IMG/VR virus record: IMGVR_UViG_3300045742_000023 | Coordinates: 1-58,311 of that record | Direction: 5' to 3' (one strand) | Source: a virus | Length of the DNA: 58,311 bases | Shown: in pieces, positions 1 to 58,311 of the stretch | Layout: each line of letters begins with the position of its first letter | Position numbering within the stretch: the first letter of the stretch is position 1 | Translations under genes and position numbers: made by a program | Notes under the pieces: model-generated | What the model saw: the letters and a program-made list of their open reading frames with translations, nothing else | What the model was told of the DNA's origin: nothing | The model's database searches: none

Positions 1-148
1 ACCGAAGCAAGAAGTACCTCATGAGAAGGTCAAGACTAAGCCTACTCAAAAAGATGTAGAGCAGGATAGTACTGTATTGGACGTAGAGAGTACCGATCCT
101 GTAGCAAGGTCTACGTTCTCTACAGCAATAGCAATGAAGAGCTATAGC
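1..148. repeat. Left copy of 148-bp terminal overlap
   Basis: Bases 1-148 match 58164-58311 except at base 22 (T here, C at 58185). The mismatch is the third base of a histidine codon (CAT/CAC) in the giant gene, so both copies encode the same protein. The simplest reading is an assembly of a circular or circularly permuted genome whose ends were not trimmed, with one population variant. A genuine short terminal repeat is less likely because the sequence is wholly coding. Confidence 0.9.
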
Positions 149-3100
149 TTACCGTTCGGTATCTCATTCCGTGGATCAGAGACGATAGCACGCTTCTTTC
201 ATAAGCTGCGTCCGTCTATGTACGGAGAACTGTACACACTCAAGCAGTCTATCTTCGGGGTAGAGACTCGCGGTATACAGTCTATTAAGGATGCATTCTC
301 AAAGGCTAACAAAGCTAACCGACAGATAATCCGTAAGCAAGCTAAGTCTATGCGCTCTGTAGTTAAGGATTTATCTAAACTAAAAGGCGCTATTAATCTG
401 CATTCTCACAAGATGGCGGATAACTGGAAGATAGCTCGTGGTATTCTTAAGGTGGACGGTAAGTACAAACAATATGATAAGACAACTGAGCACGCACTGA
501 ACTCCTACCTGCAAGGTACAAGCCTTGCTGATATCGAGGAAGCGTACGGCGTACGTATTCCACCAAGAGCAGTACCGTATCTTGATAAAATGATATTCCA
601 TATCAATCAGGTAGCGGCAGCAGGACTACAGTACGGTTCGTGGAAGAAGGATTCAACGCGAGGCTCTATTGTTGCGGGTCGTGCATACCTACATATGTCA
701 GCTAACGCTAAAGAACTGACTCCTGATACAGTGCGCTATGCTGTAGATGAGTTCATTCCTCTGGCTAAAGCTGCGTGGGATGTACCTACTACAGTAGAAG
801 AGCTGAATAGGCTCACTCCTAGGGAACTAGTATCTCTAATCAATGACACCTCGCATAACCTGTGGGCAGGTAAGCTAGGTAAACGTGCTGCTGATGGTGG
901 GGGTACTTCCCGTGGAGAACTCATATACTCCTTTAATGGAGTGGAGGTAGTTCTTGGTAAGTATCACGGTGAAAACAAGATAAGGATGAAGGATGTTAAG
1001 GCGCAGCTGAAAGAGGCTGCTAAAGACCCGACAGGCCAACAGACAGCCGCCTTAATTAATAAGCTGCGCGCTATTGTACGCTCAAACCTGCCTACTAATG
1101 ACGACGTGTATCGTATTGCTCTGTCTAATATAGTTCAGGGAGTTACTGCGCAGAGACGTAAAGGCTCTGACAGAGGTATGGGTGCTATCAAGTCACTGTC
1201 TAAGACCCGTGATGTACTGTTGTCAGATCATGACAAGGTAGAAGCAGCTTTAAGTAAGCTGGGCGCATTAGATAAAGATGCACGTACCTACATTAAAGAC
1301 AACAGAGAGAGGTTAGGTACGAGGGCATACCCCCTGTTCTTACAGGAGATGCAGGATAACTTCCCTAACCTGACAGATCGTATCAATATGCTGCGCTCAG
1401 AAGATGCGCTGAACTCACGTATGCGTATTGTAATGAATGAGTTAACAGATACGCAGAGCTTGCTTGGGCGTACTATAGGAGGTATAGCACAGACTGTGTA
1501 CTCCTCCAAGTACTTACTAGATCATTACACTATGGGTAAAGCTAATGGCTGGGCCGGTATAGCTGACTCAGGCGATGTTATTGATCCTAGCTGGGTACCT
1601 CTGGCACAGAAAGGTACAGCTCTTGGTGATACTACTTTCGTATTACCTAATGGTGTATTCAAGACTGGTGCTGATCTGCGTGTACCCAATACAGTAGCTA
1701 ATGTAATTCGTGAAGAGTTTAGGACTGATGCTGTAGACGAGCACGCATCTCGTGGCATGTTCCGCACAGGAGCTAGCTTGGTTAAGTACTGGCTGGTAGT
1801 ATGGAACCCTCTGGCTCTGGTACGTAATGCTGGTTCTACAGGTATGTTGCACGCCGCTGCTAGTGCCGGTGGTATAGGAACAGTACGTGCTCATCGAGTA
1901 GCGTTGGATACTGCTAGAGCGGAGTTCACTCGTTCCTTCGGTGAGCGTATTGAAGAAAGGGAGGCTACTAACCGTAAGTACTCTACTAACTTAGTTATGG
2001 AGGATATGATTGGTAGGGGTATCAAGTTCGATGGAGCTAAGTCTGGTGCTCTGTATGATCTACAGCGTAGTGGTTTACAGAGTGACGACGATACCAATCC
2101 AATTGAGTCTAGCTCTAACAAAGTAATGCGCTCACTCCGTAAGGGAGGGGCGCGGGTTAAGGGAGTGTTCGACGAAACTTTCCGTCTTGGCGACGAGGCA
2201 GTTAAAGTAGCAGGCTACCTGCAATTTGCAGCAGAGTACTTGGCTATCACTGGTAAAGAGAGCACTCTAGGTGTAGGCGAAAAGACTTCTAAGCACTTGT
2301 TGGATAAGTGGCTGGACGGAGACACGCTTACCGCTAAAGAAAAGGTAACTCTAGAGGAGACTTTAGAGTGGGCTGCTGAGAGCGTAATGCAGAGGTATCC
2401 TACCTTCTCTCGTGCTGCACCTATGATTAAGCTCCTTAGTAAGTCACCTGTATTCGGTGCCTTCCCTACGTTCCCTTACGAGGTAATGCGTAGCTCTGCT
2501 AATAACGTACTGTACTCCGCTAGCTTAGCTTATGGATCAGTCACTGGTACTATGTTTGATGGTACTAAGGTTAATAACAGAGCAGTTGGTATGATGACGG
2601 CGGGTCTTAGGTTGTCTACCCAAGGTGCTTTGTGGGGAGCAGGGATGTATTTCAGCTCTGTTGCTGCGCGGGGAGTTATGGACTGGTTGGGCTGGGACGA
2701 TCCAGAGGAAGAGAAAGCTAGTATGCTTGGAGGAGTATCGGAGGTAGCACATACAACCTACCAAGCTAAGACACGGGGTTTGCTTCCCTCTTATATGAGA
2801 GGTGGGTTAGCTACAGTATCAAGAATTGCGGAAGATGCTCAATCCTACTTCGTTACTGATATTGGTTACGCCGTACCTACAGGTAGTATACTTGAGGCTG
2901 TGATGAGGGCTAACGAGTCCCTAGCTAAGGCTATGCGTACTGGAGATCATAACGTAATCAGTGCTACAGCGCTGGCTGTGAAGGAAACCATCAGTTCTCT
3001 GTTCTTACAGGACGAGGTATTGGTAGGAGCTTTCCTCAAGCGTATGGATATTACTGATCCTACATCTTATCAGGATGAGCGTTGGCTCAAGAAGATGGGT

Positions 3101-3811
3101 GATAATATACAACGATGGATAGTGCAGGGAGATATTAAGTCCCCGGCTATTGAGGAGGCCAGTACCTCAAGACGAGCGCTAGGCGCTATAGCAGGTACTC
3201 TGGTTAACCATAACCCTTTAGCAGAGAGCTTAGCACAGGCGGAGAAGCTGGGTCTCTGGTTGCTAGAGAATATGTCAGATGAGGAAGCAGCTGATCCTAA
3301 GACGGACACCTTCATACGCGGATTGTTCCACGCAGCAGGGTACAAAGAACGTCAAATAACTACGGACGATTGGGCTAGGAGTTTCAAGCGAGATGCTACT
3401 AATATGCAAACCGCTACAGACCGTATGCTTAAAGCTTTAACTAAAGCTGAGTACAAGGACTATGATGAGTTCAAGGCTACCTTCGACGCGTACAACTCCA
3501 TGCGTAGAGATCATTTCAATACGCTGCATAACTCTATCCAAGGAATGAAGCATGTAGTTGGTACCTCTAACGAGGATATAGTTAAGGTGCTGCGTAAAGT
3601 AAACGTAAAAACTAGGGCAGGTAATCATGATCTAAATCATATAGCTGCTGGTTATTACTACGCTCCAGACGTTCAGGCTTTTCTTGATCGTTTAAATAGT
3701 AGTTATAATAGTGAAGCTACTACTGCCGTAAGTAAGGAAGAGGGTATCCAGAAATACAACTGGTATATACAGGCAAGACAGGAGGCAGGAGTAAACAAAG
3801 ATGATTATTAA
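1..3811 (+). CDS. Giant virion protein, C-terminal part (residues ~1510-2779)
   Basis: This is the end of the gene that starts at 53635. The frame is open from base 2, with no start needed here, and the end of the window overlaps its beginning in the same frame. The TTG at base 77 is therefore an internal leucine, about residue 1536. The part is rich in alpha-helical charged sequence. It includes a segment of the type WLVVWNPLALVRNAGSTG at about 1790-1850, then a block around RLGDEAVKVAGY. This looks like the C-terminal helical domain of the large polyvalent proteins of podoviruses (LPD38-like, by recollection only). Such proteins are injected or packaged with the DNA. The stop overlaps the next gene by 11 bases. 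I see no catalytic motif, and the virion role is inferred from position after the tail and internal-protein genes. Confidence 0.85.
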   Translation, partial: PKQEVPHEKVKTKPTQKDVEQDSTVLDVESTDPVARSTFSTAIAMKSYSLPFGISFRGSETIARFFHKLRPSMYGELYTLKQSIFGVETRGIQSIKDAFSKANKANRQIIRKQAKSMRSVVKDLSKLKGAINLHSHKMADNWKIARGILKVDGKYKQYDKTTEHALNSYLQGTSLADIEEAYGVRIPPRAVPYLDKMIFHINQVAAAGLQYGSWKKDSTRGSIVAGRAYLHMSANAKELTPDTVRYAVDEFIPLAKAAWDVPTTVEELNRLTPRELVSLINDTSHNLWAGKLGKRAADGGGTSRGELIYSFNGVEVVLGKYHGENKIRMKDVKAQLKEAAKDPTGQQTAALINKLRAIVRSNLPTNDDVYRIALSNIVQGVTAQRRKGSDRGMGAIKSLSKTRDVLLSDHDKVEAALSKLGALDKDARTYIKDNRERLGTRAYPLFLQEMQDNFPNLTDRINMLRSEDALNSRMRIVMNELTDTQSLLGRTIGGIAQTVYSSKYLLDHYTMGKANGWAGIADSGDVIDPSWVPLAQKGTALGDTTFVLPNGVFKTGADLRVPNTVANVIREEFRTDAVDEHASRGMFRTGASLVKYWLVVWNPLALVRNAGSTGMLHAAASAGGIGTVRAHRVALDTARAEFTRSFGERIEEREATNRKYSTNLVMEDMIGRGIKFDGAKSGALYDLQRSGLQSDDDTNPIESSSNKVMRSLRKGGARVKGVFDETFRLGDEAVKVAGYLQFAAEYLAITGKESTLGVGEKTSKHLLDKWLDGDTLTAKEKVTLEETLEWAAESVMQRYPTFSRAAPMIKLLSKSPVFGAFPTFPYEVMRSSANNVLYSASLAYGSVTGTMFDGTKVNNRAVGMMTAGLRLSTQGALWGAGMYFSSVAARGVMDWLGWDDPEEEKASMLGGVSEVAHTTYQAKTRGLLPSYMRGGLATVSRIAEDAQSYFVTDIGYAVPTGSILEAVMRANESLAKAMRTGDHNVISATALAVKETISSLFLQDEVLVGAFLKRMDITDPTSYQDERWLKKMGDNIQRWIVQGDIKSPAIEEASTSRRALGAIAGTLVNHNPLAESLAQAEKLGLWLLENMSDEEAADPKTDTFIRGLFHAAGYKERQITTDDWARSFKRDATNMQTATDRMLKALTKAEYKDYDEFKATFDAYNSMRRDHFNTLHNSIQGMKHVVGTSNEDIVKVLRKVNVKTRAGNHDLNHIAAGYYYAPDVQAFLDRLNSSYNSEATTAVSKEEGIQKYNWYIQARQEAGVNKDDY

Positions 3812-4097
3812 TTCGCCAGTATTCAAAGATGCTAGGCTTCGGGGTAAGTACCGAGAGTTCCTGCAAAGTAAGAGAGCTAACAGACATAACGTACCGGGAC
3901 AAGACCATAACCGTGCTGGTCAAGGCGTATCTGCTATGCTAGGCAAGCGTACCGATACCTATACCAACAGACCTAGGTATACTGTAGGTCAACACTATCA
4001 ACAACATTACCGTAACAGAGCTACGGAACAGGCAGGTCCCGGTAGACCCGCTGCTCCTGCTGCTCCAGTACTGGCGGGAACGCCAAGGAAGTATTAA
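3801..4097 (+). CDS. Small basic hypothetical protein
   Basis: A 98-residue protein, rich in Arg, Asn and Tyr, with a Pro/Ala tail (RPAAPAAPVLAGTP near residues 82-95). Its ATG lies inside the last codons of the giant virion gene, suggesting translational coupling. I do not recognise a family. Its place between the giant virion protein and two Pro/Gly-rich proteins suggests a minor virion or assembly component, but that is inference. Confidence 0.6.
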   Translation: MIINSPVFKDARLRGKYREFLQSKRANRHNVPGQDHNRAGQGVSAMLGKRTDTYTNRPRYTVGQHYQQHYRNRATEQAGPGRPAAPAAPVLAGTPRKY

Positions 4098-4100
4098 ACT

Positions 4101-4676
4101 ATGCCTAATTTCTCCTCACGATATGCCTCCTTTATCGGAGGCGGACAACAACGCCCCTCTTCACAAGCGCAGTGGGGTCGGCACCCATCAGGTTCTTCTG
4201 GTCCTACTAATGGAGGGACGGGTATGATTGGTGGGGTTCCTTCGGGTCCTCATCCAGCCGCACCTCCTCCCCAAGGAGTAACTCAAGGAAGGCCTCCCCA
4301 GCAGGACCCGTACCAGCAAATTCAGCAGAATATCCTGAATGGCAACGGAACTACGGGCGATTATATGAAACTGTGGAGGCAGCAGAACGGATCGACTCTT
4401 CCGGCTGCATCGCCTCCTCCGGGAGGATTGAGCGTGCCTCAGTACCCTCCCTCGATGATAGCACCACGTGATCCTCGTCTAGGCGTACCTACTATGCCGC
4501 AGTCACCCCCGCGTATACCCTACAGTGGTTTCAGGAATAACAGGCTGAGGTCTATGTTTGGTATGAGGCCCGGTGGTATGCAAAGACCGCCTAGCCGATA
4601 CAAATGGAATCCAGTACAAGGCCTACCAATCAACGCGGCTACTTACCAAAACTATATCTTAGGAGGAGGTCAGTAA
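4101..4676 (+). CDS. Pro/Gly-rich hypothetical structural protein
   Basis: A 191-residue low-complexity protein, very rich in Pro, Gly, Gln and Ser with scattered Arg. It starts three bases after the previous stop and ends just before the next start. It has no membrane segment and no recognisable fold. Its composition resembles disordered minor virion proteins, and the neighbouring 435-residue protein has a similar Pro/Gly-rich second half. Function unknown. Confidence 0.6.
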   Translation: MPNFSSRYASFIGGGQQRPSSQAQWGRHPSGSSGPTNGGTGMIGGVPSGPHPAAPPPQGVTQGRPPQQDPYQQIQQNILNGNGTTGDYMKLWRQQNGSTLPAASPPPGGLSVPQYPPSMIAPRDPRLGVPTMPQSPPRIPYSGFRNNRLRSMFGMRPGGMQRPPSRYKWNPVQGLPINAATYQNYILGGGQ

Positions 4677-4677
4677 C

Positions 4678-5985
4678 ATGGGTTATGTATACACTAATCA
4701 AGGCATGAAGTGGGTTGATGACCCACCTAAAGAAGAGCAGTTCGGCTCCGATGAATGGGTAGCTAAGAACTTTCCTGAGTATGTGGGTCTGAAGGACTCC
4801 GTTAAGGTTACTGTCCCAAGTGATGGTAGTAACGGTATCACTGGCTTCACTAGTACCAAGCGACTAGGCAACGCTGCTACTGAAATGATTAAGCCATGGG
4901 AATCTCATGGATTCCGCGAGGCTTGGTTGGCGGCAGATGATGACGAGCGTGCTACTCTAGCCGCGTCGGTTAACTACTACCAGAACGGTGGTAAGTCAAC
5001 TAACGGCAACCCAATAGTAGACCCCGCCGTATTTAGGGATATGCAGTACGCTGGAGAAGACCCACAGACAGGGGCTATCGTAGTTAAGAATAACTTTGGT
5101 ACTTATACAGGAGGCGTACCTCCAGCAGGTGCTAACCGTGATAGAGGTAAAGGCTCTGAGTACGGTATTAACGGAGGGTTTGTAGGAAGAGACCCACAAG
5201 GCAATGCTGTAAACAAACAGGATACCTTCTGGCATTACACACAGAAAGACTTTAGTCCAGAGGGTACTCATAGTGGCGGTACTGGTATGTTCGTTCCGGG
5301 CTACTACGATATCGTTACTCGTCTAGGTATACTGGATGAGAATCCTACGCACAGTAACCGCTGGACTAAGGATAACTCAAGCTCTCTTTATGATGGCATG
5401 AAGCTAGGTACTAGCGTATATGGTAAGTGGGGCTTTGTTGATTGGGAATCTACGCGAGTCTTTAATGAGAACGATGGAGCAAGGCCTCCCTCTAATAACC
5501 AGCCACCTCCGTCTAGTACCCCACCTCCAATAGGAGGCGGTAACAATCCTCCTCCGGGCGGGGGTAACGAACCCCCTTTTCCGGGAGGGCCTCAACCGAC
5601 AGGCCCACAACCAACGCCGGGAACCAATCCAGCAACTCACGGGCCGGGGACACGTCCTCCGCTGGACTACGGACCAGCCCCGTTCAACCCGTATCCTCCC
5701 GGATACGATCCTTATGGAGGCGGTGGGTACAGTGGCTACGGTCACGAGGCTGGTGAGTATAGACAGCCTGTGTTTGGCGGAGATAGTCGATGGTCTAACA
5801 TGTACCAAGACTTCCTTGGACAGGGTATTGATATAAGTAAGTACGCTCCTGAGCTAGGAGGTAGCGCTTCATCACAGCAGCAAGCTCCTCCGTCAACTCA
5901 GTCCTCGGCTACTGATGTGCCTGCTACTACGGCACCGGCAGAGTACTACGACTACTATGCAAAGTATATAAACAGACCGCACTAA
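4678..5985 (+). CDS. Hypothetical late protein with disordered Pro/Gly C-terminus
   Basis: A 435-residue protein preceded by GGAGGTCAGTAAC, a good ribosome site. Residues 1-260 look globular, rich in Gly, Asn, Trp and Tyr. Residues about 265-350 are a Pro/Gly linker (runs of PPP, GGGN, PGGG), followed by a Tyr/Gly-rich end. It is the last gene of the plus-strand arm before the 6010 terminator. I recognise no family. A virion or tail-tip role is only suggested by location. Confidence 0.7.
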   Translation: MGYVYTNQGMKWVDDPPKEEQFGSDEWVAKNFPEYVGLKDSVKVTVPSDGSNGITGFTSTKRLGNAATEMIKPWESHGFREAWLAADDDERATLAASVNYYQNGGKSTNGNPIVDPAVFRDMQYAGEDPQTGAIVVKNNFGTYTGGVPPAGANRDRGKGSEYGINGGFVGRDPQGNAVNKQDTFWHYTQKDFSPEGTHSGGTGMFVPGYYDIVTRLGILDENPTHSNRWTKDNSSSLYDGMKLGTSVYGKWGFVDWESTRVFNENDGARPPSNNQPPPSSTPPPIGGGNNPPPGGGNEPPFPGGPQPTGPQPTPGTNPATHGPGTRPPLDYGPAPFNPYPPGYDPYGGGGYSGYGHEAGEYRQPVFGGDSRWSNMYQDFLGQGIDISKYAPELGGSASSQQQAPPSTQSSATDVPATTAPAEYYDYYAKYINRPH

Positions 5986-6009
5986 AGTAGCGTAGTACTA
6001 AAACAAGAA

Positions 6010-6044
6010 AGCCCGGCCCGGAGTGATCCGAGTCGGGCTTTTTT
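6010..6044 (+). terminator. Intrinsic terminator between convergent arms
   Basis: A 13-position stem (AGCCCGGCCCGGA paired with TCCGAGTCGGGCT, one wobble and one mismatch) closes a GTGA loop and runs into TTTTTT. It ends the plus-strand late transcript 25 bases after the last gene. The opposite strand reads the same hairpin followed by TTCTTGTTTT, so it may also stop the early minus-strand transcript. Confidence 0.9.
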
Positions 6045-6074
6045 CTTGCTTACTAACTGATGAGGTATTACTAG

Positions 6075-6440
6075 TTAATCTACGTTACAGTAAACGACCT
6101 CCAAGTGCTTACCGTATTGCTTAGCTAGATCGAAGGAGTGTGCAGTTCCTTTGGATTTACCATCCCAGAAGGCAACCCCAGCATCAGCTTCCTTCCATAT
6201 ATCGACATTACGTTTAAAGCCAGCGGACTTGTCGAACACTCCGTTAACTCTCCACTTAGGTCGAATCTCTATAAGGGAAAGTCCATTCTCCTTAGCGAAC
6301 TCAGCTGCTATACTATCTACTCCCTTTGCTCCGCCTGATACGATGGTGAGGTCGTCATGCGCAGAGTAGTAGTCTTTCAGCGTAGAGAATATCCTTCTCC
6401 TATCAGTGATACTTCGTGAGCCAACAACAGCCAGCTTCAC
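6075..6440 (-). CDS. SLOG-family (YspA/DUF2493-like) nucleotide-binding protein
   Basis: A 121-residue Rossmann-like protein. The first strand and turn read VVGSRSITDRR (residues 5-15), followed by the diagnostic TIVSGGAKGVDSIAAEFA (about 32-49) of the SLOG/LOG-like superfamily that binds nucleotides or nucleotide-derived ligands. It matches the small YspA type in length. The start is GTG, overlapping the TGA of the upstream gene (GTGA), with GGTGA as ribosome site. It is the last gene of the early arm. Its ligand in phages is unknown; roles in sensing ADP-ribose-like or nucleotide signals are proposed for the superfamily. The family call is firm, the function open. Confidence 0.85.
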   Translation of the reverse strand: MKLAVVGSRSITDRRRIFSTLKDYYSAHDDLTIVSGGAKGVDSIAAEFAKENGLSLIEIRPKWRVNGVFDKSAGFKRNVDIWKEADAGVAFWDGKSKGTAHSFDLAKQYGKHLEVVYCNVD

Positions 6441-6661
6441 GATATTTCACCAGTCCTTTTATACCTGTTGTTCAGGTACTCTCGGTACTCCTCTACTCTC
6501 ATAGACAGCATCTCCTTGCGCAGAAGATTGAGGAGATCATTATCGTATACCATCGTACCTCCCCACTCCTTCTGTCTATGTGCTATAAGTTCTTCGGAAC
6601 TCATACGCATAGGGTCTTTAGCTACTTTGTTTCTTCGTGTCTCTATCTTAGGATGCATCAT
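6437..6661 (-). CDS. Small hypothetical protein
   Basis: A 74-residue charged, helical protein (29 Lys/Arg/Glu/Asp in total or close to it) with the core SSEELIAHRQKEWGG. GGAG precedes two tandem ATGs; I use the first. It is coupled to the SLOG gene by a 4-base overlap. I do not recognise it. Confidence 0.65.
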   Translation of the reverse strand: MMHPKIETRRNKVAKDPMRMSSEELIAHRQKEWGGTMVYDNDLLNLLRKEMLSMRVEEYREYLNNRYKRTGEIS

Positions 6662-6670
6662 CCTTCTCCT

Positions 6671-7660
6671 TTAAATTGCCTTGACTAGCAACGCTGCACG
6701 CTTAGCAGGTTCAAGGAGAGTTCTCCTAGACCTAGCGGTAGCACCGCAGTCACCACAACGATACACACTGAACAGTCCTGTAGTAGTCTGTACTTGCTTG
6801 TCTGTTAGTTCCATGTTCTGACTGCCGCATACTGTGCAGTTAACATGCTCACCATCAGCTAGCCTTACAGCTACGTTAGGATGTAAGTGATCCCAAGAGC
6901 GTATAGCTTTGTATACCTCTTCTAATTTCTCTACGTCAGCAATGTTATAAGTAATTAACTTATCCCATGCTTCCTTGACACCGGCTACACACTGTCGCCA
7001 AGTCTCAAATCCCCCACTATCATCCTTGCCATACCCGAACAACTGCTTGAGTATGAAGTCCAGACGATTGCTATCAAAAGCAAAGGTACGCTTAACGATC
7101 TTAAGAGTATCAATCTTCTTGAAGGGGCTGGGTGGTTGCAGGCCTGCTAGCAAGAACCTTGTATTAAGATGCTTGATATCAAACCTATCGCCATTATGCG
7201 CCACTACAAACTCTGCTTCGTCTAGCAAGTTCCAGATGTTTGTGAGCATACGATGATCGTCCTCCGTTCCCGGAGTATAGTTATCATTGTATATCAGTGC
7301 ATCATGGTAGGTCTCGTCTGCGTCCAACCACTTAGCTGCCCACGATAGGATGTACGTGGTACTCTCCTGCATATCTGGGTTAACGTACTTAGCCCACAAG
7401 GACCACAGGTAAGATAGCATTGGAGCCGTTTCAATATCCAAGATAAGAATCTTCGGCTTAGCTAACTCTCCTGTGTGCCCGTCTGCTGCGGCTAACTCCA
7501 GAACCTTCTTCATGGTGTAGTCTACAGAACGCCTAGGCAAACCTAAGGCTTCTGCTGTCTTCCTATTTGAATCGTGCTTGATACGTTCCCGAACGATAGT
7601 TTGTTCTCTATCAGTCGAAGCGTAATTCAGCAGGATCATACTCATCTGTGCTGTACTCAT
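6671..7660 (-). CDS. DEDD-type 3'-5' exonuclease with N-terminal HTH and C-terminal zinc ribbon
   Basis: A protein of 329 residues from the ATG at 7660, chosen because GAGGA lies 8 bases upstream; a longer in-frame start at 7705 would overlap the previous gene further. Residues ~10-65 look like a helix-turn-helix (KTAEALGLPRRSVDYTMKK). An RNase H-like exonuclease follows: ILILDIETAP (motif I, D and E), VAHNGDRFDIKHL (motif II) and YNIADVEKLEEVY (motif III). The end has paired cysteines CTVCG...CGDCG, a zinc ribbon. RNaseH_2/YprB-like nucleases are common in phage replication modules. The combined architecture suggests a site-directed or structure-directed nuclease. The overlap with the upstream gene is about 50 bases. 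Confidence 0.8.
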   Translation of the reverse strand: MSTAQMSMILLNYASTDREQTIVRERIKHDSNRKTAEALGLPRRSVDYTMKKVLELAAADGHTGELAKPKILILDIETAPMLSYLWSLWAKYVNPDMQESTTYILSWAAKWLDADETYHDALIYNDNYTPGTEDDHRMLTNIWNLLDEAEFVVAHNGDRFDIKHLNTRFLLAGLQPPSPFKKIDTLKIVKRTFAFDSNRLDFILKQLFGYGKDDSGGFETWRQCVAGVKEAWDKLITYNIADVEKLEEVYKAIRSWDHLHPNVAVRLADGEHVNCTVCGSQNMELTDKQVQTTTGLFSVYRCGDCGATARSRRTLLEPAKRAALLVKAI

Positions 7661-7874
7661 CAAAGTCTTCCTCTTCTGTATGCCGAGGCGGAATACCCAC
7701 AGCACTTGTTATGATTTCAATGGAACTATTAATCAAGTCGATAGACTCAGAGCTAAACAAGAAGATATCGTTATGATCTTCACAGAACTCCAACTCTTGC
7801 TTAGCTTCCTCTAACGCCTGTAAGATGTGATACAAGTCCACTCTAGACACTTCAAGTATACCTCCTATCCCCAT
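7611..7874 (-). CDS. Small acidic hypothetical protein
   Basis: An 87-residue protein whose ATG shares bases with the stop of the kinase gene (TGATG); a GTG one codon earlier is also possible. The C-terminal third is strongly acidic (EEEDFDEYSTDEYD), which is unusual for a DNA-binding protein and could be a DNA-mimic or a protein-contact tail. Unrecognised. Confidence 0.65.
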   Translation of the reverse strand: MGIGGILEVSRVDLYHILQALEEAKQELEFCEDHNDIFLFSSESIDLINSSIEIITSAVGIPPRHTEEEDFDEYSTDEYDPAELRFD

Positions 7875-8476
7875 CACGTCACCTTCCTGAACGCTGCGTC
7901 CTTGATAATATCAACAAGGTCCATAGCGTTTACCTCAAGTGCCTTGATACTATCATCATTAAAGATAGTATAATGCACAAACTGATCGTCAACGCCGTTC
8001 TCCGATGCATGTTTACGTATTTCTCCTGCGTCTTTCCTCTCGATTCGTATAACAATATCGCAGAGTTTCTCTGCTTCATTGTCAAAGCGTATGTCTGGTA
8101 TCAATACTATACGAGGTATATCTAGATCACCTTCATAAGCGTTGACCATGCCTTTCATACACTCGATCCAGAGGTCCTCATGGATCATGTTACGTCCCCA
8201 ATCAGTTCCTAGGGTTTGCAGTATCTTGCGTGGACTAGCATTAATTCCCTCAACAATAACTTCCTTTAACTCCCCGTCCACCATAGACACTATAGCTTCC
8301 TCTGCATCATAACCCATATGCCAGAACAGATGGCTTACCATAGTCTTCATAGGAGAGGCCATAGACAGTTTGTGTACTACTACAGCATACGGCTGTAGAT
8401 GTTCTTGTATAATACTGGCTAACGTATCTTTACCTGACCTAGCCTTACCAGTAATACCTACTACTAAAGTCTTCAT
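7874..8476 (-). CDS. Deoxynucleoside monophosphate kinase
   Basis: A 200-residue P-loop kinase. GITGKARSGKDT (residues 7-18) is a Walker A of the phage dNMP kinase family (T4 gp1-like in role). A lid or substrate region follows, including LGTDWGRNMI and VLIPDIRFDNEAE (about 105-135), a motif typical of this family. It phosphorylates dNMPs to dNDPs to supply genome synthesis in the cytoplasm. It overlaps the HD gene by 4 bases and sits with nuclease genes that would release dNMPs from host DNA. Confidence 0.88.
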   Translation of the reverse strand: MKTLVVGITGKARSGKDTLASIIQEHLQPYAVVVHKLSMASPMKTMVSHLFWHMGYDAEEAIVSMVDGELKEVIVEGINASPRKILQTLGTDWGRNMIHEDLWIECMKGMVNAYEGDLDIPRIVLIPDIRFDNEAEKLCDIVIRIERKDAGEIRKHASENGVDDQFVHYTIFNDDSIKALEVNAMDLVDIIKDAAFRKVT

Positions 8477-9204
8477 TGCTTGCTACTCCCTGTAAGAATC
8501 TCTACCAACTCCGCAGCCTGCTCATCAGTAGCTTCCATCTCCAGAGGACCTGCGTCTACGTCGTCAGGGAACCAGCGCTTAGTAAGGTTATCCAGATTGA
8601 GATGCTCTGCTCCTTTTAGCTGATCGTATCTTTCCAAGAAAGCGTACATAGGCGCATACCACCACTGATCGTGCTCGTTAGCTGCGTGTAACCAAGCACT
8701 CTCTACGTCAGGATGGTACACACCCGCCCTACCAAACCCGAAGCACTCATGCTCCAGCAGTTTCTGATCGGCTTCTCTTACAGACCTGCACTTAACGTAC
8801 TGTTCCTTACCGTCTACGTTTAGACGCTCATGCAAACAGCCTACACCCTGCATGATAGTACTGGTTACTTGACAGTCCAGCGCCTCAATCGCAGGGAACA
8901 AGGCCTTGACAGGCCAGATAATATCGCCAAGCAGGGCTTCACCTGCGTCGTGTAGCAATGCTTCTAGCGCATCCTGCTCTGGGACTAAGTGTGACATTAC
9001 GATACAATGATGGGCTACTGTGTAGTCCTCTCTGATGTGACCGCCATACCGAAGGGTACGTCCTAAGCCCCATGCAATATCCTCAATCTCTACATCATCA
9101 GGAGTCATTGTCAGTACATTGTAATGACGACCTCCTAGTACTGTTACTATACCCGGAGTACGCAATGAGCCTCCAACTGCTACGTGTGTGTTACTTATAT
9201 TCAT
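8473..9204 (-). CDS. HD-domain phosphohydrolase (YfbR-like)
   Basis: A 243-residue protein. VAHHC (about 63-67) and LLHDAGEALLGD (about 83-94) give the His/His-Asp metal ligands of an HD hydrolase, with a later Asp in the ADQKLL segment. The spacing resembles the 5'-deoxynucleotidase YfbR group, which removes phosphate from dNMPs. Beside a dNMP kinase it probably tunes nucleotide pools, or helps make a special nucleotide; the substrate is not visible in the sequence. Confidence 0.82.
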   Translation of the reverse strand: MNISNTHVAVGGSLRTPGIVTVLGGRHYNVLTMTPDDVEIEDIAWGLGRTLRYGGHIREDYTVAHHCIVMSHLVPEQDALEALLHDAGEALLGDIIWPVKALFPAIEALDCQVTSTIMQGVGCLHERLNVDGKEQYVKCRSVREADQKLLEHECFGFGRAGVYHPDVESAWLHAANEHDQWWYAPMYAFLERYDQLKGAEHLNLDNLTKRWFPDDVDAGPLEMEATDEQAAELVEILTGSSKQ

Positions 9205-9637
9205 TTATCCATTCCTCAGGTACTTGTTTACCTATAGCGTATTTGATTCCTCGTCTCTCGCACCATGCGGAGTAACGGGTTTTACTATTCTTTGATATGA
9301 GATTATCTTGTTCGAACAGCAGTCTTATATCTAGATCAGGGTGCTGCTCAATAACCTCACTCATCTTTCTTCTATCAGCCGCAGTCCATAGACCTTTAAT
9401 CTCTACGATTAGTTCCCCTATACATAGGTCAGGAGTGTATCTTCTAGTCTTTGCTGGCTCTACGAATATGATAGTCTTTGCTTCGTACTCAAATTTAATC
9501 TTTCGTTTCTTTAAGTCTTGGGCTACATCAGCCTCTAGCCATGAACGATACGGAGGGGGTGGAGCTAGTCTCTTTCCCCTACGCTCTTCAAGGGGTAGGT
9601 ACTTCTTCGCCTGCTTCCCGTAGCGCTTTCTCGGCAT
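9191..9637 (-). CDS. T7-type endonuclease I (Holliday junction resolvase)
   Basis: A 148-residue basic protein matching the size of T7 gp3. It has YRSWLE (about 31-36, first acidic residue), YTPDLCI (about 67-73) and IVEIKG (about 77-82), the PD-(D/E)xK core of phage endonuclease I. It cleaves branched DNA before packaging and can help degrade host DNA. GGGAGGT precedes the ATG. It overlaps the exonuclease gene upstream by 50 bases and the HD gene downstream by 14. Confidence 0.88.
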   Translation of the reverse strand: MPRKRYGKQAKKYLPLEERRGKRLAPPPPYRSWLEADVAQDLKKRKIKFEYEAKTIIFVEPAKTRRYTPDLCIGELIVEIKGLWTAADRRKMSEVIEQHPDLDIRLLFEQDNLISKNSKTRYSAWCERRGIKYAIGKQVPEEWINEYK

Positions 9638-10508
9638 GTTGACCTCCCATAGTTATTAGTATTTGTACCTCATCAACGATATCCTCCAGCGTAGCGTTAA
9701 CTACACGACCATCCCAAGCAGTGTACCTGTACTTACCCTCTACTAACTCCATATCAGTTGGTTTAGGTAGGTCAGAGTTTAGGTACTCAGCCCACTTAGC
9801 CTCACATACTTCTCTTAGCACTTCCTCTGTAGGGTTTACAAGAGAGAGTATTTTCTTGGCTGTCACGGGACCGCATCTGTGGATGCCCGGTATGTTGTCT
9901 ACGCTTAGGTCGCCGGTCAGTACTTGCTGGTACTTTTTCTGTATGCCTACCTCTGGCGTAACTAGAAACTTTTTCTTAGTCACCCAATTGAAGTGCTTAC
10001 CGGGAACCTGTAGCAGGTCCTTGTCTACTGTTACTATTACAGTGCTGTCATTCTGTGCTAAGGCCAGAGCATCATCTGCCTCTACACTAGTAAACACCTG
10101 CGCACCTTTTTGGTCTATCAGATACTTCCTCATATCAGCGTAGTGTACTGGCTTAACTGCATCTTTACGATTGCCTTTATACTCCAGCATGGTTGCTATG
10201 TTATGACGAAAGCACTGACCCTCGCTTAAGAATACCAGAGGGTTAGAGTCTCCTGTTATCTCTCCTATATAGCTCAGGGAAGTATTCAGGTTTGTTAGTG
10301 CGTGGTTAAGGGGACTGACTTCCTTCTCCCGTACTACCTCAAACCCCTCAGGATTCTCTTGCTTACTTAAGAACTCTTTTACCTCCTTGTTTACGTAGGA
10401 CTGGAAGGTGGGAATACCCACCTCCCTATCCACTACAGTATACAGAGTTTTCTCAGCCGCAAAGCCACAGCGGTAGACTAATACATCTCCATCTACTAAC
10501 GCTCTCAT
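9588..10508 (-). CDS. 5'-3' exonuclease / flap endonuclease (FEN family)
   Basis: A 306-residue protein. It has DGD at residues 7-9, EADDALA near 141-147, VDKDLLQ near 158-164 and the helix-3-turn-helix GDLSVDNIPGIHRCG near 198-212, which are the metal and DNA-binding motifs of the T5 D15/T7 gp6 group. It removes RNA primers and flaps during replication and recombination. The family A polymerase in this genome lacks its own 5' nuclease domain, so this gene supplies that activity separately. Its ATG overlaps the preceding microORF stop (TAATG). Confidence 0.92.
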   Translation of the reverse strand: MRALVDGDVLVYRCGFAAEKTLYTVVDREVGIPTFQSYVNKEVKEFLSKQENPEGFEVVREKEVSPLNHALTNLNTSLSYIGEITGDSNPLVFLSEGQCFRHNIATMLEYKGNRKDAVKPVHYADMRKYLIDQKGAQVFTSVEADDALALAQNDSTVIVTVDKDLLQVPGKHFNWVTKKKFLVTPEVGIQKKYQQVLTGDLSVDNIPGIHRCGPVTAKKILSLVNPTEEVLREVCEAKWAEYLNSDLPKPTDMELVEGKYRYTAWDGRVVNATLEDIVDEVQILITMGGQHAEKALREAGEEVPTP

Positions 10509-10600
10509 TACGGTCTCCTGTCTCTGCTCATATCTTTAATCATCAACCATATAATTAGGATTGGTATTCCTATCGCGGTTGCCTTCCACACCCAGTCCAT
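10508..10600 (-). CDS. 30-residue single-span membrane miniprotein
   Basis: The ORF from ATG 10600 encodes 30 residues: a hydrophobic span (ATAIGIPILIIWLMI) followed by a charged tail (KDMSRDRRP). It begins one base after the upstream stop and ends in a TAATG overlap with the exonuclease gene, so it fills the gap exactly. I see no strong ribosome site of its own; coupling to the upstream gene would be needed. A real gene is plausible but unproven. Confidence 0.45.
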   Translation of the reverse strand: MDWVWKATAIGIPILIIWLMIKDMSRDRRP

Positions 10601-10601
10601 A

Positions 10602-10931
10602 TCAGTGAGTGCTTTGACGTGCTTCGGCATCCGGGAAGTCAAGCGTTGTTTGCTCCAACGTCCCTTCGATTTGCTTTGCCATTAAGTCTGACAAGGCTGA
10701 TACCCAATCACGTGCGGCTTGGTACTGCCGCGTTTCTACTTCCATCAGGTTAGTGGTACGATTGAAGACACCATACACGGGGATGGGTACCCCGTCCAGT
10801 ACCTTAATAACCGGGGCTACCCGATAGAAAGGACTAGAGATATCTTCAATAGTCTCACCAAACTTAATGTCGTCCATCTGTGAGGACAGGCTATCTTCTA
10901 CATACTGCACGAACTCTTTACTAAACTTCAT
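10602..10931 (-). CDS. Hypothetical protein
   Basis: A 109-residue soluble acidic protein preceded by AGGAGAATGTA. It has an N-terminal helix (VQYVEDSLSSQMDDI) and a central beta-rich part. No motif is recognised. It lies between the SSB-like gene and the exonuclease, and its leader carries the folded element at 10951-11017. Confidence 0.65.
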   Translation of the reverse strand: MKFSKEFVQYVEDSLSSQMDDIKFGETIEDISSPFYRVAPVIKVLDGVPIPVYGVFNRTTNLMEVETRQYQAARDWVSALSDLMAKQIEGTLEQTTLDFPDAEARQSTH

Positions 10932-10950
10932 TACATTCTCCTGTAAGGGT

Positions 10951-11017
10951 GGGCGGACAGATCGCTCTGTTTAGATGCGCCGACCGGGAATCCCCAATCC
11001 TGTCCGCATCTCCGCCC
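10951..11017 (-). other. Structured leader with competing stems
   Basis: Three perfect inverted pairings share bases: 10953-10960 with 11000-11007 (GCGGACAG/CTGTCCGC), 10951-10957 with 11011-11017 (GGGCGGA/TCCGCCC), and 10973-10979 with 11005-11011 (AGATGCG/CGCATCT). They cannot all form at once. The element lies in the gap between the 59-residue gene and the 109-residue gene, about 20 bases before the latter's start on the minus strand. It could act as an attenuator, an RNA switch or a processing site. No poly-T follows, so it is not a classical terminator. Confidence 0.45.
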
Positions 11018-11026
11018 ATTGTTATA

Positions 11027-11206
11027 TTAACTTGCGCTTCGTTGGCGCATCAAGGTTTTCTTAAGCCTTTGATAGTGGCTTCGTTGACACTGCGGGGCTA
11101 GCATGATTACTCCGTTAGCACCCTGAGTGTAGAGAGGATCGGTACTCGCAAACGAGTACCTCTCCTTTACGTACTGCCTAATAGACTTAGCTAACTTGCC
11201 TCTCAT
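11027..11206 (-). CDS. 59-residue basic hypothetical protein
   Basis: The ORF starts at ATG 11206, overlapping the upstream TAA (TAATG), with GGAGG five bases before it. The product is 59 residues and highly basic, beginning MRGKLAKSIRQYVKERY and ending in a Lys/Arg cluster (YQRLKKTLMRQRS). The ribosome site and exact junction make it a convincing gene. Nucleic-acid binding is suggested by charge only. Confidence 0.7.
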   Translation of the reverse strand: MRGKLAKSIRQYVKERYSFASTDPLYTQGANGVIMLAPQCQRSHYQRLKKTLMRQRSAS

Positions 11207-11694
11207 TATGCCTCCATTGGATCGTAATCATCCCCCGGTCCCGGTGCATCATCGTCCTGTACTGCTGAGACGAAAGGCTCAGGGTTGATACAGTTCTTGT
11301 AAATCTTGAGAGTCAATTCATCTAGCAACGCTGCTGCATTATCGAATGCCTTGCCTTTAGCCCCAAGCGTAACAGCGTCTGCTTGGATAAGGCTACCTAA
11401 CAGGGTAGCAGCTACCTTATAGCAGGACTGTACCACGATGCTGCTTTGCCGTGCATCCCCTGTCAAGGTTGCTGCTGTGCTAGCAGAACTAGCAGCCTGA
11501 GCTGGTGGAGCAGTTGGCTTAACCGCACCTGCGTTCCAGTACTTGCCTTTCTGCGTAGCCTCAAACTCTACGTACTGTCCCTCTAGGCTACTGTAATCAT
11601 CTTTGTATGTACCATACCAAGTATCATTCACGTTAATAGAGTGAATGTTATTATCATTTCGGTACGCTTTTGTTAATACGCCTTGAACTTTCAT
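11206..11694 (-). CDS. Candidate single-stranded DNA-binding protein
   Basis: A 162-residue protein directly downstream of DNA polymerase with a 4-base overlap. The first ~55 residues look like a beta-rich OB-type fold (GVLTKAYRND..., YVEFEATQKGKYWNAG). An Ala/Ser/Pro linker follows, then a helical part. The tail is acidic (QDDDAPGPGDDYDPMEA), like the tails of T7 gp2.5 and bacterial SSB that recruit polymerase and helicase. Assignment rests on position, tail and predicted fold, not on a recognised family signature. A generic replication accessory protein is the alternative. Confidence 0.55.
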   Translation of the reverse strand: MKVQGVLTKAYRNDNNIHSINVNDTWYGTYKDDYSSLEGQYVEFEATQKGKYWNAGAVKPTAPPAQAASSASTAATLTGDARQSSIVVQSCYKVAATLLGSLIQADAVTLGAKGKAFDNAAALLDELTLKIYKNCINPEPFVSAVQDDDAPGPGDDYDPMEA

Positions 11695-13583
11695 TCCTTC
11701 CTTTCTCCTGTTTTATCGAATGGGGTTGGGATAGATACTTTAATCTCGTCCTCCCCTTCGGGTAGTTCCCCCCAATATTTTCCAATGGTAATACCAACGC
11801 CAAGGGGGACTGAAAACTGCACGTCGTATACCTTATCTAAGTAGCTATACACATCATGTGATAGCGATTGAATCATTACATCTTTGTACAACTGAACTTC
11901 TTCCGGGTGTATCTCTGCTTCCAGAGAATCATGCACTGTGTTTACTAAGAACGTCTGTGCTCCCCGTAATCTGTACCAAGCATACGCAAGTCCTATTGGG
12001 ATAATGTCAGCGGTTGCAAAACTTTGTATTGGTATATTAAATACCTTGGTCCGCACATTTAAATATCCTGTGTGACTTACACGGGCCTCTGGGTAGTAGA
12101 AGGTCATGCCCCACTCAGTAGTAAACTGTTTATTGTTACCTACCTGAATGCACCATGACTCCTGCGTATCCTTCAATGAGGAGTACTTCTCCCCAAAGGC
12201 TTCGTAGTATGCCTTCTCTGCGTCTGTTCCTGATCTACCTCCGTATAGTGGTTTAAATGTATGTGCCTTTGCCGTGGTTCTAGTTATATCCTTACCACCG
12301 TGGGCAGAAATAACCTCTTGTGTATATAGATGGACATCATATCCTTCTAAAAGTTCCCGTCTAATTACATCATCGTCACCTATATGTCCGGCTACCCGGA
12401 ACTCTAGCTGTGCTCCATCGGCTTCGCCTATAAGCCAGCCCTCATTGCGCGGAGAGAACAATCTCTTGTACGCCCTTGGCAAGTTATGGAACTGGCATCC
12501 CTTCTCAGCATCGAACATCTTGTAATAAACTGAGCGTCCAGAGGAGGCTAGTCTATGGGTGACAGCACGCCCCTGTCTAAGTTCCGCATAGATAATACCG
12601 TCCTGTTCCCTACAAGCACCTACAAACATAGACAAGTTCTTATCTAGAGCAGCGGACAACTGTCCCTGTCTCTTCTTGAGTTTAATAAACTCTCTCTGCT
12701 TGTCTGTTGTAGGATTCAGGGATAGCAGGGTAGCCTCATCTGTCTTAGGCATACCGTCCGGGAATTGTTTATTAGGCTTGTTCCTGATAAAGTTCCCGCG
12801 CCTGTCCTTAGCCTCAGCAAATCCTAACTCTCCGTACACGAAGGTAGCTACCTGTGGAGGTGACTTCGGGTTGATACCACCAGTCAATATGTCCAGCTTG
12901 TCTCTAACTTCTATGTACCTAGCGAGAGTCTTGTTGTACTCTTCCTCTACCCTAGCTGCGTCAAGATGTAGTCCGTTTCTTTCTATATCCGCCAGAGGCG
13001 GTATGACTATACATCTAGTGAACACGATGGGTAGTAGTCTAGTATCCTCCATCTCTGACAACTGTGCGTAGAAAAGTTCCTCAGTCTTTGCTACGTCTAA
13101 GTCGCAGTACTTCAACAAAAGGCTACGAGGTATGTCAGAAGGACAGACACCAGCGTTTATTAAATTACTAACCACGCTCAGCTTACCGGGAAGGTTGCGC
13201 CTATTCATACATTCCTCTAGGCTAAGTCTCCACCGTCTGTTCCCCGCTATAACCCACTCTGCTGCGAAGGTGCAGTAGACTAGGACTGTGCCTATGTCTA
13301 GCCCACATCTATGTAGCCACTGCAATTCAAACTTTGCGTTGTGTGCTACAAGGAAGTCTGCTTCTCTGCAAGCCTTGACTAACTCAGCCTGATCGAACTC
13401 TCCCCCCCAACAGTAGTGCTTAGTGCCCCGGAACTTCCAGCAGGACAAGACAACTCGGTTATCCTCTACTAGAGCGCTACCATGCTCTATGTTGGTAGTC
13501 TCAAAGTCTAGGAACAGAGGTTCTCCTGTCCTGTATATCTCTGGGTCTGGTCGTTCTAACCACGGTGGTAGGTAAGTACTCAT
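11691..13583 (-). CDS. Family A DNA polymerase with 3'-5' exonuclease domain
   Basis: A 630-residue replicative polymerase. The N-terminal proofreading domain shows LDFETT (25-30, Asp and Glu) and VAHNAKFE (near 95). The palm motifs are EADGAQLEFRV (about 387-397, motif A), RTTAKAHTFKPLYGG (about 432-446, motif B) and VNTVHDSLEAEI (about 545-556, motif C with HD). No 5' nuclease domain is present. It fits the size range of T7-like phage polymerases but lacks an obvious thioredoxin-binding insert. It starts in a 4-base overlap with the phosphoesterase gene. Confidence 0.95.
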   Translation of the reverse strand: MSTYLPPWLERPDPEIYRTGEPLFLDFETTNIEHGSALVEDNRVVLSCWKFRGTKHYCWGGEFDQAELVKACREADFLVAHNAKFELQWLHRCGLDIGTVLVYCTFAAEWVIAGNRRWRLSLEECMNRRNLPGKLSVVSNLINAGVCPSDIPRSLLLKYCDLDVAKTEELFYAQLSEMEDTRLLPIVFTRCIVIPPLADIERNGLHLDAARVEEEYNKTLARYIEVRDKLDILTGGINPKSPPQVATFVYGELGFAEAKDRRGNFIRNKPNKQFPDGMPKTDEATLLSLNPTTDKQREFIKLKKRQGQLSAALDKNLSMFVGACREQDGIIYAELRQGRAVTHRLASSGRSVYYKMFDAEKGCQFHNLPRAYKRLFSPRNEGWLIGEADGAQLEFRVAGHIGDDDVIRRELLEGYDVHLYTQEVISAHGGKDITRTTAKAHTFKPLYGGRSGTDAEKAYYEAFGEKYSSLKDTQESWCIQVGNNKQFTTEWGMTFYYPEARVSHTGYLNVRTKVFNIPIQSFATADIIPIGLAYAWYRLRGAQTFLVNTVHDSLEAEIHPEEVQLYKDVMIQSLSHDVYSYLDKVYDVQFSVPLGVGITIGKYWGELPEGEDEIKVSIPTPFDKTGERKE

Positions 13584-14092
13584 AAGCCCACCTTAATGCC
13601 TCTACTAGAGAAGGTATCAAGTACCTCATCCAGTCTCCTAGGAATACCACCAACACTCTCTACGCAAGCGTTGTAGTAGCGCGGGTCAGGGATACTCTGC
13701 TTGTGTACATGCCCGTGTACGTTAACTCTGCCCCTCAATTCTAGTTCATGGATAGGAGCATGTGATAACCACATACTTTTATATGCCCACAAACCGGGAC
13801 GAATAACATTAAACACTTCTCTGTATACATCCAAAGAGTATCCGTCGTGGTTGCCCATGATAAGATGCTTTGAGCCGGGCCAATTCTTCATACGTAACAG
13901 AGCCTCCCTCTTCCACGCTACGTCCCCTAGCACCCATACCACGGAATTACCCCGAACTACTGAACGCCAGTTATCCTCAAGCCATGCGTCGTGCTCCTCT
14001 ATTGATTCTCCTTTCCTTACGTCACCCGACCAAGCTAGTAAATTCTTATGGCCAAGATGTAGGTCGGAGATAAAGAATATATTAGTGCTCAT
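13580..14092 (-). CDS. Calcineurin-like metallophosphoesterase
   Basis: A 170-residue protein with the complete metallophosphoesterase motif set: DLHLGH (10-15), GDV (about 57), GNHD (about 79-82), SHAP (about 110) and HGHVH (about 124-128). Similar short phage proteins are annotated as phosphoesterases or possible 2',3'-cyclic phosphatases. The substrate is unknown. It overlaps both the helicase and polymerase genes, so it belongs to the replication operon. Confidence 0.88.
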   Translation of the reverse strand: MSTNIFFISDLHLGHKNLLAWSGDVRKGESIEEHDAWLEDNWRSVVRGNSVVWVLGDVAWKREALLRMKNWPGSKHLIMGNHDGYSLDVYREVFNVIRPGLWAYKSMWLSHAPIHELELRGRVNVHGHVHKQSIPDPRYYNACVESVGGIPRRLDEVLDTFSSRGIKVGL

Positions 14093-15296
14093 AACTCATA
14101 ACCCTTGACAGATTCCTGTCTACCATTACCGTAAAGCTATCATGATTACCTCCCCGTTTATTCTTAGCTAACGTAAGCATACGCAGGTTCCTTAGTTCGT
14201 AGTCTTCATTACTACCCGCCATGATGATAACGTCACATGCTCCGGGTATACCTGTGTTACTACCATCTATATCCCCATCGTTTAGAATCAGTTTGTTGCG
14301 ACCTGAGTCGCCTACCTGAGTCATTGCAATGCTAACGCAGTTATGTCTACGGGCTACGTTGCGTAACTCTCTAGCCACCAACTCCAGTCGTTGTGTGTTT
14401 GTCTCTGCTTTGTTGGCAGTGATGTTACGCATCTGGTCTACAATCAGGATATCAGGTTCATGCTTTCGTACTAACGCTTCCACTTCGTACATAGTACCGG
14501 GGCTTAGTCCTACGAATACGCAATTGCTATACCCTTTAGCGCGTGCTATCTCAAGCGCCTGTTCCTTATTAGCAAACAACTGATCTTCATTCATACCTGA
14601 CAATGAGGACAGCAGTCTTAAGATAAGGTCAGGTACGGGGTCTTCGTTTCCTATGTATAGTACCTTTGCTCCCTGCATTAGCAGGCCTGCCGCTATGTTA
14701 ATTCCTAGTAGTGTCTTGCCTCTCTCAGGCCTTGCTCCTATAATCACAGAGTGCCCCGGCCTCAGCCCACCACGAATCCTTTTGCTTAGTTCTCGTGGAG
14801 GTAGGTGCCACGCACCGTCCTCTTCGAATCTATTCTCTAACGCCTCTAGTCCTACATCGCAGTATTCCTCCTCAACAGTATCCTCCAGTACGGACGCTTC
14901 CGCTAGGTCAGCGTACTCCTGTAGGTACAGGTTTATTCTGTTATCGTCTTGTGCTAGTAGAGCATCTGCTAGATCAGTACCTATCAACGCTCTCTTGTGT
15001 GCCAACACTTCGGCAACTGCGTTGACTGACGAACTATCTATCGACAGTATCTCTACTACCAAAGACTCGGCTTTATCTAGATGCTTGGGAACATCCTTGA
15101 ACTTACGCTGTAGAGCAGCCTTGAAGATATCAATGTCTACTGAGTTAGCCTCAGCATCACGATGATAGTACGACTCAATTGCTCCTAGCAAAGCTGAGCC
15201 GATAGGCGACCAGCTCTTTTTATCCAGATGATTCACGCAAGCATCGAAGTCTTTTCTGTCTTTCAGAAAAGCAGCGAGTACTTTTGCTTCGAACAT
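14082..15296 (-). CDS. DnaB-like replicative helicase
   Basis: A 404-residue protein. Residues 1-150 are a helical N-terminal domain. The RecA-type motor has Walker A GARPERGKT (about 181-189), Walker B ILIVDQM (about 281-287) and a sensor segment SIAMTQVGDSG. It lacks a fused primase; a separate primase gene lies upstream. It would unwind DNA at the fork as a hexamer. AAAGGAAAG precedes the ATG. A hairpin and a promoter-like element lie in its 283-base leader region. Confidence 0.9.
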   Translation of the reverse strand: MFEAKVLAAFLKDRKDFDACVNHLDKKSWSPIGSALLGAIESYYHRDAEANSVDIDIFKAALQRKFKDVPKHLDKAESLVVEILSIDSSSVNAVAEVLAHKRALIGTDLADALLAQDDNRINLYLQEYADLAEASVLEDTVEEEYCDVGLEALENRFEEDGAWHLPPRELSKRIRGGLRPGHSVIIGARPERGKTLLGINIAAGLLMQGAKVLYIGNEDPVPDLILRLLSSLSGMNEDQLFANKEQALEIARAKGYSNCVFVGLSPGTMYEVEALVRKHEPDILIVDQMRNITANKAETNTQRLELVARELRNVARRHNCVSIAMTQVGDSGRNKLILNDGDIDGSNTGIPGACDVIIMAGSNEDYELRNLRMLTLAKNKRGGNHDSFTVMVDRNLSRVMSYEH

Positions 15297-15331
15297 TTAC
15301 TTTCCTTTTATAGTTATAGCTTAGTTAGAAA

Positions 15332-15349
15332 GGGGGCCTAGAGGCCCCC
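15332..15349 (-). terminator. GC hairpin in helicase leader, terminator or attenuator
   Basis: The sequence GGGGGCCTAGAGGCCCCC forms an 8-bp stem with a 2-base gap, more realistically 7 bp with a TAGA loop. On the minus strand it is followed by TTTCT, a short T-rich run, and then the helicase start 36 bases on. It would weakly stop read-through from the primase operon, or attenuate the helicase transcript. Confidence 0.55.
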
Positions 15350-15392
15350 ATTAACTTAGCTATTGCGTATCGAATTAACTTTAACTGTAGCT

Positions 15393-15442
15393 AGTTAGAT
15401 ACGGACACCGCTGTTTAGTTCTTATCTTTACATACCTTTACA
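15393..15442 (-). promoter_or_regulatory. Phage promoter-like element (minus copy)
   Basis: On the minus strand two TGTAAAG repeats start at 15442 and 15432, ten bases apart. GAACTA (15421-15416) follows, then exactly 17 bases, then CTAACT (15398-15393). The same order and 17-base spacing occur at 27437-27509 and 28657-28707 on the plus strand. It points toward the helicase gene. It is interpreted as a promoter with activator sites; no experimental support is available. Confidence 0.55.
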
Positions 15443-15579
15443 CTGATGGTAAAGAGGGGGTATGGTGCGGTTATCGTAGACTTACTCTGTAAATTTAGGT
15501 CAAGGAAAATCTCCTTACCTACATTAACATTACATCATATGTATAGAAAATCTTACCTATCTTTACACAACTTTTCATA

Positions 15580-16401
15580 TCAATTTTCTCCTAGGAAGGT
15601 GCTAACTATAGCCCTAGCCTCCTTGTTGGGTGTGTCCTTGATATCCTTCCTCAACCTCAGGACACGGCAGGTTCCAAACCTACTACCGTACCTACGCTGG
15701 TACGTAATAGCAGTAGCAGTAGCATCGGCATCCAGTGCTAGTACAAGGTGACGGGTAGCTCCAGCCAATTCCTGTATACGCTTCTCGTTGAGATGCGTAC
15801 CGTTCAAAGATACTGCGTGATACCCTAGCTGGAACAAGGCGATAGCTGATAGAGGGTCTTCCACTACAATCACAACATCCCTCCCATACACATCAGCTAG
15901 AGCAGAACCAAAGTACCAACTCATACCAGTGCTGTCCTTAATCAAAGTAGTATAGGATTTACTCTGACCGGGGCTAGGGCAGACAGGTTTACTGATAAAC
16001 CCTTCGATAGTAAGACGATCCCTACTGTACATGGGTAGTACCAAAACGCTACTATTCCCCGACGTACCCACAGCCTGCTTAATTAGATCACGTATAAGCT
16101 CGTGATTGAACTTATACTCGTACGCATCATTCAACCACGTCTTTACTGGATTGCATAACGCCATCATAGCAGGCCCGTCGCTGAACGTACGTACCTTAAC
16201 TGGCGCGTCACCAGCAGACTCCACTGGTACAGTCTCGATGGGACAACTGTTACGATGGCAGGTAGCTAATACCTTACCATCATTACCTGTCCAGAATACT
16301 AGCGACTGCTCCGTACTGTCACCTCCTTTGCATACGGGGCAGACTGTTCTATAGGGGACAGGATTATCCCCCAAGGCTTGGGCTAGTAATGCTCGGCTCA
16401 T
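15580..16401 (-). CDS. DNA primase (zinc finger plus Toprim)
   Basis: A 273-residue protein. CPVCKGGD near residues 21-28 and CHRNSC near 48-53 form the zinc site that reads template DNA. The Toprim core has VVIVVEDPLSAIAL (about 172-185, Glu) and LVLALDADATAT (about 218-229, Asp-x-Asp). No helicase domain is fused; DnaB-like helicase is the next gene. GAGGAGGAGGAATC precedes the ATG, and it overlaps the small cysteine-rich gene by 4 bases. It makes RNA primers at the fork. Confidence 0.9.
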   Translation of the reverse strand: MSRALLAQALGDNPVPYRTVCPVCKGGDSTEQSLVFWTGNDGKVLATCHRNSCPIETVPVESAGDAPVKVRTFSDGPAMMALCNPVKTWLNDAYEYKFNHELIRDLIKQAVGTSGNSSVLVLPMYSRDRLTIEGFISKPVCPSPGQSKSYTTLIKDSTGMSWYFGSALADVYGRDVVIVVEDPLSAIALFQLGYHAVSLNGTHLNEKRIQELAGATRHLVLALDADATATAITYQRRYGSRFGTCRVLRLRKDIKDTPNKEARAIVSTFLGEN

Positions 16402-16607
16402 GATTCCTCCTCCTCTTTAAACTTCTCCGCCTCCATCCTCACAATCTGCTCGTTGTACTCGATTAGCAATCTCTTCAACGCTAGATTAGAGGACTCCAAC
16501 TCCGCAAGTTTGCAATGCAAGCACTCAAAATCCCCGCTTTCGTCTTGGTGCTCGCAGTTGCAGCAGCAATAGCCGCCGGTTTCTTCTTTGGCGCATTGTT
16601 TACTCAT
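16398..16607 (-). CDS. Small cysteine-rich protein with coiled-coil
   Basis: A 69-residue protein. Residues 6-33 contain eight cysteines (GYCCCNCEHQ, FECLHCK), and residues 33-66 form a Leu/Glu heptad-like helix. AGGAGAAAGTGAA precedes the ATG and the gene is coupled to primase. It could be a zinc-binding partner of primase or helicase, but that is inference from location. Confidence 0.65.
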   Translation of the reverse strand: MSKQCAKEETGGYCCCNCEHQDESGDFECLHCKLAELESSNLALKRLLIEYNEQIVRMEAEKFKEEEES

Positions 16608-16688
16608 TTCACTTTCTCCTATAAGTTCATTTATATAACGTAAAAGCTATTAATTAGTCAGTGCTTTATAACCCAAAGGTTATTTATC

Positions 16689-16808
16689 TCACTTCCTCCT
16701 TAGTGTAGTTACTATAATGTTAACTATCATTGCACCTAACAGGGCTATAAATAATCCGACTATGATATACTCGGATAAGTTCCATGCCCATAGCATATAC
16801 TTAGTCAT
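16689..16808 (-). CDS. 39-residue single-span membrane miniprotein
   Basis: The ORF from ATG 16808 sits in an ATGA overlap with the ATP-grasp stop, with GGAGGTGATC just upstream, an excellent ribosome site inside the upstream gene. The product has one hydrophobic span (IIVGLFIALLGAMIVNIIV) and ends in LRRK. A single-span topology with a cytoplasmic basic tail is likely. Function unknown; inner-membrane effectors of this size are common in early phage regions. Confidence 0.7.
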   Translation of the reverse strand: MTKYMLWAWNLSEYIIVGLFIALLGAMIVNIIVTTLRRK

Positions 16809-17653
16809 GCGATCACCTCCGCCCATGCGTCTGCCAGTTTATCTACAGTAGTCTGATCGTTAGTAAGTCCGATAGAACTATTAGTTTCAATAGCCCTCAC
16901 TTCAAGCAACTCCTTATCGTCAGACAAGGACGCTATAAGATCAACTGCTCCCCACCCTAGATTGAAGTGCTTAGCTACAGTAGTACCAGCATCCATTAGG
17001 GTAGACTTGTCCTCCTCATTCACGTCGAACGTGTTGCGACAGAAGGCCCACCCATTCTTGTGGGCACGTACCAGCTTGGTATAGATGTTACTCTCTATAC
17101 CTATCCGTTCCCTGCGTTCCTTGGTATACCTACGTTTCTCCACCAGATCAACGCACTTACCTGCTACGATGTACGCTCGGTACTCCCTTACCCTAGGGCC
17201 TGTAAAGACCTTGGTGTACAGGCTAGCATTGGGTAGAGGATCATCAGGAGATATAACAATACCATTACCCTGAGAAGAGCGTATCATTGTACGTGCCATA
17301 ACCCTGCTTCCCTGTTCTATCCACTCCTCCGCTACGCGTCGAGCAGGTGTAGTATCTACAGGTAGCACAGGACAATCATGTAAAGCATTGAACATCATCA
17401 GCTTATTAGATGAGGTCATGATTATCTCAGGCGTATTATACCACGGTACTTCATCAAGGTATCGTGTTGCCCACGGAGGTGCTGTAGTAGCGCCGTGATT
17501 AATCACGTACTTTACTCTGCTACACTGTACTCTCTCGGTATTCCTAGTCACACGTATTACTCTAGGTAAACGTGCTCTCAAGGCTAAGAGTAAGGCATGG
17601 CTTGAGTTACCTCTAGCCCGACTCCTACTATATATCACTACTGTGTCTCTCAT
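16805..17653 (-). CDS. ATP-grasp ligase
   Basis: A 282-residue enzyme. The N-terminal third is Rossmann-like (VVIYSRSRARGNS, start). The ATP-grasp lobes include SSQGNGIVI (about 124-132, flexible glycine loop), LYTKVF (about 143-148), REYRAYIV (about 153-160) and the terminal acidic motif VRAIETNSSIGL (about 252-263), whose Glu and Asn bind Mg-ATP. These enzymes join a carboxylate to an amine or thiol through an acyl-phosphate. Its start is 14 bases beyond the 17667-17687 palindrome. With the amidoligases and glutaminase upstream it likely forms one pathway. Confidence 0.85.
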   Translation of the reverse strand: MRDTVVIYSRSRARGNSSHALLLALRARLPRVIRVTRNTERVQCSRVKYVINHGATTAPPWATRYLDEVPWYNTPEIIMTSSNKLMMFNALHDCPVLPVDTTPARRVAEEWIEQGSRVMARTMIRSSQGNGIVISPDDPLPNASLYTKVFTGPRVREYRAYIVAGKCVDLVEKRRYTKERRERIGIESNIYTKLVRAHKNGWAFCRNTFDVNEEDKSTLMDAGTTVAKHFNLGWGAVDLIASLSDDKELLEVRAIETNSSIGLTNDQTTVDKLADAWAEVIA

Positions 17654-17666
17654 AATCGTATTCCTT

Positions 17667-17687
17667 TTGTGTTAACAGTTAACGCAA
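17667..17687. promoter_or_regulatory. Early-arm palindrome, copy 1
   Basis: Contains GTTAACAGTTAACGC with one mismatch (T at 17670) from the 17-bp palindrome GCGTTAACWGTTAACGC. It lies between the glutamine amidotransferase stop and the ATP-grasp ribosome site, 14 bases before the start codon. It may be an operator for a dimeric protein or a hairpin in the mRNA. Confidence 0.7.
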
Positions 17688-17689
17688 AC

Positions 17690-19162
17690 TTAGTGTACAC
17701 TATTACCCGAAGCCTTCCAGCCTTCCCACCAGTTAATTTTTATGTCACTGTATTGGGCTGGATGCTGCGACTCAAGATCAGCTACATCTATCTCAATGGT
17801 ATCAACAGGATGGGTAGCCTCAATAAAGGAGGGGCCATAGTACCACGCTCTACACACTAATCCTGTTACGCCCATCGAGTACAGATCAATCCCCTCTACC
17901 TCTACGTTGTTTAAAACTACTACCTCACCTCCCGCTAACAGACTATCAATAGCATGACGTGCATGTTGGTTAGAGATGTACACCTGTACAGGTAGGGGAT
18001 CACGCTCACCCTTTAGGTAAACAAAGCCTTGGGCACTTCCTTGATTGTCTATACCGGACACCACCACAGGTACCGATAGTCCTCCTATTGCAGTCTGCTT
18101 ACCTCCCTCTACAGCAGGCTCTACGTAGGTACGTAGGTACTCCTTCATAGTGGAGGCAGCATCCTTGTTAGGAAAGATACCAAACAAGTTAGTCACAGCC
18201 TGATGTATGTTGGTCAATACACCCGGAGTTAGGTAGTGTCGTTTGGGTAAACCCTCCGTGTCCTTTACTACTAAACGGGACGGAATAGTCATAGTGTTAC
18301 CCTGAGAAGGAGATCGGAAGGGAGTTAGATCATCCTCTAGTTCTTCCCAAACATCCTCCCACAACCTTTGATCCGGATACATAGACCTCCCCTGCTGGTA
18401 GTAGTCTTGATAAGAAGTATACACAGGTATCTTACTGGAGTAATCCTCTACCGTAGCCTCACCACCATCATAAGGAATCTTTATCAGGGTATGTACTTCC
18501 ATATTACCAGACCAATCAGCCTTGATATGATTGCGTTCCAGTACCCATTCCAGCATACGCAGTTCACTAGCAAAGAATAACCCGCCAGTCTTAGTGTATG
18601 CTAGAGCCAAAGGCCTATCAGCATTACGTGCTAGGTTAATAGTCTTGGTGCGATTGTCTGCCCATGCTAATGCGTAAGCACCGCCCTCAATCTTCTCCAG
18701 AACTTCTACCACACTACTCGTATCACTATCAACTGAGTTCAATGCCTCCATGATAGCCATAGAATCCATCTCTGCGTCAGTGATATGATCCTTGAGAGCA
18801 GTCTTCCATGCTAACACCGTACCATTGTGAACACCCGACACATATCCAAAGGCAAATGGATGGGCCAGTTCTTGCGTAACAGCACCTAGGGTAGCTGCTC
18901 TATTGTGACCTAGTATGAACAACGAGTCAGTCATGGCTCCCCATAAGGCCTTAGTACGTAATGCGCTTGGTGATACTACGTCCTTGTCGTAGTACATCTT
19001 AATAGCTTCCGCACCTTTACGATAGCCTTTCTCTGCCCATAACAATCCAGCTGAGTCTGTGCCACGCACTTCACCAGCTATGAACAAATCACGCACAGCT
19101 TTGATTTCTTGTGCGCTAGCCCCTGATTTCCTTCCAGATACAAATCCAATAATACCACACAT
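17690..19162 (-). CDS. Class II glutamine amidotransferase (Ntn hydrolase)
   Basis: A 490-residue protein beginning MCGIIGFVSG, so Cys2 becomes the N-terminal nucleophile after Met removal. Other glutaminase motifs are RGTDSAG (about 34-40), LGHNRAAT (about 85-92, glutamine carboxylate Arg), GVHNGT (about 109-114) and FFASELRML (about 192-200). The Ntn domain fills about residues 2-250. The remaining 240 residues are not an asparagine synthetase or SIS isomerase domain that I recognise. It probably supplies ammonia or a glutamyl group to the neighbouring ligases. Its start overlaps the amidoligase stop by one base (TAATG). Confidence 0.88.
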   Translation of the reverse strand: MCGIIGFVSGRKSGASAQEIKAVRDLFIAGEVRGTDSAGLLWAEKGYRKGAEAIKMYYDKDVVSPSALRTKALWGAMTDSLFILGHNRAATLGAVTQELAHPFAFGYVSGVHNGTVLAWKTALKDHITDAEMDSMAIMEALNSVDSDTSSVVEVLEKIEGGAYALAWADNRTKTINLARNADRPLALAYTKTGGLFFASELRMLEWVLERNHIKADWSGNMEVHTLIKIPYDGGEATVEDYSSKIPVYTSYQDYYQQGRSMYPDQRLWEDVWEELEDDLTPFRSPSQGNTMTIPSRLVVKDTEGLPKRHYLTPGVLTNIHQAVTNLFGIFPNKDAASTMKEYLRTYVEPAVEGGKQTAIGGLSVPVVVSGIDNQGSAQGFVYLKGERDPLPVQVYISNQHARHAIDSLLAGGEVVVLNNVEVEGIDLYSMGVTGLVCRAWYYGPSFIEATHPVDTIEIDVADLESQHPAQYSDIKINWWEGWKASGNSVH

Positions 19163-20136
19163 TACACATTCTCCTCTTGGTTAGTTCTATTCCTAAACAT
19201 AGGTGCGAGTTCCTCTATAGCATCATCAAGTGACACTTGGTAAGCCTGTCTAGGCCTAGCGCCTAGGGTAGCGCCTACATCATAGGACGCGAGGAAAGCA
19301 TCAATATTAGGTGTTGAGGTCCTTCCTGCGTTCACTCTGTAGGTAGCATCTTCTACTACAGAGTCACGTACTGTAGCCCCTATAGTAAGTACTGTCTCAG
19401 CCGCAGCTGTCATGCCTAAGTTAGTAGCATAGTCTAAGCAAACAGATAACGTCCTCATGAACTGATCTGGTTCCTCTCCTATGTTAATAACGCGTTGATC
19501 TGAAACCAGCTTAACTACATAAGGTATAGTTGCTGCTAGTTTAGCGAACGAGTTGATAGCACGCACGCCTGCTCCCACATCATTGAAGGTTTCCCCAAAT
19601 GCAGGTGTCTGGAGGTGGCGGAACTCAATAGTACCCAAGTCCCATAACCGGGTGATGTTCACACTTGAGTACTTATTAGTCTCAAACCTCTCGTGCCCAG
19701 AACAAAGTCTCCTAAGCACATACATGCACTCCTCTAACTGATTGAGCACAGGTTCGCAGAAGTTAGACTCTCGCCTGTGAGGTGAGGTGCTAGTGAACAT
19801 ACACTCGTCAGTAGCTATTGACATAGCGTATGCCAACGCCAGTTGATCGGGACGTAACGAGGTACAATCAGCATGAACATGCACAGCCGCACGCCACGTG
19901 TCGCTGTTTCCATTCAGCAAGTAGGACACAGAATGGAGTGCTTGTAGCAACTGAGGGTAGGGTATACCCTGCCCCCGTGTACGAAGTTCCCATCCGTATA
20001 TACCTCCCCTCAAAGAACCATCAGCCACCACTTCCCATAGATTAGTGTTCTCACTAGCCCATCGGTATGCGTTAGTCATGGTATGTAGGTTGCTCTCAAG
20101 TTCAATCTCTATACCAACCCTAGTATCAATGCTCAT
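19162..20136 (-). CDS. Amidoligase_2-type GS-fold ligase
   Basis: A 324-residue protein. RVGIEIELES (6-15) is the ExE signature, GWELRT (about 48-53) follows, then VHVHADC (about 86-92) and GTIEFRHLQTP (about 168-178). These are the metal and substrate motifs of the glutamine-synthetase-like amidoligase family (PF12224 type), which form amide or peptide bonds using ATP. AAGGAGAACTCTA precedes the ATG, which overlaps the preceding gene by 11 bases. It is one of two GS-fold ligases in this cluster. Confidence 0.85.
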   Translation of the reverse strand: MSIDTRVGIEIELESNLHTMTNAYRWASENTNLWEVVADGSLRGGIYGWELRTRGQGIPYPQLLQALHSVSYLLNGNSDTWRAAVHVHADCTSLRPDQLALAYAMSIATDECMFTSTSPHRRESNFCEPVLNQLEECMYVLRRLCSGHERFETNKYSSVNITRLWDLGTIEFRHLQTPAFGETFNDVGAGVRAINSFAKLAATIPYVVKLVSDQRVINIGEEPDQFMRTLSVCLDYATNLGMTAAAETVLTIGATVRDSVVEDATYRVNAGRTSTPNIDAFLASYDVGATLGARPRQAYQVSLDDAIEELAPMFRNRTNQEENV

Positions 20137-21415
20137 TAGAGTTCTCCTTCTTAGAAAGTAAATCTACAATAGATGTATTCAATGCAGTTCCATAGTAGTT
20201 AAGGAACTTACGTGGATTTGTTACCACAACAGCTATCCCGTAGATATAATGAAAGCCTTCGTATGGATTAGTACCCATAAACCTAGGCCTAACTACATCC
20301 AACCCACGTTCACTCTTCTCCTCGCGTGTAAGCGAGCACAGTCTAGCCATTACAACAGGTGTACTAGACGCCTGTACCCCGAAGCAGGTAATAAACAGAG
20401 GGAAGTGCATCGTCTTAGTAGAGTGAGCAGCCTGACCAACTAGTGTATCTAACCAAGACTTATCAGGATCGAGGCCTAACTTAGGCATAACTCTAGACCA
20501 CGGTAAATTATGGTGGTATTTGGAATCATCCTCATACTTCCAGTAAGGAAAGCCTAGCTTAGCTAAGCGTAAGTTTCCTCCATGTATACCATGATTACAA
20601 TAAATACTAGCAACCTGAGGAGATACTTTATATCCTCCGTTAAGATCAAACCCCACATCAAACACCTCCTCCTTAGGGCACTCCTTCGCTAACTGATACC
20701 CTACAAAGGAAGTTGCACGGGAGTCACCTAATATCCTCGTGTCACTAATACATCTACTTAACGAGGAGTACTCTATAAAACTATTCCCACAATCTGGGCA
20801 TTCATTGTACTCCCCATCAAGGCAGGGCATACACATACCACAGCTATAGCACTCTACCTGAGCAGCACGCTCGTCATGAGCAGTCACCCAATCACAGCAG
20901 AAGATACCTACTAGCGAGGGGTAAGTGCCATCTGCTATAGGCTTGCTGATCTTACCATCATAGGATATCCTATAGTCACTATCAGGAATCTCCTTGTTGT
21001 TCATGTTACTGCGCTTCAACACTGCGTTGAGTTTACGCAGTCGCTTAACGTCAGTATCAATGATCTCTACCAAACCAATACCCCTTATATCCATGTCCTC
21101 CCCGTAACGCGTTCCATGTATAGTGCGATCAGGCTCGTGCCATTTCTCTACGCTAGGAAGCAGGCTACGCTCTACAAGAACGCTGTGATAGCCTCCGCAC
21201 ATAGATAGCACTGAATAAGAAGTCATGCATACGTACTCACCCCTGATACCTTCCTGATCTATGCTCAGTCTGGTTGAGGGAAATTGGCCTAAGCATATAG
21301 ATGCTAAGGCATCATATATAGATATACCCGCACCAATGATATGCCTGCTTAAACTTTCCCTACTATGTAGAAGGGAGTCGATACCTTCCTCAGGCTTTGC
21401 TAATAGATTACTCAT
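20126..21415 (-). CDS. Unknown cluster protein with zinc-ribbon-like cysteines
   Basis: A 429-residue protein with no family I recognise. Residues about 190-215 carry paired cysteines (CYSCGMCMPCL and ECPDCGNSF), consistent with one or two zinc knuckles. The flanks are mixed alpha/beta with no membrane span. AGGAG lies 9 bases before the ATG. It is locked between the cyclotransferase-like gene and the amidoligase, so it probably serves the same pathway as a substrate carrier, adapter or uncharacterised enzyme. Confidence 0.75.
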   Translation of the reverse strand: MSNLLAKPEEGIDSLLHSRESLSRHIIGAGISIYDALASICLGQFPSTRLSIDQEGIRGEYVCMTSYSVLSMCGGYHSVLVERSLLPSVEKWHEPDRTIHGTRYGEDMDIRGIGLVEIIDTDVKRLRKLNAVLKRSNMNNKEIPDSDYRISYDGKISKPIADGTYPSLVGIFCCDWVTAHDERAAQVECYSCGMCMPCLDGEYNECPDCGNSFIEYSSLSRCISDTRILGDSRATSFVGYQLAKECPKEEVFDVGFDLNGGYKVSPQVASIYCNHGIHGGNLRLAKLGFPYWKYEDDSKYHHNLPWSRVMPKLGLDPDKSWLDTLVGQAAHSTKTMHFPLFITCFGVQASSTPVVMARLCSLTREEKSERGLDVVRPRFMGTNPYEGFHYIYGIAVVVTNPRKFLNYYGTALNTSIVDLLSKKENSNEH

Positions 21416-21416
21416 T

Positions 21417-21800
21417 CTAATATACTCCTGTGTAGTCTAACCAGTTACCAGAGGGCACGGGTGTTGGGAACCTGTACGCACTGTCGTCTTTCATCACGTA
21501 CATACCCACCTCGTACCCTGCCTCAGTTACTACTGTAATTAAATCGTAACCTGCCCCATCCTCCATGCGATCTACTGCTTGGGTAATGCTTGGGTCAAGT
21601 GACGACAGATCAAACACATCCACCTCTATTTCTTTAGAGAGGTCGTCTGTACGAAATGCTGCGGGGAACCCTCCGTTAGTACGCATAGTGAATCCCTTAA
21701 CCTTATCACTGGCATGGATTAGCCGTGCGTGCTTGAAGCTATGCTCCCAATTATACTGGCCCACCCGTAGGCTGCCATATACTGCTTTAGTCATATGCAT
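21417..21800 (-). CDS. Gamma-glutamylcyclotransferase-like (AIG2/BtrG-type) protein
   Basis: A 127-residue protein beginning with AVYGSLRVG (6-14), the YGxL substrate loop of the GGCT fold. Further along are FTMRTNGGFPAAF (about 37-49) and VDRMEDGAGYD (about 75-85), where the Glu fits the catalytic acid position before the G-Y pair. Family members release gamma-linked amino acids as cyclic 5-oxoproline, or trim gamma-glutamyl protecting groups as BtrG does. AGGAG lies 8 bases from ATG 21800. In a cluster of amide ligases it could remove or edit a gamma-glutamyl unit. Confidence 0.78.
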   Translation of the reverse strand: MHMTKAVYGSLRVGQYNWEHSFKHARLIHASDKVKGFTMRTNGGFPAAFRTDDLSKEIEVDVFDLSSLDPSITQAVDRMEDGAGYDLITVVTEAGYEVGMYVMKDDSAYRFPTPVPSGNWLDYTGVY

Positions 21801-21818
21801 ATCAACTACTCCTATTAG

Positions 21819-22670
21819 TTAAACTACAACTCTATCAACAAATACATCCAGTAAGTATCGCTGGAGGTAGGTACGCTCAAGGGAAGAGAGTGTTCCCTTA
21901 TCTCTAGTATCGGTAAAGACGATACGATCGCCATCTTCTATAGTTAGTAGACCTATAGAGTTACCATCGTACAGTAGGTGAGTAACCCACCCCTCTGTAC
22001 CAGTAATAGCACGGGCTACAGCTAGCCTGCCAGATATAGCTGCTACTCTTTTCGTAGTGGCAGCACTACTACCCATGACTGTTAACGCCGCCTCTCGCCT
22101 GAATCTGTGCGCCATTGTAGCTGACAGGAAGGGGGCTGTTGCGTGGTTGTGTGTCATGAGTAAGACTTTACCGAACCACTGGAGAGCAACACGTATGTTA
22201 GCAGCACCTTCAAAGGAGTCCATACCTAAGAGATACAGGCCCGTGCTGTGTGTCTGCATATACTCTGTGCGTAGACCCTTAGCCATACCACGCCTGCTGG
22301 TGTGGGAGATACGTACTAACCTTGAACCCTCTGCGTTTGATGCGTAGCCTAAAGGTACACGGAATATAACCCACTCTCCGGGCCTGACTAGATCATCACC
22401 CATTACGGTAATGGTATCATCCTGACCTAGAGGTGTCGCCTCATGCTCTACTGAGGTAGCCAGTATATCTGATCTATCCTCCATCTGTACTCTTTCCTCA
22501 GGATCATCACTCTCTTCGTCAAAGAGTTCGTGTGAATGAGATGTAGCACAGTGCAGGTAGTACGGGTGTACCTCACCCCGTTGTGCAGGCTGGCGCGTAT
22601 ATCTCCAGATAACACTGCCGTTAAAGTATCGGTAGAAATCTCCGATAGTCGCTCCTTGATAACCGATCAT
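21819..22670 (-). CDS. Unknown cluster protein
   Basis: A 283-residue soluble protein in a 4-base overlap with the COOH-NH2 ligase gene, showing tight co-expression. It contains MTHNHATAPFLSATMAHRF (about 178-196), Ala-rich helical segments and a beta-rich end (TIEDGDRIVFTD). It has no cysteine nucleophile or P-loop that I can point to. Its place between two recognised amide-chemistry genes suggests a substrate-binding or scaffold role. Unassigned. Confidence 0.75.
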   Translation of the reverse strand: MIGYQGATIGDFYRYFNGSVIWRYTRQPAQRGEVHPYYLHCATSHSHELFDEESDDPEERVQMEDRSDILATSVEHEATPLGQDDTITVMGDDLVRPGEWVIFRVPLGYASNAEGSRLVRISHTSRRGMAKGLRTEYMQTHSTGLYLLGMDSFEGAANIRVALQWFGKVLLMTHNHATAPFLSATMAHRFRREAALTVMGSSAATTKRVAAISGRLAVARAITGTEGWVTHLLYDGNSIGLLTIEDGDRIVFTDTRDKGTLSSLERTYLQRYLLDVFVDRVVV

Positions 22671-23389
22671 GCGTATACCCTCCCTGCATCTGTGAAGTGC
22701 TTAGTTAAGAACCGTTCTATAGCACTAGCTACGAACGTCAGCTTGTCTATATCATTAGCAATACTGGCACCAAGCGCACGATACTCTATACCATAAGGCT
22801 TGGGCCGGAATACTCCCGGCACTCGATAGTACGCAGGCCACGGAGATTCCAGTTCTGTGTGGAGAACCTTAGTCTCTTCGTAGAAACCCTGAGCAACATC
22901 TGACAGAGCAGTATAATCGTCAATGATATCTGGTCGCAACGTCATGTGTATGTGGAAGCCCGACTCCTTAAGAGGGATGTTAGGTACGTACTTAGGTACC
23001 GTCCTCCATTGACCGTCCAGCATATCCCGATCACATCCGTGTACCCTACGTTCTTTGTTTAGGAAGGGACAGTGCTCCTTAAACTGAGCAACCACTGGAC
23101 GCAGATCGAGGCAGTCTACACCTACAACATCAGCTTCCATCTCTTGCGAGAGTACATGTTGCATACGCATGACAGAGGTCATGAACTCAGCACCACTAGT
23201 TGCTATAGGGGTAGCACCTTCTGCGAATACACCATCAGAGTGTACGTTAAAGCCCATGACTGTGCGCGGTGCCTTCTTACTACCCAAGCGGCTTAACCGC
23301 TGGTCGTACTGACTCCATACACTTATGTCATTGGTGCTCAGTAGACGGTGGTCTACCCACTCGGTATCATTTCCTATTTGAAATTGCAT
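22667..23389 (-). CDS. Phage COOH-NH2 ligase (GS-fold)
   Basis: A 240-residue protein. GNDTEWVDH near the start, GFNVHSDGV (about 46-54), HGCDRDM (about 114-120), ESGFHIHMTL (about 141-150) and RPKPYGIEYRALG (about 199-211) match the phage-type carboxylate-amine ligases (PF14395 type), distantly related to glutamine synthetase and glutamate-cysteine ligase. The reaction is expected to be ATP-dependent amide formation. GGAG is 9 bases before the ATG. Confidence 0.83.
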   Translation of the reverse strand: MQFQIGNDTEWVDHRLLSTNDISVWSQYDQRLSRLGSKKAPRTVMGFNVHSDGVFAEGATPIATSGAEFMTSVMRMQHVLSQEMEADVVGVDCLDLRPVVAQFKEHCPFLNKERRVHGCDRDMLDGQWRTVPKYVPNIPLKESGFHIHMTLRPDIIDDYTALSDVAQGFYEETKVLHTELESPWPAYYRVPGVFRPKPYGIEYRALGASIANDIDKLTFVASAIERFLTKHFTDAGRVYA

Positions 23390-23393
23390 GATG

Positions 23394-23924
23394 CTATACT
23401 CCAGTTAATGGTTGACGCTCATACATATATGAGTATGAGAATGGTTTAATTACTGCGGATACAAACACTTCCTGCGTAAACATAGAGGCAGTACTAGTAT
23501 CCTCCGTAACTTTAGTAGCACTTTCCTTAGGTGCTGGTAGCTTAGGTGTATCCGGGGCAGTGGTACGCTTGTACCTGTCATCCCACTCTTCACCATCCTC
23601 CAGCCTAGCTAAGGCTACAGCCTGCACAGGGCCTATCTCTATAGTTACGTCAGGCTTGATGTCGCCTGCCCTATCATACTTGAAGGTACCATCACTGTTG
23701 AGGGGGGTGATGATACGCAACTCAAAGCAGGATTCATCCAGCTTAAGAGAGGATGTGATAGCCTTCTGTATACGGGAAAAGATATTATTGAAATCCTTGT
23801 CCGCTATATACACACCGATAGCACGCTGCTTGCCACCTACTTCCATAGCAAAGCCATAGAAGATGAACAAGCCATCAGTGATAACAGCTACATCCTCCTT
23901 TTCTTTCTTTACTTTCTTACTCAT
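23394..23924 (-). CDS. Hypothetical protein opening the amidoligase cluster
   Basis: A 176-residue protein from ATG 23924, chosen because GGGAG is 7 bases upstream; an ATG two codons earlier is too close. It has a Lys/Glu-rich start, a beta-rich middle and a Thr/Pro/Lys linker (residues about 125-150) before a short end. It resembles a small virion-independent cytoplasmic protein with a flexible tail. Just 4 bases separate it from the COOH-NH2 ligase. One speculative idea is that it is a target for conjugation; nothing in the sequence proves this. Confidence 0.65.
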   Translation of the reverse strand: MSKKVKKEKEDVAVITDGLFIFYGFAMEVGGKQRAIGVYIADKDFNNIFSRIQKAITSSLKLDESCFELRIITPLNSDGTFKYDRAGDIKPDVTIEIGPVQAVALARLEDGEEWDDRYKRTTAPDTPKLPAPKESATKVTEDTSTASMFTQEVFVSAVIKPFSYSYMYERQPLTGV

Positions 23925-24094
23925 ATGCATGCTCCCGTTGTAATTGCGTTAACTGTTAACGCAGTTGAGGTTTCCAGTGGTGCTAGGTACACCACCATCT
24001 TACTAAATACAAGCGACATTAATACCGCTATCAAGAGCCAGTCTCTCAGGATAGCACAGGTAGCTTGTATATACCCAAGCAGGGTATCTTGCAT
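23921..24094 (-). CDS. 57-residue membrane miniprotein containing a palindrome copy
   Basis: The ORF from ATG 24094 overlaps the previous stop (TAATG), with AGGAG upstream, and ends in an ATGA overlap with the next gene. One hydrophobic segment spans about residues 18-40 (WLLIAVLMSLVF...VVYLA). The palindrome copy at 23944-23964 is translated as part of its C-terminus (ALTVNA). Precise overlaps at both ends support a real gene. Confidence 0.65.
   Translation of the reverse strand: MQDTLLGYIQATCAILRDWLLIAVLMSLVFSKMVVYLAPLETSTALTVNAITTGACI
23944..23964. promoter_or_regulatory. Early-arm palindrome, copy 2
   Basis: A perfect 17-bp core GCGTTAACTGTTAACGC, lying 20 bases before the 23924 start codon and inside the 57-residue ORF. 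It is immediately upstream of the amidoligase cluster. Confidence 0.75.
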
Positions 24095-24438
24095 TATACT
24101 TCTCCTTCCCGTGTTGAATTGAACAGGGCCATGTTATTAAACCCCTCCAAGATTAGCTTAGAAAACTCCTTGGTCAGGTCAAAGGTATCCTTGAACTTGT
24201 TATTGCCCAGATACCTACGCATTACCCTGTATGGTTGCGTAATATTAACAGGTGCTATGACATAGATTACCCTGTCACCTTGCACTCGTTTCCAGATAGT
24301 TCCTCCTTCCTGCCCAGCAGGTACCAGATGAAAGCCCAAGGTGGGCGGAATTGTTTGGTACGTATCTACCCACGCTAACTTCCACGCAGGTGTACCACCT
24401 CCACGTGTACCGGGTGCTTGTGCTTGTACTGTTGGCAT
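24094..24438 (-). CDS. Hypothetical early protein
   Basis: A protein of 114 residues from ATG 24438, preferred to an in-frame ATG at 24465 because AGGAGATATATC lies directly before it. It has a Gln/Ala/Gly-rich start, then a beta-rich core (VIYVIAPVNITQ, about 64-75) and a helical end. Unrecognised. It ends in a TAATG overlap with the membrane miniprotein. Confidence 0.65.
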   Translation of the reverse strand: MPTVQAQAPGTRGGGTPAWKLAWVDTYQTIPPTLGFHLVPAGQEGGTIWKRVQGDRVIYVIAPVNITQPYRVMRRYLGNNKFKDTFDLTKEFSKLILEGFNNMALFNSTREGEV

Positions 24439-24448
24439 GATATATCTC

Positions 24449-24733
24449 CTAGACCATGAGGTCAAATAGTTTAGCGTCCAGTTCCCGTATCGTATAGTTA
24501 AGGCTCTTGATACGTGGGAACACCTTATTCCACTGATCGAGAATAGCTTTCTTGATGCGTGGATCGTGGCGTATAGCTACCTCTGCTTCATTGGCGCGCT
24601 TGATGATAGCGTTAGCCTCCTGTAGCAAAGCGTTCCTCTCCACAACATGCTTGTCATGGATACGCGCAGCTACTATACGTTGCTGTGCTGCTGGCAGTGC
24701 TTCGAATACTTTCTGTTGAAATGATGCTTGCAT
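24449..24733 (-). CDS. Small helical hypothetical protein
   Basis: A 94-residue, almost wholly helical protein with Gln/Ala/Glu-rich heptads, compatible with a coiled coil, for example AAQQRIVAARIHDKHVVE. Its start overlaps the upstream stop (TAATG). No family recognised. Confidence 0.65.
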   Translation of the reverse strand: MQASFQQKVFEALPAAQQRIVAARIHDKHVVERNALLQEANAIIKRANEAEVAIRHDPRIKKAILDQWNKVFPRIKSLNYTIRELDAKLFDLMV

Positions 24734-25113
24734 TATCCTATCCTCGCTTCAAGTTTACGGATTGATTCTTCCTTATACCATTTTTTGAACTCGTCATGGT
24801 TGATGGTACCCACCATTACAGCAATAACATTACCGCTCTTGGGGTTAATAGCGGCTGGAGTGGTCCGAACACCCCTCACCATCTTGTTATCTTCTAAGTA
24901 AGCCATCAACACCCCTGAACGTGAGGGTCTACCCTCCTCATCACGCACGTAATCAGATGCCATGATAAACGCCTCTGGACTACCATGAGCAGGATGGTAT
25001 AGCCGGTTAGCTATCTCCCATGCGTTACGTTCCATGTTATCCAGCAGGCTACCGACTTCCAGTACTCCACAACTAACGTGGGATGTTTGCATATTGATGT
25101 GTGATCTAGACAT
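24733..25113 (-). CDS. Hypothetical early protein
   Basis: A 126-residue soluble alpha/beta protein with AAGGAG upstream of the ATG and the palindrome at 25130-25150 17 bases before it. It has SRSGVLMAYLEDNKM and AVMVGTINHDEFKKW segments. Unrecognised. Confidence 0.65.
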   Translation of the reverse strand: MSRSHINMQTSHVSCGVLEVGSLLDNMERNAWEIANRLYHPAHGSPEAFIMASDYVRDEEGRPSRSGVLMAYLEDNKMVRGVRTTPAAINPKSGNVIAVMVGTINHDEFKKWYKEESIRKLEARIG

Positions 25114-25129
25114 TTTACTTCTCCTTAAA

Positions 25130-25150
25130 AAGCGTTAACTGTTAACGCAA
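25130..25150. promoter_or_regulatory. Early-arm palindrome, copy 3
   Basis: A perfect 17-bp core GCGTTAACTGTTAACGC. The stop codon of the 55-residue upstream ORF (TAA) is built from it. On the minus strand it is followed by TTTTTAAGGAG, so in this copy alone an RNA hairpin plus T-run could also act as a weak terminator. Confidence 0.75.
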
Positions 25151-25309
25151 AATGGTATCGACTAATAACAAAAGGAACAGTATAACTGCCCCGCCTACGA
25201 ACAAAGCCATTGCCTGACCTAGATGTACTAGACCACGCAATGACCAGTATAACCATCCTTTGTACAGTGGCGGACGGTACTCCACTTTAGTTGCTTGCTT
25301 GTAAGCCAT
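25142..25309 (-). CDS. 55-residue membrane miniprotein
   Basis: The ORF from ATG 25309, with GGAGAAGTGT before it, overlaps the end of the previous gene by 23 bases. A basic, Tyr-rich N-terminus is followed by a strong span (ALFVGGAVILFLLLLV, about 35-50) and a short end. Its stop lies in the palindrome. Likely an inner-membrane protein of unknown role. Confidence 0.65.
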   Translation of the reverse strand: MAYKQATKVEYRPPLYKGWLYWSLRGLVHLGQAMALFVGGAVILFLLLLVDTILR

Positions 25310-25520
25310 ACACTTCTCCGTTTGGTGGCAACAGCCACGTTAATTCCTCATGCCTAGCGATGTTGGTGAACATCACAAATAACAGGGCCAGTATTACAAC
25401 TAAGGTACTTGCGTCTTTGTATTGCCTGTCAGCAACAGAGATACCTATTGCACATGAGCATACGAGTATGCCAATAACAATACAGTCTGCAAACCAATTA
25501 CCTGAGAATGATTCAATCAT
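25287..25520 (-). CDS. 77-residue two-span membrane protein
   Basis: GGGAGGAACCGAA precedes the ATG. Two hydrophobic spans are visible: CIVIGILVCSCAIGISV (about 13-29) and STLVVILALLFVMFTNI (about 38-54). Charged loops lie between and after. Unrecognised early membrane protein; a superinfection-exclusion or envelope role is possible but unsupported. Confidence 0.7.
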   Translation of the reverse strand: MIESFSGNWFADCIVIGILVCSCAIGISVADRQYKDASTLVVILALLFVMFTNIARHEELTWLLPPNGEVYGLQASN

Positions 25521-25554
25521 TTCGGTTCCTCCCTTCTTTGGTTGGGTTAAGTAA

Positions 25555-25575
25555 ATGCGTTAACAGTTAACGCAA
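25555..25575. promoter_or_regulatory. Early-arm palindrome, copy 4
   Basis: A perfect 17-bp core GCGTTAACAGTTAACGC in the gap between the 213-residue gene and the two-span membrane gene, 35 bases before the latter's start. Confidence 0.75.
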
Positions 25576-25583
25576 AGGGTGAC

Positions 25584-26225
25584 TTAGAGATGCTCATCAG
25601 GCGGACAGATCAAGTCTGCTATCTGAGTTAGAGTTAGCTTGTATTGGTCATTGCATTCAGATGCTTGGATGCGTCTGATATGCCGTGCCTTGGTCTTAAG
25701 CAAAGCAATCACAGGATCACATGCATCTACTGCCTTTACAAAAGGCCCGTTCATAGGGTGAAATTTAGTACGGTCTGCTTCCCTGCCACCGAACGCAACA
25801 TGACCGTGCATCAAGCAGCACATTGGAGTATCAGCAGAGAACCTGCTACGAGATAGCATCCCCTCTTTTACAAAGGCTTCAAAGTTAGAGTTGATAGGCT
25901 CCACCATCCTGTCTCTACATTGTTGCGACTCTGGTGCCCGTAATCTGTTAGCCCAAATCCTACGGGTTTTGTAGGGGACGTTACTTAAAAAGTCGGGGTT
26001 AGGTACTATCACTCTGCCTACATCGCCTATTGATATCTTGAATTTTCCTCTGTATTTCATCTGTCTTCTCCTGTCTTCTCCTTTTTCCATGATGTCAATG
26101 AGTGCAGTAACTTGCTCATCAGTCAGTCGCTTGTGGATATGCCGTGCCTTATCGTCTGTGTATATAATGGCTTCCGCATGTTCCGGGCCACGTGCTATTA
26201 CGTATAAAGGTATTAGTGGGTTCAT
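25584..26225 (-). CDS. Hypothetical early protein
   Basis: A 213-residue basic soluble protein with several Cys and His residues (DTPMCCLMHGHVAFGG, about 132-147), which could bind metal. GGGAGATTACC precedes the ATG, which lies in an ATGA overlap with a 27-residue ORF. Unrecognised family. Confidence 0.65.
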   Translation of the reverse strand: MNPLIPLYVIARGPEHAEAIIYTDDKARHIHKRLTDEQVTALIDIMEKGEDRRRQMKYRGKFKISIGDVGRVIVPNPDFLSNVPYKTRRIWANRLRAPESQQCRDRMVEPINSNFEAFVKEGMLSRSRFSADTPMCCLMHGHVAFGGREADRTKFHPMNGPFVKAVDACDPVIALLKTKARHIRRIQASECNDQYKLTLTQIADLICPPDEHL

Positions 26226-26305
26226 GGTAATCTCCCTTTGATGATGAATCCGATGCCGATTAGAGTCAGCACTATGATTGAGAAAATGATGAATGATGTG
26301 CTCAT
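26222..26305 (-). CDS. 27-residue membrane micropeptide
   Basis: The ORF from ATG 26305 encodes about 20 hydrophobic residues (SFIIFSIIVLTLIGIGFII) followed by KGRLP, a classic single-span micropeptide with a basic end. GGAG lies about 10 bases before the ATG, and its stop overlaps the next gene's start (ATGA). Confidence 0.6.
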   Translation of the reverse strand: MSTSFIIFSIIVLTLIGIGFIIKGRLP

Positions 26306-26323
26306 GATGTCTCTACTCCAAAA

Positions 26324-26344
26324 TTGCATTAACTATTAATGCAT
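26324..26344. promoter_or_regulatory. Early-arm palindrome, variant copy 5
   Basis: A degenerate copy, GCATTAACTATTAATGC, with the same length and symmetry but both GTTAAC halves altered. It lies 19 bases before the micropeptide start at 26305. The paired changes (GCG to GCA and CGC to TGC) keep the symmetry, which suggests selection for a palindrome. Confidence 0.6.
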
Positions 26345-26412
26345 TAGCGTGGTATTCTAGAATACGGGCTAGCCTAGCCTCCTGTAGTGCATTCATTGAG
26401 GTTTCGCCGAGA

Positions 26413-26433
26413 TTGCGTTAACAGTTAACGCAA
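26413..26433. promoter_or_regulatory. Early-arm palindrome, copy 6
   Basis: A perfect 21-bp symmetric copy with core GCGTTAACAGTTAACGC and TTG/CAA flanks. It lies just downstream of the terminator at 26441-26470 on the minus strand. Confidence 0.75.
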
Positions 26434-26440
26434 TTAGGTG

Positions 26441-26470
26441 GAAAAAAACCGGGCTGAGGGTACAGCCCGG
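26441..26470 (-). terminator. Intrinsic terminator after the first early gene
   Basis: CCGGGCT and AGCCCGG form a 7-bp stem around an 8-base loop. On the minus strand it is followed by a run of seven T (plus strand A at 26442-26448). It lies 28 bases after the stop of the 224-residue gene, so that gene is transcribed largely on its own. Confidence 0.88.
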
Positions 26471-26498
26471 CTATGGTAGAACTACCAGTAGGGAGGTA

Positions 26499-27173
26499 CT
26501 AAGCGGCTTTCTTAGCTTTCAGGATAGCTTTCAGGGCTTTGTCACGTGCTGCCACAATTGCGCTGGCTACCACGTTAGCCTCTTTTGCAGTCAATCCCTG
26601 ATCTTTGCAGATGGCGATAAACTCGGCACCATACTTTTTAGCCATCGGTGCCAGCCATTTTGGGTCCTTCTTAGTAACGGTCTCGCTAGCGTTCACTGGG
26701 GCGCGGTGACGTGCCGCCACGTCCATCTCAAACCACTCGCGGATAGCCTGTGCAACATCACATCCCGTAACAGTCATGATGTGCTTAATCCAGCCTTTCG
26801 CGCCGCAAACGTTAGACTTCTCTACGCCTACGCTAGAACCAAGAATGATAGCGCCATCCTTAGCACTGCGATAACAGCCAACGCGAGATACCAGCAGCTT
26901 GCTACCTTCCCGACCGCCATAATTCCAGCCCTTATCCGACGGGTTGCGGCCCTCACTATCGGGGCGAGGCGTAGCGGCGCGCAACTGCGCGTCATATGTC
27001 TCCGCGAGGATATCTGACACAAAGCCCGTAAGCTTTGAGAATGGGACGCTTTCGTCAATAGCGCATTGCATGGCATAGGACAGGTTGTCACGATGTACTT
27101 GTTGCACATCACTTGCCAGCGATACCAACGAGACCAACTTGTTACCATTCACTTTCAAAGATTGTTTGTTCAT
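26499..27173 (-). CDS. First early protein, unknown
   Basis: A 224-residue protein, the first minus-strand gene after the divergent region, with GGAG seven bases before the ATG, a palindrome copy 19 bases upstream and its own strong terminator. Its C-terminal quarter is Ala/Lys-rich and helical (AIVAARDKALKAILKAKKAA), typical of a nucleic-acid-binding tail. High, immediate expression is likely. It is a candidate regulator or host-takeover factor and a candidate binder of the palindromes, but no DNA-binding fold is identified. Confidence 0.7.
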   Translation of the reverse strand: MNKQSLKVNGNKLVSLVSLASDVQQVHRDNLSYAMQCAIDESVPFSKLTGFVSDILAETYDAQLRAATPRPDSEGRNPSDKGWNYGGREGSKLLVSRVGCYRSAKDGAIILGSSVGVEKSNVCGAKGWIKHIMTVTGCDVAQAIREWFEMDVAARHRAPVNASETVTKKDPKWLAPMAKKYGAEFIAICKDQGLTAKEANVVASAIVAARDKALKAILKAKKAA

Positions 27174-27191
27174 GTTACTACTCCATAGGTT

Positions 27192-27212
27192 ACGCGTTAA
27201 CAGTTAACGCAA
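27192..27212. promoter_or_regulatory. Early-arm palindrome, copy 7
   Basis: A perfect 17-bp core GCGTTAACAGTTAACGC, between the TATAAT at 27255-27250 and the first early gene start at 27173. Confidence 0.75.
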
Positions 27213-27249
27213 TTGGTTAAACGACAGCAGAAGCGCCGCCGTTAGATAT

Positions 27250-27255
27250 ATTATA
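27250..27255 (-). promoter_or_regulatory. Candidate early promoter -10 box
   Basis: The minus strand reads TATAAT with a T-rich stretch just upstream, placing a transcript start near 27240, ahead of the palindrome and the first early gene. No good TTGACA is found at 16-18 bases, so the -35 is weak or replaced by the T-rich upstream element. Confidence 0.5.
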
Positions 27256-27551
27256 AAGAGAAAAAAAGCTGGAGGTAGTTGGGCCATTCAGCACAGCGTT
27301 TCACAGCAAGAAAAGCACCCCCCTGCTTGCTCCCGTGGAGCTACTGAGCGCCATAAATAGGGTACCAAGACCTATGCGGGGCCTATTTCTATCCACTGAG
27401 TATCCTAGATAGCGGGGAACTTCTGCTGATTTTAACTGTAAAGATATGTAAAGATGTGTAAAGAAGGGTATAAAGGGATTGAACTTACAGCTTGCGGTAC
27501 TGTCTAAGTCTCTACTCAATACCTAGAGGCCCCAGATAATGGAGGATACGG
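27256..27551. other. Divergent intergenic region between early and late arms
   Basis: About 300 bases with no convincing gene. The left end holds the minus-strand -10 box; the right end holds the repeat/promoter element at 27437-27509. The middle includes GGAACTT-like sequence at about 27416 and a GGGGCC-rich stretch. A 72-codon minus ORF here has no ribosome site and overlaps the repeats, so I do not accept it. Confidence 0.6.
27437..27509 (+). promoter_or_regulatory. Phage promoter-like element with three 10-bp repeats
   Basis: TGTAAAG starts at 27437, 27447 and 27457, in exact 10-base phase, with a degenerate fourth unit at 27467. GAACTT follows at 27481-27486, then 17 bases, then CTAAGT at 27504-27509, 42 bases before the first rightward gene. 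The same layout occurs at 28657 and, on the other strand, at 15442. Confidence 0.6.
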
Positions 27552-28070
27552 ATGACAGACCTAAGAGCTATACTCAAGGAATTGAAGGAAGAAGAGAAAG
27601 CTCAGCTACAAGAACACTTGGCTAATGTAAAGAAACGTAAAGAAAGTGTCAGATTACGTAAAGAACACAGGGAGAAGTTAGCTAAACGCAGGGAAGAGAA
27701 GGCTGCTGAGAACCAAGAGATAACTGAAGTCCTGCGTAGAGCTAGGACCCAGAAGAGATATCATGAGAAGAATCGCTTCCGTCTCAACCAAGACAGGGCA
27801 CGAAGGGCCAGAAGACCTGAGCAGGTATACAATAGAGCTAAGCGTAGGGCTATAGATAGAGGTCAGACGTGGGAGTTTACGTATGATGAGTGGTATAGGA
27901 TGTGGCAAGAGGCGGAGGATGTTTGTGATCCGTTGACAGGCTTCACTAAGAGTGCTTGGAGCTTGAAGGGAGGTAACTATACCAACAACACACAGATGGT
28001 ACGCACTGACCTAGAAGGTCCGTGGAGCGTAAAGAATTGTAAGATCATGTTAAATGGAGAGATATTATAA
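27552..28070 (+). CDS. Basic coiled-coil protein with degenerate HNH-like C-terminus
   Basis: A 172-residue protein after GGAGGATACGG. Residues 1-95 are extremely rich in Lys, Arg and Glu and predicted helical. The end (DVCDPLTGF about 121-129, then VRTDLEGPWSVKNCKIM) resembles the frame of phage HNH-type proteins but lacks the usual His and Cys set. First gene of the rightward arm, behind the repeat promoter. It may be a DNA-binding regulator or an inactive nuclease-like protein. Confidence 0.6.
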   Translation: MTDLRAILKELKEEEKAQLQEHLANVKKRKESVRLRKEHREKLAKRREEKAAENQEITEVLRRARTQKRYHEKNRFRLNQDRARRARRPEQVYNRAKRRAIDRGQTWEFTYDEWYRMWQEAEDVCDPLTGFTKSAWSLKGGNYTNNTQMVRTDLEGPWSVKNCKIMLNGEIL

Positions 28071-28384
28071 TGGTTTGGGATGAGAAAGAACGTAGTAAGC
28101 AGGAACTCAAAGGATACCTTAAGGCTATCCTGCTGGTGTTCTTTGCGTTTTGGATAGGAGTGGTAGTGTTGTTTGCTACAGCTCCTAGAGCGTGGGGATA
28201 CGGAGAGTTCTGTGACGCGTACTACCAAGGGTTTGAAGACGGGTATTGCTTGAACGAACAGTGGGCGTGCTACCCGCCACTAGGCGGATATTGCGTTGAG
28301 CTAGATTTCAGGAATGTAGACGAAGCTTACCATAAAGGATTGATTGACGGTAAGAAGAAGTGGGAGAGTATCTATGCAGGGTAA
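28070..28384 (+). CDS. Hypothetical membrane-anchored or exported protein
   Basis: A 104-residue protein whose ATG overlaps the previous stop by one base (TAATG). One hydrophobic segment (AILLVFFAFWIGVVVLFAT, about 19-37) follows a charged start, then a Cys/Tyr-rich region (CDAYYQGFEDGYC). It could be a signal anchor with a periplasmic disulfide domain. Unrecognised. Confidence 0.7.
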   Translation: MVWDEKERSKQELKGYLKAILLVFFAFWIGVVVLFATAPRAWGYGEFCDAYYQGFEDGYCLNEQWACYPPLGGYCVELDFRNVDEAYHKGLIDGKKKWESIYAG

Positions 28385-28661
28385 AGTGGAGTTCTCAGGA
28401 CTGTGTACCGAGTGTGGTACTAAGTACGGTAAGGGCTTGGACTGGAGTCCAGTATCTACTTACCATACAGGTAGGTGCTTCTGTTGCGGGGAAGTACGTG
28501 CAGTGACGGAGGAAAGAGATTATGGATACCCAGAGTACACGTATCATCCTGATTTCGTAAAAGAAATTAACGAGAGGTTGGAGAACGTACAGAGTATACC
28601 AAACATAAGGTACCGTCTTAACGACACTAGAAAAGGTAAGAGATTGCGTAAGGAAGTGTAA
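28374..28661 (+). CDS. Small zinc-binding hypothetical protein
   Basis: A 95-residue protein from ATG 28374, preferred to an upstream in-frame start because GGGAGAGTATCT precedes it. CTECG (about 11-15) and CFCCGE (about 35-40) form a probable zinc ribbon. Its stop codon is part of the first TGTAAAG repeat at 28657. Function unknown. Confidence 0.65.
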   Translation: MQGKVEFSGLCTECGTKYGKGLDWSPVSTYHTGRCFCCGEVRAVTEERDYGYPEYTYHPDFVKEINERLENVQSIPNIRYRLNDTRKGKRLRKEV

Positions 28662-28707
28662 AGATTTGTAAAAGTCGGGAACTTTCTTCACAACTTGTGT
28701 TCTAAGT
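28657..28707 (+). promoter_or_regulatory. Phage promoter-like element (second plus copy)
   Basis: TGTAAAG at 28657 and TGTAAAAG at 28667, ten bases apart, then GAACTT at 28679-28684, 17 bases, and CTAAGT at 28702-28707. A transcript from here would begin around 28714 and carry a long structured leader to the gene at 28952. Confidence 0.6.
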
Positions 28708-28951
28708 ATTTAACCAATAGCTAAAGCTCGGAGAGAAGATATCCATCTCTCCTTCGCTTTGAACTCTAGACTTCGCTACAAAAGCCCCTCAAGGGCTTTC
28801 TAGCTCAGTAAGAGTTATAGCTATGTATATATAAAAGTTACCTCACAACCTTATGACGGTTCTTGAGGAACCTTTCGTGCGAAGGTTGTTCGGATGTTCG
28901 CTATTACTGGTGTGTATCGTAATAGCTCACTAGCTAGAAGGAGCTAGAAAG
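28708..28951 (+). other. Untranslated leader region
   Basis: About 245 bases with no gene that I can support. It has a hairpin AAAGCCC/GGGCTTT (about 28778-28800) without a strong T-run, an AT stretch TATATATAAAA (about 28826-28836), and the folded element 28845-28889. It reads as a long 5' leader or a small non-coding RNA region. Confidence 0.45.
28845..28889 (+). ncRNA. Folded RNA element in leader
   Basis: An 8-bp outer stem (ACAACCTT 28845-28852 with AAGGTTGT 28882-28889) encloses an inner stem-loop (GGTTC 28858-28862, TTGAG loop, GAACC 28868-28872). It is downstream of a promoter-like element and 60 bases upstream of the next start codon. No family resemblance and not a tRNA. It may stabilise or regulate the transcript. 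Confidence 0.4.
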
Positions 28952-29179
28952 TTGACAGAAGTGAAACGAGAATACAACCTCAAGCTGACTAAAGAGGAAG
29001 GTGACTCCCGTTGGGTCGTCACTATTGACTCGTGGGAACTCTTCGAGATGTTAGTAAAGCTACACGCACCTGATCTTGTGTTTAGTGACTACAATGAGTA
29101 CTTCTTCAATCTGGATGAAACAACTCGTGTAGAGTATGTCAAGACAGATGAAGACAAGAAAAAGAACGCGTACTGTTAA
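28952..29179 (+). CDS. Small acidic hypothetical protein
   Basis: A 75-residue protein with a TTG start; AAGGAG lies 8 bases upstream, which decides it. It is acidic and aromatic in its second half, for example FSDYNEYFFNLDE (about 44-56). Unrecognised. Confidence 0.6.
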   Translation: MTEVKREYNLKLTKEEGDSRWVVTIDSWELFEMLVKLHAPDLVFSDYNEYFFNLDETTRVEYVKTDEDKKKNAYC

Positions 29180-29321
29180 ATTGTCAGTTCGTGTAAACTA
29201 GTGGCAAGAAGAGGCGACCACCGCCCGAACAACTACCTACTTATCGAAAACGCATGTAAGCCCGTACTAATACAGGTAATGGCAAATCTATCTACATACA
29301 TCAAGAGGATACTGTCCAGAT

Positions 29322-29486
29322 ATGATGGGGCATAAGGAACAGATGAAGGGTGGGGATGAGTATGATTCCCTGACTGGATGGAAAGAGTTCCTGTCATTTA
29401 AACCCGGTGCTCGTAAGAAAGTAAAGCGCGGGTTTAATAAGCGCGTAAGACGCGAAGCTAAACAAGAAGTAGCACAATGGGTATGA
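29322..29486 (+). CDS. 54-residue basic hypothetical protein
   Basis: The ORF from ATG 29322 (a second ATG follows at once) encodes 54 residues. A central segment SLTGWKEFLSFKPGARKK is followed by a Lys/Arg-rich helix. The ribosome site is weak (AGAGGA about 13 bases before). Its end carries the AAGGAG of the next gene. Codon-level fit and position make it likely. Function unknown. Confidence 0.55.
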   Translation: MMGHKEQMKGGDEYDSLTGWKEFLSFKPGARKKVKRGFNKRVRREAKQEVAQWV

Positions 29487-29500
29487 AGGAGACCCGTTAA

Positions 29501-29782
29501 ATGGATGAAGTAATTGATGTAGTAGTACCGTTTCTAGCAGAGACGGTAGTAATACCGGAAGTCGAGGCGTACAGTCCTTGGCCCGGTATTTTTCTATTGT
29601 TAGGTCTAGCGCCTATAGCGCTGGCTATGTACGTAGCTATGTTGTATATTCCTTTACGGCTAGCGGGTATCAGGGTAAAAGATGCGCTCCAAGATATTAC
29701 ACTGCCTGAGGCTGTTCTTTTTGGTCTCTACTCTATTGGTTGCGCAAACGTCGTGGACACGATCTTTTCCCGATTCGTATGA
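29501..29782 (+). CDS. Holin-like two-span membrane protein
   Basis: A 93-residue protein after AAGGAGACCCGTTAA. It has an acidic N-terminus, a long span (GIFLLLGLAPIALAMYVAMLYI, about 29-50) and a second weaker one (EAVLFGLYSIGCANVV, about 70-85). The transglycosylase gene starts inside its last 100 bases. Size, topology and position suit a holin. An alternative holin candidate lies at 34798-35055. Confidence 0.6.
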   Translation: MDEVIDVVVPFLAETVVIPEVEAYSPWPGIFLLLGLAPIALAMYVAMLYIPLRLAGIRVKDALQDITLPEAVLFGLYSIGCANVVDTIFSRFV

Positions 29783-30242
29783 TCCGTTAATCAAGGAATC
29801 TGCTTATAGATACCTTAATCCTTGGATAGAGAATGATTGGCTTCTATGGAAAGCCCAGCTATACCAAGAGAGCTTGCTAAATCCGAACGCCGTATCACAC
29901 GCGGGAGCCATAGGCTTAGCGCAGGTAATGCCTGCCACGTACGTAGAGCAAGCCGGGATTATGGGTATCAATGCCCATCCAACCAATCCTAGGGCTAATG
30001 TCCTCGTTGGGGCAGCATACCTAAGACGTATGCTTATCGGATGGTCATCACCCCGACCCAATCCAGAAAGACTGAGATGGGCTTGGGGTGCCTACAACTG
30101 CGGGTTTGGGTGCATGCTCAAGGCGCAAAAGAGAGCTAACGGAACTCTGCAATGGAGTGTAGTCCGAAGGCACGTACCAGCTGAGACAAGAATATACGTA
30201 GATCGCATAGAGTATTGGCGATCTCTAATGCCGAGGAGGTAA
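29682..30242 (+). CDS. Secreted lytic transglycosylase (SLT-type endolysin)
   Basis: A 186-residue protein. Residues 1-24 form a signal or signal-anchor sequence (CLRLFFLVSTLLVAQTS). The SLT fold follows, with catalytic Glu63 in AQLYQESLLNPNA, then SHAGAIGLAQVMP (about 72-84) and WGAYNCGFG (about 139-147). It cleaves peptidoglycan glycan strands in the periplasm. It starts 101 bases inside the holin-like gene in another frame, an unusually deep overlap. Confidence 0.85.
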   Translation: MRSKILHCLRLFFLVSTLLVAQTSWTRSFPDSYDPLIKESAYRYLNPWIENDWLLWKAQLYQESLLNPNAVSHAGAIGLAQVMPATYVEQAGIMGINAHPTNPRANVLVGAAYLRRMLIGWSSPRPNPERLRWAWGAYNCGFGCMLKAQKRANGTLQWSVVRRHVPAETRIYVDRIEYWRSLMPRR

Positions 30243-30243
30243 T

Positions 30244-30399
30244 ATGTCTGCTGATAAAAAACCTACTACCTTTGCAGATATCGCAGAGCAGACTCGTAAA
30301 TATCACGAGAAGGCTTTTCTAGATTTTATCAGTGATCACAGAAATCAGTGGGAACTATTCCAGCGTATGCTGGATACCCCTAAACCATCCAGAGACTGA
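30244..30399 (+). CDS. 51-residue hypothetical protein
   Basis: The ORF from ATG 30244 has a near-perfect AGGAGG four bases upstream, formed by the end of the lysin gene. It encodes 51 residues, mainly a charged helix (FADIAEQTRKYHEKAFLDF, about 10-28). No family recognised. The strong ribosome site makes it a confident gene. Confidence 0.72.
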   Translation: MSADKKPTTFADIAEQTRKYHEKAFLDFISDHRNQWELFQRMLDTPKPSRD

Positions 30400-30428
30400 G
30401 CTATCAACGCTCTTGAGGAAACTCTATC

Positions 30429-31391
30429 ATGCCCCTTAATACCAACATCAAAACAATTAACACGAATCGTCAGATGCCCCTTTCACATAAGCGGACTCTG
30501 CGCGAAGTAGTCACGGCTATTGATTCAGATATCAGCACCGCGGTTGATGCAGTTACACCACTCACAGGCACTGGCCAAGGTAATGGTAATGTCATTGAAA
30601 AGACATTGAAGGGACTTGGAGGTGGAGACTTCACCACGTTTGCCGAGTTCATGGAGTGGTTGTCTACTAACACTTTCGATAATGCAGAAGTAAGGTTGTT
30701 AGTTACAAATGATATGGAGCATCCTTGTGTTCCGGTTGTTGGTGATGATGAAAGTTACTGGAATATCCCTGCTGGCAGAGGAATTTCCAAACTTTACATA
30801 GGATGGGATGGTGACGACAAAGTAACATTTCTCTGCGACATAAATGACTACGATGGGTTATTCAGAATCGGCGCAGGAGCACCACCTGTTTATCTTGAGC
30901 GGCTTCAATTCATGAACGTCAATTCCGGGGATGGAGTTTGCTTCAACGTAGGTGCTGGAGGTTATCTCCGCGCAGAAAGGGTTGAGTGTAGAGACTTCTA
31001 TTCTGCTGTCACAGTACGCAAGGGCGCAGCAGACATTTACAACTGTTACTTCTATTCAAGCTCTGGCGGCTACAGTGGCGCAGGCTATATTGAAGCCTAC
31101 GGCGGCGAGATTCGTATGTGGGGAGGTTCTGCTTCGTATATAGAGGATGAAACCTTAGGCAATGCGTGGGCCATAAGTGCCTACCAAGGAGCGTTAATTA
31201 CAATCACTGACTCTTTCACTATTAAGGATTGTGCCGAGGCTTTCCATTGTGAAAGTGGAGGAAGGATTTTATATACGGACGGAATGGATTTTGATAACAA
31301 CACTGCTGACTACAATATCACACTAAACGAAATCCAGTACGACGGAAGTTATATATCTAATGGCACATCAGCTCTGAGCTTCAAAGCGTAA
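30429..31391 (+). CDS. Beta-helix tail/receptor-binding protein
   Basis: A 320-residue protein. The first 60 residues are a probable virion-attachment segment. From about 150 onward it is Gly- and aromatic-rich with repeated short strands (LERLQFMNVNSG, LRAERVECRDF, DIYNCYFYSSS), as in right-handed beta-helix tailspikes or appendages. No catalytic site is visible. It opens a run of surface-protein genes. Confidence is in the fold class, not in the ligand. Confidence 0.65.
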   Translation: MPLNTNIKTINTNRQMPLSHKRTLREVVTAIDSDISTAVDAVTPLTGTGQGNGNVIEKTLKGLGGGDFTTFAEFMEWLSTNTFDNAEVRLLVTNDMEHPCVPVVGDDESYWNIPAGRGISKLYIGWDGDDKVTFLCDINDYDGLFRIGAGAPPVYLERLQFMNVNSGDGVCFNVGAGGYLRAERVECRDFYSAVTVRKGAADIYNCYFYSSSGGYSGAGYIEAYGGEIRMWGGSASYIEDETLGNAWAISAYQGALITITDSFTIKDCAEAFHCESGGRILYTDGMDFDNNTADYNITLNEIQYDGSYISNGTSALSFKA

Positions 31392-31397
31392 GTATTT

Positions 31398-32762
31398 ATG
31401 ACCACGAGACAGACTATAGGCAGGCACACTGGTACTACTGGTACTACTGTAGGCGGTCCTGTGTATTCCTCACCGCCAGATGCTCCTAGCTCGTTGACTG
31501 CGACAGCAGCATCAGACACTCAGATTAACCTCGCATGGACAGATAATTCTGACAATGAGACGGGGTTCCGTGTGGAGAGATCACTTAATGGCACGGACTC
31601 GTGGACAACCGTTACCACTACTGCTGCTGATGCTACCAGTTATAATAACACGGGGCTGACTGCTGAGACCACATATTACTATCGCGTGATTGCTGTTAAC
31701 GATGATGGTGAGTCTGATCCAAGTGCTACAGACTCTGCCACAACTCAGGCCGCACCGATCACGCAAGAGTGGATGGCCTCTCTTTATGAGGAGGGCGGGT
31801 ATCTACGCTACCGGCGCATAAACAATCTAACCGGAACTCCGTCCCATACGCAGCTACATAGCTCAATCCAGCCAAATGTCGGTTCAAGAGGAATCGCGTC
31901 AGACGGGACTTATGTGTTCTTGAGTGGAAGTGGCGGCGGCGTGATGCAGCAGAGATCGTGGAATGGAAGCGACTGGACGGTAGAGGCAAGTACGGCCTAC
32001 GGAGGCAATGCGTTCAATAGGGCGATTGCGGTTCCTAACGTGGCTGCAAGTCTTGTTTGTGCCGTCGGCGCACAGGCTCAGGGTCACGGCATGACGAGGC
32101 TTACATTCCAAGATGACGCGCCTTACTCGTTTGCCAAGACCACTTACGAAGCCGGGAATGACCCTTGGGAGTTCATTATGGACTTCCGGGTAGATGCCAC
32201 GGAAGGATACGGTGATACGTTAGTTACATACCCCTATAGTAACTCTGCCGATGTACGAAGTTTCTCATTCTCCGGCACCACAATGAACACGCACAACTCG
32301 GTGTCTGCGGCATCGCCCGTTGGGTTGATTGCGTGGGATAGGGATGATGGAAGGATAGTTGAATGTACCACTAACGGAACAGCAGTGCGAGTTCTTCAGC
32401 TGAACATGACCACTCGTAATCTGAGTGTCGTTGGAACTACGACGCTTCCAGTTGCCGCTAGGTCTATTGCTTTCTGCAAAGGGTTCTTGGTGGCTGCTGG
32501 GACAGACACATCTATTCGGACGTACACTCTGTCTGGAACTACTCTTGCACTTGTATCTTCAACATCTAATCCGATGGGGACATCGGCGTCCCTGATCGTC
32601 AGTCCTTATAGTGACTTAGTTTATGCGGGAGGCTCTAGCAGCAGTCGGATTTATCGCGTAACAGATGCCGGTGCGATCTCCAACGTAGCTTCGGGTCCAC
32701 CTATCGCCGCCAGCAACGATCAGTCGGTTGTGTTCCTATCTAGTGCGCTACCGACTCTTTAA
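31398..32762 (+). CDS. Fibronectin type III protein with propeller-like repeats
   Basis: A 454-residue protein. Residues about 28-115 form a fibronectin type III domain (APSSLTATAASDTQINLAW ... TTYYYRVIAVNDDGES). The rest has repeated units about 40-50 residues apart that look like beta-propeller blades. FN3 domains on phage virions bind weakly to surface carbohydrates. It shares its FN3 domain closely with the 365-residue protein at 33110. Likely a tail or capsid decoration protein. Confidence 0.72.
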   Translation: MTTRQTIGRHTGTTGTTVGGPVYSSPPDAPSSLTATAASDTQINLAWTDNSDNETGFRVERSLNGTDSWTTVTTTAADATSYNNTGLTAETTYYYRVIAVNDDGESDPSATDSATTQAAPITQEWMASLYEEGGYLRYRRINNLTGTPSHTQLHSSIQPNVGSRGIASDGTYVFLSGSGGGVMQQRSWNGSDWTVEASTAYGGNAFNRAIAVPNVAASLVCAVGAQAQGHGMTRLTFQDDAPYSFAKTTYEAGNDPWEFIMDFRVDATEGYGDTLVTYPYSNSADVRSFSFSGTTMNTHNSVSAASPVGLIAWDRDDGRIVECTTNGTAVRVLQLNMTTRNLSVVGTTTLPVAARSIAFCKGFLVAAGTDTSIRTYTLSGTTLALVSSTSNPMGTSASLIVSPYSDLVYAGGSSSSRIYRVTDAGAISNVASGPPIAASNDQSVVFLSSALPTL

Positions 32763-32787
32763 TCTAGTTAATTAATAGGACAATTTA

Positions 32788-33105
32788 ATGGCACAACGAC
32801 TTTTAGCTTCTATGAGTACTGCCGAGATTACTGATGGTAATCAGGTAGCCTTTACTCTTAAACCTGCTATGTTTACAGCAGGTAATGGTGTAGTGGTATC
32901 CGCCGAAGGACTTGCTAGTTCCGAGACCCTAAGTTTCTGGAAATGGGTAGGCAGTTCGTGGGTACCTGTTACTGATGCATCAGATGCTCAAGTAGTATAT
33001 ACTGATACAGCTCCTTCGGATGTATTTAACGCTGGTGGTGAGTTTGGTATTACCAAGACGGCTACTGCTGGAGCAGTATCCCTGTACGCTGACGACCCTC
33101 GATAA
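32788..33105 (+). CDS. Small beta-rich surface protein
   Basis: A 105-residue protein with alternating strands, rich in Thr, Ser, Val and Gly, no membrane segment and no cysteines. It sits between two FN3 proteins, which suggests a virion decoration or tail-fibre subunit. Unrecognised family. Confidence 0.6.
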   Translation: MAQRLLASMSTAEITDGNQVAFTLKPAMFTAGNGVVVSAEGLASSETLSFWKWVGSSWVPVTDASDAQVVYTDTAPSDVFNAGGEFGITKTATAGAVSLYADDPR

Positions 33106-33109
33106 GTAG

Positions 33110-34207
33110 ATGACTATAGGTATAACTACGGGTCGTAGTAAGCTGGGTATACCTCCGGCTGATCCTGTTACAGATTTAGTAGCAACTGCTAATGGAACGG
33201 ACAGCATTGATCTAAGTTGGACAGACGTAACCAACTATGAGACAGGTTTTAGGATAGAGCGTTCTCTAAACGGGACTAGTGGCTGGACTGAGATTACTAC
33301 TACAGCAGCAAACGCAGTATCCTATAGTGATACTGGCTTAGACCCAGAGACAACGTATTACTACAGGATTATAACGGAGGATACTTACGTCGGCAGAGAA
33401 TCTCCTCCGAGTAGTGTAGCCTACGATACTACAGAAGCTGCACCAGAGTCTGCTTTTGAAGACGCTGTTATGGCGCTGAGTCCTGTAGCCGCGTATCTAT
33501 TTAGAGATACGGACTTCTCTACACAGGTAGCTGACTCTAGCGGTAATGGCTACCATCTATCGAAGATATACGCAGAAGCTAGTAGAGGGGCTTCTCTAAG
33601 ACCGGGCCATCATCCCGGAGCTATATCCATAACCAACCCAACCAACTTTACCACAGATGGTACTTTATACAGAGCTGCTGTAGGAGGACTAGACACTCTT
33701 ATAGGAGGAGCTACTTCTATATCCATCGTAGTTGGGTTACAGCTTACCTCTGGTACTTTTACCGGAAAACGAGGCATCTTCGTATCAGGTACGGATAATA
33801 CTCTTGATACGGGCACAAATCAGATGGTGTCTATTATAGATGATACGGGTGGTACTTATATATGGTTCAAAGAAAGGCATCCCGGTGGTATAGGGTATGC
33901 TGCTGATACTAGTCCTGTTTATGGGGAGCCTGTAGTATATACGTCAAGATTCCATTATAGTAGCAGTCCCGGTAGACTACTGGATAGAGGTAGGTCGGGT
34001 AGCGATGTAGAGTGTGATTACTCAGCGTCACCTCAAGGTGGGGGCAATATAGAAGACGTAGATAGAACTACCTTTATAGGAGGTAGAAGTAGCGTAGGTA
34101 CTAGTAGCTATAGACCATATCTAATGGATCACTTATCCGTGTTTATACCTGCCCTATCCAACGCACAGCTGGATTCTTTGAGAGCAGCCTACCGTGCGGA
34201 AATCTAA
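33110..34207 (+). CDS. FN3 plus LamG-like tail protein
   Basis: A 365-residue protein. Residues about 18-105 form an FN3 domain nearly parallel to that of the 31398 gene (SIDLSWTDVTNYETGFRIE ... TTYYYRI). Residues about 120-365 resemble a LamG/concanavalin-like jelly roll (AAYLFRDTDF, DSSGNGYHLS, SIVVGLQL). Such modules bind host glycans. It follows the small surface protein by 4 bases. Confidence 0.72.
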   Translation: MTIGITTGRSKLGIPPADPVTDLVATANGTDSIDLSWTDVTNYETGFRIERSLNGTSGWTEITTTAANAVSYSDTGLDPETTYYYRIITEDTYVGRESPPSSVAYDTTEAAPESAFEDAVMALSPVAAYLFRDTDFSTQVADSSGNGYHLSKIYAEASRGASLRPGHHPGAISITNPTNFTTDGTLYRAAVGGLDTLIGGATSISIVVGLQLTSGTFTGKRGIFVSGTDNTLDTGTNQMVSIIDDTGGTYIWFKERHPGGIGYAADTSPVYGEPVVYTSRFHYSSSPGRLLDRGRSGSDVECDYSASPQGGGNIEDVDRTTFIGGRSSVGTSSYRPYLMDHLSVFIPALSNAQLDSLRAAYRAEI

Positions 34208-34541
34208 GTACATGTTACTATCTATAGCATTATCCACGCTAGTCTCAATAAGCGCCTGCGGTATAGATACGCCACTACCAACTAGATGTAGGGATGTAGG
34301 TGTACATGTAGTAGACGGGGATGTAATTAGCGGTACTATTCTTCAAGAGAATGTAGTAGAAGATACCCCGGCTGGACGTGCTCTAGTGGCACAAGAATGC
34401 TGGCCTTTAAAAAATAAGATTGGGTGCTCTATTCCAGTAGGGTACTCCTCGTACGTTATATGGTACATAGATCATCCCGCAGTAAGGGATCACGAAAGGT
34501 GCCATGCGTTATATGAACAACCAAGGCACATAAAGAAATGA
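34194..34541 (+). CDS. Lipoprotein with HExxH motif
   Basis: A 115-residue protein. GTG 34194 is preferred to ATG 34212 because it gives a basic n-region (RKSK) before the hydrophobic stretch, and the lipobox SISACG ends near residue 22. Near the C-terminus is DHERCHALYE (about 98-107), an HExxH zinc-hydrolase-like motif. The mature part has several cysteines. Possibly a periplasmic or outer-membrane metallohydrolase used in lysis or exclusion. The protease idea rests on one short motif. Confidence 0.6.
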   Translation: MRKSKYMLLSIALSTLVSISACGIDTPLPTRCRDVGVHVVDGDVISGTILQENVVEDTPAGRALVAQECWPLKNKIGCSIPVGYSSYVIWYIDHPAVRDHERCHALYEQPRHIKK

Positions 34542-34795
34542 CAACACGCGTAGGACAAGTAGTGTGGCAGGACGCGCACGTAAGCCAAGGCACATGGAAT
34601 GATATGCCAGTTGCTTGGCCTGTTGTAACTGTTATAAGTGTTGGTCATATAAAAGAATTTGAGGAAGGTTATATAGTGACTCACTCAGTAGGTGAGAGTG
34701 AGCACGAACAAGTAGGTCAATATATTTGTATACCAAAGGGATGTGTGATATCAGTAGAGTACTACAAGTCCCTGCCGAAGGTGAAGGGGGCATAA
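34538..34795 (+). CDS. Small hypothetical protein
   Basis: An 85-residue soluble beta-rich protein that overlaps the lipoprotein stop by 4 bases. No motif is recognised. It lies in the second lysis/envelope cluster (34194-35523). Confidence 0.6.
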   Translation: MTTRVGQVVWQDAHVSQGTWNDMPVAWPVVTVISVGHIKEFEEGYIVTHSVGESEHEQVGQYICIPKGCVISVEYYKSLPKVKGA

Positions 34796-34797
34796 TA

Positions 34798-35055
34798 ATG
34801 ACACCTGAGGAGAGACTCTTGACTGTGATTCTAGAAGAAATAACAAGCGTAAAAGAATCCCAACGACAGAATAGATTAGAGAGAGTGGAGTTCCAGAAAG
34901 AGGTTCAAGCAGAATTTAAAGCCCTTAGAATGGAACTGCATAGACAAGATAAGATTCTGGATATACTGCAAACCAAAGTTAGTGTTATTGCAGTCATAGC
35001 AGGTATAGCTGCTGCTGGAATATTCCAGCTGATTAGCGGGTTTTTTGGTAGATAA
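34798..35055 (+). CDS. XhlA-like coiled-coil membrane protein (holin-associated)
   Basis: An 85-residue protein from ATG 34798, preferred to an upstream start because AAGGGGG precedes it. Residues 1-55 are a charged coiled coil (ILEEITSVKESQRQNRLE), and the end is a membrane span (VIAVIAGIAAAGIFQLI). This is the layout of XhlA-type proteins that work with holins. It directly precedes the spanin pair. Confidence 0.68.
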   Translation: MTPEERLLTVILEEITSVKESQRQNRLERVEFQKEVQAEFKALRMELHRQDKILDILQTKVSVIAVIAGIAAAGIFQLISGFFGR

Positions 35056-35387
35056 TGAAGCACGGATGGTTCACCAAGTTCCTTGTTTCTAAGATATCGG
35101 GCTGGATAGCAGTACTTGCATTAGGAACACTAGTAGCTACTAGCATTAGTATAAGCTCGTTTCTAGTTCATTACGGGAACCTCAAAGAAGACGCTGCGTT
35201 TTGTGCAGGCCAGAAAGCTACTGTAACAAATTCGAAGTCAGCTATAGGTAGAGTGCAGAGACAGAATGAACGTGACAAAGACGAAACTATTGAGGACATA
35301 CAATCTCATGAAGACCCTAAAGGTTGTCTTGACGAGCGTGCTCCTGATAGTGTTGTTGAGTTCCATAAACGGATGCGCAACGAATAA
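35055..35387 (+). CDS. Inner-membrane spanin (Rz-like)
   Basis: A 110-residue protein. An N-terminal span (GWIAVLALGTLVATSISISS, about 16-35) is followed by a periplasmic helical part with many charged residues (NERDKDETIEDIQS). It has the size and topology of an i-spanin, and the o-spanin gene starts within it in another frame. Together they fuse inner and outer membranes at the last step of Gram-negative lysis. Its ATG overlaps the previous stop (TAATG). Confidence 0.8.
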   Translation: MKHGWFTKFLVSKISGWIAVLALGTLVATSISISSFLVHYGNLKEDAAFCAGQKATVTNSKSAIGRVQRQNERDKDETIEDIQSHEDPKGCLDERAPDSVVEFHKRMRNE

Positions 35388-35523
35388 GTTTATTCCGTGT
35401 GAGACTCCTGAGTTACGGGGAGATACTTACCAAGATATTATTATACTGTCTCTAGAGCAGGCAGTAGCTTTAGACGAATGTAATTTAGTTAATGGTACAT
35501 ACGACTATGTACCTAATGAATAA
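35308..35523 (+). CDS. Outer-membrane spanin lipoprotein (Rz1-like)
   Basis: A 71-residue protein from ATG 35308 (MKTLKVV), chosen because it gives a proper signal peptide; an earlier ATG at 35266 adds 14 residues. A hydrophobic stretch ends in a lipobox-like SSINGC near residue 23. It overlaps the i-spanin by 80 bases in another frame, as Rz/Rz1 pairs usually do. Confidence 0.75.
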   Translation: MKTLKVVLTSVLLIVLLSSINGCATNKFIPCETPELRGDTYQDIIILSLEQAVALDECNLVNGTYDYVPNE

Positions 35524-35534
35524 GGAAGTAATGT

Positions 35535-36017
35535 ATGGCAGCTGGTGATACATTTATGTTTGTAGCCTTTGTGGAGAAGGCGCTTGACCTACAGGGTACG
35601 GACTTTGGGGCCACACCTAATACTATTAAGTGTGCTCTAATTAAAAGTCTTGCTAACGGAGGATTCGATCCCTCTGTCAGCACGCCTTACCCCACATGGG
35701 GAGCATCTGGAACTACCAATCTATCGAGTTCTGAGGTATCTGCTGGTGGTAACTATACAGCAGGAGGCAACGCATGTGCGTCCCCCACTAGTACGGTGGT
35801 AGGAGATGTACTGGAGCTAGACTGGAGCAATCCCGCAACGTGGGCGCAGGACGCATCAAATCCTACTAATGCTAGATGGGCTATATTCTATGACGATACA
35901 AGCGGTACTAAAGACTGCCTTGGGTACATGGATTTAGGGGCAGATATAAATATGACATCAGGACAACTACAAGTTAGTATGGGCACGCCTGCATTCACTA
36001 TAGACTGCTCACCATAA
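35535..36017 (+). CDS. Beta-rich structural protein
   Basis: A 160-residue Gly/Ser/Thr/Ala-rich protein with strands such as TFMFVAFVEKALDL and RWAIFYDD. It has no signal and no membrane span. Similar short proteins occur beside tail and head genes of podoviruses. Role likely in the virion; family not recognised. Confidence 0.6.
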   Translation: MAAGDTFMFVAFVEKALDLQGTDFGATPNTIKCALIKSLANGGFDPSVSTPYPTWGASGTTNLSSSEVSAGGNYTAGGNACASPTSTVVGDVLELDWSNPATWAQDASNPTNARWAIFYDDTSGTKDCLGYMDLGADINMTSGQLQVSMGTPAFTIDCSP

Positions 36018-36036
36018 CACAATAGGAGTATAACTA

Positions 36037-36999
36037 ATGGCGGTTGATACAACACCTATTGATGTAGGTACAGTAGCTGGGGACGGAACAGGCGATCCAG
36101 CACGAGTTGGTGGTATTACCATCAACGATAACATAGCTAACCTAGATTCTGCTGTAGAGCTAATTCAAAGTGGTGGATGGACTCAGCAAAACACTAGCAC
36201 TAACATCTTCAAGGGAGTAAGCTATATTGCCGATTCTCATGCAGGTATTACTTATACATTACCTGCTGTAGACGGATCGTATTACGCAGATTCTGTAAAT
36301 GATATCCTAGTAATCAATACGGATACCAATAGTAGTATTGATATAGACCCTGATGGCACAGAGGAGATGTACGTCAACGGAGCTAGTTTAGGAGCTGGAG
36401 TAGCTTATTCCCTTGCCCCCGGATTTGGTTGTATTTTGCTAGAGAATCTAGCGGGTACAGGGTGGCACGTACTTCCACTTCAGATGCTTGGGGCCAGTCT
36501 TGAGAACAATGAAGACATCGGCGATGCCACTCCAACAGCTGGTAATGTCTTAGTAGCTGATGGTACCGATTGGGATAGCTCTTCTAAAGAAGACGCTGAT
36601 ATCGTAGAAAGATCAGTACCTGCTCTGGAGAGTACTCCGTATGTAATTCATGAGAGCCTAGGTGCCAGAGCCTCAGGAACAGAAACTATTGACTGTGCTA
36701 CCCAGCCCAGTACTTACCTACGAATTACTGGTAACAATGTAACTATACACCTAGACACTCCCGCGCTTAGTTTGCCTGTAAGAGGCTTGAGCGAGGTAAT
36801 GTTGTCTGGATACGTTATGGTAAAAACATCAGGTAACTACAGTGGATTAACTGTAACTACAGATGCAGGATCGAAGTTAGGTACATTCCCTAAAGGCACA
36901 GCACCTTCAACTACTAACGAGTGGGCCATCTTAGCGTGGCGCTGGTTTGATGACGGTACTGATGACTTCATGTGGGCTGAGTGGGTTAACGATCAATAA
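36037..36999 (+). CDS. Hypothetical tail/surface protein
   Basis: A 320-residue beta-rich protein with an N-terminal motif DGTGDPARVGGITINDNI (about 14-31) that resembles the head-binding starts of phage fibres. Later parts show repeated strand-turn segments without a catalytic site. It overlaps the next gene by one base (TAATG). Confidence 0.62.
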   Translation: MAVDTTPIDVGTVAGDGTGDPARVGGITINDNIANLDSAVELIQSGGWTQQNTSTNIFKGVSYIADSHAGITYTLPAVDGSYYADSVNDILVINTDTNSSIDIDPDGTEEMYVNGASLGAGVAYSLAPGFGCILLENLAGTGWHVLPLQMLGASLENNEDIGDATPTAGNVLVADGTDWDSSSKEDADIVERSVPALESTPYVIHESLGARASGTETIDCATQPSTYLRITGNNVTIHLDTPALSLPVRGLSEVMLSGYVMVKTSGNYSGLTVTTDAGSKLGTFPKGTAPSTTNEWAILAWRWFDDGTDDFMWAEWVNDQ

Positions 37000-37541
37000 T
37001 GGCTGCATCAGTTAGCACTGCTTACAGAGTACCGGGAACTGTTGCTCAATCGGCAGCAGGCTCCTCTTACTCTTGGACTGATCTTACCAAGATACTTAAT
37101 ACTACAGTATCCTCTGGGGGAGCGTACTGCACGTTTCCCGGAGCAGCCACGCCAGAGAAATCCTATATCATAGAGATATCTGACCTAGGCCACGATGCTG
37201 ATATTCCTTCTGACGCTGTTATCGAGCAGTTTAATATACTGTTTAGATCGAGTGGGCATGGTACGTTGTACCTTAACTTAACCTCAGATGCTGATCTGGA
37301 TAGCAGCGGTACCACCCTGTCGTTTACATGGGGGCAGAAGGGAGCTTCTATAACACCAGCCCAATCAGGAGTCACTAATACTCAAGCTAGGGATATTGCT
37401 AAAGATGTAGGCTCAACTAAACTTACTATGTTGCTCACTGGACAGATAGCAGACTCTCCAGAGATAATGCAGCTACAGACAAGAGTTACCTACAGATTAC
37501 CCGGCAATCCCTACACAGTATGTATAGGCGCATTTGCATAA
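36999..37541 (+). CDS. Hypothetical structural protein
   Basis: A 180-residue beta-rich protein with a Trp/Tyr-rich start and segments such as AVIEQFNILFRSSGHG. It is coupled to the previous gene and lies directly before the small terminase. A minor head or tail protein is likely by position only. Confidence 0.6.
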   Translation: MAASVSTAYRVPGTVAQSAAGSSYSWTDLTKILNTTVSSGGAYCTFPGAATPEKSYIIEISDLGHDADIPSDAVIEQFNILFRSSGHGTLYLNLTSDADLDSSGTTLSFTWGQKGASITPAQSGVTNTQARDIAKDVGSTKLTMLLTGQIADSPEIMQLQTRVTYRLPGNPYTVCIGAFA

Positions 37542-37544
37542 CAT

Positions 37545-37967
37545 ATGAAATCAGAAACTATTATAGCGGAGCTTGACCTACGACCTACTTGCTGGCGCAA
37601 GGAAACTCTTATGCTGTACGGAGAGGGGGCATCAGACAGGGAGGTTATGCAGGAACTAGACCTGACACCTTCTCGGTGGAAGGTTTTGATGGATGACATT
37701 AACTGTGACTTCCCTGAGTTAGTGGAGTTAGGTAGAGCTAGGAGTCAGGCATGGTGGGAGCGTCAGGGACGAGTACACCTACAGAACAATAAGTTTAACG
37801 CCTCCCTATGGACGATTCAAATGAAGAATCGTTTCGGGTGGTCAGAGAAATCGGAGCAGTCTCTCACGAACGTCGAGTTCCGTAACATGGACGACGCTTC
37901 CCTTGATGAGCAGATAGCAGCATTGGATAAGGCACTGCGTACGAAGAGACTACACTCCGTCAATTAA
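37545..37967 (+). CDS. Small terminase subunit
   Basis: A 140-residue helical protein with an N-terminal helix-turn-helix (SDREVMQELDLTPSRWKVLM, about 30-49) and a charged helical oligomerisation part (ARSQAWWERQGRVHLQNNKF, about 65-84). It would recognise the packaging site and load the large terminase. It sits next to the terminase genes, which supports the assignment strongly. Confidence 0.85.
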   Translation: MKSETIIAELDLRPTCWRKETLMLYGEGASDREVMQELDLTPSRWKVLMDDINCDFPELVELGRARSQAWWERQGRVHLQNNKFNASLWTIQMKNRFGWSEKSEQSLTNVEFRNMDDASLDEQIAALDKALRTKRLHSVN

Positions 37968-37968
37968 T

Positions 37969-38030
37969 GGGACTCCGTAGGGCCTGCCAGTCTTTGTGCT
38001 GGTACCTCCTTCCGGGCCTTGCGGACTCCC
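37969..38030 (+). other. Folded 62-base element between terminase genes
   Basis: A long imperfect hairpin. The outer stem pairs 37969-37977 with 38022-38030 (8 of 9), the middle stem pairs about 37979-37986 with 38013-38020 (with wobbles), and the tip pairs CCAG 37987-37990 with CTGG 37999-38002. There is no T-run, so not a terminator. It could be an RNA processing or stability element, or part of the packaging site. Confidence 0.5.
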
Positions 38031-38051
38031 ACCCATATGTAAGAAGGACTT

Positions 38052-38792
38052 ATGGCAAGCGTTAGTGACTATGACAATAAGCTAGCTTTGAAAGCAGCTT
38101 TAGAAGAGAAGATACGTCGGGAGGCGGAAGGAGGACATCTAAGGAAGTTCTTTCCCTTAGAGGGGCCTTTCAAGTACTCTAACTACCCTAAGCATATGAA
38201 GTTCTTTGGGCTAGGATCAGAGCACAGAGAACGTCTCTTGATGGCTGCTAACCGTGTAGGTAAGTCCGTAGCCGGTGGATTTGAACTAGCCTGCCATCTG
38301 ACTGGACAGTACCCTGTTTGGTGGGATGAGGTAGGTGGACGAAGGTTCAATCATCCCGTAGATGCGTGGGCTGCTGGTGATACCGGACAGACTACACGAG
38401 ATATCATACAGGATATTCTGCTAGGCTACCCGTCAGGTAGCTTGGGAACAGGGCTGATATCAGGTGATCTGATTATCAATCCTCGTAAACGCCCCGGTAT
38501 ACCCGATGCGTTTGATACAGTTAAGATCAAGCATAGCTCCGGTGGAGAGAGTATTCTAGGATTCAAGTCGTACGATCAGGGACGGCGCTCTTTCCAAGGT
38601 ACTGGTAAACACGTAATCTGGCTTGACGAGGAATGTCCAGCAGATGTTTACAACGAGTGCTTGATGCGTACTATGACCACTGGAGGTATGCAGTATGTTA
38701 CCTTCACCCCGCTTACAGGCATGACTCAATTCATCCAAGACTTCTTGAAGGGTGCTTATAGAGCAGCAATGGATGACGGGATGGTGATCTAA
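38052..38792 (+). CDS. Large terminase, ATPase half
   Basis: A 246-residue protein. Walker A AANRVGKS (65-72), Walker B VIWLDEE (about 189-195) and the coupling motif TFTPLTGMTQF (about 216-226) mark the packaging motor ATPase. The usual C-terminal nuclease is absent and is encoded by the next ORF. The stop TAA overlaps the next ATG (TAATG), and GGTGAT lies just before that ATG. Either a true two-subunit terminase or a frameshift at the domain boundary. Confidence 0.88.
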   Translation: MASVSDYDNKLALKAALEEKIRREAEGGHLRKFFPLEGPFKYSNYPKHMKFFGLGSEHRERLLMAANRVGKSVAGGFELACHLTGQYPVWWDEVGGRRFNHPVDAWAAGDTGQTTRDIIQDILLGYPSGSLGTGLISGDLIINPRKRPGIPDAFDTVKIKHSSGGESILGFKSYDQGRRSFQGTGKHVIWLDEECPADVYNECLMRTMTTGGMQYVTFTPLTGMTQFIQDFLKGAYRAAMDDGMVI

Positions 38793-39517
38793 TGAGTAAA
38801 GCAGTAGTCATGGCTGGTTGGGATGACGTACCTCACCTGACAGAAGATTCTAAGAAAGAGTTATTAGCTAGTACACCTGACTATCTTAAGGATAGTAGGT
38901 CAAAAGGAGTTCCAAGCCTAGGATCAGGTGCAGTATACCCAATACCCGAAGAGGATATTAAGTATACGCTAACAGAAATACCTGCTTACTTCCGTCGCTC
39001 GTACGGCATGGATGTTGGTTGGAACGCCACGGCAGTTGTGTTCGGTGCGTACGATGCCGACAATGATATAGCGTATATTTACGATGCCTATAAAAGAGGA
39101 AAAGCGGAGCCAGCAGTACATTCAGCTGCTATTAGAGCTAGGTACCCTCAAGGGTTTGTACTACCGGGTGCCATCGACCCAGCCTCAAAAGGAAGAGGCC
39201 AAAGAGACGGATCACAGCTCCTCCAATTATACCGAAGAGAAGGCCTTAGGTTAATTGAAGCAGAGAACGCTAGGGAAGCTGGTATCCACGAGGTACTAAG
39301 CAGGCTGTCAACAGGACGGATGAAGATAGCCCGTCACCTAGAAGATTTGTTTGACGAATACAGATTATATAGACGTAACGATAAGGGACGTATAGTAGAC
39401 GATCAGAACGATCACTTACTTGATGCTCTTAGATACTACGCAATGACGGGTATAAAGATAGCTAAGCCTGTCCACATAAGAAAGATTAAGGGCGGTACAG
39501 GCCGCCACTACTTCTAA
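38792..39517 (+). CDS. Large terminase, nuclease half
   Basis: A 241-residue protein. It begins with the linker found in continuous terminases (MAGWDDVPHLT) and carries the RNase H-like nuclease residues: GMDVGWN (72-78, Asp), GAIDPASKG (about 130-138, Asp) and DQNDHLLDALRY (about 211-222). It cuts the concatemer during headful packaging. Residue order matches the C-terminal half of phage large terminases, and the two halves together would be about 487 residues, a normal total. Confidence 0.88.
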   Translation: MSKAVVMAGWDDVPHLTEDSKKELLASTPDYLKDSRSKGVPSLGSGAVYPIPEEDIKYTLTEIPAYFRRSYGMDVGWNATAVVFGAYDADNDIAYIYDAYKRGKAEPAVHSAAIRARYPQGFVLPGAIDPASKGRGQRDGSQLLQLYRREGLRLIEAENAREAGIHEVLSRLSTGRMKIARHLEDLFDEYRLYRRNDKGRIVDDQNDHLLDALRYYAMTGIKIAKPVHIRKIKGGTGRHYF

Positions 39518-39528
39518 GGAATCAAAAC

Positions 39529-41790
39529 ATGCAGGTTTACCAGCATTTAACACAGCCTGATAAGAGTACTAAAGAAGGTGCTCGTCTGGAATCTTTATTG
39601 ATTTCCTTAGGGCATTCCCTGTCCCAGAAATTCCATTCATATAAAACTGCACGTGCTGATAAAGAGAAAGAGTGGGTTGATGCAATCCATCAGTACGAAG
39701 GTCGATGGGATACAGAGGATAGAGATAAGATTGAGCAGGCCTTGGCTACGGGCAGTATGTCTGATCCAGTAGCGGTTAATATAACTAGACCTAAAACAAA
39801 CATCGCTATAGCTAAGATGAAGGATATCCAGTTTCCTACTGGAGGAGACTTTAACTTCTATCTTAGACCTGCTCCCTTAACGCCAGAACAAGCAGCTGCG
39901 TCGGCGATGGATAAACCCGATCCAACTATGCAGCTATCCGCTGCTCAAGCAGGTGTACCTCAATCACAGCTACCCTCACCAGCAGCTATGGTGCAGGAGA
40001 TCGAGAAAGCTAACGTAGAGACGTGCCCTAAGATGGAACGTAAGCTGCGTTCACGCATGATCTACGCTGACTACGGAAAGAAAGCCCGGCTAGCCATTGA
40101 AGATATGTGCATTAAAGGCTCAGCAGTAGTCAAAGGCCCTACCATTCAAAACCGCAAGTACCGTCGGTATGAGTCCAAGGAGACTCAAGACGGCTCTAAG
40201 GTACAAGTACTTCGTGAAAAGTTTTACCCAGAGCCTAATGTAGAACGAGTTGATCCTATTCTATTCTTCCCTGATCCTTCGGCTAGATTACCAGAAGAGA
40301 TTGAGGACGCATTCCAACTACACCCCAGCTCCAAGACAGAGCTTATTGAGCTGTCACGCAACCCAGCTTTTATGAGTGGTCAGATTGCTAAGGTTCTAGA
40401 ACAAGAACCTATGGGTAATGACATACCAGATATCATCGTACGTACGTCCAGAGAAAACTCTGGTAACAGCGTACACAATCGTTATTGGTTACGTGAGTAT
40501 CACGGCCCTCTCGACAAACAACTGCTGTTTGATGCAGGTATGATTGATGACGAGGATTTTGAAGATCATTTAAAGCAGTACACTGGAGAAGTGTGGTACT
40601 GTAACAACACCGTTATACGCCTTAGTATGTCTCACATTGACGGTGAAGACAGCTTACCTTATGGACTATCTGTTTGGGAGAAAGACCCTAACAGTGTGTT
40701 TGGTCACGGCGTACCTTACCTCCTTCGCCACCCGCAGCGTATCGTTAACAAGGCATACATCATGCTTCTGGAGAACGCTGCACTAACAGCAGGTCCTCAA
40801 GTTGTCTTGAACAAGGAGATGATTGAGCCTGCTGGCAGGGACAATGACTACACTATTGAGCCTCTAAAGGTTTGGTTCCTTACGGAGTACGGAGCTGACG
40901 TTAGACAAGCTATGCAGTTTGTAGATATTCCTGCCCAGATGGACGGTATAGCAAGTATCATAGATACTGCAATGCAGTTTGCTGATGTAGAATCTTCTAC
41001 GCCTATGATCCAACAGGGCGAGATGCCTGTAGGTAATAACACTACCACCGGACTAGCTATGGTTATGTCCGCCACTAACTTTATCCAGAAAGCAGCCTCA
41101 ATGAACTGGGATGATAACATCACCCGGCCCTTGGTACAACGGTTCTACCACTACGAGATGCAGTATGGTGAGGATGAGTCTGTTAAGGGCGACTACGAGG
41201 TTGAGGTTGGCGGAGCTACGGAACGGATCGAAGCACAGATGCGTGCGCAAGAGATCGAGCGTATGCTTGGATTGGCTGGCTCTAATCCTGAGTTCCAGAT
41301 GCATGTAGACGCAGGTAAAGCCTTCCGTGCCTTAGTAGATAACACCCGCACTGGAGACGTATTGCGAACTGTTGAGGAAGTCGAGCAGCTGAAAGCTGAG
41401 CAAGAAGCAGCAGCACAGCAGCAGCAGCAAAGTGATCCAGAGCTACTGAAAGCGCAGGCAGCTATGATTACCGCTGAATCTCGTCAACAGGAAGCAGCCG
41501 CTAGCGCACAGCTTAACAACGCTAAACAGCAGCTGGCTTCACTGGAAATGCAAACTAGATACCAAGGGCAGGTAGCAGAGGCGCAGTCTCGTCAGAACGA
41601 GGCTACCCTTACCTACCACTTAGGACTAGCTAAGATCGCAGCAGAGAAAGAGAAGAGCGTGATGTCCTTACAGAAGGATTTGGAACTTGCCGATATCACG
41701 GCTCATACACAGTTAAGCTTGAAGGAGATTGACTTTGCCCAGTTTGAACGAGAAGTTGAAGTTAAACACGAGTACGGTACAGGCGTATAA
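39529..41790 (+). CDS. Portal protein
   Basis: A 753-residue protein of P22/T7-like podovirus portal type. The core (about 60-560) has features such as NRYWLREYHGPLDKQL and YLLRHPQRIVNKAYIMLLENA, followed by a long Gln/Ala/Glu-rich coiled coil (about 620-740) that would form the barrel. It makes the dodecameric DNA gate and binds terminase. Location after terminase and before scaffold and capsid supports the call. Confidence 0.88.
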   Translation: MQVYQHLTQPDKSTKEGARLESLLISLGHSLSQKFHSYKTARADKEKEWVDAIHQYEGRWDTEDRDKIEQALATGSMSDPVAVNITRPKTNIAIAKMKDIQFPTGGDFNFYLRPAPLTPEQAAASAMDKPDPTMQLSAAQAGVPQSQLPSPAAMVQEIEKANVETCPKMERKLRSRMIYADYGKKARLAIEDMCIKGSAVVKGPTIQNRKYRRYESKETQDGSKVQVLREKFYPEPNVERVDPILFFPDPSARLPEEIEDAFQLHPSSKTELIELSRNPAFMSGQIAKVLEQEPMGNDIPDIIVRTSRENSGNSVHNRYWLREYHGPLDKQLLFDAGMIDDEDFEDHLKQYTGEVWYCNNTVIRLSMSHIDGEDSLPYGLSVWEKDPNSVFGHGVPYLLRHPQRIVNKAYIMLLENAALTAGPQVVLNKEMIEPAGRDNDYTIEPLKVWFLTEYGADVRQAMQFVDIPAQMDGIASIIDTAMQFADVESSTPMIQQGEMPVGNNTTTGLAMVMSATNFIQKAASMNWDDNITRPLVQRFYHYEMQYGEDESVKGDYEVEVGGATERIEAQMRAQEIERMLGLAGSNPEFQMHVDAGKAFRALVDNTRTGDVLRTVEEVEQLKAEQEAAAQQQQQSDPELLKAQAAMITAESRQQEAAASAQLNNAKQQLASLEMQTRYQGQVAEAQSRQNEATLTYHLGLAKIAAEKEKSVMSLQKDLELADITAHTQLSLKEIDFAQFEREVEVKHEYGTGV

Positions 41791-41983
41791 CGTCAGCGAC
41801 GTACTGGTACAGATCGAAGAAGCGTTCGATACGTTTCAAGATAATGCAGTTAAGCAGTTAGCAACACGTAATGTCGAGCTAACTGAAATGGAGTTGTTTG
41901 CAATCCGTGGGAGGCTACAAGCCGCACACCAGTTGATTACAACTCTTCGTACCCGCCTCGGTTATACAATCGAGGGAAGCTAA
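41735..41983 (+). CDS. Small hypothetical head protein
   Basis: An 82-residue, helical protein starting inside the portal gene in another frame. No ATG is available; TTG 41735 has AAGGAG seven bases upstream and is preferred. The body is VLVQIEEAFDTFQDNAVKQL-like helix. It lies between portal and scaffold. Possibly a small assembly chaperone; unrecognised. Confidence 0.55.
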   Translation: MPSLNEKLKLNTSTVQAYNVSDVLVQIEEAFDTFQDNAVKQLATRNVELTEMELFAIRGRLQAAHQLITTLRTRLGYTIEGS

Positions 41984-42027
41984 GGTGACGCTCTAAGAGC
42001 CTTGCCATCTACGGAGGAGACGTAGTA

Positions 42028-43050
42028 ATGACAGACCCATTAAACAAAGAAGAAGGTGTGGTAGACTCAACGGAAGAAGAACTGGATAATTGGTTCGAAG
42101 AAACTGACGAGGAAGACCAAGCGGCATCAGGACAACCGGACGAAGAAGAGAATAGCTCCTCGGACACCGACGGTAATAATGACCCCGCTACGAAAGTCCA
42201 GACGGAGGACGCTGCGCAAGCAGCCTCTAAAGATGGCAACTCAGCAAGTACACCGGCAGAGGATGACCCGTATAAATGGGTTAATGAGCTTGATCCCACT
42301 GTCCGTGAACAAGCAGAGCGATTGGTGCAACGTGACCGATCACAACGAGGTAGAGTCGCAGCTTTACAGTCCCGACTCGACAAACTGACGGCAGAGCAGG
42401 AAGCTGCTGCACGTCTAGCATCTACACCCGCCGCCCATAAAGCCGTTGGTAAAGATACAAAAATAGAAGATATGGATGATGCGGAGCTTAAAGAGTTCCT
42501 TGAAGAGTATCCTACTCTAGCTAAGAACGTAGAAAAGATCATAGATCAACGTGTAGCTAAAGAAAGAGACGACCTCCTCAAAGAGGTTACTCCATTGAAA
42601 CAACGAGCACTCTCCGATGAGATTTCACATAATCGTGAAGCTCTCCGACGAGAAGCCCATCAAATCTTCAATACAGCTGAAACAGGTTTGGAACTAGAGG
42701 ACGTGCTGCAAAGCCCCGTCTTTGGTGACTGGCTTTCTAAACAAGCAAAAGGCTACCAGACATACGCTCGTAAAGCTACGTCTGTAGACGATGCTGCCAA
42801 GGTACTCACCGATTTCGCTCAATGGGCGGATCAACAGGTGTATAGCCAATGGCTAGCAGAGCAAGAAGCCCAAGGTGGCGTTGGTGCAGGCAAGGCCCCT
42901 AACTCTGATCCTACTGCTGATAATGTTAAGGCCCGACGTAACGCAGCCTTGTCAGGAAGTGCTCCTAAATCTCGCAGTGCTGAGTTGAATAAGACTCAGG
43001 ACGTAGGAGACTATGAAGCCTTCTTTAATGAAGCTGTGGCATCGGGATAA
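42028..43050 (+). CDS. Scaffolding protein
   Basis: A 340-residue acidic, helical protein between portal and major capsid genes. Residues 1-90 are extremely acidic and disordered (EEELDNWFEETDEEDQ). A charged coiled-coil body follows (about 100-220), and the end is basic (KARRNAALSGSAPKSRS). Order, composition and position match podovirus scaffolds, which shape the procapsid and then leave. Confidence 0.85.
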   Translation: MTDPLNKEEGVVDSTEEELDNWFEETDEEDQAASGQPDEEENSSSDTDGNNDPATKVQTEDAAQAASKDGNSASTPAEDDPYKWVNELDPTVREQAERLVQRDRSQRGRVAALQSRLDKLTAEQEAAARLASTPAAHKAVGKDTKIEDMDDAELKEFLEEYPTLAKNVEKIIDQRVAKERDDLLKEVTPLKQRALSDEISHNREALRREAHQIFNTAETGLELEDVLQSPVFGDWLSKQAKGYQTYARKATSVDDAAKVLTDFAQWADQQVYSQWLAEQEAQGGVGAGKAPNSDPTADNVKARRNAALSGSAPKSRSAELNKTQDVGDYEAFFNEAVASG

Positions 43051-43079
43051 CTTTTAATCCCATATAGGAGTAGTACATA

Positions 43080-44081
43080 ATGTCTACTAAACACGGGGAC
43101 ATCAGCCAGCGTACGGCAGCTTATGCGGAAAAGACCATGCTTGAGCACGCCGAACCCATCCTTGTTTTGGAGAAGTTCGCGCAGACCAAGCCAATTCCGA
43201 AGAACACCGCAGATAATGTGAAGTTCCGCCGTCCGATCCCTTACAATGTGTCAACTACCCAGCTGGTAGAGGGTGTGACACCTATTCCCAAGCAGATTCA
43301 GTACGAAGATGTATCTGTTACGCTTGGTCAATACGGCGATGTTATCGGCATCACTGACAAGGTACATGACCTTGCAGAGGACCCGGTACTGAAAGATGCG
43401 GCTATGCTAGCCGGTGAACAGGCAGCTGAGACGAAAGAATTGATCGTCTGGGGTGCTCTGAAAGCTGGTACTAACGTAGCTTATTCTGGTACTGGTACCC
43501 CCGCTGCACGTACCGACGTTAATGACGTAATCACGGTTCCTTTGTTGAGGGCAGCTACTCGCAGCCTGAAATCACAGCGCGCCAAACCGATTACTCAGAT
43601 GCTGTCACCATCGCCTAAGTACGCTACAGAAGCTGTAGCTCCTTCGTGGGTTGCGTTCTCGCACACCGACGTAGAGCAGGATATCCGTGACCTCTCCAAT
43701 TTTGTTCCGGTAGAGAGTTATGGTACCTATCAGCCTTTGTGTCCGCAGGAAGTAGGTAAGCACGAGCAGATGCGTTTTATCATCTCGCCCGTACTTGCTC
43801 CTTTTGCAGGCGCAGGTAGTGGTACTGCTAACGGTTGCGTGACCACTGGTGGTAACGTAGACGTATACCCAGTCGTAATTGTTTCTAAAAACTCTTACGG
43901 CGTAGTTCCTTTGAAAGGTGCTAACTCAATGAGTCCTACGGTTATTAACCCGGACCGCATCGAGAAGACCGACCCACTGGGACAGCGGGGTTACGTTGGC
44001 TGGAAGATGTACTTTGCAGCTACCATCCTTAACGAAGCTTGGGTGCAGCGCATCGAAGTTGGCGTTACTGACCTTAGCTAA
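43080..44081 (+). CDS. Major capsid protein (N4 gp56-like)
   Basis: A 333-residue protein. The N-terminal region (TMLEHAEPILVLEKFAQ, then KNTADNVKFRRPIPYN, about 40-55) and VSVTLGQYGDVIGITDKVHD (about 79-98) match the N4-gp56 family of HK97-fold capsid proteins. It forms the icosahedral shell. AGGAG precedes the ATG. Codon use looks more GC-rich than neighbours, as expected for a highly expressed gene. Confidence 0.9.
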   Translation: MSTKHGDISQRTAAYAEKTMLEHAEPILVLEKFAQTKPIPKNTADNVKFRRPIPYNVSTTQLVEGVTPIPKQIQYEDVSVTLGQYGDVIGITDKVHDLAEDPVLKDAAMLAGEQAAETKELIVWGALKAGTNVAYSGTGTPAARTDVNDVITVPLLRAATRSLKSQRAKPITQMLSPSPKYATEAVAPSWVAFSHTDVEQDIRDLSNFVPVESYGTYQPLCPQEVGKHEQMRFIISPVLAPFAGAGSGTANGCVTTGGNVDVYPVVIVSKNSYGVVPLKGANSMSPTVINPDRIEKTDPLGQRGYVGWKMYFAATILNEAWVQRIEVGVTDLS

Positions 44082-44097
44082 TCGGGAGATATAAATC

Positions 44098-44556
44098 ATG
44101 AGTAATGTATCACATGGTAAATATGCTACCGCTAGCTGGCAGGGTAACTACGATACCTTTAAATGCGGTCCTGAGGACGGTATTAGGTATGTAGGATTTA
44201 CCTTGGACATCGGGACTGATAACCTTGGTGCTGGAGACGTGTGGAAGTTTGTACGTCTGGACTCAGATACCGTCGTATTGGGGGCTACCCTAATCGTCGA
44301 TGATCTGGACTCAGACGGCTCTGCCGCAGTCACCATTGACCTTGGCTATGACCTCGATAGTGGGACCGATGACGATGATTACTTCTTGGCTAATAGTACT
44401 ATTGGTCAAGCAGGCGGATCAGCAACTTCTGCTGCTGCTCCACTCTTCGCAACGGCTGACTATGTTGTTCAGGCTAAAGTAGAAACTGCTGCTGCTACAG
44501 CACAGGCTGGTACGGCAACGTGCTACCTGACGCTGGCGAATAAAAACGCGCAGTAA
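44098..44556 (+). CDS. Head decoration-like protein
   Basis: A 152-residue beta-rich, acidic protein directly after the major capsid gene and before a terminator-like hairpin. Asp-rich strands (TIDLGYDLDSGTDDDD, about 79-94) are typical of virion proteins that bind Ca. Likely a capsid decoration or stabilising protein by position. Confidence 0.68.
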   Translation: MSNVSHGKYATASWQGNYDTFKCGPEDGIRYVGFTLDIGTDNLGAGDVWKFVRLDSDTVVLGATLIVDDLDSDGSAAVTIDLGYDLDSGTDDDDYFLANSTIGQAGGSATSAAAPLFATADYVVQAKVETAAATAQAGTATCYLTLANKNAQ

Positions 44557-44571
44557 GCATTGGACTGGAGC

Positions 44572-44599
44572 GAGGGTCTTACGGGACCCTCCTCCTTTT
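44572..44599 (+). terminator. Intrinsic terminator after capsid genes
   Basis: GAGGGTC and GACCCTC form a 7-bp stem around TTACGG, followed by CTCCTTTT. It lies 16 bases after the decoration-like gene. The T-run is short, so it probably reduces rather than stops transcription into the tail genes, keeping capsid mRNA in excess. Confidence 0.7.
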
Positions 44600-44622
44600 A
44601 ATACAATAACAGGAGAATTACT

Positions 44623-45108
44623 ATGGCAGATGAGGCCATTCACACTACAGGTGACAGAGTTCTCTCTAAAAAGACCCTCGATAAGATGGACAAACCAGAG
44701 CTGGTAGCAATTGGACAGCAATGGTATGGTCTGCGTATTCCTATTGAGACTATTAAGAGAGATATGATTGACATATTGCTGAATGCAGCAATTAAGTTTA
44801 AGGGTAACGCTGAGATGCGTGTTGTACCCGAAGACGCAAAGGTAGAAGTTCCTAAAGGCTACGTTAAGATTAAGGTACAGCCGGGGGAACATAACCCTAG
44901 GAAACGGCCTATCATTGTAGGCATGAACTTTAAGTTGGCTAGTATCCCAGTTAACCAAGCTGTGATTATGGAAGGTAAATGGTTGCCTTGCCTTGAAGAT
45001 GCTATTGAAGTTAAGTACTTCGAAGGCGTTGACGAAGACGGTAAGCATACACTAGACTGGTCAGATCAGCCTAAGTACCCTTACAGCATCTTGGTTGATA
45101 ACCGCTAA
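44623..45108 (+). CDS. Hypothetical head-region protein
   Basis: A 161-residue protein after AGGAGAATTACT. A charged helical N-terminal half is followed by a beta-rich part (VPKGYVKIKVQPGEHNPRK, about 85-103). It lies between capsid and adaptor genes. Likely a head-completion or virion protein; family not recognised. Confidence 0.62.
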   Translation: MADEAIHTTGDRVLSKKTLDKMDKPELVAIGQQWYGLRIPIETIKRDMIDILLNAAIKFKGNAEMRVVPEDAKVEVPKGYVKIKVQPGEHNPRKRPIIVGMNFKLASIPVNQAVIMEGKWLPCLEDAIEVKYFEGVDEDGKHTLDWSDQPKYPYSILVDNR

Positions 45109-45123
45109 TATAGGATCAGTGGT

Positions 45124-45810
45124 ATGACGTATCTAGAATTAGTGCAGAAAGCTATGGAGAAGTCTGGCATTAGATCAGCTAGTCCTACCTCAGTGGTAGG
45201 CGCAGTTGACATTAGTAAAGACTTCGTTAATTGGGTAGCTGATGCATGGCGTGAGTTGCAGGAGGAGTCTACTAACTGGTTCTTTAGACAAAGACTGGAT
45301 CAGACATTAGCTATTACAGCTTCTGTAGACGCATACGCTATGCCTGATGATCTAGAGACGTTAAACTACCGTACTATTACTATATACACTACAGCCAAGC
45401 AGGATGAGACGCCTGTTACGCTTATGCCTTACGAGACTTGGCGGGTACAAAAAGACACGCTGGAATCAGCCGAGGGTAGACCGTGTTATATAACGGAACG
45501 CCCTGATGGATCATTGCAGTTGTGGCCTGTACCCGACCAAGCATACACGTTACGGTATGATGGTGTGTGGGATATAGATGAGATGCTGTTGGATAGTGAT
45601 ACTCCCGGCTCTAACAGGACCGGGGGTACCACCCTACCCGAACGCTATCAGTGGTTACTGGTATACGATGCCGTGCGTAGGCACTACGAGCATCATGAGG
45701 ATACAGAAGGTGTAAGGAAAGCTAATCCTAAGTACCTAGCACAACGAGCTAGGTTATCAGAGAAGCAAACACCGCCTATCACTATAAAGAAAAGCTCTTT
45801 AACTCATTAA
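45124..45810 (+). CDS. Head-tail adaptor (P22 gp4-like)
   Basis: A 228-residue protein. The N-terminal helices (LELVQKAMEKSGIR, FVNWVADAWRELQEES), the YAMPDDL turn (about 76-82) and a terminal helical part (YQWLLVYDAVRRHYEHHED, about 177-195) are the layout of podovirus tail accessory/adaptor proteins that bind under the portal. Position after capsid and before the large tail protein agrees. Confidence 0.82.
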   Translation: MTYLELVQKAMEKSGIRSASPTSVVGAVDISKDFVNWVADAWRELQEESTNWFFRQRLDQTLAITASVDAYAMPDDLETLNYRTITIYTTAKQDETPVTLMPYETWRVQKDTLESAEGRPCYITERPDGSLQLWPVPDQAYTLRYDGVWDIDEMLLDSDTPGSNRTGGTTLPERYQWLLVYDAVRRHYEHHEDTEGVRKANPKYLAQRARLSEKQTPPITIKKSSLTH

Positions 45811-45828
45811 GCTAAGGATTACTAATAA

Positions 45829-48800
45829 GTGCCGGGATCATATCCAGAAGATTATAACGACACCGGAGTAACGCCAGTCCCTTTAGGATTAGGTATACAC
45901 CAAACTCCGTCTAGACAACAGACCCCTCCGGGGTCTTTAGTTGCTTGTCGTAACTTTGAAGTAGTCAATAGTGCTTATGAGGAAACTCAGGGCCTGACTA
46001 TGCTAGGGCCTACATTGTCAGAAGGGCTAGATGACTTCTGGCACGCATCTGTAGACGCGGTAGACTGTGCTATATCCGGAACATTAGTGCAGGGAGACTT
46101 ACTATACTGGTATGCCAAGGATGGTGTCACAGTAGCAGGTACGGGTCGTATGTACTACGTCTACTCAGATGGCAGTAATGTATATATAACCCTAGATAAG
46201 GTGTCCGGGATTAGTCCTCGTAGGGCTACCTCTATGATTACCTCAAACGGAACCACCATTGAGTACACAGGTGATGGTGATCTGTTTAGGCATAAGACGC
46301 AGCTTGGATTGACTTGGGAAGAGTACTTGCAGGATAAGTTCTGCGGAGCTTTATCTAATTCCCAGAAAGAGCAGAGCAGTGTCTGGGATGCATTCAAGCC
46401 CGATCCTTTAGGAGTGGGCGGTATCTCTGGAGTCTTCCAGCTAGATGATAGTATCTACGCTGTACGAGACTTTTGGGGAGGCCGGTTCGTTGATGGCGTA
46501 GAAGAGCCTTCCGTAGGAGACTTGGTAGAGGTCGATAATGTAGCTGAGGTTGGTACATTTACGGCTAGGGTTGGTCAGGTACAGCTAGACAGCGGTTCAT
46601 GGGAGGAAGGTACCGCAGCAGGAACGTTGTTCCTTTACCCCGACTCCGCAACAGAACTAGATATGAGTCGTGTAGATAATTGGGGAGCATCTACATCTAT
46701 CGAGAATCTGGATACAGGTAATACGGTAGGAACTACCTTAGCTGATGGAGAACGGCAGTATAATAATAAGGGCCTACTCTGGAAACTAGACAAGGATGCT
46801 AGGCAGGGCGGTTGGCGTTATGTAGACACAGGCTATTCTGTACAGTTTAGTAACGGTACTACGGCACCTCTAGCCGAGGTAGCTCCTCTTATAGTCGATC
46901 CATCTACTTCTGGCTCCTCAGTTACCGATACAGGGTACCAGAACTTTCAGTCGCCTGCTACAGAGTATCCTTCTACAGGTACCTATTCCGCATGGACGAA
47001 CCTACAGAACCTTACCTCAATAACACCGGCGGCGTACGCTAACACTACAATAGCTAGTACGGATTACTCTAGAGTAATAGAGCTAGTAGTAACGCCCGGC
47101 TCTGGTCTAGTAGGCAACGCTAAGATTATCGGCGTAGAAGTACAAGTAACAGCTGCACAGACAGGCGGTGTAGATTCGTATTTCAGTAAAGTACAGCTAC
47201 GTAATAATCGTACAGGCGCTGTATACCTGTCCCAGAATAAGGCCACTAACGAAGCTATCGCTGCGTCTGATACTGTCTACACCTTTGGGGGACAGCTGGA
47301 CTTATGGGGCCTAGAGAATATAGATCAAGAAGCTTTGGACGACGAAGAGCTTGAGCTACTTCTGCAATTCTACAATCCAGCGGGAACCTCTAGAGATATA
47401 GATGTTGATCTAGTTCAGATCAAGATACACTACGCGGTATCAGGACAGCGTGTATACTTTTGGGATGGTACTAACGACGTAGACTCAGGCGATCTGTATA
47501 CATACCAAGTATTCGATGGAGCTTGGGTAGATACGGATGCTAAAGGGTGGATGACCGTACACGGGCTGGCAGCCCCCTCCCTCATAAGAGCAGGCAACGA
47601 ATTGCGTAATGCTCCAGCTGGAGGAGGCGATCTTATCGCCTTGAACGAGGGTGTATCCAAGAACTTACTGCCCGGCTTAGCCGAGCTAAGGAATAGAAGC
47701 GCCATATACCAGTCTCGCGTAGCTACTTTCTCTGGTGATGAGGACTCTCAAGCTGCTTATGTAGCTACAGGAGCAAGTCCCGCCTTTATGGTGGACACAA
47801 ATGACGTATTTTCCTTCATCAGAACCCCTGTAGACAGGGATAAGGATAAGCCTAGGTACGTAGAGTTCCATAGAAATCACCTAATTTTAGGTATAGGCTC
47901 TCATTTCCTAGTATCTTCCATCGGAACACCCAACAATTTCAATACAGCTGACGGTGCTACCCAGTGGAACCCTAAAGATAGGGTCACTGGACTGGCAGCA
48001 GCTCCAGCAGGCACTACTATGGTAGCCTGCGAGGACTCCATACATGCATTTACTGGGTCAGGAGCGTCTGGATCGGATGCTTTTGCCCTTAAAATCGTAA
48101 CAGATAACAGCGGCGCTCGTCCGTATACCCTTATTAACCTGCTAGGTAACACTTTTGTGGACTATGCAGGCATAACTACTGCCGCAGCAGCCGATACCTA
48201 CGGTGGGTTTGACGTAGGGCGTAAGTCTCAGCACGTAAATAAGCTTTTACAGAGATTGCTTGGGGCTAATAGCATAGATTCTTCTGTGGGTAATAAGATA
48301 ATTGGTGGTATTCCTGTAAGAAAGAAGAACCAATACCGTATTTACTTGTCTAATGGAGATATACTGACTGCTACGTTCCCAGACGATCCCAGCCTCCCGC
48401 TGGCATTTACACAACAAAACTATACCGCCTATTCAGAGGGTGATTCTAGGGGTTACGAGTCTATTTTCGTGCCAACCTCCATAGATTCATCCGTTCTCTC
48501 CACTGGGGAGGAGAGTATTGTAATGGGCACAGAACTCGGTCACGTAATGAAGATTGATCCGGGTTACATGGACATACTTTCCTACGCTAATAAAGCAGTG
48601 AGCGATAATGAGCGTAGAAGTGCTATGGATTCGTGGAAGTTCTTTAAGTTTATAGATATAACCCCGTTTCATTCGCAAGACCCCAGTCAGATGGTAGCCT
48701 ATAAGCACATAGATGTGTACTTAGAGCATGGCGGGTGCGTAGAACTAAACCGCTTAGCCAAGCCTGACTATGTTCGTATCAGTGAGGTACCCAGCTCTAC

Positions 48801-49275
48801 TAATATTGACGATACCTTAGGTACTAAGGTTGTTGTTGGTAGCAGCACTAACTTCTCTGGTAGGCTAGAGACAGATTATTTCTCATGGTACGTAGATGAC
48901 GCCACTGATGGGCTGTCTACTAGGCTGTCTAAATTCGGCGGAGAAGGGGCTGTCCCATTACGCATACCTTCCTTAGTACTATACTCAGAGCCTAAGGGCA
49001 GAGGACGTAATAGGATACATAAGAACCGGGCGTACACTGTTACTACAGCTACTATACCTCAAGACTTCTACATTGAGGGAGTTACAGGAGTTATAGAAAT
49101 AACAAGCTCTGCTGGCTCTGTTCTGTATGACCTAGCCTTAGTAGGTAGCACAGGTACTGTTACAGTGACTGGTGGTAGTGGTTCAGTTATAACAACAGCA
49201 GGTCTGTGGACGTGGGATACCGAGGACTTTACCTTCGACGATGAAACGCCCACATTTGACGGCGACACAAGTTAA
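45829..49275 (+). CDS. Large tail hub/nozzle protein (P22 gp10-like)
   Basis: A 1,148-residue protein with a GTG start; AAGGAT lies about 10 bases upstream. The start reads as a conserved N-terminal segment (LGLGIHQTPSRQQTPPGSLV, about 21-40), then long beta-rich stretches with propeller-like spacing. The family placement rests on size, order after the adaptor and the style of the N-terminus, as in the tail-nozzle proteins of T7, P22 and N4-like phages. No enzymatic motif is visible. Confidence 0.78.
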   Translation: MPGSYPEDYNDTGVTPVPLGLGIHQTPSRQQTPPGSLVACRNFEVVNSAYEETQGLTMLGPTLSEGLDDFWHASVDAVDCAISGTLVQGDLLYWYAKDGVTVAGTGRMYYVYSDGSNVYITLDKVSGISPRRATSMITSNGTTIEYTGDGDLFRHKTQLGLTWEEYLQDKFCGALSNSQKEQSSVWDAFKPDPLGVGGISGVFQLDDSIYAVRDFWGGRFVDGVEEPSVGDLVEVDNVAEVGTFTARVGQVQLDSGSWEEGTAAGTLFLYPDSATELDMSRVDNWGASTSIENLDTGNTVGTTLADGERQYNNKGLLWKLDKDARQGGWRYVDTGYSVQFSNGTTAPLAEVAPLIVDPSTSGSSVTDTGYQNFQSPATEYPSTGTYSAWTNLQNLTSITPAAYANTTIASTDYSRVIELVVTPGSGLVGNAKIIGVEVQVTAAQTGGVDSYFSKVQLRNNRTGAVYLSQNKATNEAIAASDTVYTFGGQLDLWGLENIDQEALDDEELELLLQFYNPAGTSRDIDVDLVQIKIHYAVSGQRVYFWDGTNDVDSGDLYTYQVFDGAWVDTDAKGWMTVHGLAAPSLIRAGNELRNAPAGGGDLIALNEGVSKNLLPGLAELRNRSAIYQSRVATFSGDEDSQAAYVATGASPAFMVDTNDVFSFIRTPVDRDKDKPRYVEFHRNHLILGIGSHFLVSSIGTPNNFNTADGATQWNPKDRVTGLAAAPAGTTMVACEDSIHAFTGSGASGSDAFALKIVTDNSGARPYTLINLLGNTFVDYAGITTAAAADTYGGFDVGRKSQHVNKLLQRLLGANSIDSSVGNKIIGGIPVRKKNQYRIYLSNGDILTATFPDDPSLPLAFTQQNYTAYSEGDSRGYESIFVPTSIDSSVLSTGEESIVMGTELGHVMKIDPGYMDILSYANKAVSDNERRSAMDSWKFFKFIDITPFHSQDPSQMVAYKHIDVYLEHGGCVELNRLAKPDYVRISEVPSSTNIDDTLGTKVVVGSSTNFSGRLETDYFSWYVDDATDGLSTRLSKFGGEGAVPLRIPSLVLYSEPKGRGRNRIHKNRAYTVTTATIPQDFYIEGVTGVIEITSSAGSVLYDLALVGSTGTVTVTGGSGSVITTAGLWTWDTEDFTFDDETPTFDGDTS

Positions 49276-49286
49276 GGAGTGAGCTA

Positions 49287-50648
49287 ATGCCACTTATTGA
49301 TACACCTTATTTTAACGAGCACTACGATTATAGGCGGAATAATCCTAATGTAGCAGACGCTCCTCCTACAGTACCCGGTGGTGGAGGTCAATCACAAGCC
49401 TCTAAAAATACTGGTGGTGACGGGGATGTTATACCATACCCGGATACTTGGGAAGATGGTATTGGTCCTCCCGGAACGGTGCCCCCCGGAGCACCTGATC
49501 CGGGTGACGGCGCTGTACCCGGAGGTCCTAATGATGTAGTGGTAGACCCGCCTCCCGGAGGAGGTGGTGGGCAGAAGCCTATATGGGATACTATCGGAGA
49601 AACTGACGAGCCTTTTCAGTTCGACACTCGTGCCCCTGATCCCGGTAACGTACCTCAATTTCCGTGGTTCACTGGTGACGGCGGCCCGAACGTAGTTACT
49701 CAGCCTAATGGCGATAATGTATACGACGTATACGAACAGATGAATCCCGGTTCAGGTATCTTGACTGTAGGCGGTCAGATGACTCAGATCAATCCTGACG
49801 GCTCTATTACCCCCGGAGATATCAACCCCACTATACGTCAAGTTATTCCGGGAGAGATGGTATCTGAGCAGCTACATCACTTGTTGAGTAGTGATTCTAA
49901 GTTTATTAAGGATGCCCGTCGTCAAGGTCTAGAGCAAGCTAACGCTCAGGGGGGGCTAGGTGGTACCGTAGGTATAGGGGCCTCTATCCAAGCAGCTATT
50001 CGTACAGGACTTCCTATTGCTCAAGCAGATGCAGAGGCTTTCAGGGCCGCTGCTTCTCAGAACATGCAGGCACTGAACCAGTTCAGTCAGCTTAACCACC
50101 AGAGAACAACTCAGCTAGAGTTAGCTCAAGTAGACTCACGTACTAAACAGTTGGTTACGCAAATTGGTACTAGTGCTCAGATGGCTGCTGCTCAATTACA
50201 GAGCGCTACCCAAAGAGACTTAGCTAGACTGGGCGCAGAGGTACAACTACGTAGTCAGGAGATGGCTGGTCAGATTCAGAACAGGCTGGCTAACATAGCC
50301 TTCGTACATAATGCTCTACTGAATGATGCTCAGTATGCAGCAGACTTAGCTAAGACTACCTTAACAGGGGAGTATGGATTAGCTAACACAGGCCTTGCTG
50401 GTATGTGGAACGAAAAAGCTGTAGCTGCTCAAACAGCAGCAGAGAAAGAAGCTACTTACGTTAACGCTATGACGGGTGCTTATGATGGATACCTTAACCG
50501 ACTCTCAGAATTAAATGGTATTGAGATGGACGACGCTGCTAGACAGCGTGCTATCGCTACTATCACAGACGGATTCCGGGCCATGACTTCGTTGATTGGT
50601 AAGCTATTCCCTGACGTTGAGCCTATTGATTTTAACTTGGGAGGATAA
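49287..50648 (+). CDS. Internal virion/tail protein with Pro/Gly N-terminus and coiled coil
   Basis: A 453-residue protein. Residues 1-120 are Pro/Gly-rich and disordered. Residues about 190-420 are Gln/Ala-rich helix with heptads (LAQVDSRTKQLVTQIG, LGAEVQLRSQEMAGQ), typical of internal virion or ejection proteins. It lies between the tail hub and the acetyltransferase-like gene. Function in DNA ejection is an inference. Confidence 0.7.
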   Translation: MPLIDTPYFNEHYDYRRNNPNVADAPPTVPGGGGQSQASKNTGGDGDVIPYPDTWEDGIGPPGTVPPGAPDPGDGAVPGGPNDVVVDPPPGGGGGQKPIWDTIGETDEPFQFDTRAPDPGNVPQFPWFTGDGGPNVVTQPNGDNVYDVYEQMNPGSGILTVGGQMTQINPDGSITPGDINPTIRQVIPGEMVSEQLHHLLSSDSKFIKDARRQGLEQANAQGGLGGTVGIGASIQAAIRTGLPIAQADAEAFRAAASQNMQALNQFSQLNHQRTTQLELAQVDSRTKQLVTQIGTSAQMAAAQLQSATQRDLARLGAEVQLRSQEMAGQIQNRLANIAFVHNALLNDAQYAADLAKTTLTGEYGLANTGLAGMWNEKAVAAQTAAEKEATYVNAMTGAYDGYLNRLSELNGIEMDDAARQRAIATITDGFRAMTSLIGKLFPDVEPIDFNLGG

Positions 50649-50654
50649 GTCATA

Positions 50655-51083
50655 ATGGAAGTAAGAAGGGCTTTCACTAGAGACATACCAAAGATATTGG
50701 ATTACTTAGAGGAATATCATAAAGATTCTAATATGAATCACGTAGAGTTTGATCGTAAGTCAACCTTTCAGATCATGGAATACTATATAGATCACAAGAC
50801 GTTCATGCCTTTAGTGGCATACAAAGAAGGGGAGGTTAAGGGAGTTCTGTTCGGTTCCTTGGAACCCTTCTTCTTTAACCGTAAGAAATCCTATGGCACT
50901 GATTTAATGTTTATTAGTAACGGTGCTGGTACACAATTATGGAAGATGTTCAAAGAATGGGCATTCTCCTCAGGAGCAGTACAGCTTATTATGGGAGTGA
51001 GTTCAGGGAACCCACGATCAGAGCAGTTGCTAGAGGCTCTTGGAATGACACGAGTAGGTGGTGCATATGTCCTTCGTAGCTAA
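50655..51083 (+). CDS. GNAT-fold acetyltransferase-like protein in the virion module
   Basis: A 142-residue protein with the GNAT pattern: an N-terminal helix (DIPKILDYLEEYHKDS), a central strand FMPLVAYKEGEVKGVLFG (about 52-69), a later helix GTQLWKMFKEWAF and a terminal strand-helix ending in LEALGMTRVGGAYVL. The acetyl-CoA loop Q/RxxGxG/A is degenerate (NGAGTQLW). T7 gp13, at a similar place, is also annotated GNAT-like. Possibly structural rather than catalytic. Confidence 0.75.
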   Translation: MEVRRAFTRDIPKILDYLEEYHKDSNMNHVEFDRKSTFQIMEYYIDHKTFMPLVAYKEGEVKGVLFGSLEPFFFNRKKSYGTDLMFISNGAGTQLWKMFKEWAFSSGAVQLIMGVSSGNPRSEQLLEALGMTRVGGAYVLRS

Positions 51084-52113
51084 AGCCGTAAAGAAAGTAT
51101 TTAAAGGCGTAAAGAAAGTTGTTAGTAAGGCGGTAAGCTTTACTAAACGGCTATTTAAAAACAAGTGGTTTAGGATAGCTGTCGTGATTGCTGCTACCGT
51201 ATTCACAGCGGGTATCGCCTCCGCAGGAGGGTTCGCCGCTTTCAGCGGAGTCAACTCTATCGGTGGATTCATGAGTGCTGTAGGCAGTACTATGTCTACC
51301 GGCTGGAGTGCTATCGTAGGTGGGCTGCAATCCTTCGGAGCTAAGGTTGGTTCAGCCCTTAGTGGAGGTACCTCTACCGCAGCTACTACAGCTGCTAGTG
51401 GTGCGAATATAGCCGCTGGAGGCCAAAGTATGATGCTAGCCGCTAATAACGCGGCATCTTTACCGGGTATGGTTGGAGGTGCAGCAGCAGGTGCTAGTGG
51501 AGCAGCTGCGGCAGCAGCAGCAGGCTCTGTCGGAGGAACTCTTGGTACAGCTGGTCTAGGGTCTATAGGCATAGTAGGTTCAGCAGCTAACTTAACTGCT
51601 ACTACAGCAGCTGGCGGAGGTATAGTTAAATCCTTCTTATCTAAAGCAGGTAATCTGTTGATGGACCCCGGACTTGCTGGTACAGCTTTACGCAGTGGTA
51701 TTATGATGGGTATAGGTGGGTACCTGAGAGGTAAGGAAGCGGAGAAGCAGGAAGAGTACTTCCGCAATCGTACCGTGTGGGGAGGTCCTGCCTTTGGAGG
51801 TAGCTCTGATCCTATTGGCTTATTGTTCCCTTCATCTGGCGAAGAGGCCGCTGCTCAGCAGCAGGCCCAGCAGCAGATGGGAGCACCAACACAGTTTGAT
51901 CCGCAGGCTTATGCTGGTCAGACCAATTACGCAGAGATCGCTGACCAACCACAGAACGTGCAGGGTCCTGTACCTACACCAGAGGAGCAGGGATTGTTGT
52001 TTGCTGGCGCGCAGGAAGCTCCACAACAGGTACAGCCACCTCCAACACAGCCTAGACAGCAGTACCAGAGGCCTATGGGCGGTATCTCACCAGAACTCTT
52101 AGGAGTAACTTAA
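51067..52113 (+). CDS. Ala/Gly-rich internal virion protein
   Basis: A 348-residue protein from ATG 51067, preferred to a GTG at 51058 because TAGGTGG lies five bases before it. A basic start (VKKVFKGVKKVVSKAV) leads to a hydrophobic Ala/Gly-rich region (about 35-190) that could insert in membranes, then a Gln/Pro-rich end. The composition matches ejection proteins that form the channel for DNA through the envelope. It overlaps the GNAT gene by 17 bases. Confidence 0.75.
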   Translation: MSFVAKAVKKVFKGVKKVVSKAVSFTKRLFKNKWFRIAVVIAATVFTAGIASAGGFAAFSGVNSIGGFMSAVGSTMSTGWSAIVGGLQSFGAKVGSALSGGTSTAATTAASGANIAAGGQSMMLAANNAASLPGMVGGAAAGASGAAAAAAAGSVGGTLGTAGLGSIGIVGSAANLTATTAAGGGIVKSFLSKAGNLLMDPGLAGTALRSGIMMGIGGYLRGKEAEKQEEYFRNRTVWGGPAFGGSSDPIGLLFPSSGEEAAAQQQAQQQMGAPTQFDPQAYAGQTNYAEIADQPQNVQGPVPTPEEQGLLFAGAQEAPQQVQPPPTQPRQQYQRPMGGISPELLGVT

Positions 52114-52114
52114 T

Positions 52115-52750
52115 ATGTTACTGAATCCAGAACTAGAGCAAGAGATTGAAGACGCGGATAACGAGGACGTTATAGACCCAACGTTCAATCCGGTTATAGC
52201 TGACGAAGACGCAACTCCTGAGGAAGAGCGCCAACTGTACAAAGCTATGGATATAGTCACTGACTTCCTGTACTCAGAAGAAGGTATGGCATCAGTAGTA
52301 GAAGTACTACAGCAAGACAATAGAGAGCTTTATGAAAAGGTAGCTGACGTATCAGAGCAGCTTTTGTTGAAGGCTCGTGGGGATATGAAGCGTGATAATG
52401 AAGCTGTACCCTCCTCTATCTTCTTTGGAGAAGGAGGTCTGCTGACTACTGTACCCTTGATGGTACTGGATTTGGCAGAGCAGTTACAGTTGCCTCACGC
52501 TAATGATAAAGATACTATCTCCGCTACTATGATTAATATGTACAAGAAGGCGGGTGAGACTATTCTTAGGGAAGGTAATAAGACCGCAGCTAAAGAAGCT
52601 ATTGAGATGGGTGCTGAGATGGCACTGATAGGTGAGAACGGTAAGTCCCGTCACCCCGACGAAATTATGAATGAGGCTAAAGCAGAAGGGCCGCCTCCAG
52701 AACGGCAGCCACTGGCTGCTGGTATTGAGCAAGGATTACTGGGAGTATAA
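52115..52750 (+). CDS. Hypothetical virion-module protein
   Basis: A 211-residue acidic helical protein (IEDADNEDVIDPTFNPVIAD, about 11-30, then LEQDN-like helices). It starts two bases after the previous stop. No family is recognised. Position indicates an internal virion or assembly role. Confidence 0.65.
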   Translation: MLLNPELEQEIEDADNEDVIDPTFNPVIADEDATPEEERQLYKAMDIVTDFLYSEEGMASVVEVLQQDNRELYEKVADVSEQLLLKARGDMKRDNEAVPSSIFFGEGGLLTTVPLMVLDLAEQLQLPHANDKDTISATMINMYKKAGETILREGNKTAAKEAIEMGAEMALIGENGKSRHPDEIMNEAKAEGPPPERQPLAAGIEQGLLGV

Positions 52751-52752
52751 CT

Positions 52753-53631
52753 ATGTCAGCTTTGAGTGAAGGTTTACTGTCAGGTTTCGCAGGAGCTATG
52801 CAGGGTGCTGACGAGTGGATTAAGGACGATGCTAAGAAACGTCACGAGATGACGTTGGAGGAGTACCGTCACCAGAAAGCTATGGAACTACAGAGACTGA
52901 GCCAGAAACACTCTACAGACTTAGCGGAGCGTAGGGAGAAGTTTGAGAGAGAGCAGGGCAGTATCAATTTCGGTAATGAGATCGGTAAGCTGGGTATACA
53001 GGAACAGTACAAAGAAACAGCAGCGGAGGAAGCTGCTAGACGTGCGGAGGAAGCTGCTGATGCTCAGGCTGACCGAGACGTCGAAGTGGCTAGGCGTAAA
53101 GATGAAGCACGTGCGGCAGTAGTATCAGCCGAGGAAGAGAAAAACGCTAACAAACTTACTAAAGACTCTGTTACTATTATCGAGGCTAATGTAGTGCCAG
53201 ATATTGCTGGTCGTTTAGGCTTGCCTGAGATAGAGACTAGTACTAGGATAGATAAGGATCATACAGAAGGTAGTGATGTGGTGGATGGTTTAGGCGTAGG
53301 CAGTGGCTCTAGACCTCTGTTGTCTGGACAAACTACTACTAGCTCTAAGCGTCCTGAGTCTATAGTTGATTTGAAATCTCAGCTTCACTTAGCCGCAATT
53401 CCAGCAGCTGCTAGGAAACTCTTAACTAAGCACTTGGATAAGTTAGCTAATATGAAAGCTTCTCCGCACATGTACACACAAGCGCAGCTATCTGCATGGC
53501 AAGATACTCTTGATGAGATTTTGTCTGAGGTGGAGGGAACGCTGCCCGTAGGTCCACCTGCTCCGTCAGGTAATGTTCCAGCAATGCAGACAGGATTGCC
53601 CGAAGGCACATCAGTAAGGCGCACAAAGTAA
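52753..53631 (+). CDS. Coiled-coil internal virion protein
   Basis: A 292-residue protein. Residues 20-130 are a long charged coiled coil (HQKAMELQRLSQKHSTDL, ARRAEEAADAQADRDVE), and the end is Gly/Pro/Thr-rich. It lies directly before the giant gene with a 3-base gap, as the smaller partners of large ejection proteins often do. Function inferred from context. Confidence 0.68.
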   Translation: MSALSEGLLSGFAGAMQGADEWIKDDAKKRHEMTLEEYRHQKAMELQRLSQKHSTDLAERREKFEREQGSINFGNEIGKLGIQEQYKETAAEEAARRAEEAADAQADRDVEVARRKDEARAAVVSAEEEKNANKLTKDSVTIIEANVVPDIAGRLGLPEIETSTRIDKDHTEGSDVVDGLGVGSGSRPLLSGQTTTSSKRPESIVDLKSQLHLAAIPAAARKLLTKHLDKLANMKASPHMYTQAQLSAWQDTLDEILSEVEGTLPVGPPAPSGNVPAMQTGLPEGTSVRRTK

Positions 53632-53634
53632 TAT

Positions 53635-56600
53635 ATGGCTACTTATGAGATAAGTACTCCTTGGGGACGTACGTACGAAGTCACGTCACCAACAGAGATA
53701 GAGGATTACAATCTTCTATACAACTATATCCTTGAGAACAGGGATGAGTTGGATGCACAGTGGGAACTAGATAACGCAGAGAATGATCCTAGCTGGAGCG
53801 AGGGGCGTGTTGCTGGTTTTGCTGGAGGCGTACAGAGGGGTGTGGGTAGTATACTGGAAGCAGTCGAAGAGACTGTTGCGCCTCTTGCTGTCCAAGGATT
53901 TACTGGCGGTATGGCTAAGCCAGAGAAGGTAGATATATTCGGTACGTATGACGAGAGCCTGAGAGCAGCGGAACAAGAGAACCGCAAGATTCAGCAAGCG
54001 TCTATGCCGGAGAATAAGGTAGGACGTTTCGCTACAGAAGCAGTAGATGCTATTGCAATGATGATGCCATCAGTACTTGCTACGGTAGGTACGGGAGGTA
54101 GCGCTACATTAGGTTATGCTATTATGTCTATCCCCGCCTTTGGCGAGGGTTATACCGAGGGCTTGGAGCGTAGTGAAGGCGACCACGATGCAGCTGCTAT
54201 TGATGGTGTAATGGCAGTAGCTAAAGAGATCGGCTCAGAGAAGTTGTTCGGAGTACTAGATAACTTAGGCATGAGTTCTGGTTTCGGCAAGGCTATCACT
54301 AGCATTATGGCTAGGGAAGCTGGTTCTGAAATGACTACTGAGGCATTGGATGCTTTAGATGATTACCTGCGTCACGGTGAAACCCGTGAAACAGAGCAGC
54401 TTATCTACGATATCCTGTACGCAGGTGTGCTGGGTGCTGTAGCTGGTGGTGTTATCGGTGGTGTAGGCCACCTCCCAAGACACCAGAGGAATAAAGAAGA
54501 CGCTGAGATAGAAGCAGCCTTAGCCGAGGGTACTGATCGACTGGCTAGTCGTGTTGGCGACGAGGCTTTAGGCGCGTTCGGTGAAGTAGAAACGACTCCT
54601 GTAATGGAGCGTGTACAGGGTCCAGATGAATTTACCTACGAAGGTAAGACGTTTGAGAACCTGAACTTGGATCGCTTTGGTACCACCCTTGAGGGTGACG
54701 AGGCTTTACTACCTCCTACCTTAGAAGAACTAAATCTCAGCGAACATGAGAATCTAGAGGATCGTAGGACTAGAGGACACGGCGAATTTATTGATAGGAT
54801 ACGAGATAGCCGTGCGGCTACTCGTGCCCAGTCTTACCAAGCGTGGGAAGAGGTAGAGAGTGAGGTAGCTAACCTTCCTCCAGACGCTGTTCAGTCATGG
54901 ACTACTATGCTGGACTCTATGGAGTCCTTGCGTGCCCAAGAGCAAGAGATGTTTGAGGAGATGGATCGTCTTCGTAGCGAACGTCAAGCTGAGCGTGAAG
55001 AGAAGTATGGCTCTCGTCGTGCGGGTAGATTCGGTTATGCTCTGAACGAAGAGCAGGCGGCAGAATTTGAGGCCGACTTACAGGAATACAACCAGACTTA
55101 TTATGGGAATGCTTATGGTGAGTATGGTGCGCAGACTAGAGAGGACGCAGAGCGTGAGGGCTGGCTCCCCCAGTTTGACGAGGAAGTACTCTCTATACAA
55201 GAAGACCTCCAAGAGACTACAGATACTCCAGTTATACCTACGGTTGAGGCTGAGCAGTATCTAGAGGAAGCTTATGCATATGACTCCGTGTTAGAGGACC
55301 CGGAGAACCAAGCACTAGCCGTTACTCTCCGCGAGAACTTAGCCTATCTACGCAAAGCGGCTAAGTATAAAGAGCGTAAGAAAGCTGCTATTAACAAAGA
55401 GCTTGATGCAGAGCTAAAGGAGTTAGCTCCTATAGCCGAGGAACTTGGTGAGGACTACTCTCGTGAAGATTTAATAAACGAGATCAATGCAAAGCGTAAA
55501 CAAGAAGGCAAGAAAGAGCTTCTTGATACCACTCGACAGGACACTCAGGGATGGGAAACTATTGCGCTGTCACAGGACGGGCGGGTAATAGTGCAACACA
55601 CAGGCCCTCAGGGTCGTGTATTAGTTACATGGGTCGTAGGAGTACCTAACTCAGTTAGACCTTATTTCCAGAAGGTAGGCGCACGTAGAACATGGCGGCC
55701 CGGTCACGCACGTAAGTCAGGTAAGGCTCATGCAGCAGGTCCACACAATCAATGGGGCGTCCCGGATATACTAAAAGCCGAGATTGATGCCAGCGCTAAG
55801 AAAGTATTAGGCCGTGGCGATATTAATATTGATCTCAAAACAGAGTCTAGGTTAAATAAGTATAAGAAAACTCTGCTGCGTAGTGTACGCTCTAGGGATA
55901 GGGCACATGCGGAGGCGGTACGTAAGGCAGTAACCGCTGCTATTGCTACTAACCAAGCGTTAGTCGCAAGCGGACGAGCTACGCCTCTAACACAAGCAGA
56001 TTTAAGTCGTATTAAGAGAGAGGCTATAGCCGATCTTACTGCCGACAGAGCAATCCTCAGGGATTCCTTCAAGCGTAGCGCACCTAATATGCAGCGCACT
56101 ACCCTGATTCCCGGTTTAGATGTAGACAGAGGGGTCAAGTTATACGAGACTTATATTGACAGGAATGATCTTAAGAAGATCAAGTCAGGTAAAGCTGTAT
56201 CTGCTAGGGTATACCAGATAACTGAAGATGCGCAGATGCGTATCCTTGAGCTGCGTCCTATGGCAGACTTCAAGGGCTATGGAGTATTCGTAGAAAGTGT
56301 CGGTGGACTCGACGTTGCGGAAGGTAAGCAGTGGCGTGATGCTACTGGATCAGTTGATCTGATACCAGAGGCTATCATAAAAGCTAACATTGCCTCTGAG
56401 ATACGTGAGAATCTTGAGATTGATGGTGGTACGCCTAATCAATCCATCAAAGATAACCTTCGTAAGGCACGTAAAGCACCTACACAAAAGAAAGAAGATC
56501 GTGCAGCTGAGGTTAGGACCCTCAGGAAAGAGCTTGCAGAGCTTAAAAAGAAAGAGACTAAAGCTAAGTTCGACAAACCTAAGGCTCCTGTGCAGGATGA

Positions 56601-58311
56601 AGAAGTTAAGATCAAGCGTCCTACCAAAGAGGAGCGTGAGATTACCTTCCCAGAAAAAGAGAAGACCTTCCTTCTTGAGTACGCTGATCGTATACTTAAA
56701 GGGACAGTAGATAAAAAGATGCTTAAGGAGAGAGTAGAGGCTATGCTTCCTCCCGGCAGCACTGTTGATGTTGATGCTCTAGTAAAAGACACCAAGGGCG
56801 GAGAGGATATCATTGACTCTGTACGTAGGCATATAGAAGACGCACCACGACAAGAGCTGGATACTACGAAATCTCTTGCCGAGCAACAGAGAGAGGCAGA
56901 GGATAAAGTAGCTGCGGATAAAGCAGAGTTTAATAAAGCTAAGGATCGTCGTTTAGTTAAGACGCTAGTTGATGCTATAGTACCTCCGGGTACTGACGTA
57001 GACATAGACGCATTGGTGGCTGACGCTAAGACTACTGAGGACATCGTAAACAAGCTAAGGAATGTAGGTAAGGAGACAGAAACCTCCACCACAGACCGTT
57101 TACCCACACCGTCTGAACGTCAGACAGCTATCAATAAATGGCGTAAGCAGTACAAGCTGGACGATACCTCATTCGCAGGACGTGTATGGAAATATCGTAC
57201 ACCTGAGCAGCGTGCTGAGGAAATAGATCGCTACGATACTACTATTGAGCGTGCTCAATTTGAGCTTAAAAGAGCTTTACAAAAACGTACTATTTCTCAG
57301 CAAGAGTTTGATGCTAGAGAAGCTGTAATACACGCCTCTCAGAAACGTGCCCGTAGAATGAGAGAGATTGTAGGAGCTACTATACGTAGAGATAACGAAT
57401 CCATAGCCTTTCAAGAAGCTACAGAGAAACGTAGACTTGCGGAGGAGACTAGGGTAATCCAAGCTCTTGAGGAAGAGATAGCTCGTGAGGAGGCAGAAGT
57501 AGAGGCACGAGGAATAGCCTCAGAAGAGCAGTTTGAGTTCGTAATGTATGAGACTGATCTCAATCTAACTGAGGAGCAGAAAGCTGTTCGTAAGTTAGAG
57601 GATATGCAGGCTATGCTGGAGCCTTATGATGTAAGGCTTGGTCAAGTACTGCCCCGTAGGGATAGTGATACTGTTGCTGCTGTTACAGAAACAGACGTGC
57701 CTACACCAAGCACTCCTCAAGATATTAAGCAAACCTATGACTTCAACTACTCTAATTTAGGCGGTATACTCAACGAAGTAAACGCTAAGGAAGAGGCTAA
57801 GCGGTCCGCTGAGTTGCGCGAGAAAATAGCTGTAGGTATTTATGGTACCTTCAACGCTACTCGTGACCAAGTACCTAGTATATTCGGTATCACTACTGAG
57901 GTTAAGTCCTCTAAGAAAGGTACTAAGAAGTTAGCTAAGGAACTGGAGGCCCTGTCTACCAAGAACACAAAGGTAGAAGGCTCTCTGGATACAGGTCTTT
58001 CAGTAGAAGCACAGCAGGAGATCAACGAGTGGGTAGAGTTAGGTAACTTGCCTAGTATGCCTATCTCTAAAGAGATTGCTAAGATGGCTGCTGATATGAC
58101 GGTAGCTGACGCACTGGATATGGTGCGTACAAATGCTATGTTCGGTAAGTCTGTGAAGAATACACCGAAGCAAGAAGTACCTCACGAGAAGGTCAAGACT
58201 AAGCCTACTCAAAAAGATGTAGAGCAGGATAGTACTGTATTGGACGTAGAGAGTACCGATCCTGTAGCAAGGTCTACGTTCTCTACAGCAATAGCAATGA
58301 AGAGCTATAGC
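53635..58311 (+). CDS. Giant virion protein, N-terminal part (residues 1-~1559)
   Basis: The ATG at 53635 starts a frame open to the end of the window, continued from base 2 to 3811 after the circular join; total about 2,779 residues. I followed the frame through this part and saw no stop. Residues about 135-290 are a hydrophobic, small-residue-rich region (AIAMMMPSVLATVGTGG, YAGVLGAVAGGVIGGVG), fit for membrane insertion. Long charged helical stretches follow. Near codons 1036-1075 and 1114-1153 is a duplicated unit (PPGSTVDVDALV, PPGTDVDIDALV). No catalytic motif is certain. It is probably the main ejected internal protein. Confidence 0.85.
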   Translation, partial: MATYEISTPWGRTYEVTSPTEIEDYNLLYNYILENRDELDAQWELDNAENDPSWSEGRVAGFAGGVQRGVGSILEAVEETVAPLAVQGFTGGMAKPEKVDIFGTYDESLRAAEQENRKIQQASMPENKVGRFATEAVDAIAMMMPSVLATVGTGGSATLGYAIMSIPAFGEGYTEGLERSEGDHDAAAIDGVMAVAKEIGSEKLFGVLDNLGMSSGFGKAITSIMAREAGSEMTTEALDALDDYLRHGETRETEQLIYDILYAGVLGAVAGGVIGGVGHLPRHQRNKEDAEIEAALAEGTDRLASRVGDEALGAFGEVETTPVMERVQGPDEFTYEGKTFENLNLDRFGTTLEGDEALLPPTLEELNLSEHENLEDRRTRGHGEFIDRIRDSRAATRAQSYQAWEEVESEVANLPPDAVQSWTTMLDSMESLRAQEQEMFEEMDRLRSERQAEREEKYGSRRAGRFGYALNEEQAAEFEADLQEYNQTYYGNAYGEYGAQTREDAEREGWLPQFDEEVLSIQEDLQETTDTPVIPTVEAEQYLEEAYAYDSVLEDPENQALAVTLRENLAYLRKAAKYKERKKAAINKELDAELKELAPIAEELGEDYSREDLINEINAKRKQEGKKELLDTTRQDTQGWETIALSQDGRVIVQHTGPQGRVLVTWVVGVPNSVRPYFQKVGARRTWRPGHARKSGKAHAAGPHNQWGVPDILKAEIDASAKKVLGRGDINIDLKTESRLNKYKKTLLRSVRSRDRAHAEAVRKAVTAAIATNQALVASGRATPLTQADLSRIKREAIADLTADRAILRDSFKRSAPNMQRTTLIPGLDVDRGVKLYETYIDRNDLKKIKSGKAVSARVYQITEDAQMRILELRPMADFKGYGVFVESVGGLDVAEGKQWRDATGSVDLIPEAIIKANIASEIRENLEIDGGTPNQSIKDNLRKARKAPTQKKEDRAAEVRTLRKELAELKKKETKAKFDKPKAPVQDEEVKIKRPTKEEREITFPEKEKTFLLEYADRILKGTVDKKMLKERVEAMLPPGSTVDVDALVKDTKGGEDIIDSVRRHIEDAPRQELDTTKSLAEQQREAEDKVAADKAEFNKAKDRRLVKTLVDAIVPPGTDVDIDALVADAKTTEDIVNKLRNVGKETETSTTDRLPTPSERQTAINKWRKQYKLDDTSFAGRVWKYRTPEQRAEEIDRYDTTIERAQFELKRALQKRTISQQEFDAREAVIHASQKRARRMREIVGATIRRDNESIAFQEATEKRRLAEETRVIQALEEEIAREEAEVEARGIASEEQFEFVMYETDLNLTEEQKAVRKLEDMQAMLEPYDVRLGQVLPRRDSDTVAAVTETDVPTPSTPQDIKQTYDFNYSNLGGILNEVNAKEEAKRSAELREKIAVGIYGTFNATRDQVPSIFGITTEVKSSKKGTKKLAKELEALSTKNTKVEGSLDTGLSVEAQQEINEWVELGNLPSMPISKEIAKMAADMTVADALDMVRTNAMFGKSVKNTPKQEVPHEKVKTKPTQKDVEQDSTVLDVESTDPVARSTFSTAIAMKSYS
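58164..58311. repeat. Right copy of 148-bp terminal overlap
   Basis: Identical to bases 1-148 except C at 58185 for T at 22. It marks the circular join of the assembly; the genome unit is 58,163 bp. Confidence 0.9.

Follow-up and report, generated by a model that had tools for sequence, protein, structure and literature searches.

Clusters of amidoligase, ATP-grasp, glutamine amidotransferase (GATase) and gamma-glutamyl cyclotransferase (GGCT) genes were predicted in phiEco32-like and LUZ24-like phages by Iyer et al. 2009, as cited in PMC10580990; according to that paper, the founding prediction proposed for phiEco32 cell-wall modification together with exclusion of superinfecting phages. The products of these clusters have been an open question since their prediction. 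The genes follow the order COOH-NH2 ligase, small protein, Amidoligase_2, GATase and ATP-grasp ligase, and the table for UFV-P2 gives the same order, with the gene for the small protein entered as ORF22, 'conserved hypothetical' (PMC3890496). We use the label MID for the family of this small protein, PHROGs 4877/11055, whose function is uncharacterised.

The window analysed here, a viral record, spans 58,311 bases. Its DNA polymerase is nearest that of the Stenotrophomonas phage StenR_269 (42.5%), followed by those of VpV262 and Vibrio phages; Vibrio phage 1.070.O is classed as Zobellviridae. We compared its amidoligase cluster with ten annotated phage clusters, then an eleventh, and with 80 IMG/VR loci retrieved through an alignment of ligases in which that of the window stood first. 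Judged from its predicted proteins, the cluster is of the known phage type: the COOH-NH2 ligase, Amidoligase_2, ATP-grasp ligase, class-II GATase and GGCT are all present, and the core enzymes and their order are shared with the phiEco32-like and LUZ24-like clusters. It differs from these in that the cyclotransferase gene and a gene for a 429-residue protein are placed between MID and the amidoligase, an arrangement found, among the loci compared, only in the window and in one collinear relative (locus L014).

Gene layout of the window cluster

The cluster gene set runs on the minus strand throughout, from 23930 to 16805. The COOH-NH2 ligase (22667-23389; phrog_3815, E 3e-12) is followed by a 283-residue protein with an ATG start (21819-22670), the cyclotransferase (GGACT, AIG2-like; 21417-21800; PF06094, E 2e-10), the 429-residue protein (20126-21415), an Amidoligase_2-type enzyme (19162-20136; phrog_7469, E 5e-19), a class-II GATase beginning MCGI (17690-19162; PF13522, GATase_6, E 1e-14) and an ATP-grasp ligase resembling S6-glutaminyl transferases (16805-17653; phrog_2599, E 1e-32). 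The Amidoligase_2-type enzyme scores under the Pfam cut-off against PF12224 (E 0.014). Both ligases of the window retain their conserved residues, which in the Amidoligase_2-type enzyme are E, H and R positions.

The close packing described in the initial annotation is seen in the sequence, and the 283- and 429-residue frames have exactly the coordinates given there. The 283-residue frame overlaps the ligase frame by four bases (ATGA, 22667-22670), and the 429-residue frame does lie between the cyclotransferase and the second ligase, one base from the former and overlapping the latter by 11 bases. Shine-Dalgarno-like stretches precede the 283-residue frame (GGGAGGG), the 429-residue frame (AGGAG) and the amidoligase frame (AAGGAG). 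In the collinear relative, frames of 289 and 411 residues occupy the positions of the 283- and 429-residue frames, and the 289-residue frame repeats the four-base overlap with the ligase; the coding status of both window frames is supported by these counterparts. By alignment of the ligase and ATP-grasp pair, the contig that carries L014 and L101 is the only close relative of the window lineage found in IMG/VR, and the search of GTDB contigs returned none. The replication module of L101 appears to be collinear with that of the window as well: positions 8800-15643 hold a primase-like frame, a helicase-size frame (405 residues) and a polymerase-size frame (624 residues) in the window's order.

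A 178-residue protein lies upstream of the ligase (23394-23930, minus strand) and matches a 172-residue protein of L014 in position (z=2.4); scans of Pfam and PHROGs assign it no family. Proteins of 172-180 residues recur near the ligase or MID gene in the window, in L014 (847-1365) and in L012 (7595-8137), and the similarity among the three copies is weak. Elsewhere in the window lie two very large open reading frames of 1,244 and 1,148 residues (77-3811 and 45829-49275, plus strand), neither of which matches Pfam or PHROGs at E<=0.001.

The 283-residue protein and the MID family

Direct searches with the 283- and 429-residue proteins against phage records, IMG/VR, PDB, Pfam, PHROGs, NCBIfam and PADLOC returned nothing usable. 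For the 283-residue protein, the direct PHROG scan gave no family up to E=1, the narrower published models falling short, and hhalign of the protein alone against the MID family did not rise above background. Most phage clusters encode a protein of 180-210 residues in the interval from the COOH-NH2 ligase to Amidoligase_2. Several such members match both PHROG 4877 and PHROG 11055, and iterated profiles begun from either group gathered the same 78 proteins, the window protein included. A MID profile built without the window protein finds it among 5,587 open reading frames with E=2.5e-5; the next hit is a protein of L061 (0.013), itself placed between ligase and amidoligase, and the best unrelated frame scores 0.5. 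In full-length BLASTP the 283-residue protein matches its 289-residue counterpart in L014 at 3e-7.

The protein also shares with the family its place directly after the ligase and remnants of the motifs RxxxxKGL and YxGxxIG. It departs from the family in its length, having 283 residues with insertions as against 180-210, in the lack of a direct PHROG match, and in the GGCT and 429-residue genes that intervene before the amidoligase. An AlphaFold2 model made with the family alignment (pLDDT 70, pTM 0.70) matches viral folds with probability 1.00, and the matches include MID-family members such as H9D1D2 of Salinivibrio phage CW02 and a protein of Vp_R1; this is supportive but not independent, because the alignment already contained the MID family. 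A search of the model against the PDB gave no match below E=0.001, and no unrelated housekeeping function, the outcome that the initial annotation had set against its proposal, emerged from solved structures. On the sequence evidence, we place the 283-residue protein in the MID family as a highly divergent member.

We then counted the cluster genes in 92 loci, the window included. The ligase and the GATase are each present in 91, the amidoligase in 89, the ATP-grasp ligase in 84, MID in 80 (that of L014 being counted by position and by its match to the 283-residue protein, not by profile), the cyclotransferase in 49 and a further family, UP, in 41. The usual place of MID is between the COOH-NH2 ligase and Amidoligase_2. 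In 72 of 79 cases the distance from the end of its gene to the start of Amidoligase_2 is no more than 100 bp, with overlap of the two genes in 54 of the 79; the distance from the end of the ligase gene to the start of MID is likewise no more than 100 bp in 59 of 78.

Since most of these loci had been fetched through the ligase, we also ran the search in reverse, with two MID proteins against all phage records. This returned 54 records, of which at least 52 have a COOH-NH2 ligase within 0.7 kb of MID (SJSY21 by its locus map); the remaining two, of Vp_R1, have Amidoligase_2 adjoining MID. Duplicates and close relatives are numerous among the MID-bearing records, and the count of independent cases is therefore below 54. 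Homologues standing apart from amidoligases, an outcome that the initial annotation had allowed for, did not appear among these records. Its argument that tight coupling implies action in the same sequence of steps holds for the 283-residue protein, given the 80 of 92 loci and the reverse search; for the 429-residue protein, of which only one relative was found, co-occurrence rests on two viruses. As the MID family is almost always beside the ligase pair, the 283-residue protein is probably a part that the two amide-bond-forming enzymes need.

Possible roles of the MID protein

A pathway can be sketched from what is established about these families of enzymes. Amide bonds of (gamma-)glutamyl type would be formed on an acceptor by the ATP-grasp enzyme together with the two ligases of glutamine-synthetase fold; the class-II GATase would hydrolyse glutamine, and the cyclotransferase would remove or recycle gamma-glutamyl groups. 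Within this scheme MID may serve as a non-catalytic subunit, bound to the COOH-NH2 ligase, to Amidoligase_2 or to both, and may present or recognise the acceptor. The best conserved columns of the family are two R, a Q/K-G, a Tyr, a V-G and hydrophobic positions, and no His or Cys column exceeds 21%. Given this lack of a conserved His or Cys, a new enzyme is less likely than a subunit for binding or scaffolding, and such a subunit is the best-supported reading; among the roles that the initial annotation had proposed for the 283-residue protein, that of a recognition subunit comes out ahead. With a median pI of 8.5, the MID proteins lean towards the basic side, and the ligases are acidic (5.5 and 5.8); unlike the family, the window protein is itself acidic (pI 6.0).

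Near-obligate linkage to the ligases would also suit a pathway enzyme, which might work through the conserved Arg and Gln/Lys-Gly loops and an acidic residue: aspartate accounts for 51-62% in two columns, one column is D or E in about 80% of the family (weighted), and R and G positions are conserved. These acidic columns could be catalytic, which would count against the non-catalytic model. With no conserved His or Cys, no PDB fold below E=0.001 and no Pfam model for the family, we consider it unlikely that MID, and hence the 283-residue protein, is such an enzyme, and the annotation's suggestion of a new enzyme type is not favoured.

A substrate of the ligases, or an amino-group carrier to which they attach residues, would likewise be expected to pair with them; carriers of the LysW type are paired in this way with ATP-grasp enzymes. 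LysW-type carriers are small zinc-ribbon proteins whose C-terminal tail is acidic, conserved and closed by a Glu; the C-terminal tails of MID vary, often finishing with K or R, and include no conserved acceptor tail, which argues against this role and makes it very improbable that MID is a substrate or the carrier once suggested for the 283-residue protein. Phage early regions are rich in small genes of no assigned function, and MID might have a part in regulation or host takeover and be no more than a passenger of the cluster; its retention beside the ligases across many unrelated phages, together with the frequent overlap with Amidoligase_2 noted above, leaves us thinking this quite unlikely.

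The best explanation, to which as a whole we would give about an even chance, is that MID is a small, near-obligate partner of the two phage ligases acting as a non-catalytic subunit, and that the lineage-specific 429-residue protein most likely has an accessory or adaptor role in this operon. In a more far-reaching version, which we regard as improbable, a machine of amide ligases widespread in phages would modify some macromolecule of the host or the phage; MID would be its defining subunit, without enzymatic activity, and the 429-residue protein a zinc-ribbon adaptor retargeting that machine in one virus lineage. As a near-obligate part of the cluster MID is a useful lead, and a family nearly as constant as the enzymes offers a concrete handle on the cluster's acceptor.

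The 429-residue protein and accompanying families

The closely spaced CxxC pairs reported for the 429-residue protein are present, at residues 189-209 (CYSCGMCMPCLDGEYNECPDC). Shuffling the protein yields a CxxC-x5..16-CxxC pattern in 0.7% of cases and the full triple pattern in none of 20,000. The sole relative found is the 411-residue protein in the equivalent place in L014 (3463-4698). The two proteins have in common, in the same order, an SMCGG motif and a CxxC-x7/9-CxxC pattern; the knuckles lie at 44% and 51% of their lengths, the segments are collinear, and in each protein the double-knuckle pattern arises in fewer than 1% of shuffles. Overall similarity is weak (z=2.6, p 0.01, with one of 30 unrelated controls reaching 3.4). 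The collinear segments, motif and knuckles agree with common descent of the pair.

With its CxxC-x7-CPxCG knuckles the protein resembles zinc-ribbon proteins such as NCBIfam PRK14890, which scores below its cut-off (E 0.053); it differs in that the putative ribbon sits in the middle of 429 residues whose remainder has no assignment. Both the 429- and the 411-residue protein are too long for LysW-type carriers, and their C-termini are unconserved. An AlphaFold2 model made with the one relative reached a pLDDT of 31, and no family link of the 429-residue protein reached significance. The 283-residue protein passes from no assignment to a divergent member of a conserved partner family, and the 429-residue protein is an orphan with a zinc-ribbon pattern.

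Two other families accompany these clusters, both built by permissive iteration and with provisional limits. UP proteins are fast-evolving, of about 230-460 residues (mostly 290-460), and are encoded near the ligase (L004 4733-6124, L007 5395-7232, L011 5274-7039, L008 5636-7576 and about 40 more), with an invariant Cys usually in C[FHYW][GA]; the three members scanned have no Pfam model. A 295-residue protein of StenR_269 that we had initially taken for a UP protein is a ligase paralogue. CCG proteins (about 120-265 residues) carry PxCC[GSA] near the N-terminus and NPxSGN near the C-terminus, occur in L018, L022, L003, L053, L031, L070 and others, sometimes as tandem pairs, and have no Pfam model in the two members scanned. 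A member of 126 residues lies upstream of the window cluster (24733-25113, minus strand); it matches the family profile at E=4.9e-4, and with a profile from which it was excluded none of 1,253 control frames scores as high.

Some features of the 429-residue protein recall these families. It has a C-x-G motif (C73) and an NP motif near the C-terminus; UP directly follows the cyclotransferase in L038 and L051, and CCG genes stand in tandem in L003 and L022. It might be an extreme relative of either family, with a zinc ribbon perhaps linking two CCG-like units. This idea is attractive by eye, but profile and hhalign scores are at background, against UP by hhalign and against CCG for the whole protein and for both halves, and we hold it to be possible but doubtful. 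An accessory or adaptor of the operon is the reading we retain for this protein.

By eye, proteins resembling class-I GATases or peptidase C26 (gamma-glutamyl hydrolase-like) are encoded at L003 7137-7595, L041 1332-2060, L065 7205-7915, L067 6089-6733, L081 1368-2027 and L034 5873-6718; none was seen in the window's cluster. Genes for nicotinate/nicotinamide phosphoribosyltransferase adjoin three amidoligase clusters (L005 3613-7822, L007 1-517 and L011 14049-17187), accompanied in two of the three by PRPP synthetase.
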